DNA of 64,000 bases, taken from contig NC_013960.1 of NCBI RefSeq assembly GCF_000024725.1, positions 62,001 to 126,000 of the forward strand, in the 5' to 3' direction. Numbering within the stretch: the first letter of the stretch is position 1; every line of letters begins with the position of its first letter. Of the stretch, positions 1 to 64,000 are shown piece after piece. Source of the DNA: Nitrosococcus halophilus Nc 4. GTDB lineage: Bacteria > Pseudomonadota > Gammaproteobacteria > Nitrosococcales > Nitrosococcaceae. The notes under the pieces were generated by a model, which saw nothing but the letters and a program-made list of their open reading frames with translations, searched no databases and was not told where the DNA came from. The translations under genes and the position numbers were made by a program.

Positions 1-60
1 AGGAAATAACCTCGGTAAGGTATTTTTCATGATGAGGATTAATTTTGTAGGAGAAATGGC

Positions 61-1650
61 ATGAGCACAGCAGTAGCACATGATGATCACGCGCATCATC
101 CAACAGGAATTGCGCGCTGGCTGTTCACCACTAACCATAAGGATATCGGAACGCTGTACCTATGGTTCAGCCTTATCATGTTCTTCGTTGGTGGCGCAAT
201 GGCGCTGGTATTCCGGGCCGAACTCTACTCCCCGGGAATGCAGATTGTAGATCCCCAAAAGTTTAATGAATTAGTAACACTACATGGGCTGGTGATGATC
301 TTTGGTGCCCTGATGCCGGCTTTAGCGGGTTTGGCGAACTGGCAAATACCGCTCATGATCGGCGCACCTGATATGGCCTTGCCGCGGATGAACAATTGGA
401 GTTTCTGGATTTTGCCTTTCGCCGCAGCCTTACTCCTCGGCAGCATGTTCGTGCCGGGTGGTGGCCCCGCAGGGGGATGGACCATGTACCCGCCCTTATT
501 CGCACAAGGGGGAGCGGGCATTGATATGACCATCTTTTCCGTCCACTTACTGGGTATCTCCTCCATATTGGCTTCAATCAATATTATTGCCACCATCCTG
601 AATATGCGGGCACCGGGCATGACTCTGATGAGAATGCCGATGTTTGTCTGGGGATGGTTAATCACTTCCTTCTTGTTGATTGCAGTGGTTCCAGTACTTG
701 CCGGCGCTGTGACCATGGTTCTAACCGATCGTCATTTCGGCACCAGCTTCTTTAATGCGGCAGGCGGTGGTGACCCAGTAATGTTCCAACACATTTTCTG
801 GTTCTTTGGCCATCCCGAGGTTTATGTTCTCGTATTGCCTATTTTTGGGGTTATTTCGGAAATTATCCCCACCTTTGCTCGCAAACCCCTATTCGGCTAT
901 AGCTCCATGGTCTACGCCATGGCCTCTATCGCCTTTCTTTCTTTCATCGTGTGGGCGCATCATATGTTTACCGTGGGAATGCCGGTTTCGGGAGAACTGT
1001 ACTTTATGTACGCTACCATCCTGATTTCTGTTCCCACTGGCGTTAAAATCTTTAACTGGCTTACCACCATGTGGCGGGGCTCCATGACCTTTGAAGTGCC
1101 CATGCTGTGGTGTCAAGCTTTCATCGCGCTATTCACCATTGGTGGTTTGACCGGCTTGATGATGGGTGTGGCCCCGGTAGACTTCCAATATCACGATACC
1201 TATTTCATCGTTTCTCACTTCCACTATGTGGTGTTGCCAGTAACAGTCTTTGGTACCTTTGCCGCTGTTTATTATTGGATACCGAAGTGGACGGGTAATA
1301 TGTATGACGAGGGCTTGGCGAAATTGCATTTCTGGTTATCTGTGATTTCCATGAATATCATTTTCCTTCCCCAAGCGTTCCTTGGTCTAGCGGGTATGCC
1401 CCGGCGGATACCTGACTACGCCTTGCAATTTGTTGAATTCAACACCATTTCCACCGTAGGTGCTTTTATATTTGGCATTTCCCAGTTGATCTTCGTGTAT
1501 GTGATTGTTAAGACCATTCGCGGAGGAGTTGGGGTCAAAGTGAGCGATCAAGTTTGGGAAGGCGCGAAGGGCCTTGAGTGGACCCTCAGTTCACCACCGC
1601 CCTATCATAGCTTTACAACTCCGCCTCAGGTGACTTCAAAGCCCTATTGA
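61..1650 (+). CDS. ctaD: Cytochrome c oxidase subunit I (aa3-type)
   Basis: Catalytic subunit of the terminal oxidase: it carries heme a and the heme a3/CuB centre, reduces O2 to water and pumps protons in the inner membrane. The 529-residue product has the usual length and about 12 membrane segments. It shows the start typical of the family (TTNHKDIGTLYLWF), the CuB/tyrosine crosslink motif GHPEVY, the CuB pair in VWAHHMF and the heme ligands in SHFHYVV. A GGAGAA ribosome site lies 5 bases before the ATG. It heads a run of oxidase assembly genes; subunit II is not in the window and probably lies just upstream. Confidence 0.98.
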   Translation: MSTAVAHDDHAHHPTGIARWLFTTNHKDIGTLYLWFSLIMFFVGGAMALVFRAELYSPGMQIVDPQKFNELVTLHGLVMIFGALMPALAGLANWQIPLMIGAPDMALPRMNNWSFWILPFAAALLLGSMFVPGGGPAGGWTMYPPLFAQGGAGIDMTIFSVHLLGISSILASINIIATILNMRAPGMTLMRMPMFVWGWLITSFLLIAVVPVLAGAVTMVLTDRHFGTSFFNAAGGGDPVMFQHIFWFFGHPEVYVLVLPIFGVISEIIPTFARKPLFGYSSMVYAMASIAFLSFIVWAHHMFTVGMPVSGELYFMYATILISVPTGVKIFNWLTTMWRGSMTFEVPMLWCQAFIALFTIGGLTGLMMGVAPVDFQYHDTYFIVSHFHYVVLPVTVFGTFAAVYYWIPKWTGNMYDEGLAKLHFWLSVISMNIIFLPQAFLGLAGMPRRIPDYALQFVEFNTISTVGAFIFGISQLIFVYVIVKTIRGGVGVKVSDQVWEGAKGLEWTLSSPPPYHSFTTPPQVTSKPY

Positions 1651-1685
1651 TAGGTGGATGGTTGTTCTAGGGATAACTTTAGATT

Positions 1686-1814
1686 ATGACTGACAGACTT
1701 GGGTCTAAGTCTCCGAGTCGGCGCCGGGCGAAAGCCCGGCGTACGGCATGGATCCTTTTTGGGATTGTCTTGGCTATTTATTTCTTATTTATCTATCTGA
1801 CTGCGACAAGGTGA
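1686..1814 (+). CDS. Cytochrome oxidase small assembly protein, 42 aa
   Basis: A short reading frame between ctaD and ctaG. It starts MTDRLGSKSPSRRRAKARRT, so the N-terminal half is basic (cytoplasmic by the positive-inside rule). One hydrophobic helix of about 17 residues follows, ending LTATR. Small single-TM proteins in exactly this position are known in many proteobacterial oxidase clusters and are annotated as small assembly proteins; their mechanism is poorly defined. The stop codon sits 8 bases before the ctaG ATG, and the ctaG ribosome site (AAGGTGAG, 1808-1815) overlaps its last codons, so the two are probably translationally coupled. Confidence 0.8.
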   Translation: MTDRLGSKSPSRRRAKARRTAWILFGIVLAIYFLFIYLTATR

Positions 1815-1822
1815 GCACGGTT

Positions 1823-2377
1823 ATGAGAGAAGCCAATAAGCGCAGGTTAGTGCTGAGGCTAACCCTAGTAGTGGTAGCAATGTTCGGCTTCGGCTATGCC
1901 ATGGTGCCGCTCTACAATGTGTTCTGTGATATTACTGGTCTAAACGGTAAACCAGATAATGTGGCGGTATCAGCAGCTAAAGCTGGCACGGTGGATACTA
2001 GCCGGACGGTCACCGTAGAATTGCTGGCGAATGTAAACAGCCAACTCTCTTGGGAGATTAAACCGGAAGTAAGCAAAATTAGCATTCATCCTGGCGAAGT
2101 CACAAAGGTGAGTTATTATGCCAGTAATTTGGCTGATCACTCTGTAACTGGTCAGGCAATCCCTAGTATAAGCCCAGGGCTGGCAGCCAAGCATTTACAT
2201 AAGACCGAGTGCTTCTGCTTTAACGAGCAAGTTCTTCAGGCAGGTGAGAAAAAGGAGATGCCGGTGGTCTTTTTTATCGATCCTAAGCTACCCAACGATT
2301 ACTCCGTAGTGACTCTGTCATATACATTTTTTGACGTGGGCGCTAGTGCCCAAGCGCAAACGGCAGCGGCTGGGTAG
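1823..2377 (+). CDS. ctaG: Cytochrome c oxidase assembly protein CtaG/Cox11
   Basis: Membrane-anchored periplasmic copper chaperone that delivers copper to the CuB site of subunit I. The 184-residue product has one N-terminal membrane helix, the family segment YAMVPLYNVFCDITGLNGK, and the copper-binding pair CFCF in ECFCFNEQ. I prefer the ATG at 1823, which has AAGGTGAG 7 bases upstream. The frame is open back to 1748 and a GTG at 1811 is an alternative that would overlap the upstream small gene by 4 bases. It lies between ctaD and ctaE, the standard arrangement. Confidence 0.95.
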   Translation: MREANKRRLVLRLTLVVVAMFGFGYAMVPLYNVFCDITGLNGKPDNVAVSAAKAGTVDTSRTVTVELLANVNSQLSWEIKPEVSKISIHPGEVTKVSYYASNLADHSVTGQAIPSISPGLAAKHLHKTECFCFNEQVLQAGEKKEMPVVFFIDPKLPNDYSVVTLSYTFFDVGASAQAQTAAAG

Positions 2378-2460
2378 TAGCTGGGTTGCTCGGCGTCATT
2401 TTGAGCAAGCAAAGATAACGGTCTTTATTACGATTAAAATAACGCGGGAGGATATCTCAT

Positions 2461-3327
2461 ATGGCCCATGCGCATGGGGAATATTACCAGCCCCAACCTA
2501 GTTATTGGCCAATCATTGGCTCTATTGGACTCTTTACCGGAGTCGCTGGCTTTGCCGCCTTCCTTAATGGGGTGGATATAGGCAAATATATCATGTTAGC
2601 CGGCATAGGCATCTTGCTCTTCATGATGTTTGGTTGGTTTGGAGCCGTTATCCGCGAAAGCGAAGCGGGTCTTTATAACGACCAGGTTGATCGCTCCTTT
2701 CGGTGGGGGATGATCTGGTTTATCGTCTCAGAAGTCTTCTTTTTCGCGGCTTTCTTTGGAGCCCTTTACTACACCCGGGATTTAACTTTACCGTGGCTTT
2801 TGGGTGAGGGCGCGAAGGGAACGGCTCATACTTTCCTCTGGCCAGAGTTTACCGAGGCATGGCCCACCAATGGACCTCAAGGCGTGGGTGGTGAGTTCCA
2901 GTCCATGGCGGCCTGGGGAGTGCCAGCCCTCAATACGCTGATTCTGCTTACCAGTGGTGTTACCGTGACCTGGGCCCATTGGGGCCTCAAGCAGGATAAC
3001 CGGCAGAAACTGATTATCGGCTTATTTTTGACAGTGGCCTTGGGTTTCACCTTTATTGGATTGCAGGCCTGGGAATATAGTCATGCCATGAGTGAGTTAA
3101 ATCTCACTTTGGGGTCTGGAATTTATGGTTCGCTATTTTACATGTTGACCGGTTTCCATGGATTCCACGTCACCGTTGGCTCCATTATGTTGCTTGTGGT
3201 GTTAATTCGCAGTATGGCTGGCCATTTTACTCCCAAGCGCCATTTTGCCTTTGAGGCGGTGGCTTGGTATTGGCACTTCGTTGACGTGGTATGGCTAGGC
3301 CTATTTGTGTTTGTTTATTGGCTGTAA
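2461..3327 (+). CDS. ctaE: Cytochrome c oxidase subunit III
   Basis: Third core subunit of the aa3 oxidase, a seven-helix membrane protein that stabilises the complex and the proton uptake path. The 288 residues include the family segments YYQPQPSYWPIIGSIGLF near the start, RWGMIWFIVSEVFFFAAFFG in the middle, and HGFHVTVG followed by FAFEAVAWYWHFVDVVWLGLF at the end, with the expected Glu and His residues. A strong ribosome site (GGGAGGAT) precedes the ATG. A long perfect hairpin follows the stop. Confidence 0.97.
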   Translation: MAHAHGEYYQPQPSYWPIIGSIGLFTGVAGFAAFLNGVDIGKYIMLAGIGILLFMMFGWFGAVIRESEAGLYNDQVDRSFRWGMIWFIVSEVFFFAAFFGALYYTRDLTLPWLLGEGAKGTAHTFLWPEFTEAWPTNGPQGVGGEFQSMAAWGVPALNTLILLTSGVTVTWAHWGLKQDNRQKLIIGLFLTVALGFTFIGLQAWEYSHAMSELNLTLGSGIYGSLFYMLTGFHGFHVTVGSIMLLVVLIRSMAGHFTPKRHFAFEAVAWYWHFVDVVWLGLFVFVYWL

Positions 3328-3363
3328 CGGTTGCTGCTCGTCAGCAATGAGTTCTTGCTTTGT

Positions 3364-3401
3364 CTTATTACCTAGCTAGGGTTTCCTAGCTAGGTAATAA
3401 G
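3364..3401. terminator. 17-bp perfect hairpin between convergent genes
   Basis: The arms 3364-3380 and 3385-3401 are exact reverse complements (17 bp) around a GTTT loop. It lies between the end of ctaE (+) and the end of the twin-TM gene (-), so it can stop transcription from both sides. No long T-tract follows, so it may act as a bidirectional or mRNA-stabilising hairpin rather than a textbook intrinsic terminator. Confidence 0.7.
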
Positions 3402-3413
3402 CAGTGCTACCAT

Positions 3414-3659
3414 TTATTGCTGGCTAGATTGCATTTCCATTTTTTCCGCAGAAACCATGGTATTGGGGGTAATAAGCCCAGTAGCATAGCCAAGCATAAG
3501 CAGGATAAATAATCCTAAAGATAGGGCAATGCGAAAAGTCAATGCTTTGACCATTCGATCATCCGAAGTGCCGCCGCTTCGTACCAGGGCAAAGAGCGCG
3601 CTCCCTAGGGCGTAGAGAATTGAAATTAAAAGGGCGATAACGATTAATTTAAAAATCAT
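3414..3659 (-). CDS. Twin transmembrane protein (DUF2909 type)
   Basis: An 81-residue protein with two hydrophobic helices (about residues 2-25 and 42-64) joined by a short loop RSGGTSDDRMVKALTFRIAL. This two-helix layout with a conserved RMVKALTxRI loop is the DUF2909 pattern, commonly found inside or next to cytochrome oxidase clusters. The function is unknown; location suggests a role in oxidase biogenesis. It is transcribed opposite to the oxidase genes and faces SURF1 across a 200-bp divergent gap. Confidence 0.8.
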   Translation of the reverse strand: MIFKLIVIALLISILYALGSALFALVRSGGTSDDRMVKALTFRIALSLGLFILLMLGYATGLITPNTMVSAEKMEMQSSQQ

Positions 3660-3872
3660 GGTGTGCTCCGTTTAGTTTAGAATCTGAATCTGAAATAGTA
3701 GAGTTGGGTCATTACAACGAAAAAGTTGCAGCTTTGCCCCCCTAGGGTCAGGGTGTAACCTTTCTCGAAAATATAGGTACCGGTTCGCCAATTACCCCTC
3801 TCTAAAATTTTTATGTAATAGTGCTGTAACATACAACCATAGTTTAACCTTCATTAGTTGAACGGCCCAAGC

Positions 3873-4631
3873 GTGTCATCTCAATTTAAGGGTAAAAATC
3901 CCTGGCCCAAATTACGTTTCATGATGGTTTCTCTGCTTGTCACTGCGATCCTGGCATCATTAGGTGTCTGGCAACTACAGCGAGCTGATGAGAAACGTAC
4001 TATTGAAGCTGCCCTTAGAGAGCGAAGCGCTAGCGAACCTCTTTGGGTCGGGCGGGATAGGCTATCATTGCCGGATAGCGAGTACCGCCAGGGTATCGCA
4101 GAAGGTCGATTTGATGGCGCACATACTGTGTTTTTGGATAATCAAATCCAGGAGAGCCAGGCGGGTTATCACGTGCTAGTGCCGTTACGGCTAGCTAGCG
4201 AAAGTGGGAGTGCGGTACTCGTTAACTTGGGCTGGGTTCCCATGGGTTTAGATCGGCAACAACTGCCCCAGGTAGATATTCCACATTCACAGGTGACTGT
4301 ACGTGGTACTTTACGGCGGCCCCCTCGAGCACCCTTTTTTTTAGGGGATGAGGGAACCCAAGAAACAAGTGGCTGGCCAAAATTAGTTCAATATGTCAAC
4401 ACGGAGCAGTTGCAGTCTAAGTTAGGCTATCCATTGCAGCCCTTAGTTCTCCAATTGGCTCCTGATGAGCCTTATGGTTTTGTGCGCCAGTGGCCTGAAC
4501 TCCCCACCAGTGTGCAGCAGCATATTGCTTATGCGGTTCAATGGTTTGCTATGGCATTAGTCGCGGTGGTCGTATTCGTGATTTTATATCGGCGCAGTTT
4601 TGATGGCAACGAGCAACGGAACAGAAGTTAA
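3873..4631 (+). CDS. SURF1-family oxidase assembly protein
   Basis: SURF1 helps insert heme a into subunit I during oxidase assembly. The product has a membrane helix near each end (about residues 14-31 and 220-240) with a periplasmic domain between. Family motifs are visible: LASLGVWQLQRADEK after the first helix, FLDNQIQESQAGYHVLVPLR, LVNLGWVP, and near the end HIAYAVQWFAMA. I use the GTG at 3873 (VSSQFKG). The frame is open to a TTG at 3858, and neither has a clear ribosome site, so the start is uncertain by a few codons. Confidence 0.92.
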   Translation: MSSQFKGKNPWPKLRFMMVSLLVTAILASLGVWQLQRADEKRTIEAALRERSASEPLWVGRDRLSLPDSEYRQGIAEGRFDGAHTVFLDNQIQESQAGYHVLVPLRLASESGSAVLVNLGWVPMGLDRQQLPQVDIPHSQVTVRGTLRRPPRAPFFLGDEGTQETSGWPKLVQYVNTEQLQSKLGYPLQPLVLQLAPDEPYGFVRQWPELPTSVQQHIAYAVQWFAMALVAVVVFVILYRRSFDGNEQRNRS

Positions 4632-4647
4632 AGGGTAAGAGCAAGCG

Positions 4648-5271
4648 GTGGATAACGGAAAATCGAAGACGAAACGGGGACGACCAGGTTGGGTGAGTTT
4701 TGCCATTTTTGCCATATGCGCACTCCCTGTAATAGCCTCCTGGTGGTTTTTGAAAACATTAGAGCAAGGAGGGGAGTTTTCAACCCGCAATTACGGTGAG
4801 TTTATCAGGCCTGCAAGGCCCTTGGAAGAGACAACTCTCAAGACTTTGGAAGGTAAGGATCTTACTCTTTCTGAGCTAAGGGGGAAGTGGACTCTGGTTG
4901 TTTTTGGGCCGGCAGCCTGTGATGAAACTTGCCGGGAAAACCTTTACGAGACACGCCAAATACGCTTAGCCGTAGGTAAGAACATGCAGCGTGTCCAACG
5001 TTTGTGGGTCGTTAATGATGTGAGCTCTCTTGCTGAATCAGATTGGCTCCAAGAACAACACCCTGATCTCCTCATAGCATCCGAAGGAGAAAAGAAAAAA
5101 GGATTTATAGACCAATTTGTGCTGCCGGAGGTTCCTGACCCGTTAGCGGCGCAGCGTGTGTATATCGTCGACCCTATCGGTAATATCGTGATTACTTACC
5201 CGCCAGAAGAAGCCCCCGAGCATATTCTTAAGGACCTTAAACGCTTGTTATTTGTTTCTCAAATAGGGTAA
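4648..5271 (+). CDS. SCO1-like membrane-anchored thioredoxin-fold protein
   Basis: A 207-residue protein beginning at GTG, with one membrane helix (about residues 16-35) and a periplasmic domain. After the helix comes a SCO/redoxin-like stretch: LSELRGKWTLVVFGPAAC, then CDETCRENLYETRQIR, where the two Cys are three residues apart as in the copper-binding site of SCO1. Later come VYIVDPIGNIVITYPP and a closing helix. SCO proteins load copper into the CuA site of subunit II. The position between SURF1 and ctaA fits that, but sequence similarity beyond the motifs cannot be judged here. Confidence 0.75.
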   Translation: MDNGKSKTKRGRPGWVSFAIFAICALPVIASWWFLKTLEQGGEFSTRNYGEFIRPARPLEETTLKTLEGKDLTLSELRGKWTLVVFGPAACDETCRENLYETRQIRLAVGKNMQRVQRLWVVNDVSSLAESDWLQEQHPDLLIASEGEKKKGFIDQFVLPEVPDPLAAQRVYIVDPIGNIVITYPPEEAPEHILKDLKRLLFVSQIG

Positions 5272-5280
5272 TAGATAAAT

Positions 5281-6309
5281 ATGAGTCCCCGGTTTCACAC
5301 CTTTGCTGTGGCAGCCAGTCTATTAGCGTTGGTGGTTGTGGTATTTGGAGCCTATGTGCGCCTTTCTGATGCTGGACTTAGTTGTCCGGATTGGCCAGGT
5401 TGTTATGAGCAGTTGCTAGCACCGACTACCGAGCAGCAGATTGACCAAGCTAGTCTTCTTTATCCAGACCGCCCGGTAGAGTCGGATAAAGCTTGGAAAG
5501 AGATGATCCACCGCTATCTTGCAGGTATATTAGGACTTTTAATCCTAGGACTTGCCATCGCTGCCTGGCGCAATCGTTCTGATCCCAGGCAGAGAGTTGC
5601 TTTGCCTATTTTTTTGGTGGGGTTAGTCGGATTTCAAGCGGCATTGGGAATGTGGACCGTTACCCTCCTAGTGCAACCAGCCATTGTAACGTTACACCTC
5701 CTAGGGGGGTTGGCCGTTTTATCCTTGGTTTGGTGGCTGGCACTACGACAGCGGCAAGCACAGCACCCTATGCAGCGGATCTGGTACTCGCCGGCTTTCA
5801 AAACTTGGTCCCTAATAGGATTGTTTCTCCTAGTGCTCCAGATCATCCTAGGAGGCTGGACCAGCACTAACTATGCGGGTTTCTTTTGTCCGGACTTTCC
5901 CACTTGCCAGGGACAATGGTGGCCGAATATGCATTTCCGCGAGGCTTTTACCTTTTGGCAGCCGCTAGGAGAAAATTACGAAGGTGGGCGGTTAGCGCCT
6001 GAGGCAGCAACGGCTATCCATGTGGTTCATCGAATTGGTGCCATGGTAGTTCTGATCGTGCTGGGTGCTATCGGGTTACGGGCAGGATTAGGCCGAGGCA
6101 CTCCAGCGTTGCGTGGCGTCGGGTGGGTCGTCGTGGCGCTGCTCCTTACCCAGGTGGCGTTAGGAATCGCCACTGCCATGGGCGGAATACCTTTAGCGCT
6201 GGCGGTAGCCCATAACGCTGTGGCCGCACTATTGTTGCTTGCCGTCGTTACTTTAAATCACCTGCTCCATCCCACAGGGTACCAATTGCGAGGAGCTACA
6301 AGACTATGA
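5281..6309 (+). CDS. ctaA: Heme A synthase (CtaA/Cox15)
   Basis: Oxidises the C8 methyl of heme O to a formyl group, giving heme A for the oxidase. The 342-residue product has about eight helices in two similar halves. The heme-binding His residues fall in MIHRYLAGILGL, VTLHLLGGLA, IHVVHRIGAMVV and VAHNAVAALLL. Conserved Cys-containing loops (GLSCPDWPGCY and FFCPDFPTCQG) lie on the periplasmic side. The stop overlaps the ctaB start by four bases (ATGA), indicating coupled translation. Confidence 0.96.
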   Translation: MSPRFHTFAVAASLLALVVVVFGAYVRLSDAGLSCPDWPGCYEQLLAPTTEQQIDQASLLYPDRPVESDKAWKEMIHRYLAGILGLLILGLAIAAWRNRSDPRQRVALPIFLVGLVGFQAALGMWTVTLLVQPAIVTLHLLGGLAVLSLVWWLALRQRQAQHPMQRIWYSPAFKTWSLIGLFLLVLQIILGGWTSTNYAGFFCPDFPTCQGQWWPNMHFREAFTFWQPLGENYEGGRLAPEAATAIHVVHRIGAMVVLIVLGAIGLRAGLGRGTPALRGVGWVVVALLLTQVALGIATAMGGIPLALAVAHNAVAALLLLAVVTLNHLLHPTGYQLRGATRL

Positions 6310-7205
6310 CAACGATTACCTTAATTCGTGGGGCTTTGACCAACTGGCGGGAATATCTCGTATTGTGCAAGCCCCGTATTGTTTCCCTCATTGTGTTTAC
6401 CGCCATTGTCGGTATGTTTTTGTCTGTTCCAGAGCTGGCGCCATGGCAGGTGTTTTTGCTGGGCAGCCTTGGCATTGGTTTGGGCGCTGCTTCTGCCGCG
6501 GCCATTAACCACTTGATTGATGAAAAAGCCGATGCCTTAATGGCCCGAACGCAAGGCCGTCCCTTGCCTAGCGGCAAGATTGACCGGGAGCAAGCCTTGG
6601 CCTTTGCGATTATGTTGGGCTTGCTGTCAATGGCGATCTTGTATTTTCTGGTAAACCCTTTGACGGCCTGGCTAACTTTGGCTTCCATGTTTGGTTATGG
6701 AATTATTTACACGGCTTTTCTCAAGCGCGCCACTCCGCAGAACATCGTGTTGGGAGGGGCGGCAGGGGCAATGCCGCCGGTGCTAGGTTGGACCGCCGTC
6801 ACCGGGGAATTGCACGTGCACGCCTTTCTCCTATTCTTGATTATCTTCGTGTGGACGCCGCCTCATTTCTGGGCTTTGGCTTTGGCACGCCGGGAAGAAT
6901 ATAGCCGTGCCAATTTTCCCATGCTACCGGTCACCCATGGGATTGATTTCACCAAGCAGCAGGTCGTCCTCTATACTTTTTTATTATTTGCGGTCAGCCT
7001 GCTACCTTTCGTCAGCCAAATGAGTGGACTAGTCTATCTGGTCGGTGCCGTAGGGCTGGGGGGACGCTTCCTGTATCTTGCGCTTGCGCTTTACCGCCAT
7101 ACCAGTAATGAACTAGCAATGAAGACCTTTGGCTATTCTATATTTTATCTGGCGGCGCTGTTTGCATTTTTATTAGTGGACCATTACCTGCCAAAATTTT
7201 TATAA
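6306..7205 (+). CDS. ctaB: Protoheme IX farnesyltransferase (heme O synthase)
   Basis: Transfers a farnesyl group to protoheme, giving heme O, the substrate of CtaA. This 299-residue UbiA-family membrane protein shows the two Asp-rich prenyl-diphosphate sites: NHLIDEKADALMARTQGRPLPSG at residues 62-84, and the later RREEYSRANFPMLPV loop. Family signatures VLGGAAGAMPPVLGW and FVWTPPHFWALAL are intact. It is the last gene of the oxidase cluster and is followed by an intrinsic terminator. Confidence 0.97.
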   Translation: MTTITLIRGALTNWREYLVLCKPRIVSLIVFTAIVGMFLSVPELAPWQVFLLGSLGIGLGAASAAAINHLIDEKADALMARTQGRPLPSGKIDREQALAFAIMLGLLSMAILYFLVNPLTAWLTLASMFGYGIIYTAFLKRATPQNIVLGGAAGAMPPVLGWTAVTGELHVHAFLLFLIIFVWTPPHFWALALARREEYSRANFPMLPVTHGIDFTKQQVVLYTFLLFAVSLLPFVSQMSGLVYLVGAVGLGGRFLYLALALYRHTSNELAMKTFGYSIFYLAALFAFLLVDHYLPKFL

Positions 7206-7311
7206 CCTTAGCGCTGGATAAGGATAGGGGTTTATGACCACAGGAGATACCCTCCTCTTACCCAAGCACAGGTTTTATAAATAATAGCTACAGTGATAAA
7301 ACTCATCCCAC

Positions 7312-7356
7312 AGGCGTGATATCTTGTAACTCTAGTATCACGCCTATTTTGTTTTC
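7312..7356 (+). terminator. Intrinsic terminator after ctaB
   Basis: A 10-bp perfect stem (AGGCGTGATA at 7312-7321 with TATCACGCCT at 7336-7345) is followed at once by ATTTTGTTTTCTT. It sits between the convergent ctaB and murJ genes and most clearly serves the + strand. Confidence 0.85.
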
Positions 7357-8892
7357 TTAGGTGAGCGCTAGCATGCGTGGACGGACACCTATGACCAGTA
7401 GGGTGCCAAAGTAAAGGATCACCGCAGCGCCAATCAGCAATGTGATTTCAGCGACGCGAGTCATTACCTCCCAATTTAGCCAGCTTGCTAGCGGCGGCAT
7501 TAGCCAAAGTATGCTGATCGCCATGAGCTCAGCAGCAATAAGGATACGCAAACTGAGCCATAGCCACCCAGGTTGAGGCCGGTAGATTCCTTGCCGTTTT
7601 AAGGTAAAAAATAGCAAGGTTGCATTGAGCCAGGCGGAAAGAGAGGTAGCGAGGGCAAGACCCGCGTGGGCGAGGGGAAAGATGAGAATTACGTTTAATA
7701 CCATGTTAGCAAACATGGCGATAATGGCGATTCGCACGGGCGTTCGAGTGTCTTGCCGGGCATAAAATCCAGGTGCCAGGATTTTAATCAGGATAAAAGG
7801 GAGTAGGCCAAAACTATAGGCGATGAGACTGCGGGAAGCCATAGTCACATCATGGTCGCTGAATTCGCCATATTGAAATAGGGTGGTGAGAATGGGGCCG
7901 GCAAGTAGGGCAAGTCCTACGGCCGCTGGTGTGCCAATAAGAAAGACCCAGCGTAGGGCCCAATCCAGGGTACGGGAAAAGGACTCACTCGATGCCTGGG
8001 CGTGCTTTTCCGAAAGACTGGGAAGGATGACGGTGGCCAGGGCGATCCCGAAAACGCCTAGAGGAAATTCCACCAGCCGATCCGAGTAATAGAGCCAAGA
8101 GACGCTGCCAGTGACCAAAAATGAGGCGAGAAGAGTATCGATAATAAGGTTAATTTGGGCAACTGAGCTGCCCACAATGGCGGGTAGCATAAGCTTGAAG
8201 ATTTGTTGTACCCCTGGATCTTTCCAGCGAGGGCGAGGTCTTGGCAGCAGCTTCAGGTGGGCGAGAAATGGAAGCTGAAATAATAGCTGCGCTAGGCCTG
8301 CGAAAAAGACTCCCCAAGCTAGGGCAGTGACCGGGATCTCCAGATGGGGGGCAAGCCATAGGGCTGCGGCGATAAGAGCTAAATTGAGAAAAATAGGGGT
8401 AATGGCGGGCACCCCAAAATGCTTATGGGTATTGAGAATACCAGCAGCGAAAGCTGTCAGGGAAATAAACAATAAATAGGGAAAGGTGATTCGTAATAGG
8501 TTGACGGTGAGTTCATATTTGCCTTGCTCTTCTATAAAGCCTGGGGCAAATATCATCACCAATAGGGGGGCACCTATCACCCCAGTGAGGGTCACCAGCA
8601 GCAGGACCAATCCCAAAGTTCCTGCGACCCGGTTGACGAGTTGCTGAACTTCACTGAGATTGCCACGCATATGATAGGCTGAAAGTACTGGCACGAAGGC
8701 TTGGGAGAAAGCTCCTTCTGCGAATAAGCGCCGCAGGAAATTGGGAATTTTAAAGGCGACAAAAAAAGCATCCGCTGCCAGTCCCGCGCCAAAAGCCTGG
8801 GCGATCACCACGTCGCGGATGAAGCCTAGAATTCTTGAGAGGAGGGTAGCGCTGCCGACAACAGCCGTCGATTTAAGTAAGCGTGCACTCAT
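7357..8892 (-). CDS. murJ: Lipid II flippase MurJ
   Basis: Moves the peptidoglycan precursor lipid II across the inner membrane. The 511-residue MATE/MVF-family protein has about 14 helices. The start is typical (LLKSTAVVGSATLLSRILGFIRDVVIAQAFG, read in two parts), then DAFFVAFKIPNFLRRLFAEGAFSQAFVPVLS. Those Arg and Glu residues line the central cavity in known MurJ. Its divergent neighbour is rpsT, the order found in many gammaproteobacteria. Confidence 0.96.
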   Translation of the reverse strand: MSARLLKSTAVVGSATLLSRILGFIRDVVIAQAFGAGLAADAFFVAFKIPNFLRRLFAEGAFSQAFVPVLSAYHMRGNLSEVQQLVNRVAGTLGLVLLLVTLTGVIGAPLLVMIFAPGFIEEQGKYELTVNLLRITFPYLLFISLTAFAAGILNTHKHFGVPAITPIFLNLALIAAALWLAPHLEIPVTALAWGVFFAGLAQLLFQLPFLAHLKLLPRPRPRWKDPGVQQIFKLMLPAIVGSSVAQINLIIDTLLASFLVTGSVSWLYYSDRLVEFPLGVFGIALATVILPSLSEKHAQASSESFSRTLDWALRWVFLIGTPAAVGLALLAGPILTTLFQYGEFSDHDVTMASRSLIAYSFGLLPFILIKILAPGFYARQDTRTPVRIAIIAMFANMVLNVILIFPLAHAGLALATSLSAWLNATLLFFTLKRQGIYRPQPGWLWLSLRILIAAELMAISILWLMPPLASWLNWEVMTRVAEITLLIGAAVILYFGTLLVIGVRPRMLALT

Positions 8893-8954
8893 ATAAATAG
8901 ACTAGGAAATGGCTCGTTTTTTTTAGGAAAGGTGCGTTATTTTACCTAGGGGCA

Positions 8955-8983
8955 TTTACAACTGCCATGGAAATTGGCATTAT
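8955..8983 (+). promoter_or_regulatory. Candidate sigma-70 promoter of rpsT
   Basis: TTTACA at 8955-8960 and CATTAT at 8978-8983 are separated by 17 bases. They match the -35 at 5 of 6 and the -10 at 4 of 6 positions, and lie about 45 bases before the rpsT start. Confidence 0.5.
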
Positions 8984-9028
8984 TGTTTGTTTTTAATTTT
9001 TTAATATTGAACCTTCGGAGGTGGAATT

Positions 9029-9292
9029 TTGGCCAATTCGTTACAAGCCCGTAAGCGTGCCCGTCAGGCGGAAAAACGCCGGCTCCATAATGCAAGCCAG
9101 CGTTCTATGATGCGGACTTATATGAAGAAAGTCATAAAAGCCATTGCCTCGGGTGATAAGGAGCAGGCGACTGTGGCTTATGGGGTAGCTGTTCCGGTAC
9201 TCGATCGTTTGGCGCGGAAGGGGTTGATTCATCCTAACAAAGCCGCTCGGCATAAGAGTCGGTTGAGCGCCAGAATTCGCTCGATGTCTTGA
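9029..9292 (+). CDS. rpsT: Ribosomal protein bS20, UUG start
   Basis: Small-subunit ribosomal protein that binds 16S rRNA. The 87 residues follow the family pattern: [20 protein letters not shown], then [14 protein letters not shown] and a basic tail [20 protein letters not shown]. The start codon is TTG at 9029, with CGGAGGTGG ending 5 bases upstream; no ATG or GTG could give the full N-terminus. E. coli rpsT also starts with UUG, where the weak codon is part of autogenous control by S20. The stop lies 2 bases from the end of the convergent proB. Confidence 0.97.
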
Positions 9293-9294
9293 TT

Positions 9295-10422
9295 TTAGAG
9301 TAGCACTAGATTATCCCTGTGAATGAGTTCTTCTTCGTCCACATAACCCAATATTTGTTCAATCTGATTACTGGAATGGCCGAGGATACGTCGTGTTTCC
9401 TCGGCATTGTAGTTCACTAGGCCGCGGGCTATTTCACGGGCCTCCGGGTCCAAGCAACTGACCACCTCGCCACGGGCAAAGTGGCCTTCGCTAGCGATAA
9501 CCCCCACCGGGAGTAAACTCCGCCCCGCCTCGCGGACCACCTTGGCTGCACCGGCGTCCAGCCACAAGCGCCCCTTAGTTTGTAATTGTCCCGCTAGCCA
9601 TTGCTTGCGGGCGGCAAGGGGCTCTTTATCAGGCCATAGCAGGGTACCAATGGCCTCACCATTGGCGAGCCGTTGCAAGATGTTGGGTTCCTTGCCGGAG
9701 GCGATAATGGTGATAGCGCCAGAGCGTGCAGCCCGCCTTGCTGCCCTAATTTTGGTAATCATGCCGCCGCGTCCCAAAGCCCCCGTTCCGGGGCTGGCCA
9801 TGGTGTCGAGTTCGGCGTTATTCGCCGCTGCCTCGGGGATGAGTCGAGCATTGGGGTGATGCCGTGGGTCGGCATCGAATAGGCCTGGTTGATCCGTGAG
9901 AATCACCAAAAGTTCCGCTTCGACTAAGTTAGCCACCAGGGCTGATAGGGTATCGTTGTCTCCGAAGCGGATTTCTTCGGTAGCGACAGTATCGTTTTCG
10001 TTGACAATGGGTACGACCCCGAGTTGTAAAAGGGTGCGCAAGGTGCTGCGAGCATTAAGATAACGGCTACGGTCAGCTAAATCCTCATGGGTCAGCAATA
10101 CCTGTGCGGTGTGTTGGCCATGATGCTGAAATTGGCTCTCGTAGGCTTGAATAAGCCCCATTTGGCCCACTGCGGCGGCGGCTTGTAGCTCATATAAGGC
10201 CCGGGGGCGCCGCTGCCAACCAAGCCGCTGCATGCCAGCGGCCACCGAACCTGAAGAGACCAGTACCACGGCATATCCCTGTTTGCGGAGGTTGGCAATG
10301 TGGTTGGCCAGCGCTCGAATACACTCGGCATCTAGACCACGGCCATTGGCGGTGAGTAAGGCACTGCCCACTTTGACTACCCAGCAGCGGGTCGCAATCA
10401 AACGGTTACGATGGTCGCTCAT
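9295..10422 (-). CDS. proB: Glutamate 5-kinase
   Basis: First step of proline synthesis: ATP-dependent phosphorylation of glutamate to glutamyl-5-phosphate. The 375 residues comprise an N-terminal amino-acid-kinase domain ([58 protein letters not shown]) and a C-terminal PUA domain from about residue 280, the usual two-domain form. It follows obgE by 20 bases on the same strand, so the two are probably co-transcribed, a common pairing in proteobacteria. Confidence 0.97.
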
Positions 10423-10442
10423 GGCCTGACTGCTCGGTATTC

Positions 10443-11531
<1,089 letters not shown>

Positions 11532-11576
11532 TCATGGCATGCATGGGATGGTGCCCATCACCGTGGGCATAGGCTT

Positions 11577-11834
11577 TTATTCCGTGATAATGTCCACGTA
11601 GGTGCGATTATTCGGACCTCTTTTAGCGAATTGGACTTTGCCCGCCGCTGTGGCGAACAAGGTATGATCACGGCCAGTCCCTACGTTAACTCCTGCCAGG
11701 AAACGGGTGCCCCGCTGCCGAACCAGGATGTTTCCGGCCAATACCTGCTGGCCGCCATATCGTTTGACTCCAAGACGTTTAGATTCGGAATCGCGACCGT
11801 TTCTGGAACTGCCGCCTGCCTTTTTGTGTGCCAT
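11577..11834 (-). CDS. rpmA: Ribosomal protein bL27
   Basis: Large-subunit protein whose N-terminus reaches the peptidyl transferase centre. The 85 residues start with the family sequence [20 protein letters not shown] and continue [21 protein letters not shown]. No N-terminal cleavage extension (as in Firmicutes) is present. It is 19 bases downstream of rplU. Confidence 0.98.
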
Positions 11835-11853
11835 ATCTTGTCCTTACCTCGCC

Positions 11854-12168
11854 TCAACCTGCTGAGATATTATCAATTTGCAACTCCGTAAAGTACTGAC
11901 GATGTCCCATCTGTTTACGGTGATGTTTGCGGCGACGGAGCTTAATGATCTTGATTTTTTCACCGCGACCCTGGGTTTTGACGGTAGCATTCACCTTCCC
12001 ACCCTCAACATAGGGGGCGCCGACCTGAATATTATCGCCATCAGCTACCAGGAGCACCTGATCGAGTGTAATATTGGCGCCTTCATCGGCGTCGATTTTT
12101 TCCACCCGGAGGGTGTCTCCTTCTTGGACACGGTATTGCTTCCCGCCAGTTTTAATGACTGCGTACAT
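11854..12168 (-). CDS. rplU: Ribosomal protein bL21
   Basis: Large-subunit ribosomal protein. The 104 residues begin [17 protein letters not shown] and contain the basic [14 protein letters not shown] segment near the end, as in the family. It is the first gene of the rplU-rpmA pair and is divergent from ispB, the usual gammaproteobacterial arrangement. Confidence 0.98.
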
Positions 12169-12272
12169 TATGGTGCTTTCCTGAAAATTGGGTTATCCCA
12201 CTCGGTGGAAAGAAAGGGAATAAAAGCTCAGCACTTTGTGCTAAGTGCATGGCTCGATAATCTAGGCTCACA

Positions 12273-12301
12273 ATTTTAAAATTACTCATTCAAGTGGTCA
12301 A
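12273..12301 (-). promoter_or_regulatory. Sigma-70-like promoter of rplU-rpmA
   Basis: On the - strand TTGACC (12301-12296) and TAAAAT (12278-12273) are exactly 17 bases apart, each matching consensus at 5 of 6 positions. The expected start point lies about 95 bases before the rplU ATG. Confidence 0.7.
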
Positions 12302-12366
12302 GGGAAATAGTGTAATATAGCCAGCCTAAAATGCTTAAGCATTAAGCATAGTCAGAATATTGTCAC

Positions 12367-12395
12367 TTGACACCGAACGCGGTGCTTTTTAGCAT
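12367..12395 (+). promoter_or_regulatory. Sigma-70-like promoter of ispB
   Basis: A perfect TTGACA (12367-12372) is followed after 17 bases by TAGCAT (12390-12395). It lies about 35 bases before the ispB start codon and is oriented away from the rplU promoter. Confidence 0.6.
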
Positions 12396-12430
12396 GCGCA
12401 AGTTTTGCCCTATTTAATTTTGAGATACCC

Positions 12431-13399
12431 TTGGATATACAGTCCACCTACGATCTAATCGCTGATGATATGCAGGCCGTTAATGGCTTGATCCAGAAAC
12501 GGTTGCATTCTGATGTGGTACTCATCAATCAGCTAGGACATTATATTATCAACAGCGGCGGCAAGCGTTTGCGCCCGGTGGTGGTCCTATTGAGTGCCCG
12601 CGCCTTTGATTATCAGGGCTCATGCCATATTGATATCGCTACCATTATTGAGTTCATTCACACGGCGACTTTGCTCCATGACGATGTGGTGGATTCTTCG
12701 GAGTTGCGGCGGGGGCAAAAAACCGCCAATAGCATCTGGGGTAGTGAAGCGAGCGTACTGGTGGGCGATTTCCTCTATTCCCGCGCCTTCGAGATGATGG
12801 TGGATGTCAATAGCATGCGGGTCATGGAGATTCTCGCCCGAACCACCAATACCATTGCTGAAGGTGAGGTGATGCAGCTCCTCAACTGTCATGACCCGGA
12901 TACCACCGAAGAGCGGTATTTGGATGTTATCCGCAGCAAGACCGCCAAATTGTTTGAGGCGGCTACCCAACTCGGAGCGGTATTGTCCTGTCGGCCAGCC
13001 GCAGAGGAAGAAGCGATGGCCGCCTACGGTATGCACTTGGGAACGGCTTTTCAGCTCACCGATGATGTGCTGGATTATAGCGCTTCCAGTGACGATTTAG
13101 GGAAGAATATCGGCGATGATTTGGCGGAAGGCAAGCCGACGCTGCCACTTATCTATGCCATGCGCAACGGCATTCCCTCCCATGCTGAGGTTATCCGCAA
13201 TGCGATTGAGGGCGGGGGTCGTGATAATTTAGCTGAAGTGATCGAGGCCATTGAATCAAGCGGCGCTATCGCGTACACTGCGAAAACGGCCCGCCGTGAG
13301 GCCGAAAAGGCGATACAAGCAATTAAAAAAATTCCCGCTTCGCCCTATCAAGAAGCCTTATTGAATTTGGCGAAGTTTGCGGTCTATCGGACCTACTGA
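12431..13399 (+). CDS. ispB: Polyprenyl (octaprenyl) diphosphate synthase
   Basis: Builds the long isoprenoid side chain of the respiratory quinone. The 322-residue product, close to E. coli IspB, has both Asp-rich motifs: LLHDDVVDSS near residue 85 and QLTDDVLDY near residue 215. GGKRLRP near residue 43 binds diphosphate. The start codon is TTG, giving DIQSTYDLIADDMQ. Chain length (C40 or other) cannot be read reliably from the sequence. tRNA-Pro follows 5 bases after the stop. Confidence 0.93.
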   Translation: MDIQSTYDLIADDMQAVNGLIQKRLHSDVVLINQLGHYIINSGGKRLRPVVVLLSARAFDYQGSCHIDIATIIEFIHTATLLHDDVVDSSELRRGQKTANSIWGSEASVLVGDFLYSRAFEMMVDVNSMRVMEILARTTNTIAEGEVMQLLNCHDPDTTEERYLDVIRSKTAKLFEAATQLGAVLSCRPAAEEEAMAAYGMHLGTAFQLTDDVLDYSASSDDLGKNIGDDLAEGKPTLPLIYAMRNGIPSHAEVIRNAIEGGGRDNLAEVIEAIESSGAIAYTAKTARREAEKAIQAIKKIPASPYQEALLNLAKFAVYRTY

Positions 13400-13404
13400 T
13401 ACAT

Positions 13405-13481
13405 CGGGGTGTAGCTCAGCTTGGTAGAGCACTGTCTTCGGGAGGCAGGGGCCGGAGGTTCAAATCCTCTCACCCCGACCA
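13405..13481 (+). tRNA. tRNA-Pro, anticodon CGG
   Basis: A complete 77-nt cloverleaf with encoded CCA. The acceptor arm CGGGGTG pairs with CACCCCG, and the D stem is GCTC/GAGC. The anticodon stem CTGTC/GGCAG encloses TTCGGGA, so the anticodon is CGG. The T arm is GGAGG-TTCAAAT-CCTCT. It begins 5 bases after the ispB stop and may be read from the ispB promoter. The accessory region starts soon after it. Confidence 0.95.
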
Positions 13482-13530
13482 AGTAAATCCTTGCCTTGTT
13501 ATCTATATTCAAGGAGCGTCCTAGCACCTC

Positions 13531-13561
13531 GTAGGTTGGGTTGAGCGTAGCGAAACCCGAC
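13531..13561. repeat. Short palindromic intergenic repeat
   Basis: A hairpin formed by GTTGGGTT and AACCCGAC around GAGCGTAGCG (one G-T mismatch). From memory, this TAGGTTGGGTT...AACCC type of element is scattered in intergenic regions of many proteobacteria. A partial copy (GTAGGTTGAGTTT) follows at about 13577. Confidence 0.55.
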
Positions 13562-13642
13562 AAATAAATAAAATAAGTAGGTTGAGTTTGCTAGTTTGCT
13601 GCTTGAAATCCATCCCTGAAATAAGAACCCGAAGAAAACACA

Positions 13643-14068
13643 GTGTCCTACTGGCTGTTTAAATCCGAACCCTCCAAATGGTCCTGGGAGGATCAGAAGA
13701 AAAAGGGCGCCGCCGGCGAGGAATGGGATGGCGTGCGTAATTACCAAGCCCGCAACAACATGCGCGCCATGAAGCTTGGTGACAAAGGCTTCTTCTACCA
13801 TTCCAACAAGGGACTAGAGGTGGTGGGCATTATTGAAGTCTGCAAGCCGGCCCATCCTGATTCAACCACCGAGGATCCCCGCTGGGAATGTGTGGATGTC
13901 CGGGCGCTGTGTGATATGCCAAAGCCGGTCTCCTTGAGGAAGATCAAGGCCAATCCAAAGCTTGCCAAGATGGCCCTCGTCACCTCCGCGCGGCTTTCCG
14001 TTCAGCCCGTTACCGAAGATGAATGGCGGGAAGTTTGCCGTATGGGGGGTCTCGATCCTGCGCCTTGA
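13643..14068 (+). CDS. EVE-domain protein
   Basis: A 141-residue single-domain protein starting at GTG. It follows the EVE pattern: SYWLFKSEPSKWSWEDQ, then WDGVRNYQARNNMRAMKLGD, FFYHSNKGLEVVGIIEV, and near the end ALVTSARLSVQPV. EVE is a PUA-like fold that binds modified nucleotides in nucleic acids and is often found with modification-dependent restriction. As a stand-alone gene it is also common next to housekeeping loci, so a link to the phosphorothioation island is only possible, not shown. Confidence 0.9.
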   Translation: MSYWLFKSEPSKWSWEDQKKKGAAGEEWDGVRNYQARNNMRAMKLGDKGFFYHSNKGLEVVGIIEVCKPAHPDSTTEDPRWECVDVRALCDMPKPVSLRKIKANPKLAKMALVTSARLSVQPVTEDEWREVCRMGGLDPAP

Positions 14069-14219
14069 GATTGCTGGGAATTCTGAACGAAAGCCGCGGA
14101 CTGGACAAGAATCTCCATCTGCTGCTTGTTGCTAGCGCGCTGTAGGCACGTTGCGGCTAAGATTCACCATGTCTTGTGGCGAATGTCATCACAAAAGAGG
14201 GTCTGGACATGACGTTCAA

Positions 14220-14663
14220 TCATTTAGATTGAACCTTTCCCCGGGCAATGGCTTCCTGGCGGCGGAGTGCTTGATCCAAGGCATTCATGTCGATCTCCAG
14301 GGCTATGCAGAGCTTACGGCAGGTCTCAATGGCAAGATTCTCGGTACCCCGTTCAATGCGGGCGATGTGAGGCTGACTGGTTCCCAGCTCCTTGGCTAAG
14401 CGAGCCTGGGACCACCCCTTGCGCAGGCGTAGAGTGCGCACGGTATCACCCTCTTCACCGTGGAAGGTCTCTGCCACCCAGCGCCGAGCCTCTTCCAAGG
14501 CTGCGCGTCGCTTGTCGTTTTGCTCCCACTGACCTACTAGATCACCGATAGGGGGGTGCTTGGCGTGAGCCTTTGGCGGAAGAACGGCATAATTCTCGAA
14601 GGTGAAGATTTGGCAATGGGTAAAGCTAGTGGTTTCCGTTGCTGTGCCCGGCGGGCTAATCAC
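14220..14663 (-). CDS. XRE/HigA-type antitoxin-like regulator
   Basis: About 147 residues ending in a Cro/C1 helix-turn-helix: RTLRLRKGWSQARLAKELG, then TSQPHIARIERGTENLAIET and CRKLCIALEIDMNALDQALR. The frame is open back to 14744, but that part overlaps the upstream toxin remnant in another frame. I therefore prefer the GTG at 14663, 5 bases after the toxin's TGA. Gene order (toxin then antitoxin) is that of HigBA-like modules. The antitoxin appears intact although its toxin is broken. Confidence 0.75.
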   Translation of the reverse strand: MISPPGTATETTSFTHCQIFTFENYAVLPPKAHAKHPPIGDLVGQWEQNDKRRAALEEARRWVAETFHGEEGDTVRTLRLRKGWSQARLAKELGTSQPHIARIERGTENLAIETCRKLCIALEIDMNALDQALRRQEAIARGKVQSK

Positions 14664-14667
14664 TTTC

Positions 14668-14914
14668 TCAAAGGTCTTCGTAGGCGCGGAGGAGGCGCTG
14701 GCTGATGGGGTGGGTGGTCTCATAGTTAAATTCTCGTGGCGCAATCGCTAGCACATGGTAATGGAGCTTGCGAGGGGTAAAGGCGTAGATAATGCGATAT
14801 TTGAGCCCCTTGTCCTCCAGGATCCCACACCTTCAACCGCCAAAGGTCCTTTCCCCTGTTCCAAAAAGAAAGAAAATATTTCTCTAAAATCAGTCTGGAT
14901 TTAGTGATTTCCAC
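14668..14914 (-). pseudogene. Broken RelE/HigB-type toxin
   Basis: The C-terminal part is clear: GILEDKGLKYRIIYAFTPRK, then LHYHVLAIAPREFNYETTHP and a stop at 14668. It resembles the RelE/ParE/HigB toxin fold, which in active proteins cleaves ribosome-bound mRNA. The upstream part needs other frames: VEITKSRLILEKYF in one, then SFFLEQGKGPLAVEG in the next, then a stop TGA around 14833 blocks the final frame. At least two frameshifts separate the pieces, so no intact toxin can be made. The intact HTH gene follows directly. Confidence 0.65.
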
Positions 14915-14932
14915 TTCAGGTGCTGCTTTCTT

Positions 14933-15369
14933 CTAACCTTCTTGAATCCCTGCTTTGAGCGTTTCCAGAAACTGTAGGCACTCTTCAAACGCATCCCTGC
15001 TCGCGGCATAGTTGTTCATCATATCTTCGACTAAGCAATACCGTTTCGGGTTATCCGTTTCATGGTCATACCAATTTCATGTGATTTTGCATTGTATGGA
15101 TTCAGTCTAAACAACCACTTGAAGCCTTAATAGATTGCATTCTTTGGTTAAATTGGTATCAAGTATTTCAAGGACCACCTTTCTGGTCTCGGGTGACGTC
15201 AATTTTGCCATATCCCGCCCCAGCAGGTGTGCACTGGCGTGCTCGTAGTCAAAATTATCGGCTAAAAGTAACGGATATGCTTTGCAGCAGCTATATTTGC
15301 GATGGCGTCGAAGGTTTCCACCAGCGCGGGATCAATCTTCCCGGACAAGTCCAGCAAGCACTTGCTCAT
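14933..15369 (-). pseudogene. Internally deleted AbiEii-like nucleotidyltransferase toxin
   Basis: An ATG at 15369 inside the end of the AbiEi frame opens MSKCLLDLSGKIDPALVETF, then DAIANIAAAKHIRYF and a stop. In another frame follows LLADNFDYEHASAHLLGRDM, then AKLTSPETRKVVLEIL. After a 92-bp insertion, DNPKRYCLVEDMMNNYAASR runs to a stop at 14933. As I know the family, these are the first and last segments of AbiEii-type toxins, which normally enclose the catalytic GS/DxD nucleotidyltransferase core; that core is missing. The gene is dead by deletion, frameshift and insertion. Confidence 0.65.
15068..15159. mobile_element. 92-bp MITE-like insertion
   Basis: The element is bounded by the perfect 10-bp inverted repeat ATACCAATTT (15068-15077) and AAATTGGTAT (15150-15159). 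Removing it plus one flanking base joins the toxin reading frame as EIL-DHETDNPKRY, showing it was inserted into a once continuous gene. It encodes nothing. The apparent duplicated target is a single G, so the transposase family cannot be assigned. Confidence 0.55.
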
Positions 15370-16396
15370 AAATCATCCCGGCGGTTTCGATATTCCGAGC
15401 GTCGCCTGTTGCCAGCAGATCAGCATAGATCAGCAAGGGTGGCGCTAACTCGGGGTACAGCGAGTCATATTCGATCCGCCAGAAAGCTTGCAGGATCTCC
15501 ACATCGCCATCAGGGTCTTTCTTCAGCTTATTTGTGAGCAATAGTTGTCCCAGCTTTCCTTGTGTATAAATGGTTACCCGCTCCGGCTTTAGATATTTCG
15601 TCAGTTTTGCCGCCGCCACTTCCCCACCCCAGTAGGCCTGGAAATTGTGGAGTGGGGCATGTTTCTACCAGTCACTATCAACTGCCTTGTAACGCCCTAA
15701 CACCAGCTTGGGCCGTAGCAACTCTGGGTAGGTGGTGACCCAGCGTTCGATCAGCTTCTCTTTGTTGATCAACCTGCGCCCCCGCTTGCCCATATCCACC
15801 AGGTAACCCAGCTCTTTCAAGTCGGTGATTACCCATCCCACCGTGCCCAAGGCGACATCGGCTGCTTTTGCGATATCGCGATAAGGTAGGGTTTCGAGAT
15901 TGGGATAGCTGAGCAGTGCAAAGAGCACTTTTAGGCCGGTCGGTTGGAAGGCACGGGTGGGGCGTTTCCGGTGGGGCTTTTCGATGGGGTTGTTGCCCTT
16001 GATGTAGACATATACCGGTGGCTCATTGAGGTAGGCGTTGCCCGCCACATCTAGTAATGGCATATCCATCGCCCTCAGCTGCTCCGCCATCTTTGGATTC
16101 ACATAGTCGGTAACGATCAACCCTTTTTGCGGGAATCGCTCCAAGTGGTGAACCGTCATCCCGAGGGTGGCCTGGTTGAGCTGAGACTTGACCCTCACGA
16201 CAAACCGCCGATCGATCCCGAGCGTCTCTAGGTGCACTAAGGCATCTGCCCGATGGCCGGCGTTATCGGTGACCTCTTCGGCCTCAATGACCATCTGTAG
16301 CCCCGTGGTATGATGGAACATCTCAAGGGCGGTTCGAAGGAGTTTGGCCTCTCTGGAGGCTCTTTTTCCAGGGGCGGCGTCCATTATTTTGTACAT
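15332..16396 (-). pseudogene. AbiEi-family type IV antitoxin with in-frame amber codon
   Basis: One continuous reading frame of about 354 codons is interrupted by a single TAG at 15665-15667. Upstream of it, KVLFALLSYPNLETLPYRDI and AKAADVALGTVGWVITDLKE form a winged-helix DNA-binding segment. Downstream, in the same frame, come HNFQAYWGGEVAAAKLTKYL, KPERVTIYTQGKLGQLLLTN and LAPPLLIYADLLATGDARNI, the C-terminal domain. AbiEi-type antitoxins repress their own promoter and counter the AbiEii nucleotidyltransferase. I use ATG 16396; ATG 16384 and TTG 16405 are alternatives. The toxin gene overlaps its end by 38 bases. Confidence 0.8.
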
Positions 16397-16405
16397 TATT
16401 TGCAA

Positions 16406-16426
16406 ACGTTCATTATTAATGAACGT
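16406..16426. promoter_or_regulatory. Perfect palindrome before the antitoxin gene
   Basis: ACGTTCATTA and TAATGAACGT flank a single T (10-bp arms). It ends 9 bases before the likely AbiEi start codon. AbiEi-type antitoxins are known to bind inverted repeats in their promoter, so this is a probable autoregulatory operator. Confidence 0.6.
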
Positions 16427-16666
16427 ATTTTAACCCTATTGTCTGGATAAAATCTTATTTCTAGTACACTTGGTAGCGTTATTCCGCCACTGCAGACTAC
16501 GCTACGGGCAACGAGCGGCGGTTCTTTAGAGGGGTTGCCTAGTAGATTAGTCACTAAAGAGTCGCAAATTAGGTACGTAATAATATTTAAGTACAAGTTA
16601 ATTCAGGCAGGCGCGTAAAATTGGAAAAGCATGAAGAACCGGTGAGGCAGAAATAGAGGGGGATAA

Positions 16667-18304
16667 GTGACAGCGCCGGGGATCTCAGTCAACAGAGTAA
16701 TTAATGGCATGAAACGAGCGGCTCTGATGCGGCTGTTAGGTAATGATTTAGTTCATACTCTTGAGCAACTTACCAAAGATACACCGTCCGATGAAGCCCT
16801 TCGCAAGGTCGCGCAAGTTCTATACGGAGACAATAATCCGGCTGCGCTGCAAGAACAGGTTGTTCGAAATCAAATCATCGATGCGCTACCGCTTGAAAAG
16901 GCCCGCGAATTAACGCAAAAACTTGGTCTTTTTTCGGCTGGCAACATCTATCAAAGCTTAAAGAGATTCGATTCGAAATCTGACCCTAATAGAGCAGCTG
17001 CTCTTCGTAGTTTCTTTGGCATTGTCGAAGACATGACTGCCCAGCCGATCCGCAAGCCAGCAGTCGGCGAGGTGTCTCCGGAATATGGTCTTTTTGACCA
17101 TCAGCGTGATGTAGCTCTGCGCACCCGCCAAGCGCTCAGCGAGTCGCCACATAAAGCTGTGGTGCATATGCCTACGGGTGCAGGTAAAACGCGCACCGCG
17201 ATGCACATCTTAGCAAGGCACCTTCTCGAACGAGGTCCCACTCTTGTCTGTTGGCTTGCGAATAGCGCGGAGTTGCTTGAGCAAGCAGCAGAGGATTTCG
17301 AGAAGAGCTGGCGTGTGCTTGGTGATCGTCCGGTTAAGCTTTTTAGGTTTTGGGGTGATCGGTCCATCGATCTTCATACGCTACGAGACGGTGTTCTTGT
17401 TGCTGGTTTCGCAAAAATGCATGCGGCCTATATGCGAGAGCAGAATGCGTTCATTGCGCTCGGTGACCGTACGTCTCTGACTATTGTCGATGAAGCCCAC
17501 CAGGCAATCGCACCGACTTACCGTTCGGTAATTGAAGCTCTTTTCACCAAGCGCCCGCAAAACCAGCTGCTTGGTCTGACGGCAACGCCCGGTCGGACAT
17601 GGGATAATATCGAGGCGGACGCCGAATTATCGGCGTTTTTCGGCAATGCAAAGGTGACCCTCTCAGTAAGCAAGTACAGCGAACCCGTCGAATTTCTTAT
17701 GGCTGAGGGATACCTTGCGAAGCCTGTTTTTCGAACGCTTAGTTTCGAAGGGGCGATGGATTTACCCGGTGCTGAGGAGCTTGAGGGTGGGAGCACAAGC
17801 GACCTATCCGATAATGCCCTAGATACGATTGCCCGAAATGGCGAGCGCAATTTTCTCATCATTCAAGCCATTGAGGAGCTTTTAAGTCGACATAAGCGTG
17901 TGATCGTTTTCGGTGCCTCTGTCCGGCATGCACATCTAATCGCAGGACTTCTCATCGCACGAAGCCACGACGCCAAGATGATCACCGGTGAGACGCCTAT
18001 CGCGCGACGCGAACGACTGATTCGCCAGTTTAAGAGCGATAGCCCCCAGTCCATGATTATGTGCAATTACGGTGTTTTGACTACCGGATTTGATGCCCCC
18101 AAGACGAGTGCAGCAGTGATTGCACGTCCTACGAAGTCCCTCGTGCTCTACAGTCAGATGGTTGGGCGAGCGACTCGCGGCCCACGTGCTGGTGGTAATG
18201 AAGTTGCAGAAATCGTGACGGTTATTGACACTGCGCTACCCGGATTCGGCAGCGTCGCAGAGGCATTCAAGAATTGGGAGGACGTTTGGCATGAACATGA
18301 GTAG
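16667..18304 (+). CDS. DEAD/DEAH-box SF2 helicase of the restriction module
   Basis: A 545-residue protein starting at GTG after GAGGGGGATAA. An N-terminal region of about 140 residues is unassigned. Then come the SF2 motifs: Q-like GLFDHQRDVALRTRQ, Walker A MPTGAGKTR (K174), LTIVDEAHQA (D275-H278), GLTATPG, and in the second RecA lobe MCNYGVLTTGFDAPKTSAAV and motif VI QMVGRATRG (R501, R504). It is similar in layout to helicases of restriction systems (UvrB/R-subunit-like). It overlaps the GHKL ATPase gene by 14 bases and a PLD-type gene follows. It probably unwinds or translocates along invading DNA. Confidence 0.85.
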   Translation: MTAPGISVNRVINGMKRAALMRLLGNDLVHTLEQLTKDTPSDEALRKVAQVLYGDNNPAALQEQVVRNQIIDALPLEKARELTQKLGLFSAGNIYQSLKRFDSKSDPNRAAALRSFFGIVEDMTAQPIRKPAVGEVSPEYGLFDHQRDVALRTRQALSESPHKAVVHMPTGAGKTRTAMHILARHLLERGPTLVCWLANSAELLEQAAEDFEKSWRVLGDRPVKLFRFWGDRSIDLHTLRDGVLVAGFAKMHAAYMREQNAFIALGDRTSLTIVDEAHQAIAPTYRSVIEALFTKRPQNQLLGLTATPGRTWDNIEADAELSAFFGNAKVTLSVSKYSEPVEFLMAEGYLAKPVFRTLSFEGAMDLPGAEELEGGSTSDLSDNALDTIARNGERNFLIIQAIEELLSRHKRVIVFGASVRHAHLIAGLLIARSHDAKMITGETPIARRERLIRQFKSDSPQSMIMCNYGVLTTGFDAPKTSAAVIARPTKSLVLYSQMVGRATRGPRAGGNEVAEIVTVIDTALPGFGSVAEAFKNWEDVWHEHE

Positions 18305-20120
18305 CGAGGCAGTACAAACAACACATTACCATGATGGGGAGGTCATTCCGCCTTCGCTCGCCGTCAAGGCGATGCGGGATAGTGGATACAAGAATACCGC
18401 ATACGCGCTTGCCGAGTTGATAGACAATTCCATCCAGGCCGGTGCAAGCTTTGTAGAAGTCTTCTGCATTGAAAAGCGTGTTCTGGTAAGGGAACAGAAG
18501 CGCAGACGCATCGCAGAAATCGCTGTGCTAGACAACGGAACTGGCATGGATAGCTCTATCCTGCGTCTGGCTCTCCAATTTGGCAACGGCACACACCTCA
18601 ACGACCGCGACGGAATCGGACGTTTTGGTATGGGATTGCCGAACGCTTCCATCTCCCAGTGCCGGCGTGTTGACATTTGGACCTGGCAGGCTGGACCAGA
18701 TAATGCCATTCATACATATCTTGACGTGGACGAGGTCGAGTCAGGAAAGATGCGAGCGGTTCCAGTACCCAAAGCCAATCCTGTGCCACACGAATGGCGT
18801 GACCGATCTGAGGAAATTGGAACGAGCGGAACTCTAGTAATTTGGAGGAATTTCGAAGAGCATCGACTAACTTGGCGAAGCGGCCGTTCAACCCTCGAAA
18901 ACACCGAAATCCTTGCAGGGCGTATGTACCGAAAGTTCATCAATGAAGGAAAAGCCGATATCCGTCTGGTGGCGCTCGAAGCTAACGAAATTTCCTTCAA
19001 CCAACGAGTCCGTGCTAATGATCCCCTCTATTTAATGACATCGACTTCCACGCCGGCGCCATTCAACAATAAACCCATGTTTCAAATCTGGGGTGAGCAA
19101 CATCTTGAATTTTCCATCAACTACCAGGGACAAATCCACAAAGTGGCCGTGCGTATGTCCTGGGCAAAACTAGAGACGATTCCGCAAGATGGCACCGATC
19201 CAGGCGGGACTCCTTATGGTAAGCACGCTGCAAAGAACATTGGTGTTTCCATTGTTCGTGCTGGTCGAGAGCTTGAATTGGATAATTCCTGGGCAATTGG
19301 GTATGACTCACGAGAAAGGTGGTGGGGCGTAGAGGTGGAATTTCCTCCTGCTTTAGACGAGGTGTTTGGTGTCACCAACAATAAGCAGGCTGCTACTGTC
19401 TTCTCTCATATGTCCCAATTCGAGTGGAAAAATGAGGCTGAGCCCGGTGAGAAATATATGGACTTCGTGCGTCGTCTCGAAGAAGAGGGCGACACCCGCT
19501 ACCTTCTTATTGGTATCGTCAATTACATTAAAGACCAGCTCAACCAGATACGTGCCCGCATTCAAGATCAAAGGAAGGGGAGGCGTAGTGGTGGAAAGCG
19601 GCATGATGACGTATCGGTTGAAGACACTGCCACAACCAAGTGGAAGGATCGAGCAAGCAGGGGTTATAAGACCGAGGCGGATGATCAAGATTTCGATGAT
19701 GATGCCCAGGATCAGCTTGTTGATGATTTGGTCCAAAACAAAAAATACAATGAGGAAGTCGCACGGGAAATTGCTGCCGCAGTTAAGGCGAGGGACCGCA
19801 AGATCATCTTTGTGACAGCCGAAGCTGACTCGCAGGCATTCTTTAACGTGGATCTGCGGCCTGGCGGCATCACGGAGATCGTGTTCAACACCCGTCATCC
19901 TGCCTATGAAAAACTCTTGAAGACTCTCGATATTGATGTTTCCGAAGCTTCATCGAGCGATTTGGTTTGGCGAATCGAGAATGCCTCTAACACCCTTAAA
20001 TTGCTCCTTGCCGCGTGGGCTCGCTACGAAGAAGAGGATGTTCCTTCGCGAGAGAAGATTAGGGATATCCGGCATGAGTGGGGAAAGATGGCGAAGAACT
20101 TCATCTCTGAGAAGGAATAA
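18291..20120 (+). CDS. GHKL (HSP90/MutL-like) ATPase of the restriction module
   Basis: A 609-residue protein. The N-terminal GHKL ATP site is complete: N box AYALAELIDNSIQAGAS (E42, D45, N46), G1 DNGTGMD (D81-G85), G2 GIGRFGMGLPNAS, and a later TLVIW strand. The middle part continues like a transducer domain. Around residues 440-500 lies a charged, low-complexity linker (DDQDFDDDAQDQLVDDL). The frame is open further upstream, but the ATG at 18291 has GGGAGG 9 bases before it. Such ATPases dimerise on nucleotide binding. The neighbours suggest it gates the helicase and nuclease partners; the exact role is unknown. Confidence 0.82.
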   Translation: MNMSSEAVQTTHYHDGEVIPPSLAVKAMRDSGYKNTAYALAELIDNSIQAGASFVEVFCIEKRVLVREQKRRRIAEIAVLDNGTGMDSSILRLALQFGNGTHLNDRDGIGRFGMGLPNASISQCRRVDIWTWQAGPDNAIHTYLDVDEVESGKMRAVPVPKANPVPHEWRDRSEEIGTSGTLVIWRNFEEHRLTWRSGRSTLENTEILAGRMYRKFINEGKADIRLVALEANEISFNQRVRANDPLYLMTSTSTPAPFNNKPMFQIWGEQHLEFSINYQGQIHKVAVRMSWAKLETIPQDGTDPGGTPYGKHAAKNIGVSIVRAGRELELDNSWAIGYDSRERWWGVEVEFPPALDEVFGVTNNKQAATVFSHMSQFEWKNEAEPGEKYMDFVRRLEEEGDTRYLLIGIVNYIKDQLNQIRARIQDQRKGRRSGGKRHDDVSVEDTATTKWKDRASRGYKTEADDQDFDDDAQDQLVDDLVQNKKYNEEVAREIAAAVKARDRKIIFVTAEADSQAFFNVDLRPGGITEIVFNTRHPAYEKLLKTLDIDVSEASSSDLVWRIENASNTLKLLLAAWARYEEEDVPSREKIRDIRHEWGKMAKNFISEKE

Positions 20121-20123
20121 TGA

Positions 20124-21074
20124 ATGCGATCGCCGGGCGCGAACCTTTTAGAACTCTGCCAGACAGCTCAATATGAGGTCGTACTTGTTGCGCCTTTTAT
20201 GAAGGTACGTGCTTTGGAGGCAGTACTTGGCGCTATCCCAGAGAATGTTACCTCGATCAAATGCGTTACGCGCTGGCGGCCTGAAGAGATCGTTGCTGGC
20301 GTAAGCGATCTCGAGGTTTTTAATCTTGTCACTCAGCGCAGCGCGGCTGCACTTTTTATACAGCCTCTCCTACATGCGAAGTACTTTCGCGCCGATAACA
20401 GCTGTCTTGTTGGATCCGCGAACCTTACTCAGAGCGCGCTGGGATGGGCGATGCCGGCAAACCTAGAGTTACTGATTAGCCTCCCGTCAGACACCGAATC
20501 GCTACCTGAGTTCGAACGTATGCTGTTTTCAACGTCCATTCGGGCTTCTCAAACATTCAAAAATGAAGTAGCCAAAGCTGCTGAGACAATGCAGGGCGAA
20601 GGTATTAAATTCGTAACCGAAGAGCTAGGCGCGGAGGAAGAGGAAATCTCTATCCCGCCTCAATATTGGCTGCCTCTCTGCACACGGCCGGACTTACTCT
20701 ACAGCATCTATGTTAATAGAAATATAGATCAGATCGTTGGTTGGACCTTAGAATCGGGGCGTCGGGATATCCGTGCACTGTGTATTCCACCAGGCCTATC
20801 TGAAAAGAATTTTCGACGATATGTTGCGACCCTATTACAGCAGTCCCCACTTGCCCAGAGAGTGTATGAAAAGGCGCGAGAACCGATCAGTCCAACTAAA
20901 GGCCAAGAGTTCATCAAATCTAATGCGACAGACGATTACTTATTGTATAGCGCCGAACAGCACTGGGAAACATTGCGTGCCTGGCTTCTCCATTTCTTAT
21001 CCGGAAAGTATCGTCAACTCTCCGGATCGTTCGATTTACAGAGAGGCTCTGAAATCGGATCGATGCGCTTTTGA
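20124..21074 (+). CDS. PLD-family (HKD) nuclease-like protein
   Basis: A 316-residue protein beginning 3 bases after the previous stop. Residues 84-100 read HAKYFRADNSCLVGSAN: the HxK and GSxN parts of a phospholipase-D nuclease motif, with Asp91 between them one residue short of the usual spacing. Only one HKD motif is visible, as in PLD nucleases that work as dimers (Nuc/BfiI type). The C-terminal half, with LPLCTRPDLLYSIY and WTLESGRRDIRALCIPP, is not recognised. It is the likely cutting component of the helicase-GHKL-PLD set. Confidence 0.75.
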   Translation: MRSPGANLLELCQTAQYEVVLVAPFMKVRALEAVLGAIPENVTSIKCVTRWRPEEIVAGVSDLEVFNLVTQRSAAALFIQPLLHAKYFRADNSCLVGSANLTQSALGWAMPANLELLISLPSDTESLPEFERMLFSTSIRASQTFKNEVAKAAETMQGEGIKFVTEELGAEEEEISIPPQYWLPLCTRPDLLYSIYVNRNIDQIVGWTLESGRRDIRALCIPPGLSEKNFRRYVATLLQQSPLAQRVYEKAREPISPTKGQEFIKSNATDDYLLYSAEQHWETLRAWLLHFLSGKYRQLSGSFDLQRGSEIGSMRF

Positions 21075-21186
21075 AGTCAGGGAACCTGCCTTATTTGTGA
21101 CATACGAGGTGGGCCTCCGTATACTCGTAAATTGATCTGATTTCCTTCGACGAAATCAACTAAACTCGTTAAGTAAAGAAACACGC

Positions 21187-23517
21187 ATGTCAATCGATAT
21201 TGAGAATATCTTCAAAGCAACGGCGCAGAGTACCTGGCATTTTCTGATTACTAATGGCCAGGGGTGTTACATTCCTGCGTATCAGCGGCCTTACTCGTGG
21301 GACGAAGGTAATGTTGAGCGTCTTTTTGAAGATGCAGCTCACGGTATGAAATCGCTACTGAAGCGAGGAGATACGATCAGTTTTCTGGGTACGATTATCG
21401 CTTTTCACGATACCAAGCATAGAACTGTTCAACCTATCTTCCAGCAGGAAGTTGCTTCTAAGGTTATGACCATTATCGATGGTCAGCAACGCATCTGTAC
21501 ATTTCTTATGGCCAATATGGTCATTCACGATCACGTACGTCGTATGGCGTCTAAATTTAAGAATAAAGAAGAACCTCAATTTACGTGGTTGGCTGAACAA
21601 ACCCAGCAACTAATTGCTGAGCTTGAGGATTCATTTGTTCTCGACATGAAGATAGGCGAGGGAAATTACCGATATTACCCTCGCATGATTCGGTCCTATG
21701 AAGACGTGTGGTCGAAGCGCAAAGGACAGGCGAAGTACAATAGCCCTATTGCCCGCTTGATTTGGGAATTTTTCTGCTATCAGAAAACCGAAGAAACAAA
21801 GCCATTTAGGTATATACCTAAGGATAATGTCGGAAATCCGCATCCGCATTATCAGCCGGTGGTGACAGTTTTTAAGTACATCCAACGGCAAATTGATCAG
21901 ATCACCGGCAAAAAGGCATCGGAAGCAGATTTTCCGGACGTCCTAGCGATCATTCAATCCGAAGATTTCATTGATGCCATATGGGGGTTCGACCTTCCGA
22001 GTGAGGTGAAAACTTACATAATAGATCATGTGGATGATACCTTGTATGACCTTTACTGTCAGCTTCTTCGGCTGATTGTATTTGCCCGATATCTCAATAA
22101 CCGCATGGCATTCACGGTCGTTACTACAAGAAGCGAAGACGATGCCTTCGACATGTTTGAGGCTCTCAATACGACCGGTGAACCTTTAACGGCCTTTGAA
22201 ACTTTCAAGCCTAAGGTGATCGACGAAGAAGGAATTTCCAAGTATGAACACTCTCCGTCATATAAGTGTATTTCACGGATTGAAGAGTATCTAGAGAACT
22301 TTAGAAAAGCTGAGCAGAAACAAAAAGCTACCTCGGAAATGCTAGTTCCCTTTGCTTTAGCTGAGACGGGAGACAAGCTTCAAAAACGACTTAACGATCA
22401 ACGTCGGTATCTGCGGGAACAGTATGAGGGAGGAGAGTTATCTTCAATAAATGAAAAACGTGAGTTCGTACGTCGCCTTGCTTATGTAGCTTCTTTCATG
22501 AAAAATGCGTGGGATACGGAAACGGCGAAGAAGCCGAGTTTTTTTCCACTCACGGTTGTGGATGATGCTGTCCTAGTTGGGTTTGAGGCACTACGCGAGT
22601 TGAAGCACCATATCACTATCGCGCCCCTCTCTCGATTTTATGGCAGGGCGCTGGAGACAGACGATGAAACCGAGCAAGCTACCTGCACAGCAGAGTTCGT
22701 GGACGCTATAAAGGCTACTGTAGCCTTCTCGATGCTGTGGCGTGGCGCATTCGGCGGCACCTCGAACATCGATAGACATTACCGCGATATCATGCGTCAG
22801 AGTACGGGTAAAGATAAGATTCCTCCATTGGCCAAGAGGCCCAAGAGTGGCACAGGAGCGGTTTCGATCGCTAACTACAAGAAGGCACTTCGGACGATCT
22901 TGGAAGAAAAGGGAAGCATCACCAGCAGAGACGACTGGGTGAAGGCTACCGCACGAACGCCTGTTTACAAATACCCCGTAATCGCACGCTTCTTACTTTT
23001 CCTTGCCTCCGATGACGCTATCGTGGATAAGAGTGAACCAGGGCTGGTTATTCGTGGTCGCAAGGGGTTAGCCTCAATGCTGGCCCTGAACCGTTGGCGG
23101 GACAAGGATTACTTCACAGTTGAACACATCGCACCGCAAAGCAACACGACTGGTTGGCAAGCGGACATCTACGATGATGCTGATGCCATAAACCGGCTTG
23201 GCAACCTAATCCTGCTGCCGCCAAACGAGAACTCGCTGCTCGGAAATCGGTCTTGGGAACACAAGCGACTCCTATATCGTGTCCTGGCCGCAGAGGATCA
23301 GGAGAGCTTCGATAAAGCAAAGGCAGCCTGTAGCGCGAAGGGCCTAACGCTTAGCAAAAAAGCAGAGGAAATCCTCGATAAGGCAAACTACCTCGGCTTA
23401 TGCAAAAGCGTCGCATCAAAAAACGATGACTGGAGCTTAGGTTTCATTGAGAAACGCTCTCGTTGCATCGCGGGCTTAGCATGGGATAGGTTAGCACCCT
23501 GGCTTGATTTCATATGA
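21187..23517 (+). CDS. sspE: SspE-like DUF262/DUF1524 phosphorothioate-sensing nuclease
   Basis: The 776-residue protein has an N-terminal DUF262 (ParB-like) domain with YIPAYQRPYSWDE (29-41) and the NTP-hydrolysis motif DGQQR (98-102). Its C-terminal DUF1524 HNH domain has VEHIAPQ (H647) and RLGNLILLPPNENSLLGN (670-687). This is the architecture of SspE, which senses phosphorothioated host DNA, hydrolyses GTP and nicks unmodified phage DNA. GmrSD-type enzymes share the two domains, but the stop lies 4 bases from the convergent sspD, which strongly favours SspE. A 112-base gap with its own possible promoter separates it from the PLD gene. Confidence 0.88.
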   Translation: MSIDIENIFKATAQSTWHFLITNGQGCYIPAYQRPYSWDEGNVERLFEDAAHGMKSLLKRGDTISFLGTIIAFHDTKHRTVQPIFQQEVASKVMTIIDGQQRICTFLMANMVIHDHVRRMASKFKNKEEPQFTWLAEQTQQLIAELEDSFVLDMKIGEGNYRYYPRMIRSYEDVWSKRKGQAKYNSPIARLIWEFFCYQKTEETKPFRYIPKDNVGNPHPHYQPVVTVFKYIQRQIDQITGKKASEADFPDVLAIIQSEDFIDAIWGFDLPSEVKTYIIDHVDDTLYDLYCQLLRLIVFARYLNNRMAFTVVTTRSEDDAFDMFEALNTTGEPLTAFETFKPKVIDEEGISKYEHSPSYKCISRIEEYLENFRKAEQKQKATSEMLVPFALAETGDKLQKRLNDQRRYLREQYEGGELSSINEKREFVRRLAYVASFMKNAWDTETAKKPSFFPLTVVDDAVLVGFEALRELKHHITIAPLSRFYGRALETDDETEQATCTAEFVDAIKATVAFSMLWRGAFGGTSNIDRHYRDIMRQSTGKDKIPPLAKRPKSGTGAVSIANYKKALRTILEEKGSITSRDDWVKATARTPVYKYPVIARFLLFLASDDAIVDKSEPGLVIRGRKGLASMLALNRWRDKDYFTVEHIAPQSNTTGWQADIYDDADAINRLGNLILLPPNENSLLGNRSWEHKRLLYRVLAAEDQESFDKAKAACSAKGLTLSKKAEEILDKANYLGLCKSVASKNDDWSLGFIEKRSRCIAGLAWDRLAPWLDFI

Positions 23518-23521
23518 TTGA

Positions 23522-24358
23522 CTATTTATGACACGCCAGACATACTTTCGCTTGTCCATATAAATCATCAATATCAAGAGGCTCACCGTCCGGGCGCAGC
23601 GGATTAACCTGTTGTTTTATCCTCATTCGCTCGATTCGACGTGTGTGTTCTTCCTTGATCTGTTCAATCCGTTCAGGCCGGGTTAGTTCTTCCAATGATT
23701 CTCCCTGGCTCCAGGTAAAGGGGGAGCCGTGCTCGACGGCATTTTTTTCGTACGCTTTCGCTTCCTCAAATGCCTCGGGGTGCTGTTCCATTAAGCGTAC
23801 CCATTCGATTTTCTGCTGAAAAAAACAAAAAGTACAACCGCTGCGGGTACGCCAAGAATAATAATCTGGCAAGCCTAGACCCGATCCCTCCAGAATTTCA
23901 AGCACACCAGCCTTATCAATGCCAGCTTCTTTGAAGGGCAACCGTACTTTCAGATTCTTGTGGCGGGAGGTGTAGCCTTCTCGGTATTCTTCATCGCTGC
24001 GGATGGCTACATAGCTATAGACTTTTATCCCGCTTTCGAGCAGCGGTCGGATCCACTGCTCGAAGGGTCTTAGCTTGAGTTGGCGAGTACACCAACGGGC
24101 CTGGGGAGAAGGTAGAAATGAGTTGTATTGCTTGAGCCAGAAATCGAAATCTCGGTCGGGATTCAGTTGGCGGATGGGCTTACCGAGAAACCCCTCTAAC
24201 CGGCCAAGAAATTCATAGACCTCAGGCAACTCCTTGCCGGTATCCGTGAAAAAATAGTCGATCTCAAACTCGGGAAAATTTTGACGCATGTACACAGCTA
24301 GCGCCGCGCTGTCGCGACCGCCAGATAGACCAAGCACATGCTTCTCCTTTATATCCAT
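23522..24358 (-). CDS. sspD: Phosphorothioation PAPS-reductase-like protein SspD
   Basis: The 278-residue protein belongs to the PP-loop ATP pyrophosphatase family, as DndC does. It has the PP-loop LSGGRDSAAL (12-17 core), TDTGKELPE, WCTRQLK (C90), and RSGCTFCFFQQ (C175, C178). A C-terminal CLACHK pair follows. In DndC-type proteins such Cys residues hold an Fe-S cluster. It likely activates the DNA backbone with ATP for sulfur insertion, using sulfur from the desulfurase. Its ATG shares one base with the sspC stop (TAATG), so the two are coupled. Confidence 0.9.
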   Translation of the reverse strand: MDIKEKHVLGLSGGRDSAALAVYMRQNFPEFEIDYFFTDTGKELPEVYEFLGRLEGFLGKPIRQLNPDRDFDFWLKQYNSFLPSPQARWCTRQLKLRPFEQWIRPLLESGIKVYSYVAIRSDEEYREGYTSRHKNLKVRLPFKEAGIDKAGVLEILEGSGLGLPDYYSWRTRSGCTFCFFQQKIEWVRLMEQHPEAFEEAKAYEKNAVEHGSPFTWSQGESLEELTRPERIEQIKEEHTRRIERMRIKQQVNPLRPDGEPLDIDDLYGQAKVCLACHK

Positions 24359-27300
24359 TAAGAAACTTTCTTTTTGCCTACTATCTCTTTTTCTTCCGCA
24401 GCAAATTCATCATCAGGCGCATTTAGATATCGGGCACTTAGCTCAGCAAGAGCTGCTAAAATCACGTTTCGTCGCCTCGCCTCAGCAGCATCTAGCGTGG
24501 TTTTCATCTGGGAGATGAGGGTATTGACGCTCTCCCGCTCCGAGTCGGTGATATCAAACTCGCCTAGAACCGGCGTCGGTCGACCCCCAACACCTACTAC
24601 CACTGCCATCGCCTGCCTCTTGTCCGGACGCCCCTTTACTCGCGCGAAAGCCTCTGCCCGAATGAATTTCTGTGCCATGTCGGATAGCTCAATGGCTGCC
24701 TTGTCGATATCCGGATCCACCCAATCCCGGGGTGGTTTATTCGCTGCAAGACTCGCGAGGCCCTCTATTTCTTCATCGCGGCCGTTGTAGGATGCCATCC
24801 GGTTAATAAAAGCCTCCAAGCGAAAATCACCGGCGAGCTGCCGGATATTTTCCGCGCGGGCACGCAGCTCCGATAGGGCCTGAGGCGAATCATTAGGTAC
24901 CTGTAATTCTACAAGCAATGTCTCCCGCAGGCGGCGTAGCACTGTTGGATAGGTTTCTCTCAGCTCACTTAGTCCTTCCCGAACCTGCTGGATGATTTTT
25001 AGCAATCCTTCTTTCTTAGTTAAATCGACCGATGAGCCAAACAGCGCTGGGATATCGTCAAATAAAAATTTATTGGGATCATTGGCCTGCTTAAACAATT
25101 GTCGTATCCGGAGAGCATTACTTGAGAGTCGCATAGTACGCTTTGTCCAGGCTGGCAATTGATCATAAATAGCAATAAGACCTCGGGCTACATCAATGGG
25201 TGTTAGATCCTGAAGAGAGTTGTTTTTATCTAGATCACGTACTACGTCTGCCATACCCGAAAGGAGACGCCGAGACACTTTGGACAGATCCATCCACCGC
25301 AATTGGATAGCCGATGGATCCTTGGCTAGATAGTCGACATCAAGGTCTTGCAGTCGTGCCTGAAAGATACCCCGGCGATAAAATGCAACGGTATCCCGGC
25401 AGGAAAGAGCGAAAGCCACGGCTAGTACAGGCATTAATCCCTCTTTGAGCCCCAAAGGAGGTTGTCGCCATACTTCATAGATTTCTGAGACAGTGACCGT
25501 TCGAGTGCGGTTTTGTTGCAGGAAATCGCGTGCTGCCTCCCACAGAGGCGTAAGGCCGCAGGGATCATTGGTTTTATGAGGTGCTACAAATTGCCAACCA
25601 TGGGAGGTCTCAGTGTAAAGGCCCGTAATCTCCAGAATGGAGGCAAACAATCCGCCCTCTGCTGGAAAGCCATCGATACCTAGCCGAGGCTCGCCTTCCT
25701 TCATCACCATTTGACGCAATAGTGCATTTTGCGCTGCCACAGCGTTGCTCGATGGTTTGATGCGATTGAGTAACTCATTATGAAGCCGAGGCGCTTTGTG
25801 AAAGCGTTTATTAGCTAAGTCTGATGCGAGGAAGGAAAGTTGTGCTTGGGTTAAACGTTTCCGGGGGTGATGCTTTAGGTACCAGGCAGTGTTATCGAAT
25901 GCTTGATGAAGTTCATCTTCTAGCTGCCCTTGTAAGGCGGCAATTCGCACCCGCACTTCGCGCCGGGCGACTGCATCGCCGGTAAGTTCTGGATGGTTAA
26001 GACTGACATCCTCTACGGCTAGTAATTCTTTGGCAAGATCGATAATCGTCCAGGACCGGCTCGATAGACCAACGACGATATCCCAGCCATCAGCCTGGCG
26101 GGCGGCTTTACGGCATAGTTTCTCGGCTACCTCCTCGGGCTCATTCTCCGTTGGCAGCGTGAGTACAAACTGGCCCATCGTGCCCTGATCCGGTGAGAAG
26201 CGGCTGACCTCCTCCAGCAGCTTATTCAGGGGCACCAGCACCACATCAAACCAGCATAGGGCGCCAGTCCTATGATAGTGGCGCTTAGCTAGTATGGGAT
26301 GTAGGCCGGCGAGCTTGCGAAGGGCGGCGAAATCGACGTCCTGAATATTAGTCAGCGCCTGTTCCACAGCTTGCTCGATATCGAAATCGCTTCCTGCATA
26401 AATCGTATAGGCGTCAGCGAATTTTCGGAAGATAATGAAAGAGCGGCGCTCTAGTTCTTTGATCGCTTTTTCAACTCTTCTGGAAGAGACATTAGGGACG
26501 GCGGCCTTTAGCAACGGCAAACTTGGAGCAAGACCGGAACGTTCTTTGAATAGGTCGACGAGGGCGATGGTTTTGAGAAGCTGTGCTTGCAATGGATCCC
26601 CTCCCATGCCCTCGCAGCGTTCCACGGCTTCCACGGCAAGAGCCCAACGGTGCCCATCTGGGGAGGCTAAAATAGAAGATTCAAGGTTGAGGCGTAGATA
26701 GTCCCAAAGACGGTTTGGATTATAGAGATCTTTTTCAGATCCGTGGCGCAAGAAATCCTGAAAGCCTTGTGGCTCGGCGGAGTTGAGAAAGCCGAAAATA
26801 CTGCGCTGATTCTGCCCAAAGCGTCGGCGGGAAATGGGGCCGAGCAAGGTGGCAACAATAGGGTTGAGGGGCCAACAGTCTTCTAGGGTCACTTCTAAAT
26901 GGGGGGAGGCACCTGGTCGCACCTTGCGAATTAGGTTGGCGACAGTCTGAGAGATTTGGTGAGAGGATGAGGAACGGCGATTGTCCTCAATAGCGCGAGC
27001 AAGGAGTTCGAGCTGTTCCTCACCCGCTGTATTGACGGCCAGGTCCATAAATCGGCCTTGGATTTTCGACCATTCATCGCGCATCTCGCGTGACAAGCGC
27101 TGCGCATATTCTTCAAACGCTTGATGGAGGATGCCAACGATGATAAGGCGACCATTGCTGCGGGAGGCAACTTCCGCAAGCTGCTGGAAGAGATAAATAT
27201 CCCTGTCTCCATGGACGGCTCCCTCTAAGAATTTTCCCATCTCATCAAGAAAGACGATTAGACCACCGGAACTACGTAAATTCTGCCTTGCAATAACTTC

Positions 27301-27762
27301 TAGTTCAGAGATGAGGGCTTGCTCACGCCATACTTTTGGTGCTTTCCCCTTCCAGAACTTAGCTTGGGCGAGGGTTTCTCCAATTACTTGTGCAGGGTGA
27401 TCCTTCTGGCCCACTACCGGCAGAATGCGCCAACCCTTCGATTTTGGTGGCAGTGCTTCCCAGACGGCTTCTGCGGCTTTGCTGCCAATGGCATGGTATG
27501 CTTGTTTCCGACGATGATTATTTCCGTCGAGAAGGGCGCTGAGCGCAATAACCAAGCTCGATTTTCCACTGCCATACGGTCCGGTCCAGGTAAAGGCGCC
27601 TTGTCCAGTTTCAGCCACATGATTGGCCATGGTACGGAGTACCTCAGCCGAGGATTTCGGACAGATAAATCCTTCCAAAGCATTGGCTTTGGTTAAGTCT
27701 GTATCGATGCGGACAGAACGTTGGAAGCGTCTCGCAATATGCACGCAATCGGCTAGGCTCAT
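24358..27762 (-). CDS. sspC: Phosphorothioation ATPase SspC
   Basis: A 1134-residue ATP-binding protein with Walker A GPYGSGKSS (61-69) and Walker B GGLIVFLDEMGKF (D173, E174) near the N-terminus, followed by a long region without recognisable domains. SspC of the Ssp single-strand phosphorothioation system is an ATPase of this kind acting with SspB and SspD. It is the middle gene of three that are joined by one-base TAATG overlaps, so stoichiometric synthesis is likely. A P-loop this close to the N-terminus with a very long tail resembles BREX/DUF499-like ATPases, which is the main alternative reading. Confidence 0.85.
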   Translation of the reverse strand: MSLADCVHIARRFQRSVRIDTDLTKANALEGFICPKSSAEVLRTMANHVAETGQGAFTWTGPYGSGKSSLVIALSALLDGNNHRRKQAYHAIGSKAAEAVWEALPPKSKGWRILPVVGQKDHPAQVIGETLAQAKFWKGKAPKVWREQALISELEVIARQNLRSSGGLIVFLDEMGKFLEGAVHGDRDIYLFQQLAEVASRSNGRLIIVGILHQAFEEYAQRLSREMRDEWSKIQGRFMDLAVNTAGEEQLELLARAIEDNRRSSSSHQISQTVANLIRKVRPGASPHLEVTLEDCWPLNPIVATLLGPISRRRFGQNQRSIFGFLNSAEPQGFQDFLRHGSEKDLYNPNRLWDYLRLNLESSILASPDGHRWALAVEAVERCEGMGGDPLQAQLLKTIALVDLFKERSGLAPSLPLLKAAVPNVSSRRVEKAIKELERRSFIIFRKFADAYTIYAGSDFDIEQAVEQALTNIQDVDFAALRKLAGLHPILAKRHYHRTGALCWFDVVLVPLNKLLEEVSRFSPDQGTMGQFVLTLPTENEPEEVAEKLCRKAARQADGWDIVVGLSSRSWTIIDLAKELLAVEDVSLNHPELTGDAVARREVRVRIAALQGQLEDELHQAFDNTAWYLKHHPRKRLTQAQLSFLASDLANKRFHKAPRLHNELLNRIKPSSNAVAAQNALLRQMVMKEGEPRLGIDGFPAEGGLFASILEITGLYTETSHGWQFVAPHKTNDPCGLTPLWEAARDFLQQNRTRTVTVSEIYEVWRQPPLGLKEGLMPVLAVAFALSCRDTVAFYRRGIFQARLQDLDVDYLAKDPSAIQLRWMDLSKVSRRLLSGMADVVRDLDKNNSLQDLTPIDVARGLIAIYDQLPAWTKRTMRLSSNALRIRQLFKQANDPNKFLFDDIPALFGSSVDLTKKEGLLKIIQQVREGLSELRETYPTVLRRLRETLLVELQVPNDSPQALSELRARAENIRQLAGDFRLEAFINRMASYNGRDEEIEGLASLAANKPPRDWVDPDIDKAAIELSDMAQKFIRAEAFARVKGRPDKRQAMAVVVGVGGRPTPVLGEFDITDSERESVNTLISQMKTTLDAAEARRRNVILAALAELSARYLNAPDDEFAAEEKEIVGKKKVS

Positions 27763-28721
27763 TAGGCTGCCTCCCGGTTACCACGAGGGGGATAATCGAG
27801 CTCCATGAAGCTAAAGGCGAGATCTTCAGTGAGCTCCGCTTGCCGGAGGACCTGTTTCAGCCCGGTTGTCTCCGACCAGCGAAAAATGCCCCCACTTGCC
27901 TCTTCTAAATTGGAGAGTCTCTCTGCAAGTGCAAATTCATCAAGCAAGAGCACCCGGCCCGGCGACCCCGGCTCATGAGCGATATTTTCGAAAGAAAGGG
28001 TGCGGGCAGTAGAAGAGTGTCGCCAGAAATCCGTCAGCGCATATAGAAACATGCCTTTTCCTAAGTTGGGTTTGGCTCCGCGCACGAAACGAAATCCTTC
28101 TCGCCGACCGATGGGTTTAATAAGTCCAAGCTCAGTCAGCGGGGACTCTAAAGTTTCCTCATGTCCTGCGCCTGCCAAGGAAGGGCGGGCAACATAGGTA
28201 CGCACGAAGCACTCTACGTCCCGTTTGAGCGTCGTGGTGGCCACACGGGACCATGTCCGATCCTTGCAGAGTTTCTCTAGGCCCTGAACGAGGTGATTCC
28301 GATCGAAGGTAGCACTATGAAAATAGTTGAATGCCCAGAACCAGGTGGTTTTTTCTGTGTAACTCGCTAAATGCCAATGAATAACCCAAAGCGTGGTGGG
28401 ATGTTCCATGAAGGGGTCAAGCCCCCTGTCTGCAAAAATCTTTCGTCCAAGCCGGGTTGTAAAGATTTTTGGTCCATTAGAGGGATTTTCCAGAACGTTT
28501 GCAGCTGTTGCCCAGTGGCGTATGGAGGCAACCATGTTTTTTCCTACCCCGAATCGGGCGATAGCGTCGTCACTTAGGAAAACAGATTTGTTTTCCTCCT
28601 TATTCTCCGTAGCAGCAACAGTATCAAATGCTTTCTTCAACCACCCGTAGCGTAACGGAAATGTTTCGTGTCCGGAAAATTGGGGACGATAATCGCTTTG
28701 ATAGAGGGGTCTGCGCGCCAT
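27762..28721 (-). CDS. sspB: Phosphorothioation protein SspB (DUF4007)
   Basis: The 319-residue protein has the DUF4007 hallmark FSGHETFPLRYGWLKKAFD at residues 15-33 and later LGVGKNMVASIRHWA-like sequence (FGVGKNMV near 59). SspB is the DUF4007 component of the Ssp system and has been reported to nick DNA at the modification site before sulfur insertion. It is the first gene of the sspBCD operon and is divergent from the cysteine desulfurase across 157 bases. Confidence 0.9.
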   Translation of the reverse strand: MARRPLYQSDYRPQFSGHETFPLRYGWLKKAFDTVAATENKEENKSVFLSDDAIARFGVGKNMVASIRHWATAANVLENPSNGPKIFTTRLGRKIFADRGLDPFMEHPTTLWVIHWHLASYTEKTTWFWAFNYFHSATFDRNHLVQGLEKLCKDRTWSRVATTTLKRDVECFVRTYVARPSLAGAGHEETLESPLTELGLIKPIGRREGFRFVRGAKPNLGKGMFLYALTDFWRHSSTARTLSFENIAHEPGSPGRVLLLDEFALAERLSNLEEASGGIFRWSETTGLKQVLRQAELTEDLAFSFMELDYPPRGNREAA

Positions 28722-28773
28722 GTTTATTTATACTTATAGAGGGCAAAAGGTTTCTATGTACAGTATTTCATAT

Positions 28774-28825
28774 CTTAGGTTAGGATTGAAGTCGATCTGG
28801 AGAGAGGCTCCAGATCATTCCTAAG
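28774..28825. promoter_or_regulatory. Nested palindrome in the shared ssp control region
   Basis: A perfect 9-bp stem GATCTGGAG (28794-28802) and CTCCAGATC (28808-28816) with a 5-base loop sits inside an outer inverted repeat CTTAGG (28774-28779) and CCTAAG (28820-28825). It lies between the divergent sspB and sspA genes. It may be an operator or an attenuating hairpin in the sspA leader; no regulator gene (such as dndB) is present in the locus. Confidence 0.5.
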
Positions 28826-28878
28826 GTTAGAAGATAGGGCCAATAATAGGAAGAAATGTTTATGTTATTGTAAATAAT

Positions 28879-30060
28879 ATGGAAATAGACGGAACGCTTT
28901 ACTTTGACTATCAAGCCTCGACCCCTATTGATCCGCGAGTTTTAGCGGCAATGATGCCCTTCTGGCGCGAATCTTTTGGTAACCCGCATGCTTCCGATCA
29001 CAGACTAGGGTGGCGAGCAGGGCTGGCCGTCGATGAGGCTTGTGAGCGGGTCGCGCGGCTTATTGGCGCGGATGCCGATGAGATTGTGTTTACCTCGGGA
29101 GCAACGGAAGCCAACAATCTTGCCCTTCTTGGCTTATCCCGTCGCCGATCAGGAGGGAATCGCCGGCGCATTCTTGTCAGCGCCATTGAGCATAAATGTA
29201 TTCTTAGGGCGGCGCAGGCTGTATCGGAGCAGCTTGGCTTTTCCGTGGAGCTTTTGCCGGTATGCTCTAACGGATGTGTGGATCTCGATTATCTTTCCCA
29301 AACCCTCGATCAAGATGTCCTGCTTGTATCAGTCATGGCAATGAACAATGAAATTGGTACCATTCAGGATCTTCGTGAAATCTACAAAATAATATCTAAA
29401 TCAGAGTCTTACTTTCATTGTGATGCTGCTCAGGCCCCTGTTGCCCTGGATCTAAATTACTTGGCTGAAACGGCTGACATGGTGAGTCTATCGGGGCATA
29501 AAATGTACGGGCCACAAGGTGTTGGTGCCCTTTATATTCGACGTGACCTACAACGGGAGATTGAGCCTCTTTTCTACGGCGGCGGCCAACAAGCAGGGCT
29601 ACGGTCAGGTACTGTGCCTCTCCCATTAGTAATAGGTATGGCAAAGGCTGCCGAATTAGTTACTTCGTCTGAAGCCAATGAGGAGCGGAAGCGAGTACAA
29701 GAAATGCGCAATCGATTCGTGTACTTACTCAAGAAACGCATTCCAAGTCTTGTTTTGAACGGGCCTGAATTCTCCGTCCGCCATCCGGGAAATGCTAACC
29801 TGCGTTTTCCCTCTGTAGCTGCAGAAGATTTGCTGTTAGCACTTCAGCCGCGCCTTGCGGCCTCTACCGGTGCTGCTTGTACGACAGGGATACCAGAGCC
29901 TTCCCATGTACTGAGAGCTATTGGCCTAAGTGCAGAGGAGACGGATGCTTCGATCCGTTTTAGTTTTGGGCGCTTTACTGAAAGTGCCCATATTGATGAA
30001 GCGATTGAGCTGATCTCAACAGCTTATGCCCGATTAATTGAGAATATGGGTATTCATTAG
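28879..30060 (+). CDS. sspA: Cysteine desulfurase of the phosphorothioation system
   Basis: A 393-residue PLP enzyme that takes sulfur from cysteine. It has YFDYQASTPIDP at the start, FTSGATEANN, the PLP-stacking His105, the PLP aspartate D182, the Schiff-base lysine K208 in LSGHKMYGPQG, and the persulfide cysteine C334 in STGAACTTGIPEPSHVLR. It resembles DndA/IscS. Its place opposite sspBCD identifies it as the dedicated sulfur donor, and all catalytic residues are intact. Housekeeping IscS would be expected in an isc cluster, which is absent here. Confidence 0.88.
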   Translation: MEIDGTLYFDYQASTPIDPRVLAAMMPFWRESFGNPHASDHRLGWRAGLAVDEACERVARLIGADADEIVFTSGATEANNLALLGLSRRRSGGNRRRILVSAIEHKCILRAAQAVSEQLGFSVELLPVCSNGCVDLDYLSQTLDQDVLLVSVMAMNNEIGTIQDLREIYKIISKSESYFHCDAAQAPVALDLNYLAETADMVSLSGHKMYGPQGVGALYIRRDLQREIEPLFYGGGQQAGLRSGTVPLPLVIGMAKAAELVTSSEANEERKRVQEMRNRFVYLLKKRIPSLVLNGPEFSVRHPGNANLRFPSVAAEDLLLALQPRLAASTGAACTTGIPEPSHVLRAIGLSAEETDASIRFSFGRFTESAHIDEAIELISTAYARLIENMGIH

Positions 30061-30186
30061 GTTATCCCTATTGCTTGTTAGCTTCGAGTCACAAGATTGG
30101 TTAGTTAGCCTCCCTGACGTCAGAGAATAATGGGAATGCAGCAGCGAACAAGATAAGTACTTTACGCTGAAGTTGATCAAATTTTC

Positions 30187-32745
30187 ATGGCTTCTGTCCC
30201 TAGCAAGAAAGTCGCGCGGCAAATTTATGTCCATGTAAATTATATAAATAGCATGGATACAACGCTAAAAAGTGCTCTTTTAGAAGCTGAACGTTTGGCT
30301 GGCGTGTGCCGATCAGATCATTACAACGTGGTCCGCTATGAGTTAGGCACATCTTGTATTTCGCTCCTTTATTACCCAAATTTTTTTGAAGAGCCTTTCC
30401 CCGCTCTAAGGGAAAGTTGGCGAGTCGATCTGGCAGCAGGGAAGTTGAGCTACCGGACCTACAAGGATTCATTGAATCCCCCCATTCTGCATCGCAAAGA
30501 ACTTCTTATTTCGGATGATCATCCTCGATGGTGCCAGTATAAGTCGCTGACCGAGGCTGCGGAATCGGTTGGGTTATTTGCTGAACCGACTCGAATTGGA
30601 TATCAACGTCAATGGTTGCAGTTAGTTCGAGAAAAGGGCTACCAGATCATTGGCCACGAACTTGTCCCCATCGGTAACGATGAATCGCTGCAGGATGATG
30701 AGGCACCTCTTCATGCGGATTGGTCAGTAGCCCGCCAGCTTACGGCGCTGACCCGCTACGGTCTATCAGCACCTATCCAAAGCCTCGCGCGCTACGGTTT
30801 TCTAGATGGTTGTAACACGATCTTTGACTATGGTTGTGGCCGTGGTGATGATGTTCGGGGATTAGTTGAAAATGGCCTGCAGGCGGCGGGTTGGGATCCA
30901 TATTATGCTCCGGATAACCCTATTACTCAAGCGGATATCGTCAACTTGGGTTTTGTGATCAATGTTATAGAGGACTTTGACGAGCGTGTTGATGCCCTAG
31001 TGACGGCTTTTTCTCTTGCGAGGCAGTTGCTGGTTGTCTCTGTAATGCTTGTCAACCAAAACAAGATTCAAGGACAACGTTTCAAGGATGGTATGCTCAC
31101 GAAGCGTGGAACCTTTCAGAAATACTATACACAAGCAGAGATAAGAGACTTTCTTGAAGATCTCTTACATGAGGAACCGATTCCTGTCGCACCTGGTGTT
31201 TTTTTTGTCTTCCGGGATAAAGACGCTGAACAGCGATTCTTAGTCAATCGTTTTCGAAGTCGAGGAAATGTGCTCCGTGTCCCATTACTGTTCCCACGTG
31301 AAAGGCAGTTGAGGAATCGAAATGAGCGCACCGATAAAAAATACGCCTATTATCGTGAATCTCTTGATCGATTGTGGAATTTATGGGTATCTCTAGGGCG
31401 TAAGCCGGACAAAACTGAGGTTGAAGGGCAAGTAGCTCTTATAGAAGGCTTTGGTTCCCTAAACAATGCCTTTCGATTCATCAAAGCGCGGAAAAATTTG
31501 ACAGCTCTCGAGTGCTCTCGGCAAACTCGAACGGCTGATCTCGAAGTTTACTTTGCCCTTTGCGAGTTTAAGAGGCGAAAGCCTTATAAACGCCTAGAGC
31601 ATGGGCTCCAGCGAGACATTAAAGCGTTCTTTGGAAGTTATACTAATGTGAAACAAGTTGCCCATGAGTTGCTGTTTCAGATCGCTGACGTGGAAGCGAT
31701 AAATCAGGCGTGCCAACAGGCATCGGAGCAGGGGCTTGGCTGGCTAGTCGAGCGCAAATCTCTGCAGCTGCATGCAAGTTTGGTCGAAAAACTCTCGCCC
31801 CTTCTCCGGGTTTATGTGGGCTGCGCCACTGTCATTTATGGCGATTATCACGATGCCGATCTTGTGAAGATTCACATTGCCTCTGGCAAGGTCAGTTTCA
31901 TGAAATATGATGATTTTGAGAGAAAACCGCTGCCGCGAATGACTGAAAGAGTCAAGGTTAAGCTTCGAGAGCAAGATATCGAATATTATGCCTATGACGA
32001 TAACTATACCCCCCCTTTCCTCTATAACAAATCTCGTTACATTAACGAAGAATTTCTCCATTACCCCGAGCAGGTGGTTTTCGATCAAGCGTTAGAGAAA
32101 TGTGGACTATTTGACTTTGCTGGCTACGGCCCAAATCCAGATAATTTTCTGGAAATACTTTCGAGAAATCGGCTGGTCATTGAAGGATTTAGATTGGTAC
32201 GTAGCCGGACAATTCCGAACCTCGACAGTCCCTGTGGCCGCTACTTTATATTTCGTCAGTTGATTGAATGCGGAGAAACTCAGGCGCGAACCGGCCTGGA
32301 AAACCTGCCAGAACAACCGGAAACTTACAACGCCCTCTGTGACTTGACGACGCAGGTCTTGGATCCTGTCATCGATTACTTTGGTATGATTCGCCTAACC
32401 TATGGGTTTTGTTCACCGGCTCTGGCGAAAAAGATCCCCGGGCGCATTTCCCCTCAGCGAGACCAACATGCGGCTTGCGAATTGAATCGGCGGGGAAAAC
32501 CCATTTGCGATCGACTAGGCGCTGCCGTGGATTTTATCGTTGACTACGAAAGTATGCTCGAGGTGGCTCAATGGGTGGTTGCCAATACGCCTTTTGATCG
32601 GTTGTATTTCTACGGCGATGACAAGCCCATCCATGTGAGCTTTGGGCCTGACAATAGCAAGCAGATCGTCCGGATGATTTTAGGTAAGTCTGGAAAACTC
32701 CTTCCGCAAGTTACCCCGATGGAAGCATTTTTATCTCTAGAATAG
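30187..32745 (+). CDS. Phosphorothioation-associated methyltransferase with duplicated flanking module and M15-like tail
   Basis: An 852-residue protein with several parts. Residues 48-160 and 559-671 are two copies of one module that align without gaps. Between them, residues about 175-355 match the DNA-phosphorothioation-associated putative methyltransferase family: FDYGCGRGDDV (SAM site), ADIVNLGFVINVIED and DGMLTKRGTFQKYYTQ. Residues about 705-835 look like a Hedgehog/DD-peptidase (M15_3) fold: LDPVIDYFGMIRLTYGF, then DQHAA (H761), GAAVDF (D782) and PIHVSF (H816). The family's activity is unproven. It lies 126 bases after sspA on the same strand. An ATG at 30253 is an alternative start. 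Confidence 0.85.
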   Translation: MASVPSKKVARQIYVHVNYINSMDTTLKSALLEAERLAGVCRSDHYNVVRYELGTSCISLLYYPNFFEEPFPALRESWRVDLAAGKLSYRTYKDSLNPPILHRKELLISDDHPRWCQYKSLTEAAESVGLFAEPTRIGYQRQWLQLVREKGYQIIGHELVPIGNDESLQDDEAPLHADWSVARQLTALTRYGLSAPIQSLARYGFLDGCNTIFDYGCGRGDDVRGLVENGLQAAGWDPYYAPDNPITQADIVNLGFVINVIEDFDERVDALVTAFSLARQLLVVSVMLVNQNKIQGQRFKDGMLTKRGTFQKYYTQAEIRDFLEDLLHEEPIPVAPGVFFVFRDKDAEQRFLVNRFRSRGNVLRVPLLFPRERQLRNRNERTDKKYAYYRESLDRLWNLWVSLGRKPDKTEVEGQVALIEGFGSLNNAFRFIKARKNLTALECSRQTRTADLEVYFALCEFKRRKPYKRLEHGLQRDIKAFFGSYTNVKQVAHELLFQIADVEAINQACQQASEQGLGWLVERKSLQLHASLVEKLSPLLRVYVGCATVIYGDYHDADLVKIHIASGKVSFMKYDDFERKPLPRMTERVKVKLREQDIEYYAYDDNYTPPFLYNKSRYINEEFLHYPEQVVFDQALEKCGLFDFAGYGPNPDNFLEILSRNRLVIEGFRLVRSRTIPNLDSPCGRYFIFRQLIECGETQARTGLENLPEQPETYNALCDLTTQVLDPVIDYFGMIRLTYGFCSPALAKKIPGRISPQRDQHAACELNRRGKPICDRLGAAVDFIVDYESMLEVAQWVVANTPFDRLYFYGDDKPIHVSFGPDNSKQIVRMILGKSGKLLPQVTPMEAFLSLE

Positions 32746-32772
32746 CGAAGAAATGTGACTGCTATAAATTTA

Positions 32773-32807
32773 TTTAGGTGGGAAACCTGCCCGGTCTCCC
32801 ACCTAAA
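32773..32807. terminator. Hairpin after the methyltransferase gene
   Basis: TTTAGGTGGGA (32773-32783) and TCCCACCTAAA (32797-32807) form an 11-bp perfect stem with a 13-base loop, 28 bases after the stop. A and T residues flank it on both sides, so it can serve the convergent gene at 32924 too. It marks the right edge of the defence island. Confidence 0.7.
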
Positions 32808-32923
32808 ATATCATCAGGCATTCCTTCTCCTTATTATTAAACCTAAATTTCCCTTCTTATCACTCAGCGATAAATTATTTTCTTGGTGTAATTTCAATCC
32901 CAGTGGACTTTTTTACCCCTTGA

Positions 32924-33820
32924 TCAATCATCCTCCTCACAGGAGCCATCATCTCTGTTGTCATCGTCATCCTCGTCTCTGTCATCGCTATCATCAAATG
33001 AGGCAAGATCATTACTGAGGAAGGCAGTCAGGAATACCTTGTTGCCCTGGGCGATCTTGATAGTCTGATTGAGAGGATCAAAATCGAGTAATTCCCAATT
33101 GCAGGTTTTCGGGCTGCGAAAAAAAAGTTTGTTCTGGCCTTGCCCGCGCGCGTTGATAACGCCGACCATTTTATCTCCCACTAAAAGGTCATATTGGCCT
33201 GCTGGGAGATCCTTCATCCAGACCTTAAACTTGGCGTGGTTGCGGTTCTGTTCAAATTTCATCCGGGCTGTGGCCTGAGGAATGAGGCCGGTATTGTCAA
33301 AATCCACCCGAATGATTTTGGCGCCTGCGCTGGGTGGCGTATTATCGGATAGGCCACCGCTACACTCATCCCCCAAGCTTCTGGTCAATCGAGTTATTTC
33401 AAATTGGCCGTCGTTGATCTGGGGGTCAAGGGCTTCATAGCGGGCCGTGCCGTGATTGCAATCTTCGAATTGGAGGACCAGATGTCCCCAAGGTTGCAAT
33501 GTGATCCGGGCCGGATCAAAACCGTTGAGGTCTAAAATTCCGCCCTCTACCGAGTGCATGGTGAAGTTGACTTGATTCCCTTTGACAGGTGCTTGTCCTA
33601 GGAGCCAATTCTGGTTACCGAAGGCATTGAAGGTGAACCAATAAACAATAGCAGTGTCGGTGCCCTTCCTATCGACGACCTGTAATAGGAATCCTTGTCC
33701 GGGGGCGTCCTTATCAAACCAAGCACCCGTAAATGCACCGGTCACCATCACCGCCTGGGCACTAGTTACAAGCATTATGGTTGCCAATGCGAAGCCGCAA
33801 GACATTAAACGAAGGCCCAT
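32924..33820 (-). CDS. Secreted protein with poly-acidic tail, unknown function
   Basis: A 298-residue protein with a signal peptide (about residues 1-23, ending SAQA). The mature part starts with GAFTGAWFDKDAPGQGFLLQV, then IVYWFTFNAFGNQNWLLGQ, a beta-rich pattern seen in other secreted proteins of unknown role. The C-terminus is extremely acidic (about 17 Asp/Glu in the last 25 residues, with SFDDSDDRDEDDDDNRDD). Such tails often bind divalent cations or basic partners. A Cys pair near the end of the tail and in KTCNWELL may form a disulfide. It is convergent with the methyltransferase gene. Confidence 0.75.
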   Translation of the reverse strand: MGLRLMSCGFALATIMLVTSAQAVMVTGAFTGAWFDKDAPGQGFLLQVVDRKGTDTAIVYWFTFNAFGNQNWLLGQAPVKGNQVNFTMHSVEGGILDLNGFDPARITLQPWGHLVLQFEDCNHGTARYEALDPQINDGQFEITRLTRSLGDECSGGLSDNTPPSAGAKIIRVDFDNTGLIPQATARMKFEQNRNHAKFKVWMKDLPAGQYDLLVGDKMVGVINARGQGQNKLFFRSPKTCNWELLDFDPLNQTIKIAQGNKVFLTAFLSNDLASFDDSDDRDEDDDDNRDDGSCEEDD

Positions 33821-34204
33821 TTATCTTCTCCTTATTTTGCTGGCCAGAACTGGGGCGAGTCATGCTAGCAGATATTCATCTTTTGTGATGTGAGACGCCT
33901 CATATGGATTTGAGGGCAGTAAGTACCAGCAGCCCTCTAAAATACTTGGCAGATCAGTTCCACATCCCAACCTGCTTCACGGAGTGTCACATGTGATAAG
34001 AATATAGCAGCCTCTCAAATTAAAAATAGCATCGGCTCGAGTGGTTTTCGTACGCTTCAATAGCCCCTATTGAGTTTTTGGGCCTGGGTAGCGAGTTCCT
34101 CAAGCGCTGCGACGCCGCTTGTCCTGCGCTTTCTTGTGGCAACCAATATGGCGATGATAAGATACGAAATTGGAACTTTGTAAAGGCATTGGTGTCCCTT
34201 AATT
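33821..34204. other. Non-coding gap before the TetR gene
   Basis: About 380 bases between divergent genes. I see no convincing gene. A 3'-part on the - strand could encode a short hydrophobic stretch (VPISYLIIAILVATRKRR) ending in LNRGY at 34057, but no well-placed start supports it. The region presumably holds the promoters of the secreted protein and of the TetR-RND operon. Confidence 0.5.
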
Positions 34205-34218
34205 ACTGACCGGTCGGT
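34205..34218. promoter_or_regulatory. Likely TetR operator
   Basis: ACTGACCGGTCGGT is an almost perfect palindrome centred on CCGG, lying 47 bases before the tetR start. AC(C/T)GACCGGTC-type palindromes are typical for TetR-family repressors of efflux operons, so autoregulation is likely. Confidence 0.6.
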
Positions 34219-34265
34219 TGGTAGGTGACTTCTATGAAAGATGATTCCAGCAGCAGGAAGGTGCA

Positions 34266-34910
34266 ATGACTAAGAGGCTGACAGGCAGGGATACTGAAGC
34301 CTCGGCACCCGCCCAGGGGCGGGAAGCCATCCTGGCTGTGGCGAAAAAGCAGTTTGCAGAATATGGCTATCATGGGGCGACTCTTAGCAAGATTGCAACC
34401 CGCGCTAAGGTATGCAAAGCCAATATTTTTCATCACTTTGGATCGAAAGAAGGCCTTTATCTGGCTGTCCTTAAGGATTATTGCGAGCAGTTAAGCCCTC
34501 TCCGGGGGAGCAGGCCGATTTCAGCACCGACTTGTCGGGAGCAGCTGCGGCAGTTTGCCCAGGTTCATCTTGAGAACATGCTCAATGAGCAAGGTGCCGT
34601 ACAACTTTTTCTCCGTGAGCTCCTGGCTAAGGACTCCCTGCGCAAGGAAATTCTTGCGAAAGGGGTGCTCGAGGACAATTTTTCCAGCTTGGTGCAAATG
34701 GTCCGTGAGGGGCAGGAAGCAGGGGAGATTCGCCCTGACATTGATCCGGCAATGCTGGCGGTGATGTTGCTGGGGGCGGATGTTTTTTTCTTCATGGCGC
34801 GGGATGTGTTCCAGCATTTCCGGGATGTTCATTTTGCCGAAGCGCCGGGAGACTATAGCAAAGCGTTAAGTGAGATCTTGTTAAAGGGATGTTTAGCTAA
34901 ACGGGATTAA
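34266..34910 (+). CDS. TetR/AcrR-family transcriptional regulator
   Basis: A 214-residue protein with a TetR helix-turn-helix at residues about 20-65: REAILAVAKKQFAEYGYHGA, then TLSKIATRAKVCKANIFHHF and GSKEGLYLAVLKDY. The C-terminal ligand-binding domain includes MLAVMLLGADVFFFMARDV. It is followed on the same strand by an RND adaptor and permease, so it probably represses them and responds to a pump substrate. AGGAAGG stands 4 bases before the ATG. Confidence 0.9.
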   Translation: MTKRLTGRDTEASAPAQGREAILAVAKKQFAEYGYHGATLSKIATRAKVCKANIFHHFGSKEGLYLAVLKDYCEQLSPLRGSRPISAPTCREQLRQFAQVHLENMLNEQGAVQLFLRELLAKDSLRKEILAKGVLEDNFSSLVQMVREGQEAGEIRPDIDPAMLAVMLLGADVFFFMARDVFQHFRDVHFAEAPGDYSKALSEILLKGCLAKRD

Positions 34911-34988
34911 AGCGCAGTGGAAATAAATAAGTAATATGACTCAGGCAAACTTATTCCATCTAAAAGTTCTTAGGGTTAAGGAGTGGCA

Positions 34989-36086
34989 ATGATAAAGCGT
35001 CTTATTGTTGTTCTTTTAACCCTAGGTTTGTTTTTTGGTGGCATTTTTGGTTGGAAGTATTATCAGCAGCAGCAGCAGGCCGCCCAGGCCGCCATGCCAC
35101 CCCCACCGGCGACTGTAGCGGCCGCTGAGGTCCATCCAGAAACTTGGCAATCTTCCCTCCAGGCGGTGGGTAGCCTGGTGGCGACCCAGGGTATCTATGT
35201 GACCAACGAGGTGGCGGGCCTCATTGAGGCCATTAACTTTGAATCCGGGCAACAGGTTGAAAAGGGTAAGCTCTTACTGCAACTTGAGGATAGCGTTGAT
35301 CAGGCGGATCTCAAGGGGTTGCTTGCCGAGCAGAAATTAGGGGAGTTGCAATTCCAGCGTGCTGCCCGGTTGGTCAAGGAAAAGTCAATATCCCGTTCCA
35401 CTTATGATGAAAGTGAAGCCCAGCTAGAAAACGCCCAAGCCAAGGTTGCGGCTAAGCGAGCCCTGATTCGAAAAAAGCAGATCCGGGCCCCCTTTTCCGG
35501 GTTGTTGGGGATCCGCCAGGTTAATCTTGGCGAGTATTTAGCACCGGGTTCCCGCATTGTGCTCTTGCAGGCCCTTGATCCCATCTATGTGGATTATTCT
35601 TTGCCCGAGCGCTATTTTTCATCCCTTTCCCAAGGGCAAGCCGTTTTCATCACGGTACAGGCTTATCCTGCGCAAATTTTTGAAGGTCGTATCATTGCGA
35701 TTAATCCGGGGATCGATCCGGCAAGCCGCAATGTCCGCGTGCGCGCCATCTTTCCTAACCCCAATCTTCGCCTGCGGCCAGGGATGTTTGCCGAGGTGAA
35801 AACCCTATTGCCGGAGCAGAAGCAAGTCTTAACGGTGCCCCAAACGGCCATTACCTACAATCCCTATGGCAATATGGTGTTTGTCATCCAGGAAAAGAAT
35901 GGCGGCCTGGTGGTTCAGCAGCAGCTGGTGCAGACGGGGAAGGTGCGCGAAGGCCAGGTTGAGATTGTCAAAGGATTGCAGGTCGGCGAGCGGGTGGTCA
36001 GTGCGGGTCAGATGAAATTACATAATGGCCAGCAAGTCCAGATCAGTGATAAGGAGATCCTGGACGGGGAAGTGGGGGATGCGTAA
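34989..36086 (+). CDS. RND efflux periplasmic adaptor (membrane fusion protein)
   Basis: A 365-residue adaptor with an N-terminal membrane anchor, a Gln-rich linker (YYQQQQQAAQAA), a lipoyl/barrel-sandwich part (GLIEAINFESGQQVEKGKLL), an alpha-hairpin, and QIRAPFSGLLGIRQVNLGEY, the usual MFP core. It links the inner-membrane pump to an outer-membrane channel; no TolC-type gene is adjacent, so a shared channel is likely. ATG 34989 has AAGGAG 5 bases upstream; a GTG at 34983 is within that ribosome site and is less likely. Confidence 0.93.
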   Translation: MIKRLIVVLLTLGLFFGGIFGWKYYQQQQQAAQAAMPPPPATVAAAEVHPETWQSSLQAVGSLVATQGIYVTNEVAGLIEAINFESGQQVEKGKLLLQLEDSVDQADLKGLLAEQKLGELQFQRAARLVKEKSISRSTYDESEAQLENAQAKVAAKRALIRKKQIRAPFSGLLGIRQVNLGEYLAPGSRIVLLQALDPIYVDYSLPERYFSSLSQGQAVFITVQAYPAQIFEGRIIAINPGIDPASRNVRVRAIFPNPNLRLRPGMFAEVKTLLPEQKQVLTVPQTAITYNPYGNMVFVIQEKNGGLVVQQQLVQTGKVREGQVEIVKGLQVGERVVSAGQMKLHNGQQVQISDKEILDGEVGDA

Positions 36087-36157
36087 ACGACTGGGCAAAA
36101 AAATTATAGTGCAATTTCTCCCTCGACTGAAGTTGCGGGTTTCCTTGCGGAGGAGCC

Positions 36158-39100
36158 ATGAAGTTCACTGATCTTTTCATTCGCCGCCCGGTACTGGCCA
36201 GCGTCGTTAGCCTGTTAATTTTGCTGGTTGGGTTGCGTGCGCTGACGCTGCTAGAGGTGCGCCAGTATCCCGAGACCCGGGACACGGTGGTAACGGTGAC
36301 CACCCTTTATCCTGGGGCCAGCAGCGAACTGGTTAAAGGTTTTATTACCACTCCCTTGCAGCAGGCCATTGCCGAGGCGAAGGGCATCGATTATATGGTG
36401 GCGACCAGCACCCAGGGTCGTTCGGTTATCGAGGCCTACATGGAGCTTAACTACGATCCCAACGCCGCGGTTGCTGAAATTCAGGCTAAAGTGGCCAGCC
36501 AGCGCAACGTCCTGCCCGAGGAATCTGAGGACCCGGTGATCGACTCCACCACCGGCGATCCTACGGCGTTGATGTACATGGCCTTTTACAGCGAGGGGAT
36601 GCTCCCGTCCCAAATCACGGACTATATGTTGCGGGTGGTACGGCCCAAGCTCCAAGCGGTACCAGGGGTGGCCAAGGCGGAGCTCATTGGTAATAAAACT
36701 TTTGCCATGCGCATCTGGCTCGATCCCCGCCGTATGGCGGCCCTGGGGGTGACCGCTGACGATGTCAAAGAAGTCCTGCTCGATAATAATTATCTTGCCG
36801 GGGTGGGGCAGACCAAGGGGGCCTATGTCTCCGTGGATCTTAGTGCCACTACGGATATTAGCCGGGAAGAGGACTTCCTCAATCTGGTGGTTTATGAGGC
36901 GGATGGGGCCCTGGTACGCCTTAGAGATATCGCCGAACCCAAGCTGGGTGCCGAAGACTACGATTCCAGCAACTGGTATAACGGAAAATCAGCCATCTTT
37001 ATTGGCATTGAGCAGGCCCCAGGGGCCAATCCCCTCGATGTGGCCGAGCGCATCCATGATTTGGTGCCAGAGATGCGTCGCCAGCTTCCTTCTGGGCTTG
37101 ACGGCTATATTGTGTATGATGCCAGCGCCTATATCGATGATGCCATCGACGAAGTATTTCGCACCCTCGCGGAAGCGGTGCTCATCGTGCTCGCGGTGAT
37201 CTTTTTATTTCTCGGTTCCTTGCGGGCGGCCTTGGTTCCCGCCATCGTGGTTCCCCTGTCCTTAATCGGCGGGGCTTTTCTTATGCTGCTTTTGGGTTTT
37301 TCCCTTAATCTGCTCACCTTGCTGGCCCTGGTGTTGGCCATTGGGCTGGTAGTCGATGACGCCATTATTGTGGTGGAAAATATCCATCGACATTTGGAGA
37401 ACGGGGAGTCCCGTTTTCAGGCTGCCATCCAGGGGGCCAGGGAATTGGGACTGCCGATTATCGCCATGACTACCACTCTGGTGGCCGTTTATGCGCCCAT
37501 TGGTTTTATGGGCGGATTGGTGGGGACGCTGTTTACCGAATTTGCCTTTACGCTGGCTGGCGCAGTGTTGGTATCGGGGGTTGTGGCTCTGACCCTCTCG
37601 CCCATGCTCTCCTCTAAAGTTTTGCGGTCGGCAGGTGAGACGGGCCGCTTTGAGCAGTGGGTAGAACACTTCTTTACCCGGCTTGCCGAACGTTATCAAA
37701 GGCTCCTGCACCACGCCCTAGATAGCTTACCGGTGGTCATGGTTTTTGCTGGCGTCATACTCTGTAGCATCTATTTTATGTATGTGACCAGCCAAAATGA
37801 ATTGGCCCCTACCGAAGATCAAAGTATTTTATTTTTTCAGGCTACGGCCCCCCAGACGGCGACAATTGATTACGACGAGGCCTACTCTCGCCAGATTATC
37901 GATATCTTCGAGACTTTCCCCGAATATCATGAAAGTTTCCTGCTGCTAGGCCGGGGCGGCGATCCCAGTACCGTCTTCGGTGGCTTCAAGATGCCGGTAC
38001 CCTCCCAGCGGGAACGTTCTCAAATGGAAATCCACCCTGAGCTCCAGCAGCAACTTCAAGAGGTGGCTGGCTTTGAAATTGCGTCCTTTCCTCGGCCTAG
38101 CCTGCCGGGCGCGGGCCGCGGCTTGCCGCTCCAATTCGTAATTACGACGGATGCGGATTTCTTACGCTTGGATCAGGTTGCTGAAGAGTTGATTCAGCGG
38201 GGAATAGCCAGTGGCAAATTCGCTTTTCTGCAAAAATCCGTGAAATTTACCCGGCCCAAGACCACGCTCAGGATTAACCGGGATCTGGCGGGTGATCTCG
38301 GTATTCGCATGGAAGACATCGGACAAGATTTGGCGACCATGCTGGGCGGGGGCTATATCAACTGGTTCAATTTGGAAGGGCGCAGCTATAAGGTGATCCC
38401 GCAAGTTGCCCGCCGTTACCGCCTGGATCAGGAAATGCTGGAGAATTACTATATTCGCACGGGTACCGGGGAGCTCATCCCCTTAGCGGCACTGGTGTCC
38501 TTCGAAGATACGGTGGAGCCCAGTAAGCGAATCCAGTTTCAACAGCTTAATTCGGTGACCGTTCAGGGAATAATGGCCGAGGGCGTAACCTTAGGAGAGG
38601 CGCTGACTTATCTAGAAGAACAAGCCCAGGAAATTTTTCCCCTTGGCTTTAGCTGGGATTATGCTGGGGAATCGCGCCAGTATACCCAGCAGGGCAGTGC
38701 CCTGGTGATCACTTTCTTCTTTTCATTGTTGGTGATCTATCTCGTTTTGGCGGCGCAATTTGAGAGCTGGCGTGACCCGGTTATTATTATGATGTCAGTC
38801 CCCATGTCTATTGCCGGGGCGTTAGTGTTTCTGACCTTGGGTTTTGCGACGGTCAATATTTACACCCAGGTGGGGCTGATTACGCTGATTGGCCTGATTG
38901 CCAAAAATGGCATTCTCATTGTGGAGTTTGCCAATCAATTGCAGATCCAAGAAGGGCTTAGCAAACGGGAGGCCGTAGAGAAGGCGGCCAGCATCCGATT
39001 ACGTCCCATCTTGATGACCACGGTTTCCATGATAGTGGCGATGGTGCCATTGCTCATGGCTAGCGGCCCTGGCGCGGTGAGCCGTTTCCATATTGGCTTG

Positions 39101-39262
39101 GTGATTGCCAGTGGATTGGGGATTGGAACCGTGTTTACTCTCTTCGTGGTGCCGGCGGTGTATTTGCTGCTTGCTCGCACCCGCAGCGAAGAAAAGAAAG
39201 AGCAAGAAACCGAAGAAATCACGGAGCAAGAAATCCCGGTCGACTCTAGAGAACTCACTTAG
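36158..39262 (+). CDS. RND-family multidrug efflux permease
   Basis: The 1034-residue inner-membrane pump has the two-fold repeat of HAE1-type RND proteins: 12 helices and two large periplasmic loops. Features are FIRRPVLASVVSLLILLVG at the start, AIGLVVDDAIIVVENIHRH (proton-relay Asp pair in TM4), and GLIAKNGILIVEFANQLQ in TM10. AAQFESWRDPVIIMMSVP marks the second half. GGAGGAG lies 5 bases before the ATG. The tail after the last helix is rich in Glu. Substrate cannot be predicted. Confidence 0.95.
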   Translation: MKFTDLFIRRPVLASVVSLLILLVGLRALTLLEVRQYPETRDTVVTVTTLYPGASSELVKGFITTPLQQAIAEAKGIDYMVATSTQGRSVIEAYMELNYDPNAAVAEIQAKVASQRNVLPEESEDPVIDSTTGDPTALMYMAFYSEGMLPSQITDYMLRVVRPKLQAVPGVAKAELIGNKTFAMRIWLDPRRMAALGVTADDVKEVLLDNNYLAGVGQTKGAYVSVDLSATTDISREEDFLNLVVYEADGALVRLRDIAEPKLGAEDYDSSNWYNGKSAIFIGIEQAPGANPLDVAERIHDLVPEMRRQLPSGLDGYIVYDASAYIDDAIDEVFRTLAEAVLIVLAVIFLFLGSLRAALVPAIVVPLSLIGGAFLMLLLGFSLNLLTLLALVLAIGLVVDDAIIVVENIHRHLENGESRFQAAIQGARELGLPIIAMTTTLVAVYAPIGFMGGLVGTLFTEFAFTLAGAVLVSGVVALTLSPMLSSKVLRSAGETGRFEQWVEHFFTRLAERYQRLLHHALDSLPVVMVFAGVILCSIYFMYVTSQNELAPTEDQSILFFQATAPQTATIDYDEAYSRQIIDIFETFPEYHESFLLLGRGGDPSTVFGGFKMPVPSQRERSQMEIHPELQQQLQEVAGFEIASFPRPSLPGAGRGLPLQFVITTDADFLRLDQVAEELIQRGIASGKFAFLQKSVKFTRPKTTLRINRDLAGDLGIRMEDIGQDLATMLGGGYINWFNLEGRSYKVIPQVARRYRLDQEMLENYYIRTGTGELIPLAALVSFEDTVEPSKRIQFQQLNSVTVQGIMAEGVTLGEALTYLEEQAQEIFPLGFSWDYAGESRQYTQQGSALVITFFFSLLVIYLVLAAQFESWRDPVIIMMSVPMSIAGALVFLTLGFATVNIYTQVGLITLIGLIAKNGILIVEFANQLQIQEGLSKREAVEKAASIRLRPILMTTVSMIVAMVPLLMASGPGAVSRFHIGLVIASGLGIGTVFTLFVVPAVYLLLARTRSEEKKEQETEEITEQEIPVDSRELT

Positions 39263-39373
39263 TTCTAGGGCCTTGCAAAAACGCCACAATATCCCTAGCC
39301 AAGATTGCTAGACTTGGGAGTGGAATATTCCTAATACTGTTCCGTGAATACTGTGCCGAAGAGGTAAGTAAAT

Positions 39374-40846
39374 ATGAACGATTTACCGGAATATGTCGAC
39401 GATCTACCTAATCTTTGTGGTTCTGAAGAGTTAATCGCCAATGCCCGTGCCCAGGGTCCGGCTTATTTGCCCGAGAGCGGAATTGATTTTGGCGATATCA
39501 ACAGTGCCTTTGCCATTGCTCTGCATATGCAGCAGCCCCTGATTCCCGCCGGCGGGGAGGATTTATCCTCGGCTGCGATTATCAGCAATCTTAAATACAT
39601 GATGGATCATCAGGATATAGGCGATAATCACAATGCCCCCGTCTTCCATTGGTGCTATAAGCGAATTGGTGAATTTGTGCCCAAGCTGGTGGATGAGGGC
39701 AAGAATCCCCGGGTCATGTTGGATTATTCGGGGTGTTTGCTCCATGGCTTGCGGGATATGGGGTTAGACGATGTCTTCGACGCCCTTAAACGCGTCACCT
39801 GCGACCCCCATTATCGGCATTGCGTGGAGTGGCTGGGATGTACTTGGAGCCATGCGGTCGCCCCCTCCACCCCTGTCCAAGACTACCGTTTGCATGTCCA
39901 GGCTTGGCGCCACCATTTTGCCGCCATCTTTGGCTTAGAGGCCTTGAGTCGGGTAAAAGGGTTTTCTCCGGCGGAAATGGCCCTCCCCAATCATCCCGAT
40001 GTATGTTACGAGTTCGTCAAAACCCTTAAGGACAATGGCTACCAGTGGGTGCTGGTTCAAGAGCACTCGGTGGAACAGCCCGAAGATGGTAGGCACCCTC
40101 AACGTCCCCATATTCCCCACCGGCTGGTGGCGAAAAATTCCAAGGGGGAGACCGCAAGTATCATTGCCATTATCAAGACTCAGGGCTCGGATACCAAATT
40201 GGTGGCCCAGATGCAGCCCTACTACGAGGCCCAGGGTCTCTCCCGCCAGGAGTTGAAAGGCCAGTCTATTCCACCTCTGGTCACCCAGATCGGCGACGGT
40301 GAAAACGGCGGCGTAATGATGAATGAATTTCCGGGTAAATTTATGGAGGTGATGGGTGAGGCCACAGGCTCCCATACCCCCCCTGTTAATGTCAGCGAAT
40401 ATCTGGAATATCTAGAAACTTTGGGTTTAAAGGAAGCGGATTTTCCGGTTATTCAGCCGGTGCAGCAGAAAAAGATTTGGGATAATTTTAAAGCGGGAGG
40501 CGGCCCCGAGAAGCTGGAAGAACTCATTGAGGAACTTCAACACAGCGACCATCAATTTCACATGGAAGGGGGCAGTTGGACCAATAACATTTCCTGGGTC
40601 CAGGGCTATGAAAACGTGATCGGTCCCATTGAAAAGGTCAGTGCTTTATTTTCCGAAAAGGTGTTGGACAAAGGGGGAATTTCCACCTCGGAATACCGCT
40701 ATCGAAATGCTCTCTATTACCTGTTGATGATCCAGACCAGTTGTTACCGTTACTGGGGCCAGGGGATTTGGACCGATTATGCGCGGGAGTTATGCCGGCG
40801 CGCCGAGGCCATTCTAAATCACGATTTCAAGGATGCTGCGGCTTGA
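39374..40846 (+). CDS. Glycoside hydrolase family 57-like protein
   Basis: A 490-residue cytoplasmic protein that begins NDLPEYVDDLPNLCGSEEL. The family-57 beta/alpha barrel pattern is seen in FAIALHMQQPLIPAGG, HNAPVFHWCYKRIGEFVPKL, ALPNHPDVCYEFVKTLKDNG and YQWVLVQEHSVEQP. This GH57 subgroup differs from the branching enzyme at 44374. Members act on alpha-glucans or are of unknown activity. No partner gene is adjacent, and a strong hairpin follows. The catalytic residues cannot be assigned with certainty. Confidence 0.82.
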   Translation: MNDLPEYVDDLPNLCGSEELIANARAQGPAYLPESGIDFGDINSAFAIALHMQQPLIPAGGEDLSSAAIISNLKYMMDHQDIGDNHNAPVFHWCYKRIGEFVPKLVDEGKNPRVMLDYSGCLLHGLRDMGLDDVFDALKRVTCDPHYRHCVEWLGCTWSHAVAPSTPVQDYRLHVQAWRHHFAAIFGLEALSRVKGFSPAEMALPNHPDVCYEFVKTLKDNGYQWVLVQEHSVEQPEDGRHPQRPHIPHRLVAKNSKGETASIIAIIKTQGSDTKLVAQMQPYYEAQGLSRQELKGQSIPPLVTQIGDGENGGVMMNEFPGKFMEVMGEATGSHTPPVNVSEYLEYLETLGLKEADFPVIQPVQQKKIWDNFKAGGGPEKLEELIEELQHSDHQFHMEGGSWTNNISWVQGYENVIGPIEKVSALFSEKVLDKGGISTSEYRYRNALYYLLMIQTSCYRYWGQGIWTDYARELCRRAEAILNHDFKDAAA

Positions 40847-41008
40847 TCCCCAGGGAAGCGTTAAGTTATTAGTTTAACTGAATTTTCAGCGGTGTTTGCG
40901 AATTCTGAGCGAAGGAGTTGCCTTTTCTCCCTCGGTAATCAGTAAATAGGGTAGAGGTCCGCTGGAGGTATTTAGCTCCGGATTCTACGCCAAAAGGTTA
41001 AATAGCCG

Positions 41009-41056
41009 GGATAACGGGCGGGGTGGGAGAGCTGGATCCTGTCCCGCCCGTTATCC
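41009..41056 (+). terminator. Strong GC-rich hairpin
   Basis: GGATAACGGGCGGG (41009-41022) pairs perfectly with CCCGCCCGTTATCC (41043-41056), 14 bp, with a 20-base loop; a run of six T follows at about 41080. It lies in the 395-base gap after the GH57 gene and is the best terminator candidate there. Confidence 0.65.
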
Positions 41057-41130
41057 ACTCTTTAGGCGGGTTAGGATTTCGTTTTTTCCACTTTAATAAT
41101 ACTAATCCCAGAAATTAATGCTCTTTTATC

Positions 41131-41153
41131 CCTTCTCCCCTGGCGGGAGAAGG
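41131..41153. repeat. Short palindromic repeat, CCTTCTCCC type
   Basis: CCTTCTCCC and GGGAGAAGG flank CTGGC; then come TTAGGATGAGGG and a G run. This C/T-rich hairpin followed by TTAGGxTGAGGG is, from memory, a widespread intergenic element in bacteria. The rest of 40847-41241 shows no gene. Confidence 0.55.
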
Positions 41154-41241
41154 TTAGGATGAGGGGGGGGTAATGGTTAATAAAGAATGTTTTTTATTGG
41201 GATTGGTATAACATGCTCAGAATTGCCCTTTCTTTCGGCGC

Positions 41242-42909
41242 TTAAGCCGGTACATTGGCCCGGGCGATGCCTAGGTCGATACGCGGGCGAAAACTGTCAG
41301 GATCGGCAGCATGCCACCACTCGGCATAGGGTGTTTCTTCGGCCCCCTCAAGCAGTGCGTTTTCCGAGATGAAGGGATAGATTCGGTCAAAGGGTCTGGA
41401 ATCGGTCGTGCCAAAGCGGCGGATGAGATGATAGGGTTGCAGATCCTGGGGATGGGTCAGGCCTGCAGCCGCGACGATATGGGCCAGTGCCGCAAGGGTT
41501 TGTTGGTGAAACCGCGCCGCTCGTTCGGCCTGTACGTCGACCACTAGGCCGCGCTGGCGGCCGGGATCCTGGGTGGTGACGCCTGTTGGGCATGTGTCCA
41601 GATGGCAGCGCTGCGCCTGAATACAGCCGATGGAGAACATGAAAGCCCGCGCCGCGTTGCACCAATCCGCGCCGATGGCCAGGTTGCGCGCCATGCCAGC
41701 ACCGGAATAAACTTTGCCGCTGGCCCCCAGCCGCACCTTATCGCGTAGTCCGGTGCCAACCAGGGCGTTGCGCACGACAATCAGCCCTTCGGTTAGGGGC
41801 ATTCCCACATAGTCCGACAGTTCCAGCGGTGCAGCCGCGGTGCCCCCCTCGCCCCCGTCAACCACGATAAAATCCAGGTAGATACCGGTCTTAAGCATGG
41901 CCTTCATAATCGCCAGCACTTCGTGGATTTGCCCAACGCAAAGCTTAATGCCCACCGGTTTTCCGCCGGATAGATGGCGTATCCTCGCCGCGAAATCCAG
42001 CATTTCCACCGGGGTAGAAAAAGCCGAATGGCCGCGGGGCGACAGGCAGTCCTGGCCGGCGGGGACCTTGCGTATCCGGGCGATTTCCTCGGTCACCTTG
42101 GCTGCTGGCAAGAGTCCGCCATGGCCAGGTTTCGCGCCCTGGCTAAGCTTGATTTCAATCATCTTAACTTCATTTCGGGTGGCGCCTTCAATAAACAGAT
42201 CTTCGTCGAAGTTTCCCTTATTGTCCCGGCAGCCGAAATAGCCCGAACCGATTTCCCAGACTAAATCACCACCCTGTTTCAGGTGATAGGGACTTATTCC
42301 TCCCTCGCCCGTGTCGTGATAGAACCCGCCAAGCCGTGCCCCCTTGTTCAGCGCTTCCACCGCATTGGCGGAGAGGGAGCCGAAGCTCATGGCGGAAATA
42401 TTGAAAATAGAGGCGCTATAGGGCTGCTGGCATTGGGCGCCACCGATGGAAACGCAGGGGTTTTTTTCCGGGTTTTCGGCTGGAGCGATGGAATGACAGA
42501 GCCACTCGTATTCGTCGGAGGTCATGTCCCACTCTGTCCCAAAAGGGTGGGTGTCCGGCTTTCCCCGGGCGCGGGCATAGACAAGGTTGCGCGCATCGAA
42601 GCTGAACGGCTTGCCTTCTAGATCGCCCTCGACAATATAGGCACGCAGATAGGGTCGAAGGTCGTAGAAGAGCCAGCGGATGCGAGCAGCGACTGGATAA
42701 TTTCGTGTCAGCGTCCAGCGCTGCTGCGTCCAATCGTAGATTCCGAGCGCCACCAGCGGTAGGGTCACGGCGAGACCTAGAAGCCACCAGGGACTCACCA
42801 TTGTTAACAAGAGGCAAATGACCGAGAGCACCCCTGCCGTGATCGGGACGATCGCTCGTTTCAGCACATCGGGATTAAAGCGTTTGGCGGAGAGTTTTAG
42901 GGAAGACAC
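41242..42909 (-). CDS. Membrane-anchored FMN-dependent glutamate-synthase-family protein
   Basis: The 555-residue protein has two N-terminal membrane helices (about residues 19-58), then a GltB-like FMN barrel: NISAMSFGSLSANAVEALNK, HDTGEGGISPYHLKQGGDLV, VDGGEGGTAAAPLELSD, and the Cys cluster GCIQAQRCHLDTCPTG that holds a 3Fe-4S centre in glutamate synthase. It lacks the glutaminase domain. Such stand-alone proteins are common, and their substrate is unsettled; they are not proven glutamate synthases. It begins 16 bases downstream of glgA, so co-transcription with the glucan genes is possible. Confidence 0.88.
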   Translation of the reverse strand: MSSLKLSAKRFNPDVLKRAIVPITAGVLSVICLLLTMVSPWWLLGLAVTLPLVALGIYDWTQQRWTLTRNYPVAARIRWLFYDLRPYLRAYIVEGDLEGKPFSFDARNLVYARARGKPDTHPFGTEWDMTSDEYEWLCHSIAPAENPEKNPCVSIGGAQCQQPYSASIFNISAMSFGSLSANAVEALNKGARLGGFYHDTGEGGISPYHLKQGGDLVWEIGSGYFGCRDNKGNFDEDLFIEGATRNEVKMIEIKLSQGAKPGHGGLLPAAKVTEEIARIRKVPAGQDCLSPRGHSAFSTPVEMLDFAARIRHLSGGKPVGIKLCVGQIHEVLAIMKAMLKTGIYLDFIVVDGGEGGTAAAPLELSDYVGMPLTEGLIVVRNALVGTGLRDKVRLGASGKVYSGAGMARNLAIGADWCNAARAFMFSIGCIQAQRCHLDTCPTGVTTQDPGRQRGLVVDVQAERAARFHQQTLAALAHIVAAAGLTHPQDLQPYHLIRRFGTTDSRPFDRIYPFISENALLEGAEETPYAEWWHAADPDSFRPRIDLGIARANVPA

Positions 42910-42925
42910 CTTATCATCGAAACTC

Positions 42926-44389
42926 TCATACTTCTTGGATATGGTGATAGATATTCAGGTAATGCTGTCCTGGATAATTCCAGGAAAAGTCGTAGTGCAT
43001 CCCGTTTTCCATCAATTCCCGGAAATATTGGGGATATTGATACCACAGGCCAATGGCCCGATAGAGGGCCGATTCCAGTCCCTCATGGTTAAAATCGTTG
43101 AAGGCGAAACCGTTGCGCTCATGGTAAGGTTTATGGGCGTAATTAGCGTCGAATACCGTATCCGCTAGCCCTCCCACACTGCGCACGATGGGGACTGTGC
43201 CGTATTTCATGGCGATCATTTGGGTGAGGCCGCAAGGCTCGTAGGCGCTTGGAACCAGGAGCATATCGGCACCTGCGTAGATCTGGTGGGCCAAGTCCTC
43301 ATCATAGCCAATTTCCAGGTGACAGTCCGGATTGTCGTTCAGGTGGTGCTTGAGGTGCCAGAAATCCGCATTGATGCTGTCGTTGGCACTCGCGCCGAGC
43401 AACACAAATTGGCAACCATTGGCGAGACAGTAGAAGATAGCGTGGCGAATAAGCCCGACCCCCTTTTGGGCATCTAGCCGGCTGATGACGCCAATAATGG
43501 GTTTATATTCATCCCGCAGCCATAAGCGATGGCGCAGAGCAGTTTTGTTCTCGTATTTTTGGTCTAGGGTTTCCAGGTTATAGCGAACCGGGATGTGGGG
43601 GTCAAGCCCAGGGTTCCATACATTATAATCCACGCCATTGAGGATCCCGCCTAACTTTTGCCCATGGAGGTGAAGGGTGTGTTGTAAGCCATAGCCCTGT
43701 TCTGTGTAGCGAATTTCATCCAGATAGTGGGAGGATACGGTGGTGACAAAGTTGGAAAAAACGATTCCACCTTTCATCAAATTGACCGCGTGGGGGTGGG
43801 TATGGTCGAGCAACCGTTGGGGTGTCATATAGGCCGCAGGGTCTAATCCTACCTGCTGGATGATATGCCCACCGGTAACCCCCTGGTGCTGCATATTATG
43901 CAAAGTGTAGCAGACTCGGGGATGGCTCATCCCCAAATATTGATATTGCTCGAAGAGCAATACCGGCACCAGACCGGTTTGCCAGTCATGGCAGTGGATG
44001 ATTTCCGGGTGTTTATTGCTTTTTAGCATGAACTCCAGGGCTGCCTTGCAAAAAAAGGCGAAACGTTGGGGATCATCGTGTTGGCCGTAGTAGGTGCCCC
44101 GGTCAAAAAAGCCATTATGGGCTTCAATGAAAAAGCATTTCAGCCCATCGGCAAAACCAAAATAAACGTCACAGTGAATCCACTGGTTATAGTAAGGTAC
44201 CCACAGGTCGCTGTAAGTTTTCACCAAGCCCCAGATACGGTCATAGCGCATACAATCATATTTGGGGAGGATGAGCTCAACGACGTTACCCCGTATCGAA
44301 AGTTCGTTGGATAGTCCCTGAACAACGTCTCCCAGACCACCTACCTTGGCTATCGGGGCACACTCAGGTGTGATCATAACGATATACAT
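42926..44389 (-). CDS. glgA: Glycogen synthase
   Basis: A 487-residue GT5 glycosyltransferase that adds glucose from ADP-glucose to an alpha-1,4-glucan. The ADP-glucose site KVGGLGDVV is at residues 15-23. The C-terminal lobe holds GVISRLDAQKGVGLI and the catalytic-loop region MLLVPSAYEPCGLTQMIAMK YGTVPIVR (one Glu in YEPCGLTQ). Its start overlaps the end of the branching enzyme by 16 bases, showing a coupled operon. Confidence 0.95.
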   Translation of the reverse strand: MYIVMITPECAPIAKVGGLGDVVQGLSNELSIRGNVVELILPKYDCMRYDRIWGLVKTYSDLWVPYYNQWIHCDVYFGFADGLKCFFIEAHNGFFDRGTYYGQHDDPQRFAFFCKAALEFMLKSNKHPEIIHCHDWQTGLVPVLLFEQYQYLGMSHPRVCYTLHNMQHQGVTGGHIIQQVGLDPAAYMTPQRLLDHTHPHAVNLMKGGIVFSNFVTTVSSHYLDEIRYTEQGYGLQHTLHLHGQKLGGILNGVDYNVWNPGLDPHIPVRYNLETLDQKYENKTALRHRLWLRDEYKPIIGVISRLDAQKGVGLIRHAIFYCLANGCQFVLLGASANDSINADFWHLKHHLNDNPDCHLEIGYDEDLAHQIYAGADMLLVPSAYEPCGLTQMIAMKYGTVPIVRSVGGLADTVFDANYAHKPYHERNGFAFNDFNHEGLESALYRAIGLWYQYPQYFRELMENGMHYDFSWNYPGQHYLNIYHHIQEV

Positions 44390-46011
44390 CGCGCAGCTTC
44401 TCCGTTGTTCCCTGGGGGATACCCATAGTAGACGCGGTAATCAAGATCCGGAAAGATGTTATCAAGGGTCTCTAAGGCTTGTAGCCGGCGTTCATCGAAG
44501 ATTCCTTTTTCCAAAGCTATTTCCAAGTAGTGAAAACGGGACAGGTGATCCCGCAGACGGCGAGTGGCGTACTCCACTGTGGTTCCATTTTCAATGATAA
44601 AGGGCCAATCCGAAGCTTGTGCTAACAGCAATGAGCGGGCGGCCTGCCGCAAGGCACGATCGGCAAGAGTCCCCTTAGGTTCGTGATAATAGGCTATCGC
44701 CAATTCCCTCATGCGTCGGGCAGCCCGGTGCAGCAGAGGATATATCCAGTCAGTTTTTTTATTGAGCCAAAAATCATTGTAGCCCCTATCGCCCCAGCTG
44801 GATAGATTGGGAGTTGCTTTTTGCAGCACCGGGTGCTGGGTTAAATACTGGGAAGGGGTGATCAGCTCAATCGGCCCTTTTGTGGAGCCAAAGCGGCGCA
44901 GTAAACTCTCCAGCCATTGAGGCCCTTCAAACCACCAATGGCCAAATAATTCGGCATCATAAGGGGCGAGGAGAAGCGGTGGACGGTCCATTGTCTTGGC
45001 ATGGCCCGCGACCTGCTGGAGGCAATTATGGTAAAAATGATCCGCATGGGCAGCCACCTTTGCCCGGGCCTTGGCCGGTTGATAAGGGGCTTTGTGCTCG
45101 GTTTTATCCGTCACCCGGTAATATTTAATGCCGGTATCGACGCGGATCTGGCCGCCGGGAAGATAAGGTTGAAGATAGCTCAGTTCCCGCTCGAAGCCCA
45201 CATCCCGGTAGAACTCCCGGTAATCCCTGTCTCCAGGGTAGCCTTCCTCGGCGCTCCAAACTTGCTGTGAAATTGCCGGATCGCGCCCGAAGGCCGCCAC
45301 CCCGTTAGGGCAGGCAATAGGCGCGAGGTGGCCATAACGAGGCCGCGTGTTGGCGTAGAGAAGGCCCTCGGTTTCGACGAAGAAGTAATCAAAGCCGACC
45401 GCTTTTAATGCTTTTTCTAGGCCGGGGTAATAGGCGCATTCGGGAAGCCAAATACCTTTAGGGGCGATGCCGAAACATTGCCGGTAGTAATCCGCGGCGA
45501 CTTGGAGTTGGGCGTAAACGGCGGTGGGTTCCGGTTGTAAGAGGGGTAAAAAACCATGGGTAGCGGCACAGGTAATGATCTCAAGCAGGCCTTCTTGTTG
45601 TAGCCGGGCAAAAGTAGGTACCAAACGGCGCTGATAACGTTCCTCGAAATCTGAAAGTGTTTGCAGAAACCAGCGCCGGTAAAGGCGTGCCAATCGATTA
45701 AGGTCGGTGTGAGCCCGGGTTTGTTGGACCTCCTTCTCAGCCAAAGTAATGAGCTTTTCCATATGGAGAACATAGCGCTGTAGCAACAGGGGGTCCTGAA
45801 GCATGGTGAGCAAAGTCGGTGATAAGGATAAGGTCAAGCGAAACCGAGTCCCCTCCTGGGCCAGTCGTTCAAAAGCATTCAATAGAGGCAGATAGCACTC
45901 GGTCAGAGCTTCAAACAGCCACCGCTCTTCCAGCGCTTCTTCCTGTTCGGGATGGCGCACGTATGGCAAGTGCGCGTGCAAAATGAAGCTGAGATAACCG
46001 CAGCAAGCCAT
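44374..46011 (-). CDS. GH57-type 1,4-alpha-glucan branching enzyme
   Basis: A 545-residue family-57 enzyme with an N-terminal GH57 barrel (YLSFILHAHLPYVRHPEQ), the nucleophile motif GIWLPECAYYPG (E191), the acid motif LLAPYDAELFGHWWFEGP (D352), and a C-terminal helical domain (DUF1957 part). GH57 enzymes with this start and ECAY motif make alpha-1,6 branches, replacing GlgB. Together with glgA it forms a glycogen-making unit; no glgB, glgC or glgP occurs in the window. The TK1436-type enzyme is the closest known kind. Confidence 0.88.
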   Translation of the reverse strand: MACCGYLSFILHAHLPYVRHPEQEEALEERWLFEALTECYLPLLNAFERLAQEGTRFRLTLSLSPTLLTMLQDPLLLQRYVLHMEKLITLAEKEVQQTRAHTDLNRLARLYRRWFLQTLSDFEERYQRRLVPTFARLQQEGLLEIITCAATHGFLPLLQPEPTAVYAQLQVAADYYRQCFGIAPKGIWLPECAYYPGLEKALKAVGFDYFFVETEGLLYANTRPRYGHLAPIACPNGVAAFGRDPAISQQVWSAEEGYPGDRDYREFYRDVGFERELSYLQPYLPGGQIRVDTGIKYYRVTDKTEHKAPYQPAKARAKVAAHADHFYHNCLQQVAGHAKTMDRPPLLLAPYDAELFGHWWFEGPQWLESLLRRFGSTKGPIELITPSQYLTQHPVLQKATPNLSSWGDRGYNDFWLNKKTDWIYPLLHRAARRMRELAIAYYHEPKGTLADRALRQAARSLLLAQASDWPFIIENGTTVEYATRRLRDHLSRFHYLEIALEKGIFDERRLQALETLDNIFPDLDYRVYYGYPPGNNGEAARCISL

Positions 46012-46017
46012 GGAAGG

Positions 46018-46680
46018 TTAGGGGGGAGGCTTGGACAGGCTTGCAGACCATCTAGAGCGGGGCTCAGATGCTGAAGTCAGCTTTGCCGGGGGCTGGGTTT
46101 GGGTCGATTCTGCCAGCGAGGGAAAATAGCGGGCAATAAATTCTTGAGTTCGGCTCGCCTGCTCCTCTGGGGAAATAGAAAACTCCAGGGGAAAGGTTTT
46201 AACCGGGAGAGGAGGCTGGGTGTCGTGGCGTACAAAAACCACCGGAGCGGTAGGATCGGCAGGGCCGGCGCGAGGGGTTTTGATGGAATTAGAGCGCGCC
46301 AAAGGAACGAATTCCCTTTCGGAATTTGCGAGGCCAAGTTCTACTTTATAACGTTTATCGTCTGCCCAAAGATCCACATACCTGTGGTGGGCTCTCCTCG
46401 GGACAGCCACATCAAAGCGGGTGGGGGCGGCAAGCTTCCCGGCTGTTAAGTCATAAAACCGTAGCATCAGTTGAGTAGGTTTCTTGATCTTGAGTTTCTT
46501 ACGGGCGCGAACCAGATCCTGTTTCAGCACTGACCAATAGACATAAAGACAATAGGGGTTCACTACCATTAATACCACCTTGGTCCCCTCTGTGGGAGGG
46601 GGCCGGAAAAAGCGATCCCGCGTTTCTTGGCTGATCTGAAGCAGTTCTTGCCGGGAAAAAGGTGTATTTTCTTTATTCAT
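46018..46680 (-). CDS. DUF4912 protein
   Basis: A 220-residue protein whose middle reads GTKVVLMVVNPYCLYVYWSV, then MLRFYDLTAGKLAAPTRFDV, the DUF4912 (CBM-like, beta-sandwich) pattern. The C-terminal third is Pro- and Ser-rich and probably disordered. DUF4912 genes are often next to GH57 branching enzymes, and here the gap is 6 bases. A carbohydrate-binding helper role is an inference. Confidence 0.82.
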   Translation of the reverse strand: MNKENTPFSRQELLQISQETRDRFFRPPPTEGTKVVLMVVNPYCLYVYWSVLKQDLVRARKKLKIKKPTQLMLRFYDLTAGKLAAPTRFDVAVPRRAHHRYVDLWADDKRYKVELGLANSEREFVPLARSNSIKTPRAGPADPTAPVVFVRHDTQPPLPVKTFPLEFSISPEEQASRTQEFIARYFPSLAESTQTQPPAKLTSASEPRSRWSASLSKPPP

Positions 46681-47197
46681 ATTTCTTTCCCCGCTGACGA
46701 TGGATTCAAAAAGGGGACTCCAAGGCGGCCAATTGCCCTTGGGTGGGGTACCGTCGGTAGGTGACTTTGCATTGGTTCATACTTTTAGTATACAAGGCAT
46801 TTATATCATTGCATTTTTCGGCGTCAATATTGTTGAGTTGCGGATAAGCGCTGATTTAACAGTCGATCGGTCGAGTATAAGCCTCTTCGTGCGCATAGCG
46901 AACGCTACTTGTTGGCTGATAGGGGTGGTTGAACAGCGCAAAATTGACCGCGGTCTTCTCCAATTTTTTCTCAAGGGACTTAATACTTGGGCTAGCCAGG
47001 CAGTCATCGCTACTATTACTATCAAAAAAACACGCATCGGTAGTAAAAGTCGAAGCATAGAAACATAGGAATAATATCAGGAAAAGTGCGCAACAAATTG
47101 TGTAAACAAGGGGTCTACTTATTTTAGAGAGTAACTCTCAGCAGTGTTGACTGCGCCTTTTGTCATCCAAAAATGAGGAGCCGAGTAACTTTAAGCA
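46681..47197. other. 517-bp gap before sucA
   Basis: No supported gene. One + frame (46700-47068) and two - frames are open but none has both a proper start and a protein-like sequence. GAGAGTAACTCTC at about 47127-47139 is a short perfect palindrome about 60 bases before sucA and could be an operator. TTGACT at 47146 may be the -35 of the sucA promoter, without a convincing -10. Confidence 0.5.
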
Positions 47198-50029
47198 ATG
47201 AATGCCATTGTCGAGAAACGAGACAGCACTTCCCCCCTATATGCTGCCAACGCCCCTTATCTTGAAGAGTTATATGAAAATTATCTAAAGGATCCTAACA
47301 GCGTACCGGTCCATTGGCGGGAATGGTTCGATCGTCTCCAGGCGGGGGTTCCGGAACAGCCTATTCCTGAGCCGCCTTCCCGCCCCCTCGGGCCCATGGC
47401 CCGGCCATCCGCACCACCGGTGCCAGCAGAGGCCTTGGCCAGAGGATTAACGGCCAAGGCGGCTGAAAAACAAACCGCCGTGCTTCAGCTGATCAATGCG
47501 TACCGCTTCCGTGGCCATCAAAAAGCCAATATCGATCCCTTGCATCTCCATGAACGTCCCGTAATTCCAGAACTCGATCCTGCTTTCCATGGCTTCACGG
47601 AAGAGGATCTGGATAAGGTTTTTAGCACAGGGTCCCTTATTGGCCTTGCCCAGGCTCCTTTGCGGCAGATTCTCGCCTTAATCAAGAAAATTTATTGCAA
47701 TACTATCGGCGCCGAATATATGCACATCACCGAAACCGCCGAGAAACGCTGGATTCAAAATTACTTGGAGGGAGCACAGGGCAATCTGAGCCCGTCTGCA
47801 GAATTGCGGCGCCATATTCTGGAGCGGCTTACCGCAGCCGAAGGGCTAGAGCGCTATTTGCATACCAAGTATGTGGGCCAGAAACGCTTTTCCTTGGAGG
47901 GAGGGGACAGTTTGATTCCCCTCTTGGATAGCCTCATCCTCCATGCAGGTAGTAAAGGGATGGAGGAAATCATCATTGGCATGGCTCACCGGGGGCGGTT
48001 GAACGTATTGGTGAATACCCTGGGTAAATTGCCCCGGGATCTATTCATGGAATTTGAAGGCCGCCATGAAGTGGACGACAGCCGCTCGGGGGATGTCAAG
48101 TATCACTTAGGTTTCTCGGCGGACGCCGATACTCCGGGAGGTCCGGTCCATATTGCTTTGGCCTTTAACCCCTCCCATTTAGAGATCATTGACCCGGTGG
48201 TGGAGGGTTCGGTGCGGGCGCGCCAACAGCGGCGCAAGGATTGGCTAGGGGATGAGGTGATTCCCGTGCTTATCCACGGGGATTCTGCCTTTGCCGGTCA
48301 GGGCGTGGTCATGGAAAACTTTAACATGTCCCAATCACGGGGATTTTTCACCGGTGGTACCCTCCATATTGTGGTTAATAACCAGATCGGTTTTACCACT
48401 AGCAACCCTTTGGATACCCGCTCCACGGTTTACTGCACGGATGTGGCCAAGATGGTGCAAGCCCCGATTTTCCATGTCAACGGTGATGATCCGGAAGCCG
48501 TCGTCTTCGTGACTCACTTAGCGTTTGATTACCGCATGACATTTAAAAAGGATGTGGTGATCGATCTGATATGCTACCGGCGCCAAGGGCATAACGAGGC
48601 GGATGAGCCAGCGGTAACCCAGCCGCTGATGTATCAAAAGATCCGCTCTCACCCTACGCTTCGCCGGCTTTATGCCGAGCGTTTAATAGCACAAAATATC
48701 ATTGCTCCCGAAGAGCCGGATCGCATCCTGGATGACTACCGGCAAGCCCTAGAGCAAGGGACCAATGTGGCGCCCTGCGCGACCGAAAGCGCCCATCCTT
48801 TTAAAGTGGATTGGAAGCCCTTTCTCGGCACTTCCTGGGATCAACCGGTGGAAACTGGAATGCCTTTGCAGCGGTTGCAAGAGCTTGCAGCTCGTATCGA
48901 TCAGCCTCCCAAAGGGTTTGAACTCCACTCCCGTGTAAGTAATATTTTGGCTGACCGCCGCAAAATGGCGGCCGGGGCCTTGCCCATTGATTGGGGATTT
49001 GCCGAGACCTTGGCCTATGCTACTTTGCTGGATGAAGGGTACTCGGTTCGGCTAACGGGTCAAGACAGTGGCCGCGGCACTTTCTTCCATCGCCATGCCG
49101 TTATTTATAACCAGAAAGATGGCTGCGCCTATGTCCCCTTGGAGCAGCTGAATCCAGAGCAAGCCGATTTCAGTATTATTGATTCTCTCCTGTCGGAAGA
49201 GGCGGTATTGGCATTTGAGTACGGCTATGCCGCCACCGAGCCCAATGCTTTAGTCATCTGGGAGGCTCAGTTTGGAGATTTTGTTAATGGCGCCCAGGTG
49301 GTGATTGATCAATTTCTCAGTTCTGGGGAAGCAAAATGGTCACGACTGTGTGGGCTGGTATTGCTTCTGCCCCACGGCTACGAAGGTCAGGGGCCGGAGC
49401 ATTCCTCCGCTCGGCTGGAGCGTTTTCTACAGCTATGCGCGGAAGATAATATCCAAGTCTGTGTGCCGACCACACCGGCCCAGATGTTTCATATGCTGCG
49501 GCGGCAAATACTACGGCCTTACCGTAAACCCCTTATCGTGATGTCTCCTAAGAGCTTGCTGCGCCATCGGCTCTCGGTGTCCTCCTTGGACGAGCTTTGC
49601 AGTGGGGCTTTCCAGTTAGTCATCGGCGAAGTGGATGAGATTAAGCCCGCGATGGTGGAGCGGGTGATTCTATGTTCTGGAAAAGTGTACTACGATTTGC
49701 TTCAGGCGCGGCGGGATCAGGAACAGCATGATGTGGCTATTCTTCGCCTAGAGCAGCTCTATCCGTTTCCGCGGCAACAACTGGAAGAAGAATTAAAACG
49801 CTACCGTAGGGCCAAGGAGATCATCTGGTGCCAGGAAGAATCTCAAAATCAGGGGGCGTGGGATCAGCTTAGGCGCCGCTTGCAAGGATGTCTGCGCCGC
49901 AATCAAACCTTGCGCTATGCGGGTCGGGCTTCATCGGCGGCACCTGCGGTCGGCTACTTCAATTTTCATCTTAAACAGCAGCGTGCCTTGGTCAAAGATG
50001 CGCTCAGTCCGGGGGAAAAAAATGAATAA
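47198..50029 (+). CDS. sucA: 2-oxoglutarate dehydrogenase E1 component
   Basis: A 943-residue TPP-dependent decarboxylase of the TCA cycle that converts 2-oxoglutarate and passes the succinyl group to lipoyl-E2. Features are the N-terminal E2-binding segment LEELYENYLKDPNSVPVHWR, the TPP domain MAHRGRLNVLVNTLGKLPRD and VLIHGDSAFAGQGVVMENFN, and GHNEADEPAVTQPLMY. The pyrimidine domain contains LTGQDSGRGTFFHRHAV. AGGAGC lies 16 bases before the ATG. It is the first gene of sucA-sucB-lpd. The cycle is thus complete at this step, which is notable for a possible autotroph. Confidence 0.97.
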   Translation: MNAIVEKRDSTSPLYAANAPYLEELYENYLKDPNSVPVHWREWFDRLQAGVPEQPIPEPPSRPLGPMARPSAPPVPAEALARGLTAKAAEKQTAVLQLINAYRFRGHQKANIDPLHLHERPVIPELDPAFHGFTEEDLDKVFSTGSLIGLAQAPLRQILALIKKIYCNTIGAEYMHITETAEKRWIQNYLEGAQGNLSPSAELRRHILERLTAAEGLERYLHTKYVGQKRFSLEGGDSLIPLLDSLILHAGSKGMEEIIIGMAHRGRLNVLVNTLGKLPRDLFMEFEGRHEVDDSRSGDVKYHLGFSADADTPGGPVHIALAFNPSHLEIIDPVVEGSVRARQQRRKDWLGDEVIPVLIHGDSAFAGQGVVMENFNMSQSRGFFTGGTLHIVVNNQIGFTTSNPLDTRSTVYCTDVAKMVQAPIFHVNGDDPEAVVFVTHLAFDYRMTFKKDVVIDLICYRRQGHNEADEPAVTQPLMYQKIRSHPTLRRLYAERLIAQNIIAPEEPDRILDDYRQALEQGTNVAPCATESAHPFKVDWKPFLGTSWDQPVETGMPLQRLQELAARIDQPPKGFELHSRVSNILADRRKMAAGALPIDWGFAETLAYATLLDEGYSVRLTGQDSGRGTFFHRHAVIYNQKDGCAYVPLEQLNPEQADFSIIDSLLSEEAVLAFEYGYAATEPNALVIWEAQFGDFVNGAQVVIDQFLSSGEAKWSRLCGLVLLLPHGYEGQGPEHSSARLERFLQLCAEDNIQVCVPTTPAQMFHMLRRQILRPYRKPLIVMSPKSLLRHRLSVSSLDELCSGAFQLVIGEVDEIKPAMVERVILCSGKVYYDLLQARRDQEQHDVAILRLEQLYPFPRQQLEEELKRYRRAKEIIWCQEESQNQGAWDQLRRRLQGCLRRNQTLRYAGRASSAAPAVGYFNFHLKQQRALVKDALSPGEKNE

Positions 50030-50044
50030 CAGGAGAAAATATTC

Positions 50045-51340
50045 ATGGGGATAGAGGTGCGGGTACCGAGACTGCCCGAATCGGTGACGGAGGCTGTGGT
50101 CGGGGATTGGCACAAAAAACCCGGAGACCGCGTACGGCGGGATGAAACGTTGTTGGATCTTGAAACCGAGAAGGTGGTACTAGATGTGCCTGCTCCCGGT
50201 GATGGGGTTTTGCAAGAGGTGAGAAAAGAAAAAGGCGCCACCGTAGGTAGTGAAGAAATACTGGGAATCATTGAGCCCGCCGAGGTAAGCGAAAAAGAGA
50301 CTCCAGAAGCCCCGGCAGGCGGCGCCAAGGCTGCCAGCGAAGAAAAAACGGAAACCGAAGCCAGTGCCCAGGCCCCTTCCGCGAAGAGGAGCGCACCCCC
50401 GCCCCCTCCTAAAGAGGCTGAAGAAGAGGAACTGCCGCCCTTAAGTCCAGCCGTTCGCCGCTTGATTAGGGAGTATCAGCTAGATCCGCGGGAGATCCCG
50501 GCTACGGGCAAGGATGGTCGTTTGACGAAAACCGATGTGGTCCGGTTTCTCCAATCGGAAGAGCTGGTCACCGCCCCTACTGCACCGGAACCAGCACCGC
50601 CGCCTGAAGCAAAGCCTGCGGCGGTTCCAAAAGCAGAAGGCTATGGCGTTCGGCGGGAAGCCATGAGCCGGTTGCGGCAACGGATTGCCGAGCGGATGCT
50701 TGAATCCCAACAAACCACGGCGGCCTTGACCACCTTTAACGAGGTCAACATGCAAGAGGTGATGAGACTGCGTCATCGCCACCGGGATGCCTTTGAAAAA
50801 CGTTATGGGGTACGGCTCGGTCTGATGTCTTTCTTTATTAAGGCGTGTATCGAAGCTTTAAAGCGCCACCCCATCGTTAACGCTACTATCCATGGCAACG
50901 ATATTCTGTATTATCAGTATTATCATATTGGCATTGCTGTGGCGACGCCTCGCGGCTTGGTGGTTCCCGTACTTCGGGACGCGGATCATCTCAATTTTGC
51001 CGACATTGAAACCCAAATCACGGACTTTGCCCAGCGGGCCCGCAACGGCCAGCTAACCATTGAAGAACTGACCGGGGGGACTTTTACCATTACTAACGGT
51101 GGGGTGTTCGGCTCCCTGTTATCGACCCCCATATTGAATCCGCCCCAGAGCGCCATTTTGGGGATGCATAAGGTTGAAGATCGGCCCGTGGCGGAAAATG
51201 GCGAAGTTAAGATTCGACCGATGATGTATGTGGCGCTCTCCTATGATCACCGCCTTATCGATGGCAAGGATGCAGTCCAGTTTTTGGTGGCAGTCAAAGA
51301 AGCCCTAGAAGATCCCGTACGGCTATTGCTTGAAGTGTGA
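50045..51340 (+). CDS. sucB: Dihydrolipoyllysine succinyltransferase (E2)
   Basis: The 431-residue core of the 2-oxoglutarate dehydrogenase complex. Order: lipoyl domain with [19 protein letters not shown] (lipoylated Lys in ETEKV), a Pro/Ala/Glu linker, a peripheral-subunit-binding domain ([20 protein letters not shown]), a second linker rich in Pro and Ala, and the catalytic domain ending [15 protein letters not shown] with the HxxxDG motif. It follows sucA by 15 bases; AGGAGAA precedes the ATG. Confidence 0.97.
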
Positions 51341-51361
51341 TCGGTATAGAATGCTTATCCT

Positions 51362-52795
51362 ATGTCTGAACGCTACGATGTTGTGATCATTGGTGCCGGG
51401 CCGGCAGGTTATGTGGCGGCTATCCGGTGTGCCCAGCTTGGCCTGCGGACTGCTTGTATCGACAAGTGGCTCTCCCCGGAGGGAAAACCGTCTTTAGGCG
51501 GGACCTGCCTTAATGCGGGCTGTGTTTCATCCAAGGCCTTGTTGGATTCTTCGGAGCTTTACCAACGGGCCCAAACGGAGTTTGCAGAACACGGAATCAA
51601 AGCCGCCCAAGTAAGCGTAGACCTTGCAGCCATGCAGGCCCGCAAGACCCGCCTGGTCCACCGCCTTACGGCCAATATTGCCACCCTCTTTGAGGATTAT
51701 CAGATTCAATGGCTTCCGGGGCATGGTCGGCTATTGGAAAATAATCAGGTGGAGTTCACGCCCCATGAAGCTGATGGCCCTCAGATGCTAGCAGCGAAGA
51801 ATGTCATTCTAGCCAGTGGTTCCCGGCCCATGGAGTTGGAAGCTGCCCCCATTGATGGAGAGCGGATTGTTGACTCCACAGGGGCTTTGTCATTCCAGGA
51901 AGTTCCGCGGCGTTTAGGCATTATCGGCGCTGGGGTCATTGGGGTAGAGCTGGGCAGTATCTGGTCCCGGCTCGGGGCAAAGGTGACTCTGCTTGAAGCC
52001 CGGGATGGGTTTTTGCCCATGGTGGATAAGGCGATTTCCCAGGAGGCCCATAAGCGATTCAAACAGCAAGGGCTAGATGTTCGTTTAGGGGCTCGGGTCG
52101 TTTCTACCCGGGTGACTTCAAAGCAGGTGACGGTGCATTATCAGATCGGAGAAGAGGACCACGAGCTTAAGGTAGATAAACTGATCGTGGCCGTAGGGCG
52201 CCAACCCTATTCTGAACACCTTTTTGCCCTGGAAACGGGGTTGCTGTTAGACGAAAGGGGGTTTATCCATGTGGATGAATATGGCGCCACCAACCTGCCT
52301 GGGGTCTATGCCATAGGAGACGTGGTGCGGGGTCCCATGCTTGCTCATAAGGGCTCCCAGGAAGGAATTGCCGTGGCAGAGGCGATTGCCCAGGGCAAGG
52401 AAACCACCGTGAAACGGGATAATATTCCGTGGGTGATCTACACGGAACCGGAAATTTCCTGGGCCGGGCGCACTGAGGAAGCCTTACGGGATGCGGGTAT
52501 TGAAGTCCGGGTGGGGACCTTCCCCTTTGCAGCCTCTGCCCGCGCCAATGCGATGGATGGTACGGAAGGTTTGGTCAAAGTGGTGGCGGATGCCAATACC
52601 GATCAGCTTCTGGGTGTCCACATTATTGGGCCTTGGGCCTCGGAGTTGATTGCCGAGGCGGTGCTGGCCATGGAATTTGCGGCCAGCAGCGAAGATTTGG
52701 CGCGGACTATTCATGCCTATCCCAGTTTAGCGGAAGCGTTACACGAAGCGGCCCTGGATGTAGACAACCGCGCTATCCATGTGGCGGGGCGTTAG
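51362..52795 (+). CDS. lpd: Dihydrolipoyl dehydrogenase (E3)
   Basis: A 477-residue FAD enzyme that reoxidises lipoate and reduces NAD+. It has IIGAGPAGYVAAIRCAQLG (FAD), the redox pair GGTCLNAGCVSSKAL, the NAD site LGIIGAGVIGVELGSIWSRL, YAIGDVVRGPMLAHKGSQEG and the C-terminal catalytic HAYPSLAEALHEA. It is the last gene of the operon, 21 bases after sucB. Its stop overlaps the end of the convergent PNPOx-like gene by four bases. Confidence 0.97.
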   Translation: MSERYDVVIIGAGPAGYVAAIRCAQLGLRTACIDKWLSPEGKPSLGGTCLNAGCVSSKALLDSSELYQRAQTEFAEHGIKAAQVSVDLAAMQARKTRLVHRLTANIATLFEDYQIQWLPGHGRLLENNQVEFTPHEADGPQMLAAKNVILASGSRPMELEAAPIDGERIVDSTGALSFQEVPRRLGIIGAGVIGVELGSIWSRLGAKVTLLEARDGFLPMVDKAISQEAHKRFKQQGLDVRLGARVVSTRVTSKQVTVHYQIGEEDHELKVDKLIVAVGRQPYSEHLFALETGLLLDERGFIHVDEYGATNLPGVYAIGDVVRGPMLAHKGSQEGIAVAEAIAQGKETTVKRDNIPWVIYTEPEISWAGRTEEALRDAGIEVRVGTFPFAASARANAMDGTEGLVKVVADANTDQLLGVHIIGPWASELIAEAVLAMEFAASSEDLARTIHAYPSLAEALHEAALDVDNRAIHVAGR

Positions 52796-53397
52796 GGATA
52801 TCGCCACGAGGCGTGGAGCAGGCCTTCCTGGTCCCAGGTAAAGCCAGCGCGGCGGTGTCCCTGTTCGGAGAAACAAAGCCAGTCTAGATGTTTGGCTATC
52901 GCTTCCAGCACCACGAAGTTTTCATATCCTGGGTGACTGCTTTCATCCATAGAGCCATGGGTGCTCTCTGGCATTGGCAAACCCGAGGTGGGTGCCGGCG
53001 CTACTTTACCTGGGGGGGCCGTGGTTTTATAAATTTGCCGGCCACCGGCTGGTAGCTCGTTCCAGGCTCGATGCGTGAGCTCGTTATGCTGATGAATTCG
53101 GATTTCGGTATAAATTCGAAGTTGTGTTTCCGTTTCCGGATCGAAAAAAACCAAAGTTCCCCTCGGATCAGCAAGAAGTTCGTGGTACTTAGGCGAGCGG
53201 CAATCAGTATTGATGAAAAGTTTTCTTTTCTCTGGCTCCACCCGGCGCAGCACCACCGTTCTGGCATTAGCTTGCCCATCTAGGCCAGAGGTGGCGAGCA
53301 CCGGGGTGCGTAGCCGTGATGCAGGATTTTGATATCCTTGCTGCAGGAGCCGCCAGGCATGTTCAAGGATGAAATATAAATCGTCGGTGTGCTGCAT
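52792..53397 (-). CDS. Pyridoxamine-phosphate-oxidase-family flavoprotein
   Basis: A 201-residue protein with a split-barrel FMN fold: LATSGLDGQANARTVVLRRV, then LFINTDCRSPKYHELLADPR and a C-terminal LDWLCFSEQGHRRAGFTWDQ. These match the PNPOx-like family, but the C-terminal signature of true PdxH is not seen, so B6 oxidase activity is unlikely. Substrate unknown. Confidence 0.85.
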   Translation of the reverse strand: MQHTDDLYFILEHAWRLLQQGYQNPASRLRTPVLATSGLDGQANARTVVLRRVEPEKRKLFINTDCRSPKYHELLADPRGTLVFFDPETETQLRIYTEIRIHQHNELTHRAWNELPAGGRQIYKTTAPPGKVAPAPTSGLPMPESTHGSMDESSHPGYENFVVLEAIAKHLDWLCFSEQGHRRAGFTWDQEGLLHASWRYP

Positions 53398-53528
53398 GCT
53401 ACTTATAGGGTCAAATTTAAGTTATAGCATTTTTCGTTTAATGAGACCTAAGTCCAATAGAGTGCCATCTAAATGGGAAGCCGCTATATTTTGAGAGCCA
53501 CTTGCCAAATATTCTCCATGACGAGCGG

Positions 53529-54983
53529 TTACTCCACAAGGGTTAAGCCACTGGGAACGTGACTGGGAACATCATGGCGAAGATCGAGGCTGGCAGGGTC
53601 CGTTAAAGCATGGAGAAATGCTAGAAGATGGCTGACTTCTTCATCGCTTAATTCTCTTAAGGGGAGTTCGTTGGCGGCGGCAATCTGATTGACTTTGCTA
53701 GTATCGTTTTGTACCTGGCAATCCAGGAAATCCAGATCCTCACGGAAAGGCAATTTAGCCTCTTCTGGACAGTCGTAAGTGAGGAGGGCAGTGACTGGAT
53801 CCAGGTGATGGCGAATTATGCCTTCCAGAGTGTTATAGGCTCCGTCATGCCCCCAGGGGCCGGTAATGACCACATTACGCAGGGGAGGAGTACGAAAACG
53901 GTAACGGTCGGCAGGATCGTCCGTTACCCGCTCCCGCCCAAAATCTTCATGACCCTCCGCGCCGTCGCCCTTGCCTGGGCCGATCTGGGGCATAGCAATG
54001 GCGTGGTATTGCATATCGGTTTGAAAAATTCCGCTGTGACAACTGGAGCAGTCTGCCTTTCCATAAAATAGCATCATGCCCTGAATGGCTTCCCAGCTCA
54101 TCGCCTTCTTATTACCCCGCAAGTAACGATCAAAGGGACTGTTATCCGCCCGCCATGCGACCGCTTCAAAGGCCGCAATCGCGTTAGCGGCATGGGCGTA
54201 GGTGATTTCCTCGGCAGTCAGGTCAAAGGCTTCGCCAAACAGCCGAACATATTCTGCGTTGGCTTTTAACCGCTCGGCGAGCTGTTCCCAAACGCCGCCC
54301 GATCCGGCTAAGTTGTCTGCAGCCGCCGCATCGGCAATGGAATTTTCACCCGGTTGTCCCGCCATTTCCGCAGCGGAGGTCACCGGAAACATGGCTTGAG
54401 CAGCCAGCACATTGTCTAGGATTCCCACGGGCAAATCATCACCCGCCGGGGTATGGAAGCCGCTGGTTGCTTGGAGGTTCACTTCTACCCGCCCGTCATG
54501 GAACATCGCCGTCATAGAGGTGGCACCTAAATTAAAAAGCGGGGTAGCATTCCGAGGAACGCGCTCATAAATAGCGTCATCCCCCAAGCCGGTATTCCGG
54601 GTAATCCCTAACCCTTGTCCTCCTTCGCCAACCGGGAGAGATAGGCCATCACCCGTAGCCGCTAGAGGATGGTGGCAGGTGGCACAGGAAATATTTCGGT
54701 TCCCGCTTAGAATTTTGTCGAAGAATAAAAATTTTCCCAGTTGGACTTTGGTTGGAGCAGGTGTGCCATGGTCATAAAAATCAGAGTCAGCCGTCGGGGC
54801 GGGTAATCCATGATGGGAGTGGGAATAGGTGGGGGTGTGGGTTAATAAAAGTGGAAATGAGGCCAGGTTATTATAAAAGTTAGAGCCCCTTGGAGAGGGG
54901 GATAATTCATGGCTGGTGACCGAATGGAGCGGTGTGCTTGCCAATAAAAAAGCGCAGAAAGACAAGGTAAATTTTTTTTGCAT
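53529..54983 (-). CDS. Diheme cytochrome c peroxidase (CcpA/MauG family)
   Basis: A 484-residue periplasmic protein with a signal peptide (about 1-24). It has two heme c sites: CATCHH (C100, C103, H104) and CSSCH (C312, C315, H316), the layout of bacterial cytochrome c peroxidases and MauG. The family segments KVQLGKFLFFDKILSGNRNI and RFRTPPLRNVVITGPWGHDG are present, with the C-terminal LDCQ region extended. It would reduce H2O2 using cytochrome c, or act as a MauG-type oxidase. The chain is about 100 residues longer than typical CcpA. Confidence 0.92.
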   Translation of the reverse strand: MQKKFTLSFCAFLLASTPLHSVTSHELSPSPRGSNFYNNLASFPLLLTHTPTYSHSHHGLPAPTADSDFYDHGTPAPTKVQLGKFLFFDKILSGNRNISCATCHHPLAATGDGLSLPVGEGGQGLGITRNTGLGDDAIYERVPRNATPLFNLGATSMTAMFHDGRVEVNLQATSGFHTPAGDDLPVGILDNVLAAQAMFPVTSAAEMAGQPGENSIADAAAADNLAGSGGVWEQLAERLKANAEYVRLFGEAFDLTAEEITYAHAANAIAAFEAVAWRADNSPFDRYLRGNKKAMSWEAIQGMMLFYGKADCSSCHSGIFQTDMQYHAIAMPQIGPGKGDGAEGHEDFGRERVTDDPADRYRFRTPPLRNVVITGPWGHDGAYNTLEGIIRHHLDPVTALLTYDCPEEAKLPFREDLDFLDCQVQNDTSKVNQIAAANELPLRELSDEEVSHLLAFLHALTDPASLDLRHDVPSHVPSGLTLVE

Positions 54984-55046
54984 GGCACTTCTCTAGGTTA
55001 AACCTGCTCGGGAAGAAAGTTTACTTAGGAATCATCCTGAATCTTC

Positions 55047-56345
55047 TCAGGATGGGGGGGGAACCAATACACACCATTTTATCCCATGGCCCTCCAAGGC
55101 CGTCACGGTAATATGAATGTCCTCGTAAGTGACGGTATCGCCCACGGCGGGTTCGCGGCCGAGCAAGTGCAGTACCAGCCCCCCTAGGGTGTCCACTTCC
55201 TCATGGGAGAGTTCCATACCTAATTGCTCACCAACTTCGTCCAGACGCCAGATGCCGGGTACATGCAAGTTACCTTGGGCATCGACAAAGGCAGCCACTG
55301 AGGTGCCAGGTTCTTCTTCGATTTCACCTACCACTTCTTCGCAGAGATCCTCGATTGAGACGATCCCCGAGGTGCCGCCATACTCGTCAATGACCACCAC
55401 CATATGGGTATGGGCCCGGCGCATTGCCGCTAACACGGCGTCTACAAGGGCGGTTTCGGGAACGAAGGAAAGAGGCCGGAGGTCCTCCTTCCGTAAGGAG
55501 TGGTTGGCGACAAGCAGGCGCAGCACGTCTTTGATATGGATTAGGCCGATGATCTGGTCTAGGGTCCCCTCGAATACTGGATAGCGGGTGTGGTGGGTGT
55601 TGGTGATGATCGCCGTTAATTCTTCGGGAGAGGCACCTAGGGGGATGCCGGTGACATGGACCCGTGGTACCATCACCTCCTCGGCCGTCCGCTCCCGGAG
55701 TTCCAGTAACTCGCGCAGCATTTGCCCTGCTTCCGGGTTAAGAACGCCGCTTTCTTCACTTTCTTCTACAATCAGCTGTAATTCTTCTGCGGTATGGTAG
55801 TGGCCGCTGGTGAGCCGGCGCTCAATCCCCATGGCCCGCAGAATAGCAGTGCCTAAGCTGTTTAGGGTGATGACCAAGGGATAAGTGGCGAACTTGGTCC
55901 AGCGCATGGGGCGGGTAATCCAGAGGGCGGTGCCTTCGGCATGCATCAGGGCAAGGGATTTGGGCACCATTTCACCTAGGACAATATGGAAGTAGGTCAA
56001 GATACTGATGGCCAGTACGCTGGCCACGGTATGGGCGGCAATCCAGCGGGAGGTGCCCAGCCCCTCCAACCCTTCGGCAAACCAATGGGCGAGGATGGGT
56101 TCGCCGTACATACCAAGCCCTAAGCTGGCGAGGGTAATCCCGAGTTGGGCGGTAGCAATGTAGCGGTCTTGCTGTAGCGGGTCCCGGAGGATGGCTTGTA
56201 CTAGGGCTGCGCTAGATTCTCCAGCAACCGCGCGACGCTCGATGGCGGCCCGAGGTACCCCAATGATGGCAAACTCCGCCGCCACAAAGATGCCGTTTAA
56301 GAGGATGAGCAAGACAATGATCATCACCGGTATCCACCATTCCAT
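55047..56345 (-). CDS. CNNM/CBS-domain membrane protein (hemolysin C/CorC family)
   Basis: The 432-residue protein has an N-terminal DUF21/CNNM membrane domain (LLILLNGIFVAAEFAIIGV, later ISILTYFHIVLGEMVPKSLA). A CBS pair follows (VMVPRVHVTGIPLGASPEE and MVVVIDEYGGTSGIVSIEDL), then a CorC_HlyC domain with VDTLGGLVLHLLGREPAVGD. Relatives are linked to Mg2+ or Co2+ export. It lies 3 bases after a paralogue on the same strand; the two probably form a heterodimer or pair. Confidence 0.93.
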   Translation of the reverse strand: MEWWIPVMIIVLLILLNGIFVAAEFAIIGVPRAAIERRAVAGESSAALVQAILRDPLQQDRYIATAQLGITLASLGLGMYGEPILAHWFAEGLEGLGTSRWIAAHTVASVLAISILTYFHIVLGEMVPKSLALMHAEGTALWITRPMRWTKFATYPLVITLNSLGTAILRAMGIERRLTSGHYHTAEELQLIVEESEESGVLNPEAGQMLRELLELRERTAEEVMVPRVHVTGIPLGASPEELTAIITNTHHTRYPVFEGTLDQIIGLIHIKDVLRLLVANHSLRKEDLRPLSFVPETALVDAVLAAMRRAHTHMVVVIDEYGGTSGIVSIEDLCEEVVGEIEEEPGTSVAAFVDAQGNLHVPGIWRLDEVGEQLGMELSHEEVDTLGGLVLHLLGREPAVGDTVTYEDIHITVTALEGHGIKWCVLVPPPS

Positions 56346-56348
56346 AAG

Positions 56349-57677
56349 CTAGTCCTCGTTTTCGGGAGTAGGAGATTCAACGGGCGGGTTGGCTTTGACC
56401 AGAACGGAGCGGATAGCTGGGCCATCTAGCTCCTCGATTTCCACCTCTAGCCCATCAATCATGACTCGCTCGCCGGGCTCGGGAATTCGTTCCAGCATGG
56501 AGGTGATATGACCTGCTACCGTGTTGGCTTGGCTGTGCCAAGGCAGGCCTGTCCAAAGTACGGTTTCCTCTACCCGGAGCAGACCGGGCAGCCGAACTCG
56601 TCCATCTGGAAGGTATTCCGGTTGGGCGTATTCTTCCTTGGATTCTTCTGCTACCCCCCCGGTGAGGGCGATGAGCATATCATCTAGAGTTACCAAACCC
56701 TGCATCGTGCCATATTCATCCACGACAATAAGTTTGCGGGAATGGCGTTGCCGCATAATGGCAAGCAGACGGTCACCGGTCACCTTATCAAGCACGCTGA
56801 TGGCAGGACGCATGGCTTGAGCTACGGTGGGTAGCGCCCTATGCTCGGCAAAGTGGGCGGTGACATCCTTGGTGTGGATCATGCCAATAATATTGTCTAA
56901 CGAGCCCTGGTAGACGGGGAGGCTGGAGAAAGGGGATTCAACCACAATTTGAAAGAGTTGTTGAGGTGGGGTTTTTGTATCCACGATAGCGACAAACCGG
57001 CGGGGTACCATCAATTGCCGGGCAGTGCGCCGGCTTAGATATAACGCTTGGTGCAAACGCTGTTGCTCATGGAGTTTGAGCAGTCCCACTTCCCGGCTCT
57101 CAGCGATGAGCATATCAATTTCCTCGGGAGAGTGAACATGCCGGTGCCGCGAGTGTCGAACGCCTAGTGCCCGTAGCAAAACGATACCACTACCGTTAAG
57201 GAAAGCGATAAAGCCGCTATAGAGCTTCAGCGACCAGCGCATAGGCAAATAGGTATAGAGGGCAAGTTGAACCGGATACTGAAGGGCTAGTGATTTGGGT
57301 ACCAGTTCACCGAAGACGACTTGCAGCCCGGTGAGCAGCACCAACACGACCATCGCTGCCGTTGACTGGGCTGCAAGGGGTTCCATGTCCCCGAACAGTG
57401 CCAACAGGAGCGCTAGCTCCTGGCCCAGGGTGGCCTGGCCATAGGCGCCTAAAATCAGGCTTGAGAGGGTGATTCCAATTTGGCTAGCGGCGATATAGCG
57501 ATCGAGGCGGGCTGTATCCTCAATGATGGGTAACAGCCCCTTCGCCAACCAATGACCATTTTCGGCAAGCTTTTGAATCTGGCTACGGCGCACCCCTACA
57601 GCGGCGAATTCCGCGGCAACGTAGAGGGCGTTAGCGGTAATAAGGAATACAAATACGGCAAAAGTCGTCACATTCAT
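56349..57677 (-). CDS. CNNM/CBS-domain membrane protein, paralogue
   Basis: A 442-residue protein starting NVTTFAVFVFLITANALYVA, which is followed by AEFAAVGVRRSQIQKLAENG. It has the same domains as its neighbour: DUF21 with FGELVPKSLALQYP, CBS pair with KLIVVDEYGTMQGLVTLDDM, and the CorC_HlyC tail. The frame extends to 57932 without a stop, but that extra part is not protein-like, so I use ATG 57677. It is upstream of the paralogue, separated by 3 bases. Confidence 0.92.
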   Translation of the reverse strand: MNVTTFAVFVFLITANALYVAAEFAAVGVRRSQIQKLAENGHWLAKGLLPIIEDTARLDRYIAASQIGITLSSLILGAYGQATLGQELALLLALFGDMEPLAAQSTAAMVVLVLLTGLQVVFGELVPKSLALQYPVQLALYTYLPMRWSLKLYSGFIAFLNGSGIVLLRALGVRHSRHRHVHSPEEIDMLIAESREVGLLKLHEQQRLHQALYLSRRTARQLMVPRRFVAIVDTKTPPQQLFQIVVESPFSSLPVYQGSLDNIIGMIHTKDVTAHFAEHRALPTVAQAMRPAISVLDKVTGDRLLAIMRQRHSRKLIVVDEYGTMQGLVTLDDMLIALTGGVAEESKEEYAQPEYLPDGRVRLPGLLRVEETVLWTGLPWHSQANTVAGHITSMLERIPEPGERVMIDGLEVEIEELDGPAIRSVLVKANPPVESPTPENED

Positions 57678-57774
57678 GTGAGGGCCTGTTGCGGGGCGAT
57701 CATTTTTATTTTGACGGCGAAATATAGAGGAGGTTGACTGTTCATCGATAGATTTGACCCATAAACCCATATGG

Positions 57775-57802
57775 TTGACACTTGACCTAGACAACCTGTT
57801 AT
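57775..57802 (+). promoter_or_regulatory. Candidate promoter of the coiled-coil protein gene
   Basis: TTGACA (57775-57780) is followed after 16 bases by TGTTAT (57797-57802), about 85 bases before the ATG at 57888. A second TTGACC lies at 57783. Confidence 0.45.
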
Positions 57803-57887
57803 GGTGTGTACTTTGAGCTAAGCGGCAGGGATGCACAAGCTTCCTGAGCCGCCGGATCCCATATTTCCTAGAAAAGGTTAAGAAATC

Positions 57888-58490
57888 ATGGATATTGCTA
57901 AGAAATTCTTGCGCTTGTTTTATCGGCCACAATTTATTGCCTTTGTTGCGCTGACTGTCCTTGCTTTACCCCTTCATGCCCAATCAGGGGGAGACCTATC
58001 GTTGAGTTCCGAGCAAATGCAGGAACTCCACAAGCTGCAACAGAAGATGCGTACCGTGGGGCAACAATTGGATAAGATTCGGCAAGAAGCGCTGGAGGCG
58101 AAACCTGAGCTGCAGGATCAGCAGGGTGAGTACCAATCGTTGTTATTCGAGACGATGAAAGAGCAAGGGAACGATCCGGCACCGGCGTTGACACGCATGA
58201 GTGAGATCGAGGGACAGATGCAAGATCAGGAGTTGGCTGAAGAGAAACGTAAGCAGCTTATCATGGAGTATCGGCAGAAAGATGCGGGACTCCAGCAGGC
58301 GAGCCGTAAGGCAATGCAAGATGAGGAGGTCCGTGAAGCGGCTCAAGAGCTTTCTCAGGCCACGGTTGCGGCTATGCGTGAGCACAATCCCAAAACAGGG
58401 GAATTATTGCAAGAGATGAAGCAGCTTCGTCAAGAAATACGGCAGATGGTGGCCCAGATTAAAGCTGAAGAAGGGGCCGGCAGTAAATAA
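57888..58490 (+). CDS. Periplasmic coiled-coil protein, unknown function
   Basis: A 200-residue protein with a signal peptide (cleavage about after LPLHAQ, residue 32) and then an almost wholly helical, charged region: SSEQMQELHKLQQKMRTVGQ, QLDKIRQEALEAKPELQDQQ, and MKQLRQEIRQMVAQIKAEEG. Heptad-like spacing of hydrophobic residues indicates coiled coil. No domain is recognised. The region from 58491 to 58917 downstream holds only a repeat. Confidence 0.75.
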   Translation: MDIAKKFLRLFYRPQFIAFVALTVLALPLHAQSGGDLSLSSEQMQELHKLQQKMRTVGQQLDKIRQEALEAKPELQDQQGEYQSLLFETMKEQGNDPAPALTRMSEIEGQMQDQELAEEKRKQLIMEYRQKDAGLQQASRKAMQDEEVREAAQELSQATVAAMREHNPKTGELLQEMKQLRQEIRQMVAQIKAEEGAGSK

Positions 58491-58513
58491 TACTCTGTAT
58501 TGACCTACATTTT

Positions 58514-58660
58514 TCACCACAAAGACACGAGGGGCACAAAGGGGAAGGAATCTCGGTCGGTTGGAGGAAACTGATGGAGAGGATCACCGCCAATGATGCA
58601 AATTATGCTTATCTATTTTAGTCTTTGACTTTTTTTGTATCCTTCGTGCCTTTGTGGTGA
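58514..58660. repeat. Inverted-repeat intergenic element
   Basis: TCACCACAAAGACACGA (from 58514) and TTCGTGCCTTTGTGGTGA (ending 58660) are near-perfect inverted copies about 145 bases apart end to end. The space between has no reading frame. The CACCACAAAGGCACGAAGG sequence is, from memory, a common inter-gene repeat in proteobacteria. It lies in the 427-base gap between two small genes; nothing else is seen in that gap. Confidence 0.65.
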
Positions 58661-58917
58661 TCCCAAAGTTTCCAGAAGCTACACCAAAGGCCCGGAGTCA
58701 TGCTACCGCGAACGAGTTTTTTCAGGCAGTAGTTAAATTCCTGCCATCTCTTAATTTAACCTAGAAAATAGTTCCATTCTGTGGCCAAGATAGAGGCCAT
58801 GCCAATAGGCGAGTTGTTTGTTTGATGAACCTCGCCCCCCCTCCAAGGTCATATTTTAAGTTACTACAAGGCTTTGCCTAAGGTTCGATTTCGAGTCTTG
58901 GCCAGAGGATAGATGTC

Positions 58918-59355
58918 ATGAGTGCTCTAGTAAGAGCAAGTGCTTTGCTTTCGTTCTTTTTTGCCATAATCTTAGCAGCGACGGGCTGTGCCGGACCACG
59001 GCCGATCTTGTATCCTAACCCTCATCTTAGGAGTGTTGGTCAAGAAGTCGCGGAACAGGATATTGCCGAATGTCGCGCTATGGCTGAGGCTGCCGGGGCC
59101 ACGCCTGGAAAAGGTAAGGCTGGAGAAACAGTGGAAAATTCGGCGGTAGGTGCAGGGATGGGCGCGGCCTCTGGGGCTGTCGGCGGTGCTGTGGTAGGCG
59201 CTGCGGGAAGTGGTGCGGCAATTGGGGCTGCTAGCGGTGCTGCGGCCGGTCTATTGCGTAGCCTATTTGGTGCTTCAAGACCTAGTCAGGCGTACATTGA
59301 TTTTGTCAATCAATGTTTAAGAGAGCGGGGGTATAAACCTGTGGGCTGGGAATAG
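58918..59355 (+). CDS. Glycine-zipper lipoprotein
   Basis: A 145-residue protein with a lipoprotein signal (LAATGCAG lipobox, Cys about residue 24) and a glycine-zipper stretch about residues 78-112 (GMGAASGAVGGAVVGAAGSG). A Cys-containing tail FVNQCLRERGYKPVGWE follows. Glycine-zipper lipoproteins sit in the outer membrane envelope; the function is unknown. Confidence 0.8.
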   Translation: MSALVRASALLSFFFAIILAATGCAGPRPILYPNPHLRSVGQEVAEQDIAECRAMAEAAGATPGKGKAGETVENSAVGAGMGAASGAVGGAVVGAAGSGAAIGAASGAAAGLLRSLFGASRPSQAYIDFVNQCLRERGYKPVGWE

Positions 59356-59411
59356 CAGGCTGATATTCATTCATTGATCCTCCAAAATGAGAGGGGAAAA
59401 ACCATTAGCAA

Positions 59412-59786
59412 TCAAAGACCATGTAAAGCTTCAGCCTTACTGCAATTGTAAGCCTCGCCATAAGCATAAGGACCCGATCCGTATCCGTTATGGAAGCGAC
59501 TCCATACGACATGGGTAGCCCCAAGATTTTTAGCTTGTTGCAAGGCCTGATGTTTCGCTTTGCCTGCCCATGCTCTGATGGCAATTCTACCCCATCCCGA
59601 GGAGCCTTTAACATCACCAATAAGTTCACAGTGGGTTACCTTTGAAGGGGTTACCTGCTGAATGCTGAATTGGTTCTCGGAAGCAGCAGCAATAGCTGGA
59701 GTCGAGAGATTGAGTGCCGCTAATAGGGCGGCATAAGAAAACGATGACCGAAGAGAAAATAGATGAGAAAATCTTAGTGAAACCAT
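59412..59786 (-). CDS. Small secreted protein, RcsF/DUF4156-like
   Basis: A 124-residue protein with a signal peptide ending near TPAIAAASEN. The mature part has HCELIGDVKGSSGWGRIAIR, then ALQQAKNLGATHVVWSRFHN and AYGEAYNC. The AxxLGATHV pattern with a Cys on either side suggests the small periplasmic RcsF/DUF4156 type fold; this is tentative. It is convergent with the glycine-zipper gene. Confidence 0.65.
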   Translation of the reverse strand: MVSLRFSHLFSLRSSFSYAALLAALNLSTPAIAAASENQFSIQQVTPSKVTHCELIGDVKGSSGWGRIAIRAWAGKAKHQALQQAKNLGATHVVWSRFHNGYGSGPYAYGEAYNCSKAEALHGL

Positions 59787-60112
59787 TCATTGCTTCCTTT
59801 TTTAAAAAGGCCTAATCAAGAGATTTCAAATGATAGAAAACCTTCCTACCTAAATAACTAGAAGTTTTAGCTTTTCTGCCATGCTTTCTGCCTTTAAAGT
59901 ATAGACAAAAAATCTTAATCAAAAAGCCATTTTTTTGTCTCAATTCTTGCGAAATCATTGAGGGTTTAAAAAAGATAATACGGAAACCCTGTCGTCATGT
60001 AATGGGTACCGGGTGAGAATTTTCTCTCTTTGTCTTTTATTCTGTTGCTAGAAAGATGCTGATCCCTTGATTACTAAGGGCCTGAACGGGCTGTGTTAGA
60101 GCCGAGATTCGA
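59787..60112. other. Non-coding gap before the MBL gene
   Basis: About 326 AT-rich bases between divergent genes. No gene seen; it must hold the promoters of both neighbours. No convincing -35/-10 pair or operator stood out. Confidence 0.5.
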
Positions 60113-61561
60113 ATGAGTAGGGAGCAAAGAACATTGCAAATTCAGTTTTTGGGCGCAGCCGGCGAGGTGACCGGCTCTTGTCATCTGGTCCAGGTGGGGG
60201 AGAAGAAAATATTACTCGACTGCGGCCTGATCCAGGGTAGGCCTAAGGATGAGGCCCGCAACCGGGAGCCGTTCCCTTTCGATCCTGAAACCATCGACGC
60301 CGTGGTGCTAAGCCACGCCCACATTGATCATTCAGGCCGGCTTCCGCTGCTTATTAAGTCAGGTTATTCCGGTCCCGTATACACCCACCGGGCAACAGCA
60401 GATTTATGCCGTACCATGTTGAGGGACGCAGGCTTTCTAAGTGAGAAAGATGCCGAATGGGAAAACCGTAAGCGTGAGCGCAAGGGTTTGCCGTTGGTGG
60501 AACCCCTCTTTACGATACAAGATGTGGAAGCAGCCTTGGGGCAGTTCAAGGAGCTAGACTATGGTCGGCAGCAGACCATCTTACCGGGGGTGTCCATCCG
60601 GTTATCCGACGCCGGGCATATCTTAGGATCAGCCGTCACCGAGTTATGGCTGAGTCAAAATGGGCAAGTGCGGAAGCTGGTCTACAGCGGCGATTTAGGC
60701 CGTTCTGGCATGCCCATACTAGCGGACCCTACCCCGATCCAAGATGCTGATCTGGTGGTCATGGAAAGTACTTATGGCAACCGCCTGCACCGCACTTGGG
60801 TCCAGACCCTGACAGAGCTAAAAGGGATATTCAACGATACCCTCACAAACGGCAAGGGGAATATTCTCATCCCCGCCTTTGCGGTCGGGCGGACCCAGGA
60901 AATCCTGTATTTATTCGCCAAATACTATGAAGAGTGGGGGTTGGAGCGCTGGTATATTTTTTTGGACAGCCCTATGGCCGCTGAAGCCACGGATACCTAT
61001 GCCCGCAATAGCCAACTCTTCGACCGGGAGTCGAGTGAAATGTGGCGGCGTCACCAGGAACACTCCCTCTTACCCAACTTGCGTTTTACCCGTACCGCGC
61101 AAGAGTCCATGCAGCTTAATAAGATTCGTTCCGGAGCCATCATTATTGCCGGTAGTGGCATGTGCGATGGCGGGCGTATCAAGCACCACCTCAAGCACAA
61201 TGCCTGGCGCAAGGATTGCCATATCATCATCACCGGCTATCAGGCCTCTGGCACGCTGGGCCGGTCCCTCGTGGACGGTGCCAAATATATTAAGCTTTGG
61301 GGTGAGACTATCCGGGTGGCCGCAAGCGTACACACGGTGGGGGGATTATCGGCCCATGCGGATCAGGCGGGCCTCATGAATTGGTATGCCCACTTCCAGG
61401 GGCGTCCACCCCTGGTTCTCGTGCACGGTGAAGCGGTGGCTGCGGAAGGGCTTGCCAAGCGCCTGCGGGAAGACTTGGCTGCTCCGGTGAGGATAGCCCA
61501 GCCCGCCTCTCAGATGGATCTTGGGCATCTAGGTAATTTTATCGGGAGTCCAGAGAAATAA
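60113..61561 (+). CDS. Metallo-beta-lactamase/beta-CASP RNA-processing-type protein
   Basis: The 482-residue protein has the MBL metal motifs HAHIDHSG (HxHxDH), DAGHILGSA and YSGDLG, then a beta-CASP domain (ILIPAFAVGRTQEILYL) with GSGMCDGGRIKHHLKH, and a C-terminal RNA-specificity region (HTVGGLSAHADQAGLMNW). This is the CPSF73/Ysh1-like type found in bacteria (TTHA0252), a probable endoribonuclease. Its substrate is unknown. Confidence 0.92.
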   Translation: MSREQRTLQIQFLGAAGEVTGSCHLVQVGEKKILLDCGLIQGRPKDEARNREPFPFDPETIDAVVLSHAHIDHSGRLPLLIKSGYSGPVYTHRATADLCRTMLRDAGFLSEKDAEWENRKRERKGLPLVEPLFTIQDVEAALGQFKELDYGRQQTILPGVSIRLSDAGHILGSAVTELWLSQNGQVRKLVYSGDLGRSGMPILADPTPIQDADLVVMESTYGNRLHRTWVQTLTELKGIFNDTLTNGKGNILIPAFAVGRTQEILYLFAKYYEEWGLERWYIFLDSPMAAEATDTYARNSQLFDRESSEMWRRHQEHSLLPNLRFTRTAQESMQLNKIRSGAIIIAGSGMCDGGRIKHHLKHNAWRKDCHIIITGYQASGTLGRSLVDGAKYIKLWGETIRVAASVHTVGGLSAHADQAGLMNWYAHFQGRPPLVLVHGEAVAAEGLAKRLREDLAAPVRIAQPASQMDLGHLGNFIGSPEK

Positions 61562-61628
61562 TATCAATGAGGAACTTGTTGGCTATTTAGATTTTCCGGG
61601 GGCGGCGGTTTTTTTTGGATTCTCCCTG

Positions 61629-62672
61629 TCACTCAAGGGGAATCTCTTCTGCCGAGATGGGGGCTGAGCTATTGATGGATCGTCCTAACAGCATATCTAG
61701 GAAGGCGTCCCGCGTGGCCTCGTCCAATTGGCGGAAGGTGCGAAAACGGACATGTTGATTTTGCTGTGTAAGGTCCAGTTCAATGCCCCACAGGGGAATA
61801 AGCTGAGTGGGCAGCATGGCATAGCGGACATCACCAAGTATATTGGGCTGTTCCGGATGCTGGGCTATAAATCCATCTGAGAACCGGGTAAACCGCTCGA
61901 TGTCTTGGGCCAATAGGGAGCCGGGCTGAAGTCCCTCAAGCTGTTTCGGGGTAAAGCGTTCAGTAGCGCCGCCCCGGTAGATACGCGGCTCGCTAAGGAT
62001 GCCAACGCGCACCGCATCCACATAAAATCGCCCCTTGCTCTCGTAGATAGTGCGCCACAGGATGAGGTTGCCCAGGGTGGGCTTGGCTTCCAACCGCTCA
62101 ATCCGATGACCTCGGCTTTCAGCAAGGGTGGCTACCCGGGTTTCTACACGCTCCTGTTGGACAAGGCCAAGCAGTAGATAGAGGAGGGTAAGACCCAGTC
62201 CCAGACGGGCCGCTACGGGCGTGGATTTGAAGAGGCTCCATCCTAGAGCGATAGCCAGCACTCCCGTAAACAGGGGATCGACGACCGCAATTAGACTCCA
62301 GGCGATCCGGGTTTCCAACACCGGCCAGAAAAGCTGTGTCCCATAGCTGGTGCAGGCATCCAGAAGGCCACTTGGGAGGTAGCCGAGCGTGGCCAGGCCA
62401 TACAGCCGCCCAAAATTGAGGCGTCGCCGCAGGAATGGCCAGAGCAGCACCGCAGCAATCAGACCGCCAATGGGGACAAACAGGAGGGAGTGGGTGAACT
62501 GGCGATGGTATTCCAAGGTCAGGAGGGGATCCTCCGCAGAGCGGATAAAAACATCCGCATCGGCCAGTAGCCCGGCCACAAACCCCACTGCGGCAGCCAA
62601 ACGCACCTGGGATGAGCGGGTAGCCGATTGGGCGACTACCGCTCCTAGCAGGCCTTGGGTTACAATGTCCAT
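61629..62672 (-). CDS. Metal-dependent hydrolase-like membrane protein (YdjM/DUF457)
   Basis: A 347-residue protein beginning MDIVTQGLLGAVVAQ. It has DADVFIRSAEDPLLTLEYHR and HRQFTHSLLFVPIGG, the His-rich start of the YdjM/LexA-binding membrane hydrolase family, followed by 4-5 membrane helices, a periplasmic-type tail after residue 190, and LACT-like DACTSYGTQLFW. The activity is unproven in this family. It lies 18 bases downstream of the next gene upstream and may be co-transcribed. Confidence 0.88.
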   Translation of the reverse strand: MDIVTQGLLGAVVAQSATRSSQVRLAAAVGFVAGLLADADVFIRSAEDPLLTLEYHRQFTHSLLFVPIGGLIAAVLLWPFLRRRLNFGRLYGLATLGYLPSGLLDACTSYGTQLFWPVLETRIAWSLIAVVDPLFTGVLAIALGWSLFKSTPVAARLGLGLTLLYLLLGLVQQERVETRVATLAESRGHRIERLEAKPTLGNLILWRTIYESKGRFYVDAVRVGILSEPRIYRGGATERFTPKQLEGLQPGSLLAQDIERFTRFSDGFIAQHPEQPNILGDVRYAMLPTQLIPLWGIELDLTQQNQHVRFRTFRQLDEATRDAFLDMLLGRSINSSAPISAEEIPLE

Positions 62673-62690
62673 CAGCTAGGCCCTTGAGGA

Positions 62691-63596
62691 TTATGACAAT
62701 ACCACAGGGGCTAAGGCGGGAATGTAGTCTTGCTGGAGGTGGGGGGCAAAAAGCAGGCGGGGCACAACCTCCGGGTAAAGATATCGCCTCCACAAAGCCG
62801 CTTGCATCCAGATGAAACCTTTGACAACGGCGGGCGCAGTCCCCAAAGCGACCGCATCAACTAGACAATACCAAGCGGCAACGCCGCTGGGGGGATTACC
62901 CTGGGGAAGTTCTAATACCGGGTCAATCGGCACCCACCGCCAGTTACCATAGGAAACGCCAATGAGTTCCAGCCAGGTGGTGACAAAAAAGGCACCAAGA
63001 TAAACCCCTGGCGAGCGGCCAAATAGAACGAAGAGAACAAATACCACAAATAACAGGGCGCCAACCGCGTCTTTCTGGGCCGCTCCGGTTAACCCCCAAA
63101 TCGTCCACAAACCGCCGGCAGTTAGGACCATCGCGGTAATGGCTTTAAGATTTCGCTTGAAAAGTTCTGAGCGGGCCAGGGCTACGGCGGTCAAATAAAC
63201 CATGCCATGGCCTGGCGGAACATAGGCGGGGACATTATGGAAGCGGTAAATATAGCCTTCCATATAGGGAGAGGCAAAATGCTCCCCTACGGTGGCAAAG
63301 GCCACGGCCACCAGCACCTGGGCCTGGACTAGTCTGCTTTCTCCGCGTAGCAATGCGAACAAAAATACCCAGGCGCATACTCCCAGAAGGTCCTGGAAGG
63401 CCAAAGTGGAATCGGCATCCAAGTGCAGGCAAAAGGCAATAGAAGCGAAGACGATCAGCGCAATTCCGTAATCACGAAAGTTTCCACTCGCCGCAGCCCG
63501 TCCTTTCTCAAGTAAGCCAAAGCGAACGATTCCATCTCCCCTCATTGCCATCCCCATCTTGTTCTGAGTCATCTTTTTGCTTGTTTTTAACAGCAA
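62691..63596 (-). CDS. Multi-span inner-membrane protein, unknown function
   Basis: The 301-residue protein has about eight hydrophobic segments. Distinct conserved-looking loops are GEHFASPYMEGYIYRFHNVP, AYVPPGHGMVYLTAVALARS and VSYGNWRWVPIDP. I do not recognise the family; the PPGHG loop resembles other conserved hypothetical membrane proteins. Met residues at codons 9, 14 and 16 offer later starts and would remove a basic leader. Confidence 0.72.
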   Translation of the reverse strand: MLLKTSKKMTQNKMGMAMRGDGIVRFGLLEKGRAAASGNFRDYGIALIVFASIAFCLHLDADSTLAFQDLLGVCAWVFLFALLRGESRLVQAQVLVAVAFATVGEHFASPYMEGYIYRFHNVPAYVPPGHGMVYLTAVALARSELFKRNLKAITAMVLTAGGLWTIWGLTGAAQKDAVGALLFVVFVLFVLFGRSPGVYLGAFFVTTWLELIGVSYGNWRWVPIDPVLELPQGNPPSGVAAWYCLVDAVALGTAPAVVKGFIWMQAALWRRYLYPEVVPRLLFAPHLQQDYIPALAPVVLS

Positions 63597-63717
63597 ATCA
63601 TTGTATGAGATAGGGTATAAAGGAGCAAGTTTTATATTAAGTGGCTGAATGAAAACAAATTGTTTTAGTATTTTTCAGGATCTACTTGGCGATTAAAATT
63701 GATCTCGAGCGATCCCT

Positions 63718-64000
63718 CTAGGTATCTTGAGTTTCGCTCAACCACCCAAGGAAAAGGTTGGCCAATAAAATTAACAACCCCAATGAGAGACTGCCAACAC
63801 CCAGATAAGTCAATGTTTCCGTAATTAGGTGTGAATGGGCTGGACCACGGCCTATTGAGGGAGCCAATAAAAACATGGATAGCCATGCAAAAGGATAAAA
63901 GCTTCCCAGACCAATAAATACGGAAGTGAGTTTTTTTAGGCCCATTTTCATTTTGGAGATAGCGATGAGCAATAATAAGCCGATTGAAAATGCTGCTATG
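63718..64000 (-). CDS. Membrane protein, partial (runs off the window)
   Basis: The frame is open to the window edge: AAFSIGLLLLIAISKMKMGL precedes the internal ATG at 63972, and three more hydrophobic segments follow (FIGLGSFYPFAWLSMFLLAP, ETLTYLGVGSLSLGLLILLA), ending in WLSETQDT. At least three helices and no soluble domain are seen. The N-terminus lies beyond position 64000, so identity and length are unknown. Confidence 0.6.
   Translation of the reverse strand, partial: IAAFSIGLLLLIAISKMKMGLKKLTSVFIGLGSFYPFAWLSMFLLAPSIGRGPAHSHLITETLTYLGVGSLSLGLLILLANLFLGWLSETQDT

Follow-up and report, generated by a model that had tools for sequence, protein, structure and literature searches.

A predicted zinc-binding M15_3/Hedgehog-fold domain fused to a phosphorothioation-associated methyltransferase in an Ssp locus

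The C-terminal ~170 residues of a phosphorothioation (PT)-associated methyltransferase of Nitrosococcus halophilus Nc 4 are, as sequence comparison and structure prediction indicate, a genuine M15_3/Hedgehog-fold domain related to the M15 lysins of phages. The gene lies in a stretch of 64,000 nucleotides, the whole of which is referred to here as the window, and occupies a single 852-residue open reading frame (ORF) at 30187-32745 of the forward strand with no internal stops. A sequence-only reading of the window had proposed both halves of this fusion. The methyltransferase half is borne out by a match to the NCBIfam profile TIGR04096 (dnd_rel_methyl, DNA phosphorothioation-associated putative methyltransferase), which spans residues 181-672 at E 7.1e-185 and 615.3 bits (curated cut-off 150) and covers positions 2-477 of the 478 in the profile, nearly the whole model. 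The full-length protein was modeled by AlphaFold2 with a mean pLDDT of 86.8, and its layout is as follows.

30187..32745, forward strand: fused protein of 852 aa, TIGR04096 methyltransferase plus C-terminal M15_3/Hedgehog-like domain (ORF reading, TIGR04096 match, AlphaFold2 model)
30202..30681, forward strand: alpha+beta repeat copy 1, ~residues 6-165 (hhalign against copy 2; second TIGR04096 stretch in the N-terminal part)
30754..31221, forward strand: class I SAM methyltransferase core, ~residues 190-345 (model Z 14.2 to 3sm3; motif conservation)
31744..32220, forward strand: alpha+beta repeat copy 2, ~residues 520-678 (hhalign against copy 1)
32236..32742, forward strand: M15_3/Hedgehog-like domain, predicted to bind zinc, ~residues 684-852 (tblastn, hhalign, AlphaFold2, fold matches)

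The methyltransferase core is thus flanked on both sides by copies of one unnamed alpha+beta domain, which match each other in hhalign at 98.3% and E 2.4e-14. Its core motifs FDYGCGxGxD, WDP, and NxGFVxNxIE are kept, and the first of these, the SAM motif, is invariant in 58/58 rows. DNA amino-methylases carry the motif [DNS]PP[YFW] after strand 4, the place where NxGFVxNxIE is read in this protein, and this replacement weakly disfavors an ordinary base N-methylase. A frameshift or assembly join as the source of the fusion was ruled out, as 57 distinct ORFs (58 rows when that of the window is counted) extend from the first repeat into the M15-like domain; two of them, L062 and L066, end at a contig end inside that domain.

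The surrounding genes encode the following Ssp proteins.

28879..30060, forward strand: SspA, cysteine desulfurase, directly upstream of the fused gene
27762..28721, reverse strand: SspB (DUF4007)
24358..27762, reverse strand: SspC ATPase
23522..24358, reverse strand: SspD, PAPS-reductase-like sulfurtransferase
21187..23517, forward strand: SspE, GmrSD-type protein

The fused gene starts 126 bases past SspA on the same strand, SspB, SspC, and SspD are on the opposite strand, and SspE lies beyond them. With all five genes side by side with it, the fused gene is therefore part of a five-gene Ssp PT locus. This arrangement resembles the SspABCD-SspE PT-sensing defense system in having all five genes and differs from it in the extra methyltransferase/M15 protein, which no PADLOC model matches and which is not known to be a member of the SspABCDE set. 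Directly before SspE, at 16667-21074, are genes for a helicase (partial RadD and PbeA matches), an MzaB-like HATPase, and a DrmC-like PLD protein. This trio, whole or in part, also occurs near Ssp genes in L046, L068, L085, L026, and L125, and is a recurrent Ssp-associated module.

Both sequence and structure comparisons place the C-terminal domain in the M15_3/Hedgehog fold. A tblastn search of phages with this domain returned 47 records at E 10 or better, of which those at the weak end are apparently unrelated; among these matches are lysins annotated as M15, the best at E 5e-8 and 33% identity. Four of the matched lysins in turn match Peptidase_M15_3 (PF08291) at 6e-15 to 1e-19, and an alignment of four phage lysins compared with the C-terminal domain by hhalign gave 99.3% and 1.9e-20. 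The AlphaFold2 model of the domain, made with 65 sequences, has a pLDDT of 93.1 and a pTM of 0.89. Its closest solved fold is the Streptomyces albus G zinc DD-peptidase 1LBU (Z 12.1 over 123 residues, 2.4 A), followed by Hedgehogs at Z ~6, then ChiX and the lysin LysB4 at ~5, and other folds at 3.6 or below. Foldseek searches against viral models gave a phage M15A protein as the best match (2e-10), while those against the PDB gave no match under E 0.001, the best being 1LBU at E 0.024 with a probability of 0.99. Sequence searches found no M15 entries in the PDB, no M15 link was found via PHROGs, and a Pfam search with the window sequence gave no match, the PF08291 gathering score not being reached; sub-threshold Pfam matches to Peptidase_M15_3 occur in 18 of the 65 alignment members (best E 0.019). 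Homology, fold match, and conservation together rule out a chance motif. The fold that had been proposed for this tail from the letters is hence borne out, with comparison to M15 and Hedgehog structures giving a match and not the absence of one.

The relatives of the domain differ in how far the likeness extends. Phage PF08291 lysins, such as those of the Pelagibacter phages HTVC027P and Lederberg, have the same order of elements, the SQH/DQH..D..H ligands, and 33-35% identity, but they carry the Arg of GFRS and the Glu of QLIxE, where the window domain has Cys and Tyr, an insert with E765 and C774, and the fusion to a methyltransferase. The DD-peptidase 1LBU, a secreted wall enzyme with a catalytic Arg and His, shows the best fold likeness yet only 15% identity. 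For the N-terminal signaling domains of Hedgehogs the likeness is at the level of fold, and no sequence match was found; Sonic Hedgehog has E177 as a base and calcium sites. TIGR04096, for its part, stops before the M15-like domain, and 6/11 sampled TIGR04096 proteins are without a fused domain.

Conservation was read from an alignment of 75 rows, i.e., the window and 74 others, of which 70 are distinct and which include partial and frameshifted ORFs as well as near-copies. The 74 rows derive from 69 of the 73 loci described below together with L075-L078 and L080, matches with fewer than 120 aligned residues, L001, and L079 being dropped, and their pairwise identity goes down to ~49%. In the window domain, LDPVIDYFGMIRLTYGF precedes GFCS (residues 740-743), which is followed by DQHAA (H761), GAAVDF (D782), and PIHVSF (H816), all at the places where they had been quoted before. 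The positions of interest are these.

32410..32412, forward strand: Cys742, at the Arg position of M15 (S)GFRS (Cys in 73/75 rows and 5/5 cyanobacterial proteins; Arg in 4/4 phage rows)
32467..32469, forward strand: His761, predicted metal ligand 1 (75/75 rows)
32470..32520, forward strand: region containing the insert between the first two ligands, ~residues 762-778, with Glu765 and Cys774 (alignment)
32530..32532, forward strand: Asp782, predicted metal ligand 2 (75/75 rows)
32611..32613, forward strand: Tyr809, at the Glu position of M15_3 QLIxE (gap-free reading, Tyr in 74/75 rows)
32632..32634, forward strand: His816, predicted metal ligand 3 (75/75 rows)

H761, D782, and H816 are each kept in all 75 fused or partial rows, in 5/5 cyanobacterial stand-alone proteins, and in 4/4 phage M15 lysins, in agreement with the His-Asp-His ligands proposed earlier. 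From sequence and model, the three probably meet around a metal and bind zinc. The residues that accompany these ligands in ordinary M15 enzymes are replaced. At the Arg position of (S)GYRS/GFRS, Cys stands in 73 of the 75 rows, Ala in one (L043), and Ser in one (L026), and the separate proteins of G609 and G626 have Ala and Thr; the earlier description of GFCS in place of GYRS thus holds for nearly all rows but not for these four proteins. The same four exceptions rule out C742 as an obligatory catalytic thiol. The Glu of QLIxE before the last ligand, present in 4/4 phage rows and in L143, L146, L147, and L079, is Tyr in 74 rows and Ile in one on a gap-free reading. An acidic residue within the loop 810-812, common but not invariant, occurs in 70/75 rows, so a displaced base there is possible.

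A Cys-containing insertion between H761 and D782 had also been proposed; in this protein its cysteines are C764 and C774. The insertion and C774 stand, as E765 and C774 are both present in 75/75 rows and 5/5 cyanobacterial proteins and are gaps in 4/4 phage rows, but C764 is poorly kept (Cys in 2/58 rows). Four cysteines are conserved, those at 683, 695, and 774 in 58/58 rows and that at 742 in 56/58. Beyond the ligands, D759, Q760, E765, C774, D804, and S818 are invariant in all 75 fused or partial rows and in 5/5 cyanobacterial stand-alone proteins, which points to a functional and not a decaying site; D759, E765, and C774 are newcomers relative to ordinary M15. With Arg replaced by Cys, the QLIxE Glu by Tyr, and an invariant E765/C774 insert added, ordinary M15 chemistry is unlikely, and because the usual cutting residues are replaced, a job different from wall cutting is probable.

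Relatives of residues 690-852 were found at 73 genome loci, including a few near-copies and one short match (L074), and the fusion recurs at most of these loci. Among 398 sampled genomes of the phylum, 11 have TIGR04096. Matches to the domain profile at E<1e-30, among the best eight or fewer candidates per genome, fall in seven genomes, all of them inside these 11 (Fisher p 1.1e-12, or 4e-11 excluding the window's own genome; the sample behind the domain profile was taken as the same 398 genomes, its handles agreeing). Among the 11 TIGR04096 genomes, five have the domain fused, two (G609 and G626, both proteobacterial) have it as a separate gene near the methyltransferase, and in four none was seen. 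Because its strong matches fall only in TIGR04096 genomes, fused or separate, the domain is an accessory module of this methyltransferase, and since four of the 11 show none, it is not needed for the core function. In G626 the separate domain gene immediately precedes that of the methyltransferase, both on one strand. The domain is C-terminal in the fusions, so a fusion that simply broke in two would not give the G626 arrangement.

Weaker matches to the domain profile, again among the best eight or fewer candidates per genome, occur in seven more genomes (E 5e-11 to 1.8e-5). Five of these loci were read, leaving out G604 and G380; L143, L146, and L147 were rejected as the same domain, being ordinary M15_3 with Arg after GY, SQH, and QLIxE. 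L144 (1411-2028) and L145 are stand-alone M15_3-like proteins that keep the Arg, lack the His of the last ligand, and have a similar H-x3-E...C stretch; neither of their two genomes gave a TIGR04096 match. Searches of viral contigs with the window domain and with the Aeromonas copy gave no match. A full methyltransferase-M15 fusion (L157) was the sole viral-contig match with profile A4; it is on an IMG/VR contig that may be a host or mobile-element contig, and adjoins MoxR/VWA-like genes, these families being read by eye.

Plasmids also carry the pair. The methyltransferase part matches 36 plasmid records, 26 of them over at least 80% of its length, and the domain is present in 6/36: fused in three (Massilia, Piscinibacter, and Methylibium), a near neighbor in two, and distant in one. 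Among the plasmid matches, that of Thiothrix fructosivorans spans 28% only. The near neighbors are separate domain genes on the cyanobacterial plasmids of Pseudanabaena galeata and Leptolyngbya BL0902, where DUF4007/SspB and SspC relatives are found as well, and the distant one is on the Calothrix NIES-4105 plasmid, which has the domain and, far away on the record, a partial methyltransferase. No Ssp relatives of the window proteins were found within 6 kb on each side in the Calothrix plasmid and two Nostoc plasmids. In Geminocystis NIES-3709, a stand-alone domain is located between a cysteine desulfurase and a helicase/HATPase/PLD trio like that of the window, on a record without a TIGR04096 match. 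The Aeromonas caviae locus L093 was considered as a case of the domain paired with the repeat without a methyltransferase and was rejected: of repeat 1, the next gene keeps just the beginning, which runs on into a different family, and transposases are nearby, so we read it as a broken locus. In this locus (8489-13165), the TIGR04096-type repeat start is fused to a family of tandem paralogs that have a C-terminal region in common.

A search for the same fusion in other Ssp or Dnd loci found it in both kinds. We probed PT genes in 16 fusion genomes chosen from the 73 loci: an SspD relative is present in 9/16, and DndC in two of nine probed, a set that includes all seven without SspD, both finds being among those seven. 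SspD or DndC is hence present in 11/16, and neither was found by these probes in 5/16. In L026, L052, L056, L060, and L068 the fusion has a complete or almost complete Ssp set around it, and in Thauera (L043) DndC is a few kilobases from the fusion on the same contig. DUF4007/SspB-like proteins are among the neighbors in L018 (a weak match, E 0.01), L027, and L036, and HerA/DndH-like ATPases adjoin the fusion in L018 and L036. In these same three loci, the fused methyltransferase is beside proteins of 1350-1500 aa (that of L036 SspC-like by PADLOC), and the loci look like a variant PT or HerA-capture system. In a tree of 79 methyltransferase parts, a quick one with long-branch warnings, two changes of state suffice for the 65 fused rows and the separate or absent forms are scattered, a pattern compatible with a single fusion origin with later split or loss.

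We propose that the M15_3/Hedgehog-fold domain may be a cytosolic partner of the TIGR04096 methyltransferase in PT loci, mostly fused to it and sometimes encoded by a nearby gene; its cytosolic location is probable. Our preferred reading, held tentatively and with confidence a little under even, is that the site is an active, re-tooled metal centre acting on something other than peptidoglycan. Zinc would be held by H761, D782, and H816; in place of the missing M15 Arg and Glu, the insert would supply Glu765 as a candidate base together with Cys774. The re-tooled site would then hydrolyze or trim a target that the methyltransferase or its PT complex presents. This target could be the methylated product, a partner protein, or a nucleotide or adduct, but not peptidoglycan, and the repeats on either side of the methyltransferase core may hold DNA or protein in place for the two sites. 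Against such catalysis, the loss of Arg and Glu also fits a non-catalytic site. That the metal site acts on DNA or a nucleotide, as had been suggested earlier, is thus one possibility beside a role in binding only.

A pseudo-enzyme, whose zinc pocket only recognizes a ligand or partner and which serves to regulate or recruit either the methyltransferase or the Ssp complex, is a real contender, which we nonetheless think somewhat improbable. It agrees with the replaced Arg and Glu, with the accessory nature of a domain not seen in 4/11 TIGR04096 genomes, and with the precedent of Sonic Hedgehog, whose zinc centre, according to PMC4102407, serves receptor recognition without cleavage, the same source arguing that ShhN is probably a peptidase as well, one regulated by calcium. 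It fits less well with D759, E765, and C774 being invariant from Proteobacteria to Cyanobacteria in fused and stand-alone forms, as more than the three ligands is kept.

Unlikely, in our view, is a working peptide or peptidoglycan cutter that serves as effector or toxin of the defense system: the best solved fold is a zinc DD-peptidase (1LBU) and the best annotated phage sequence matches are M15 peptidases or lysins, but the domain is the tail of a methyltransferase and presumably cytosolic, and its Arg and Glu are replaced by Cys and Tyr. Just as doubtful is a two-active-site backbone enzyme, in which the methyltransferase would mark PT DNA, possibly on sulfur, and the zinc site with the thiols C742 and C774 would remove or proofread the mark or the sulfur. 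Very improbable is a passenger, i.e., one old fusion inherited with the methyltransferase and functionless in the PT system. The quick tree, with its long-branch warnings, would allow it, as two changes of state are enough there for the fused rows. Against it, two plasmids and two genomes encode the domain by a gene of its own close to the methyltransferase, and the ligands persist among rows whose pairwise identity falls to ~49%.

In the literature searched, main texts mostly of openly available papers, we found no description of a methyltransferase-M15 fusion, and neither a function for TIGR04096 nor a characterized member. The words 'hedgehog' and 'M15' are absent from the main texts, as accessible, of two recent comparative surveys (PMC10853773, PMC12839542), and the fusion was not found described in the accessible parts of PMC3226654, PMC8569181, PMC8416521, PMC10470545, and PMC3927764 either.

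A recurrent PT-locus methyltransferase, to which the literature searched assigns no job, gains a concrete handle through the attached predicted zinc fold: its three ligands, the position of the replaced Arg, and the invariant Glu and Cys can all be mutated. If the improbable two-site enzyme were true, one chain built on a phage-lysin fold would both write and erase a second backbone modification. A catalytic site would mean that a cell-wall fold has been turned to DNA-backbone or defense chemistry; with a non-catalytic one, the domain would be an intracellular bacterial counterpart of the receptor-binding zinc centre of Hedgehog.
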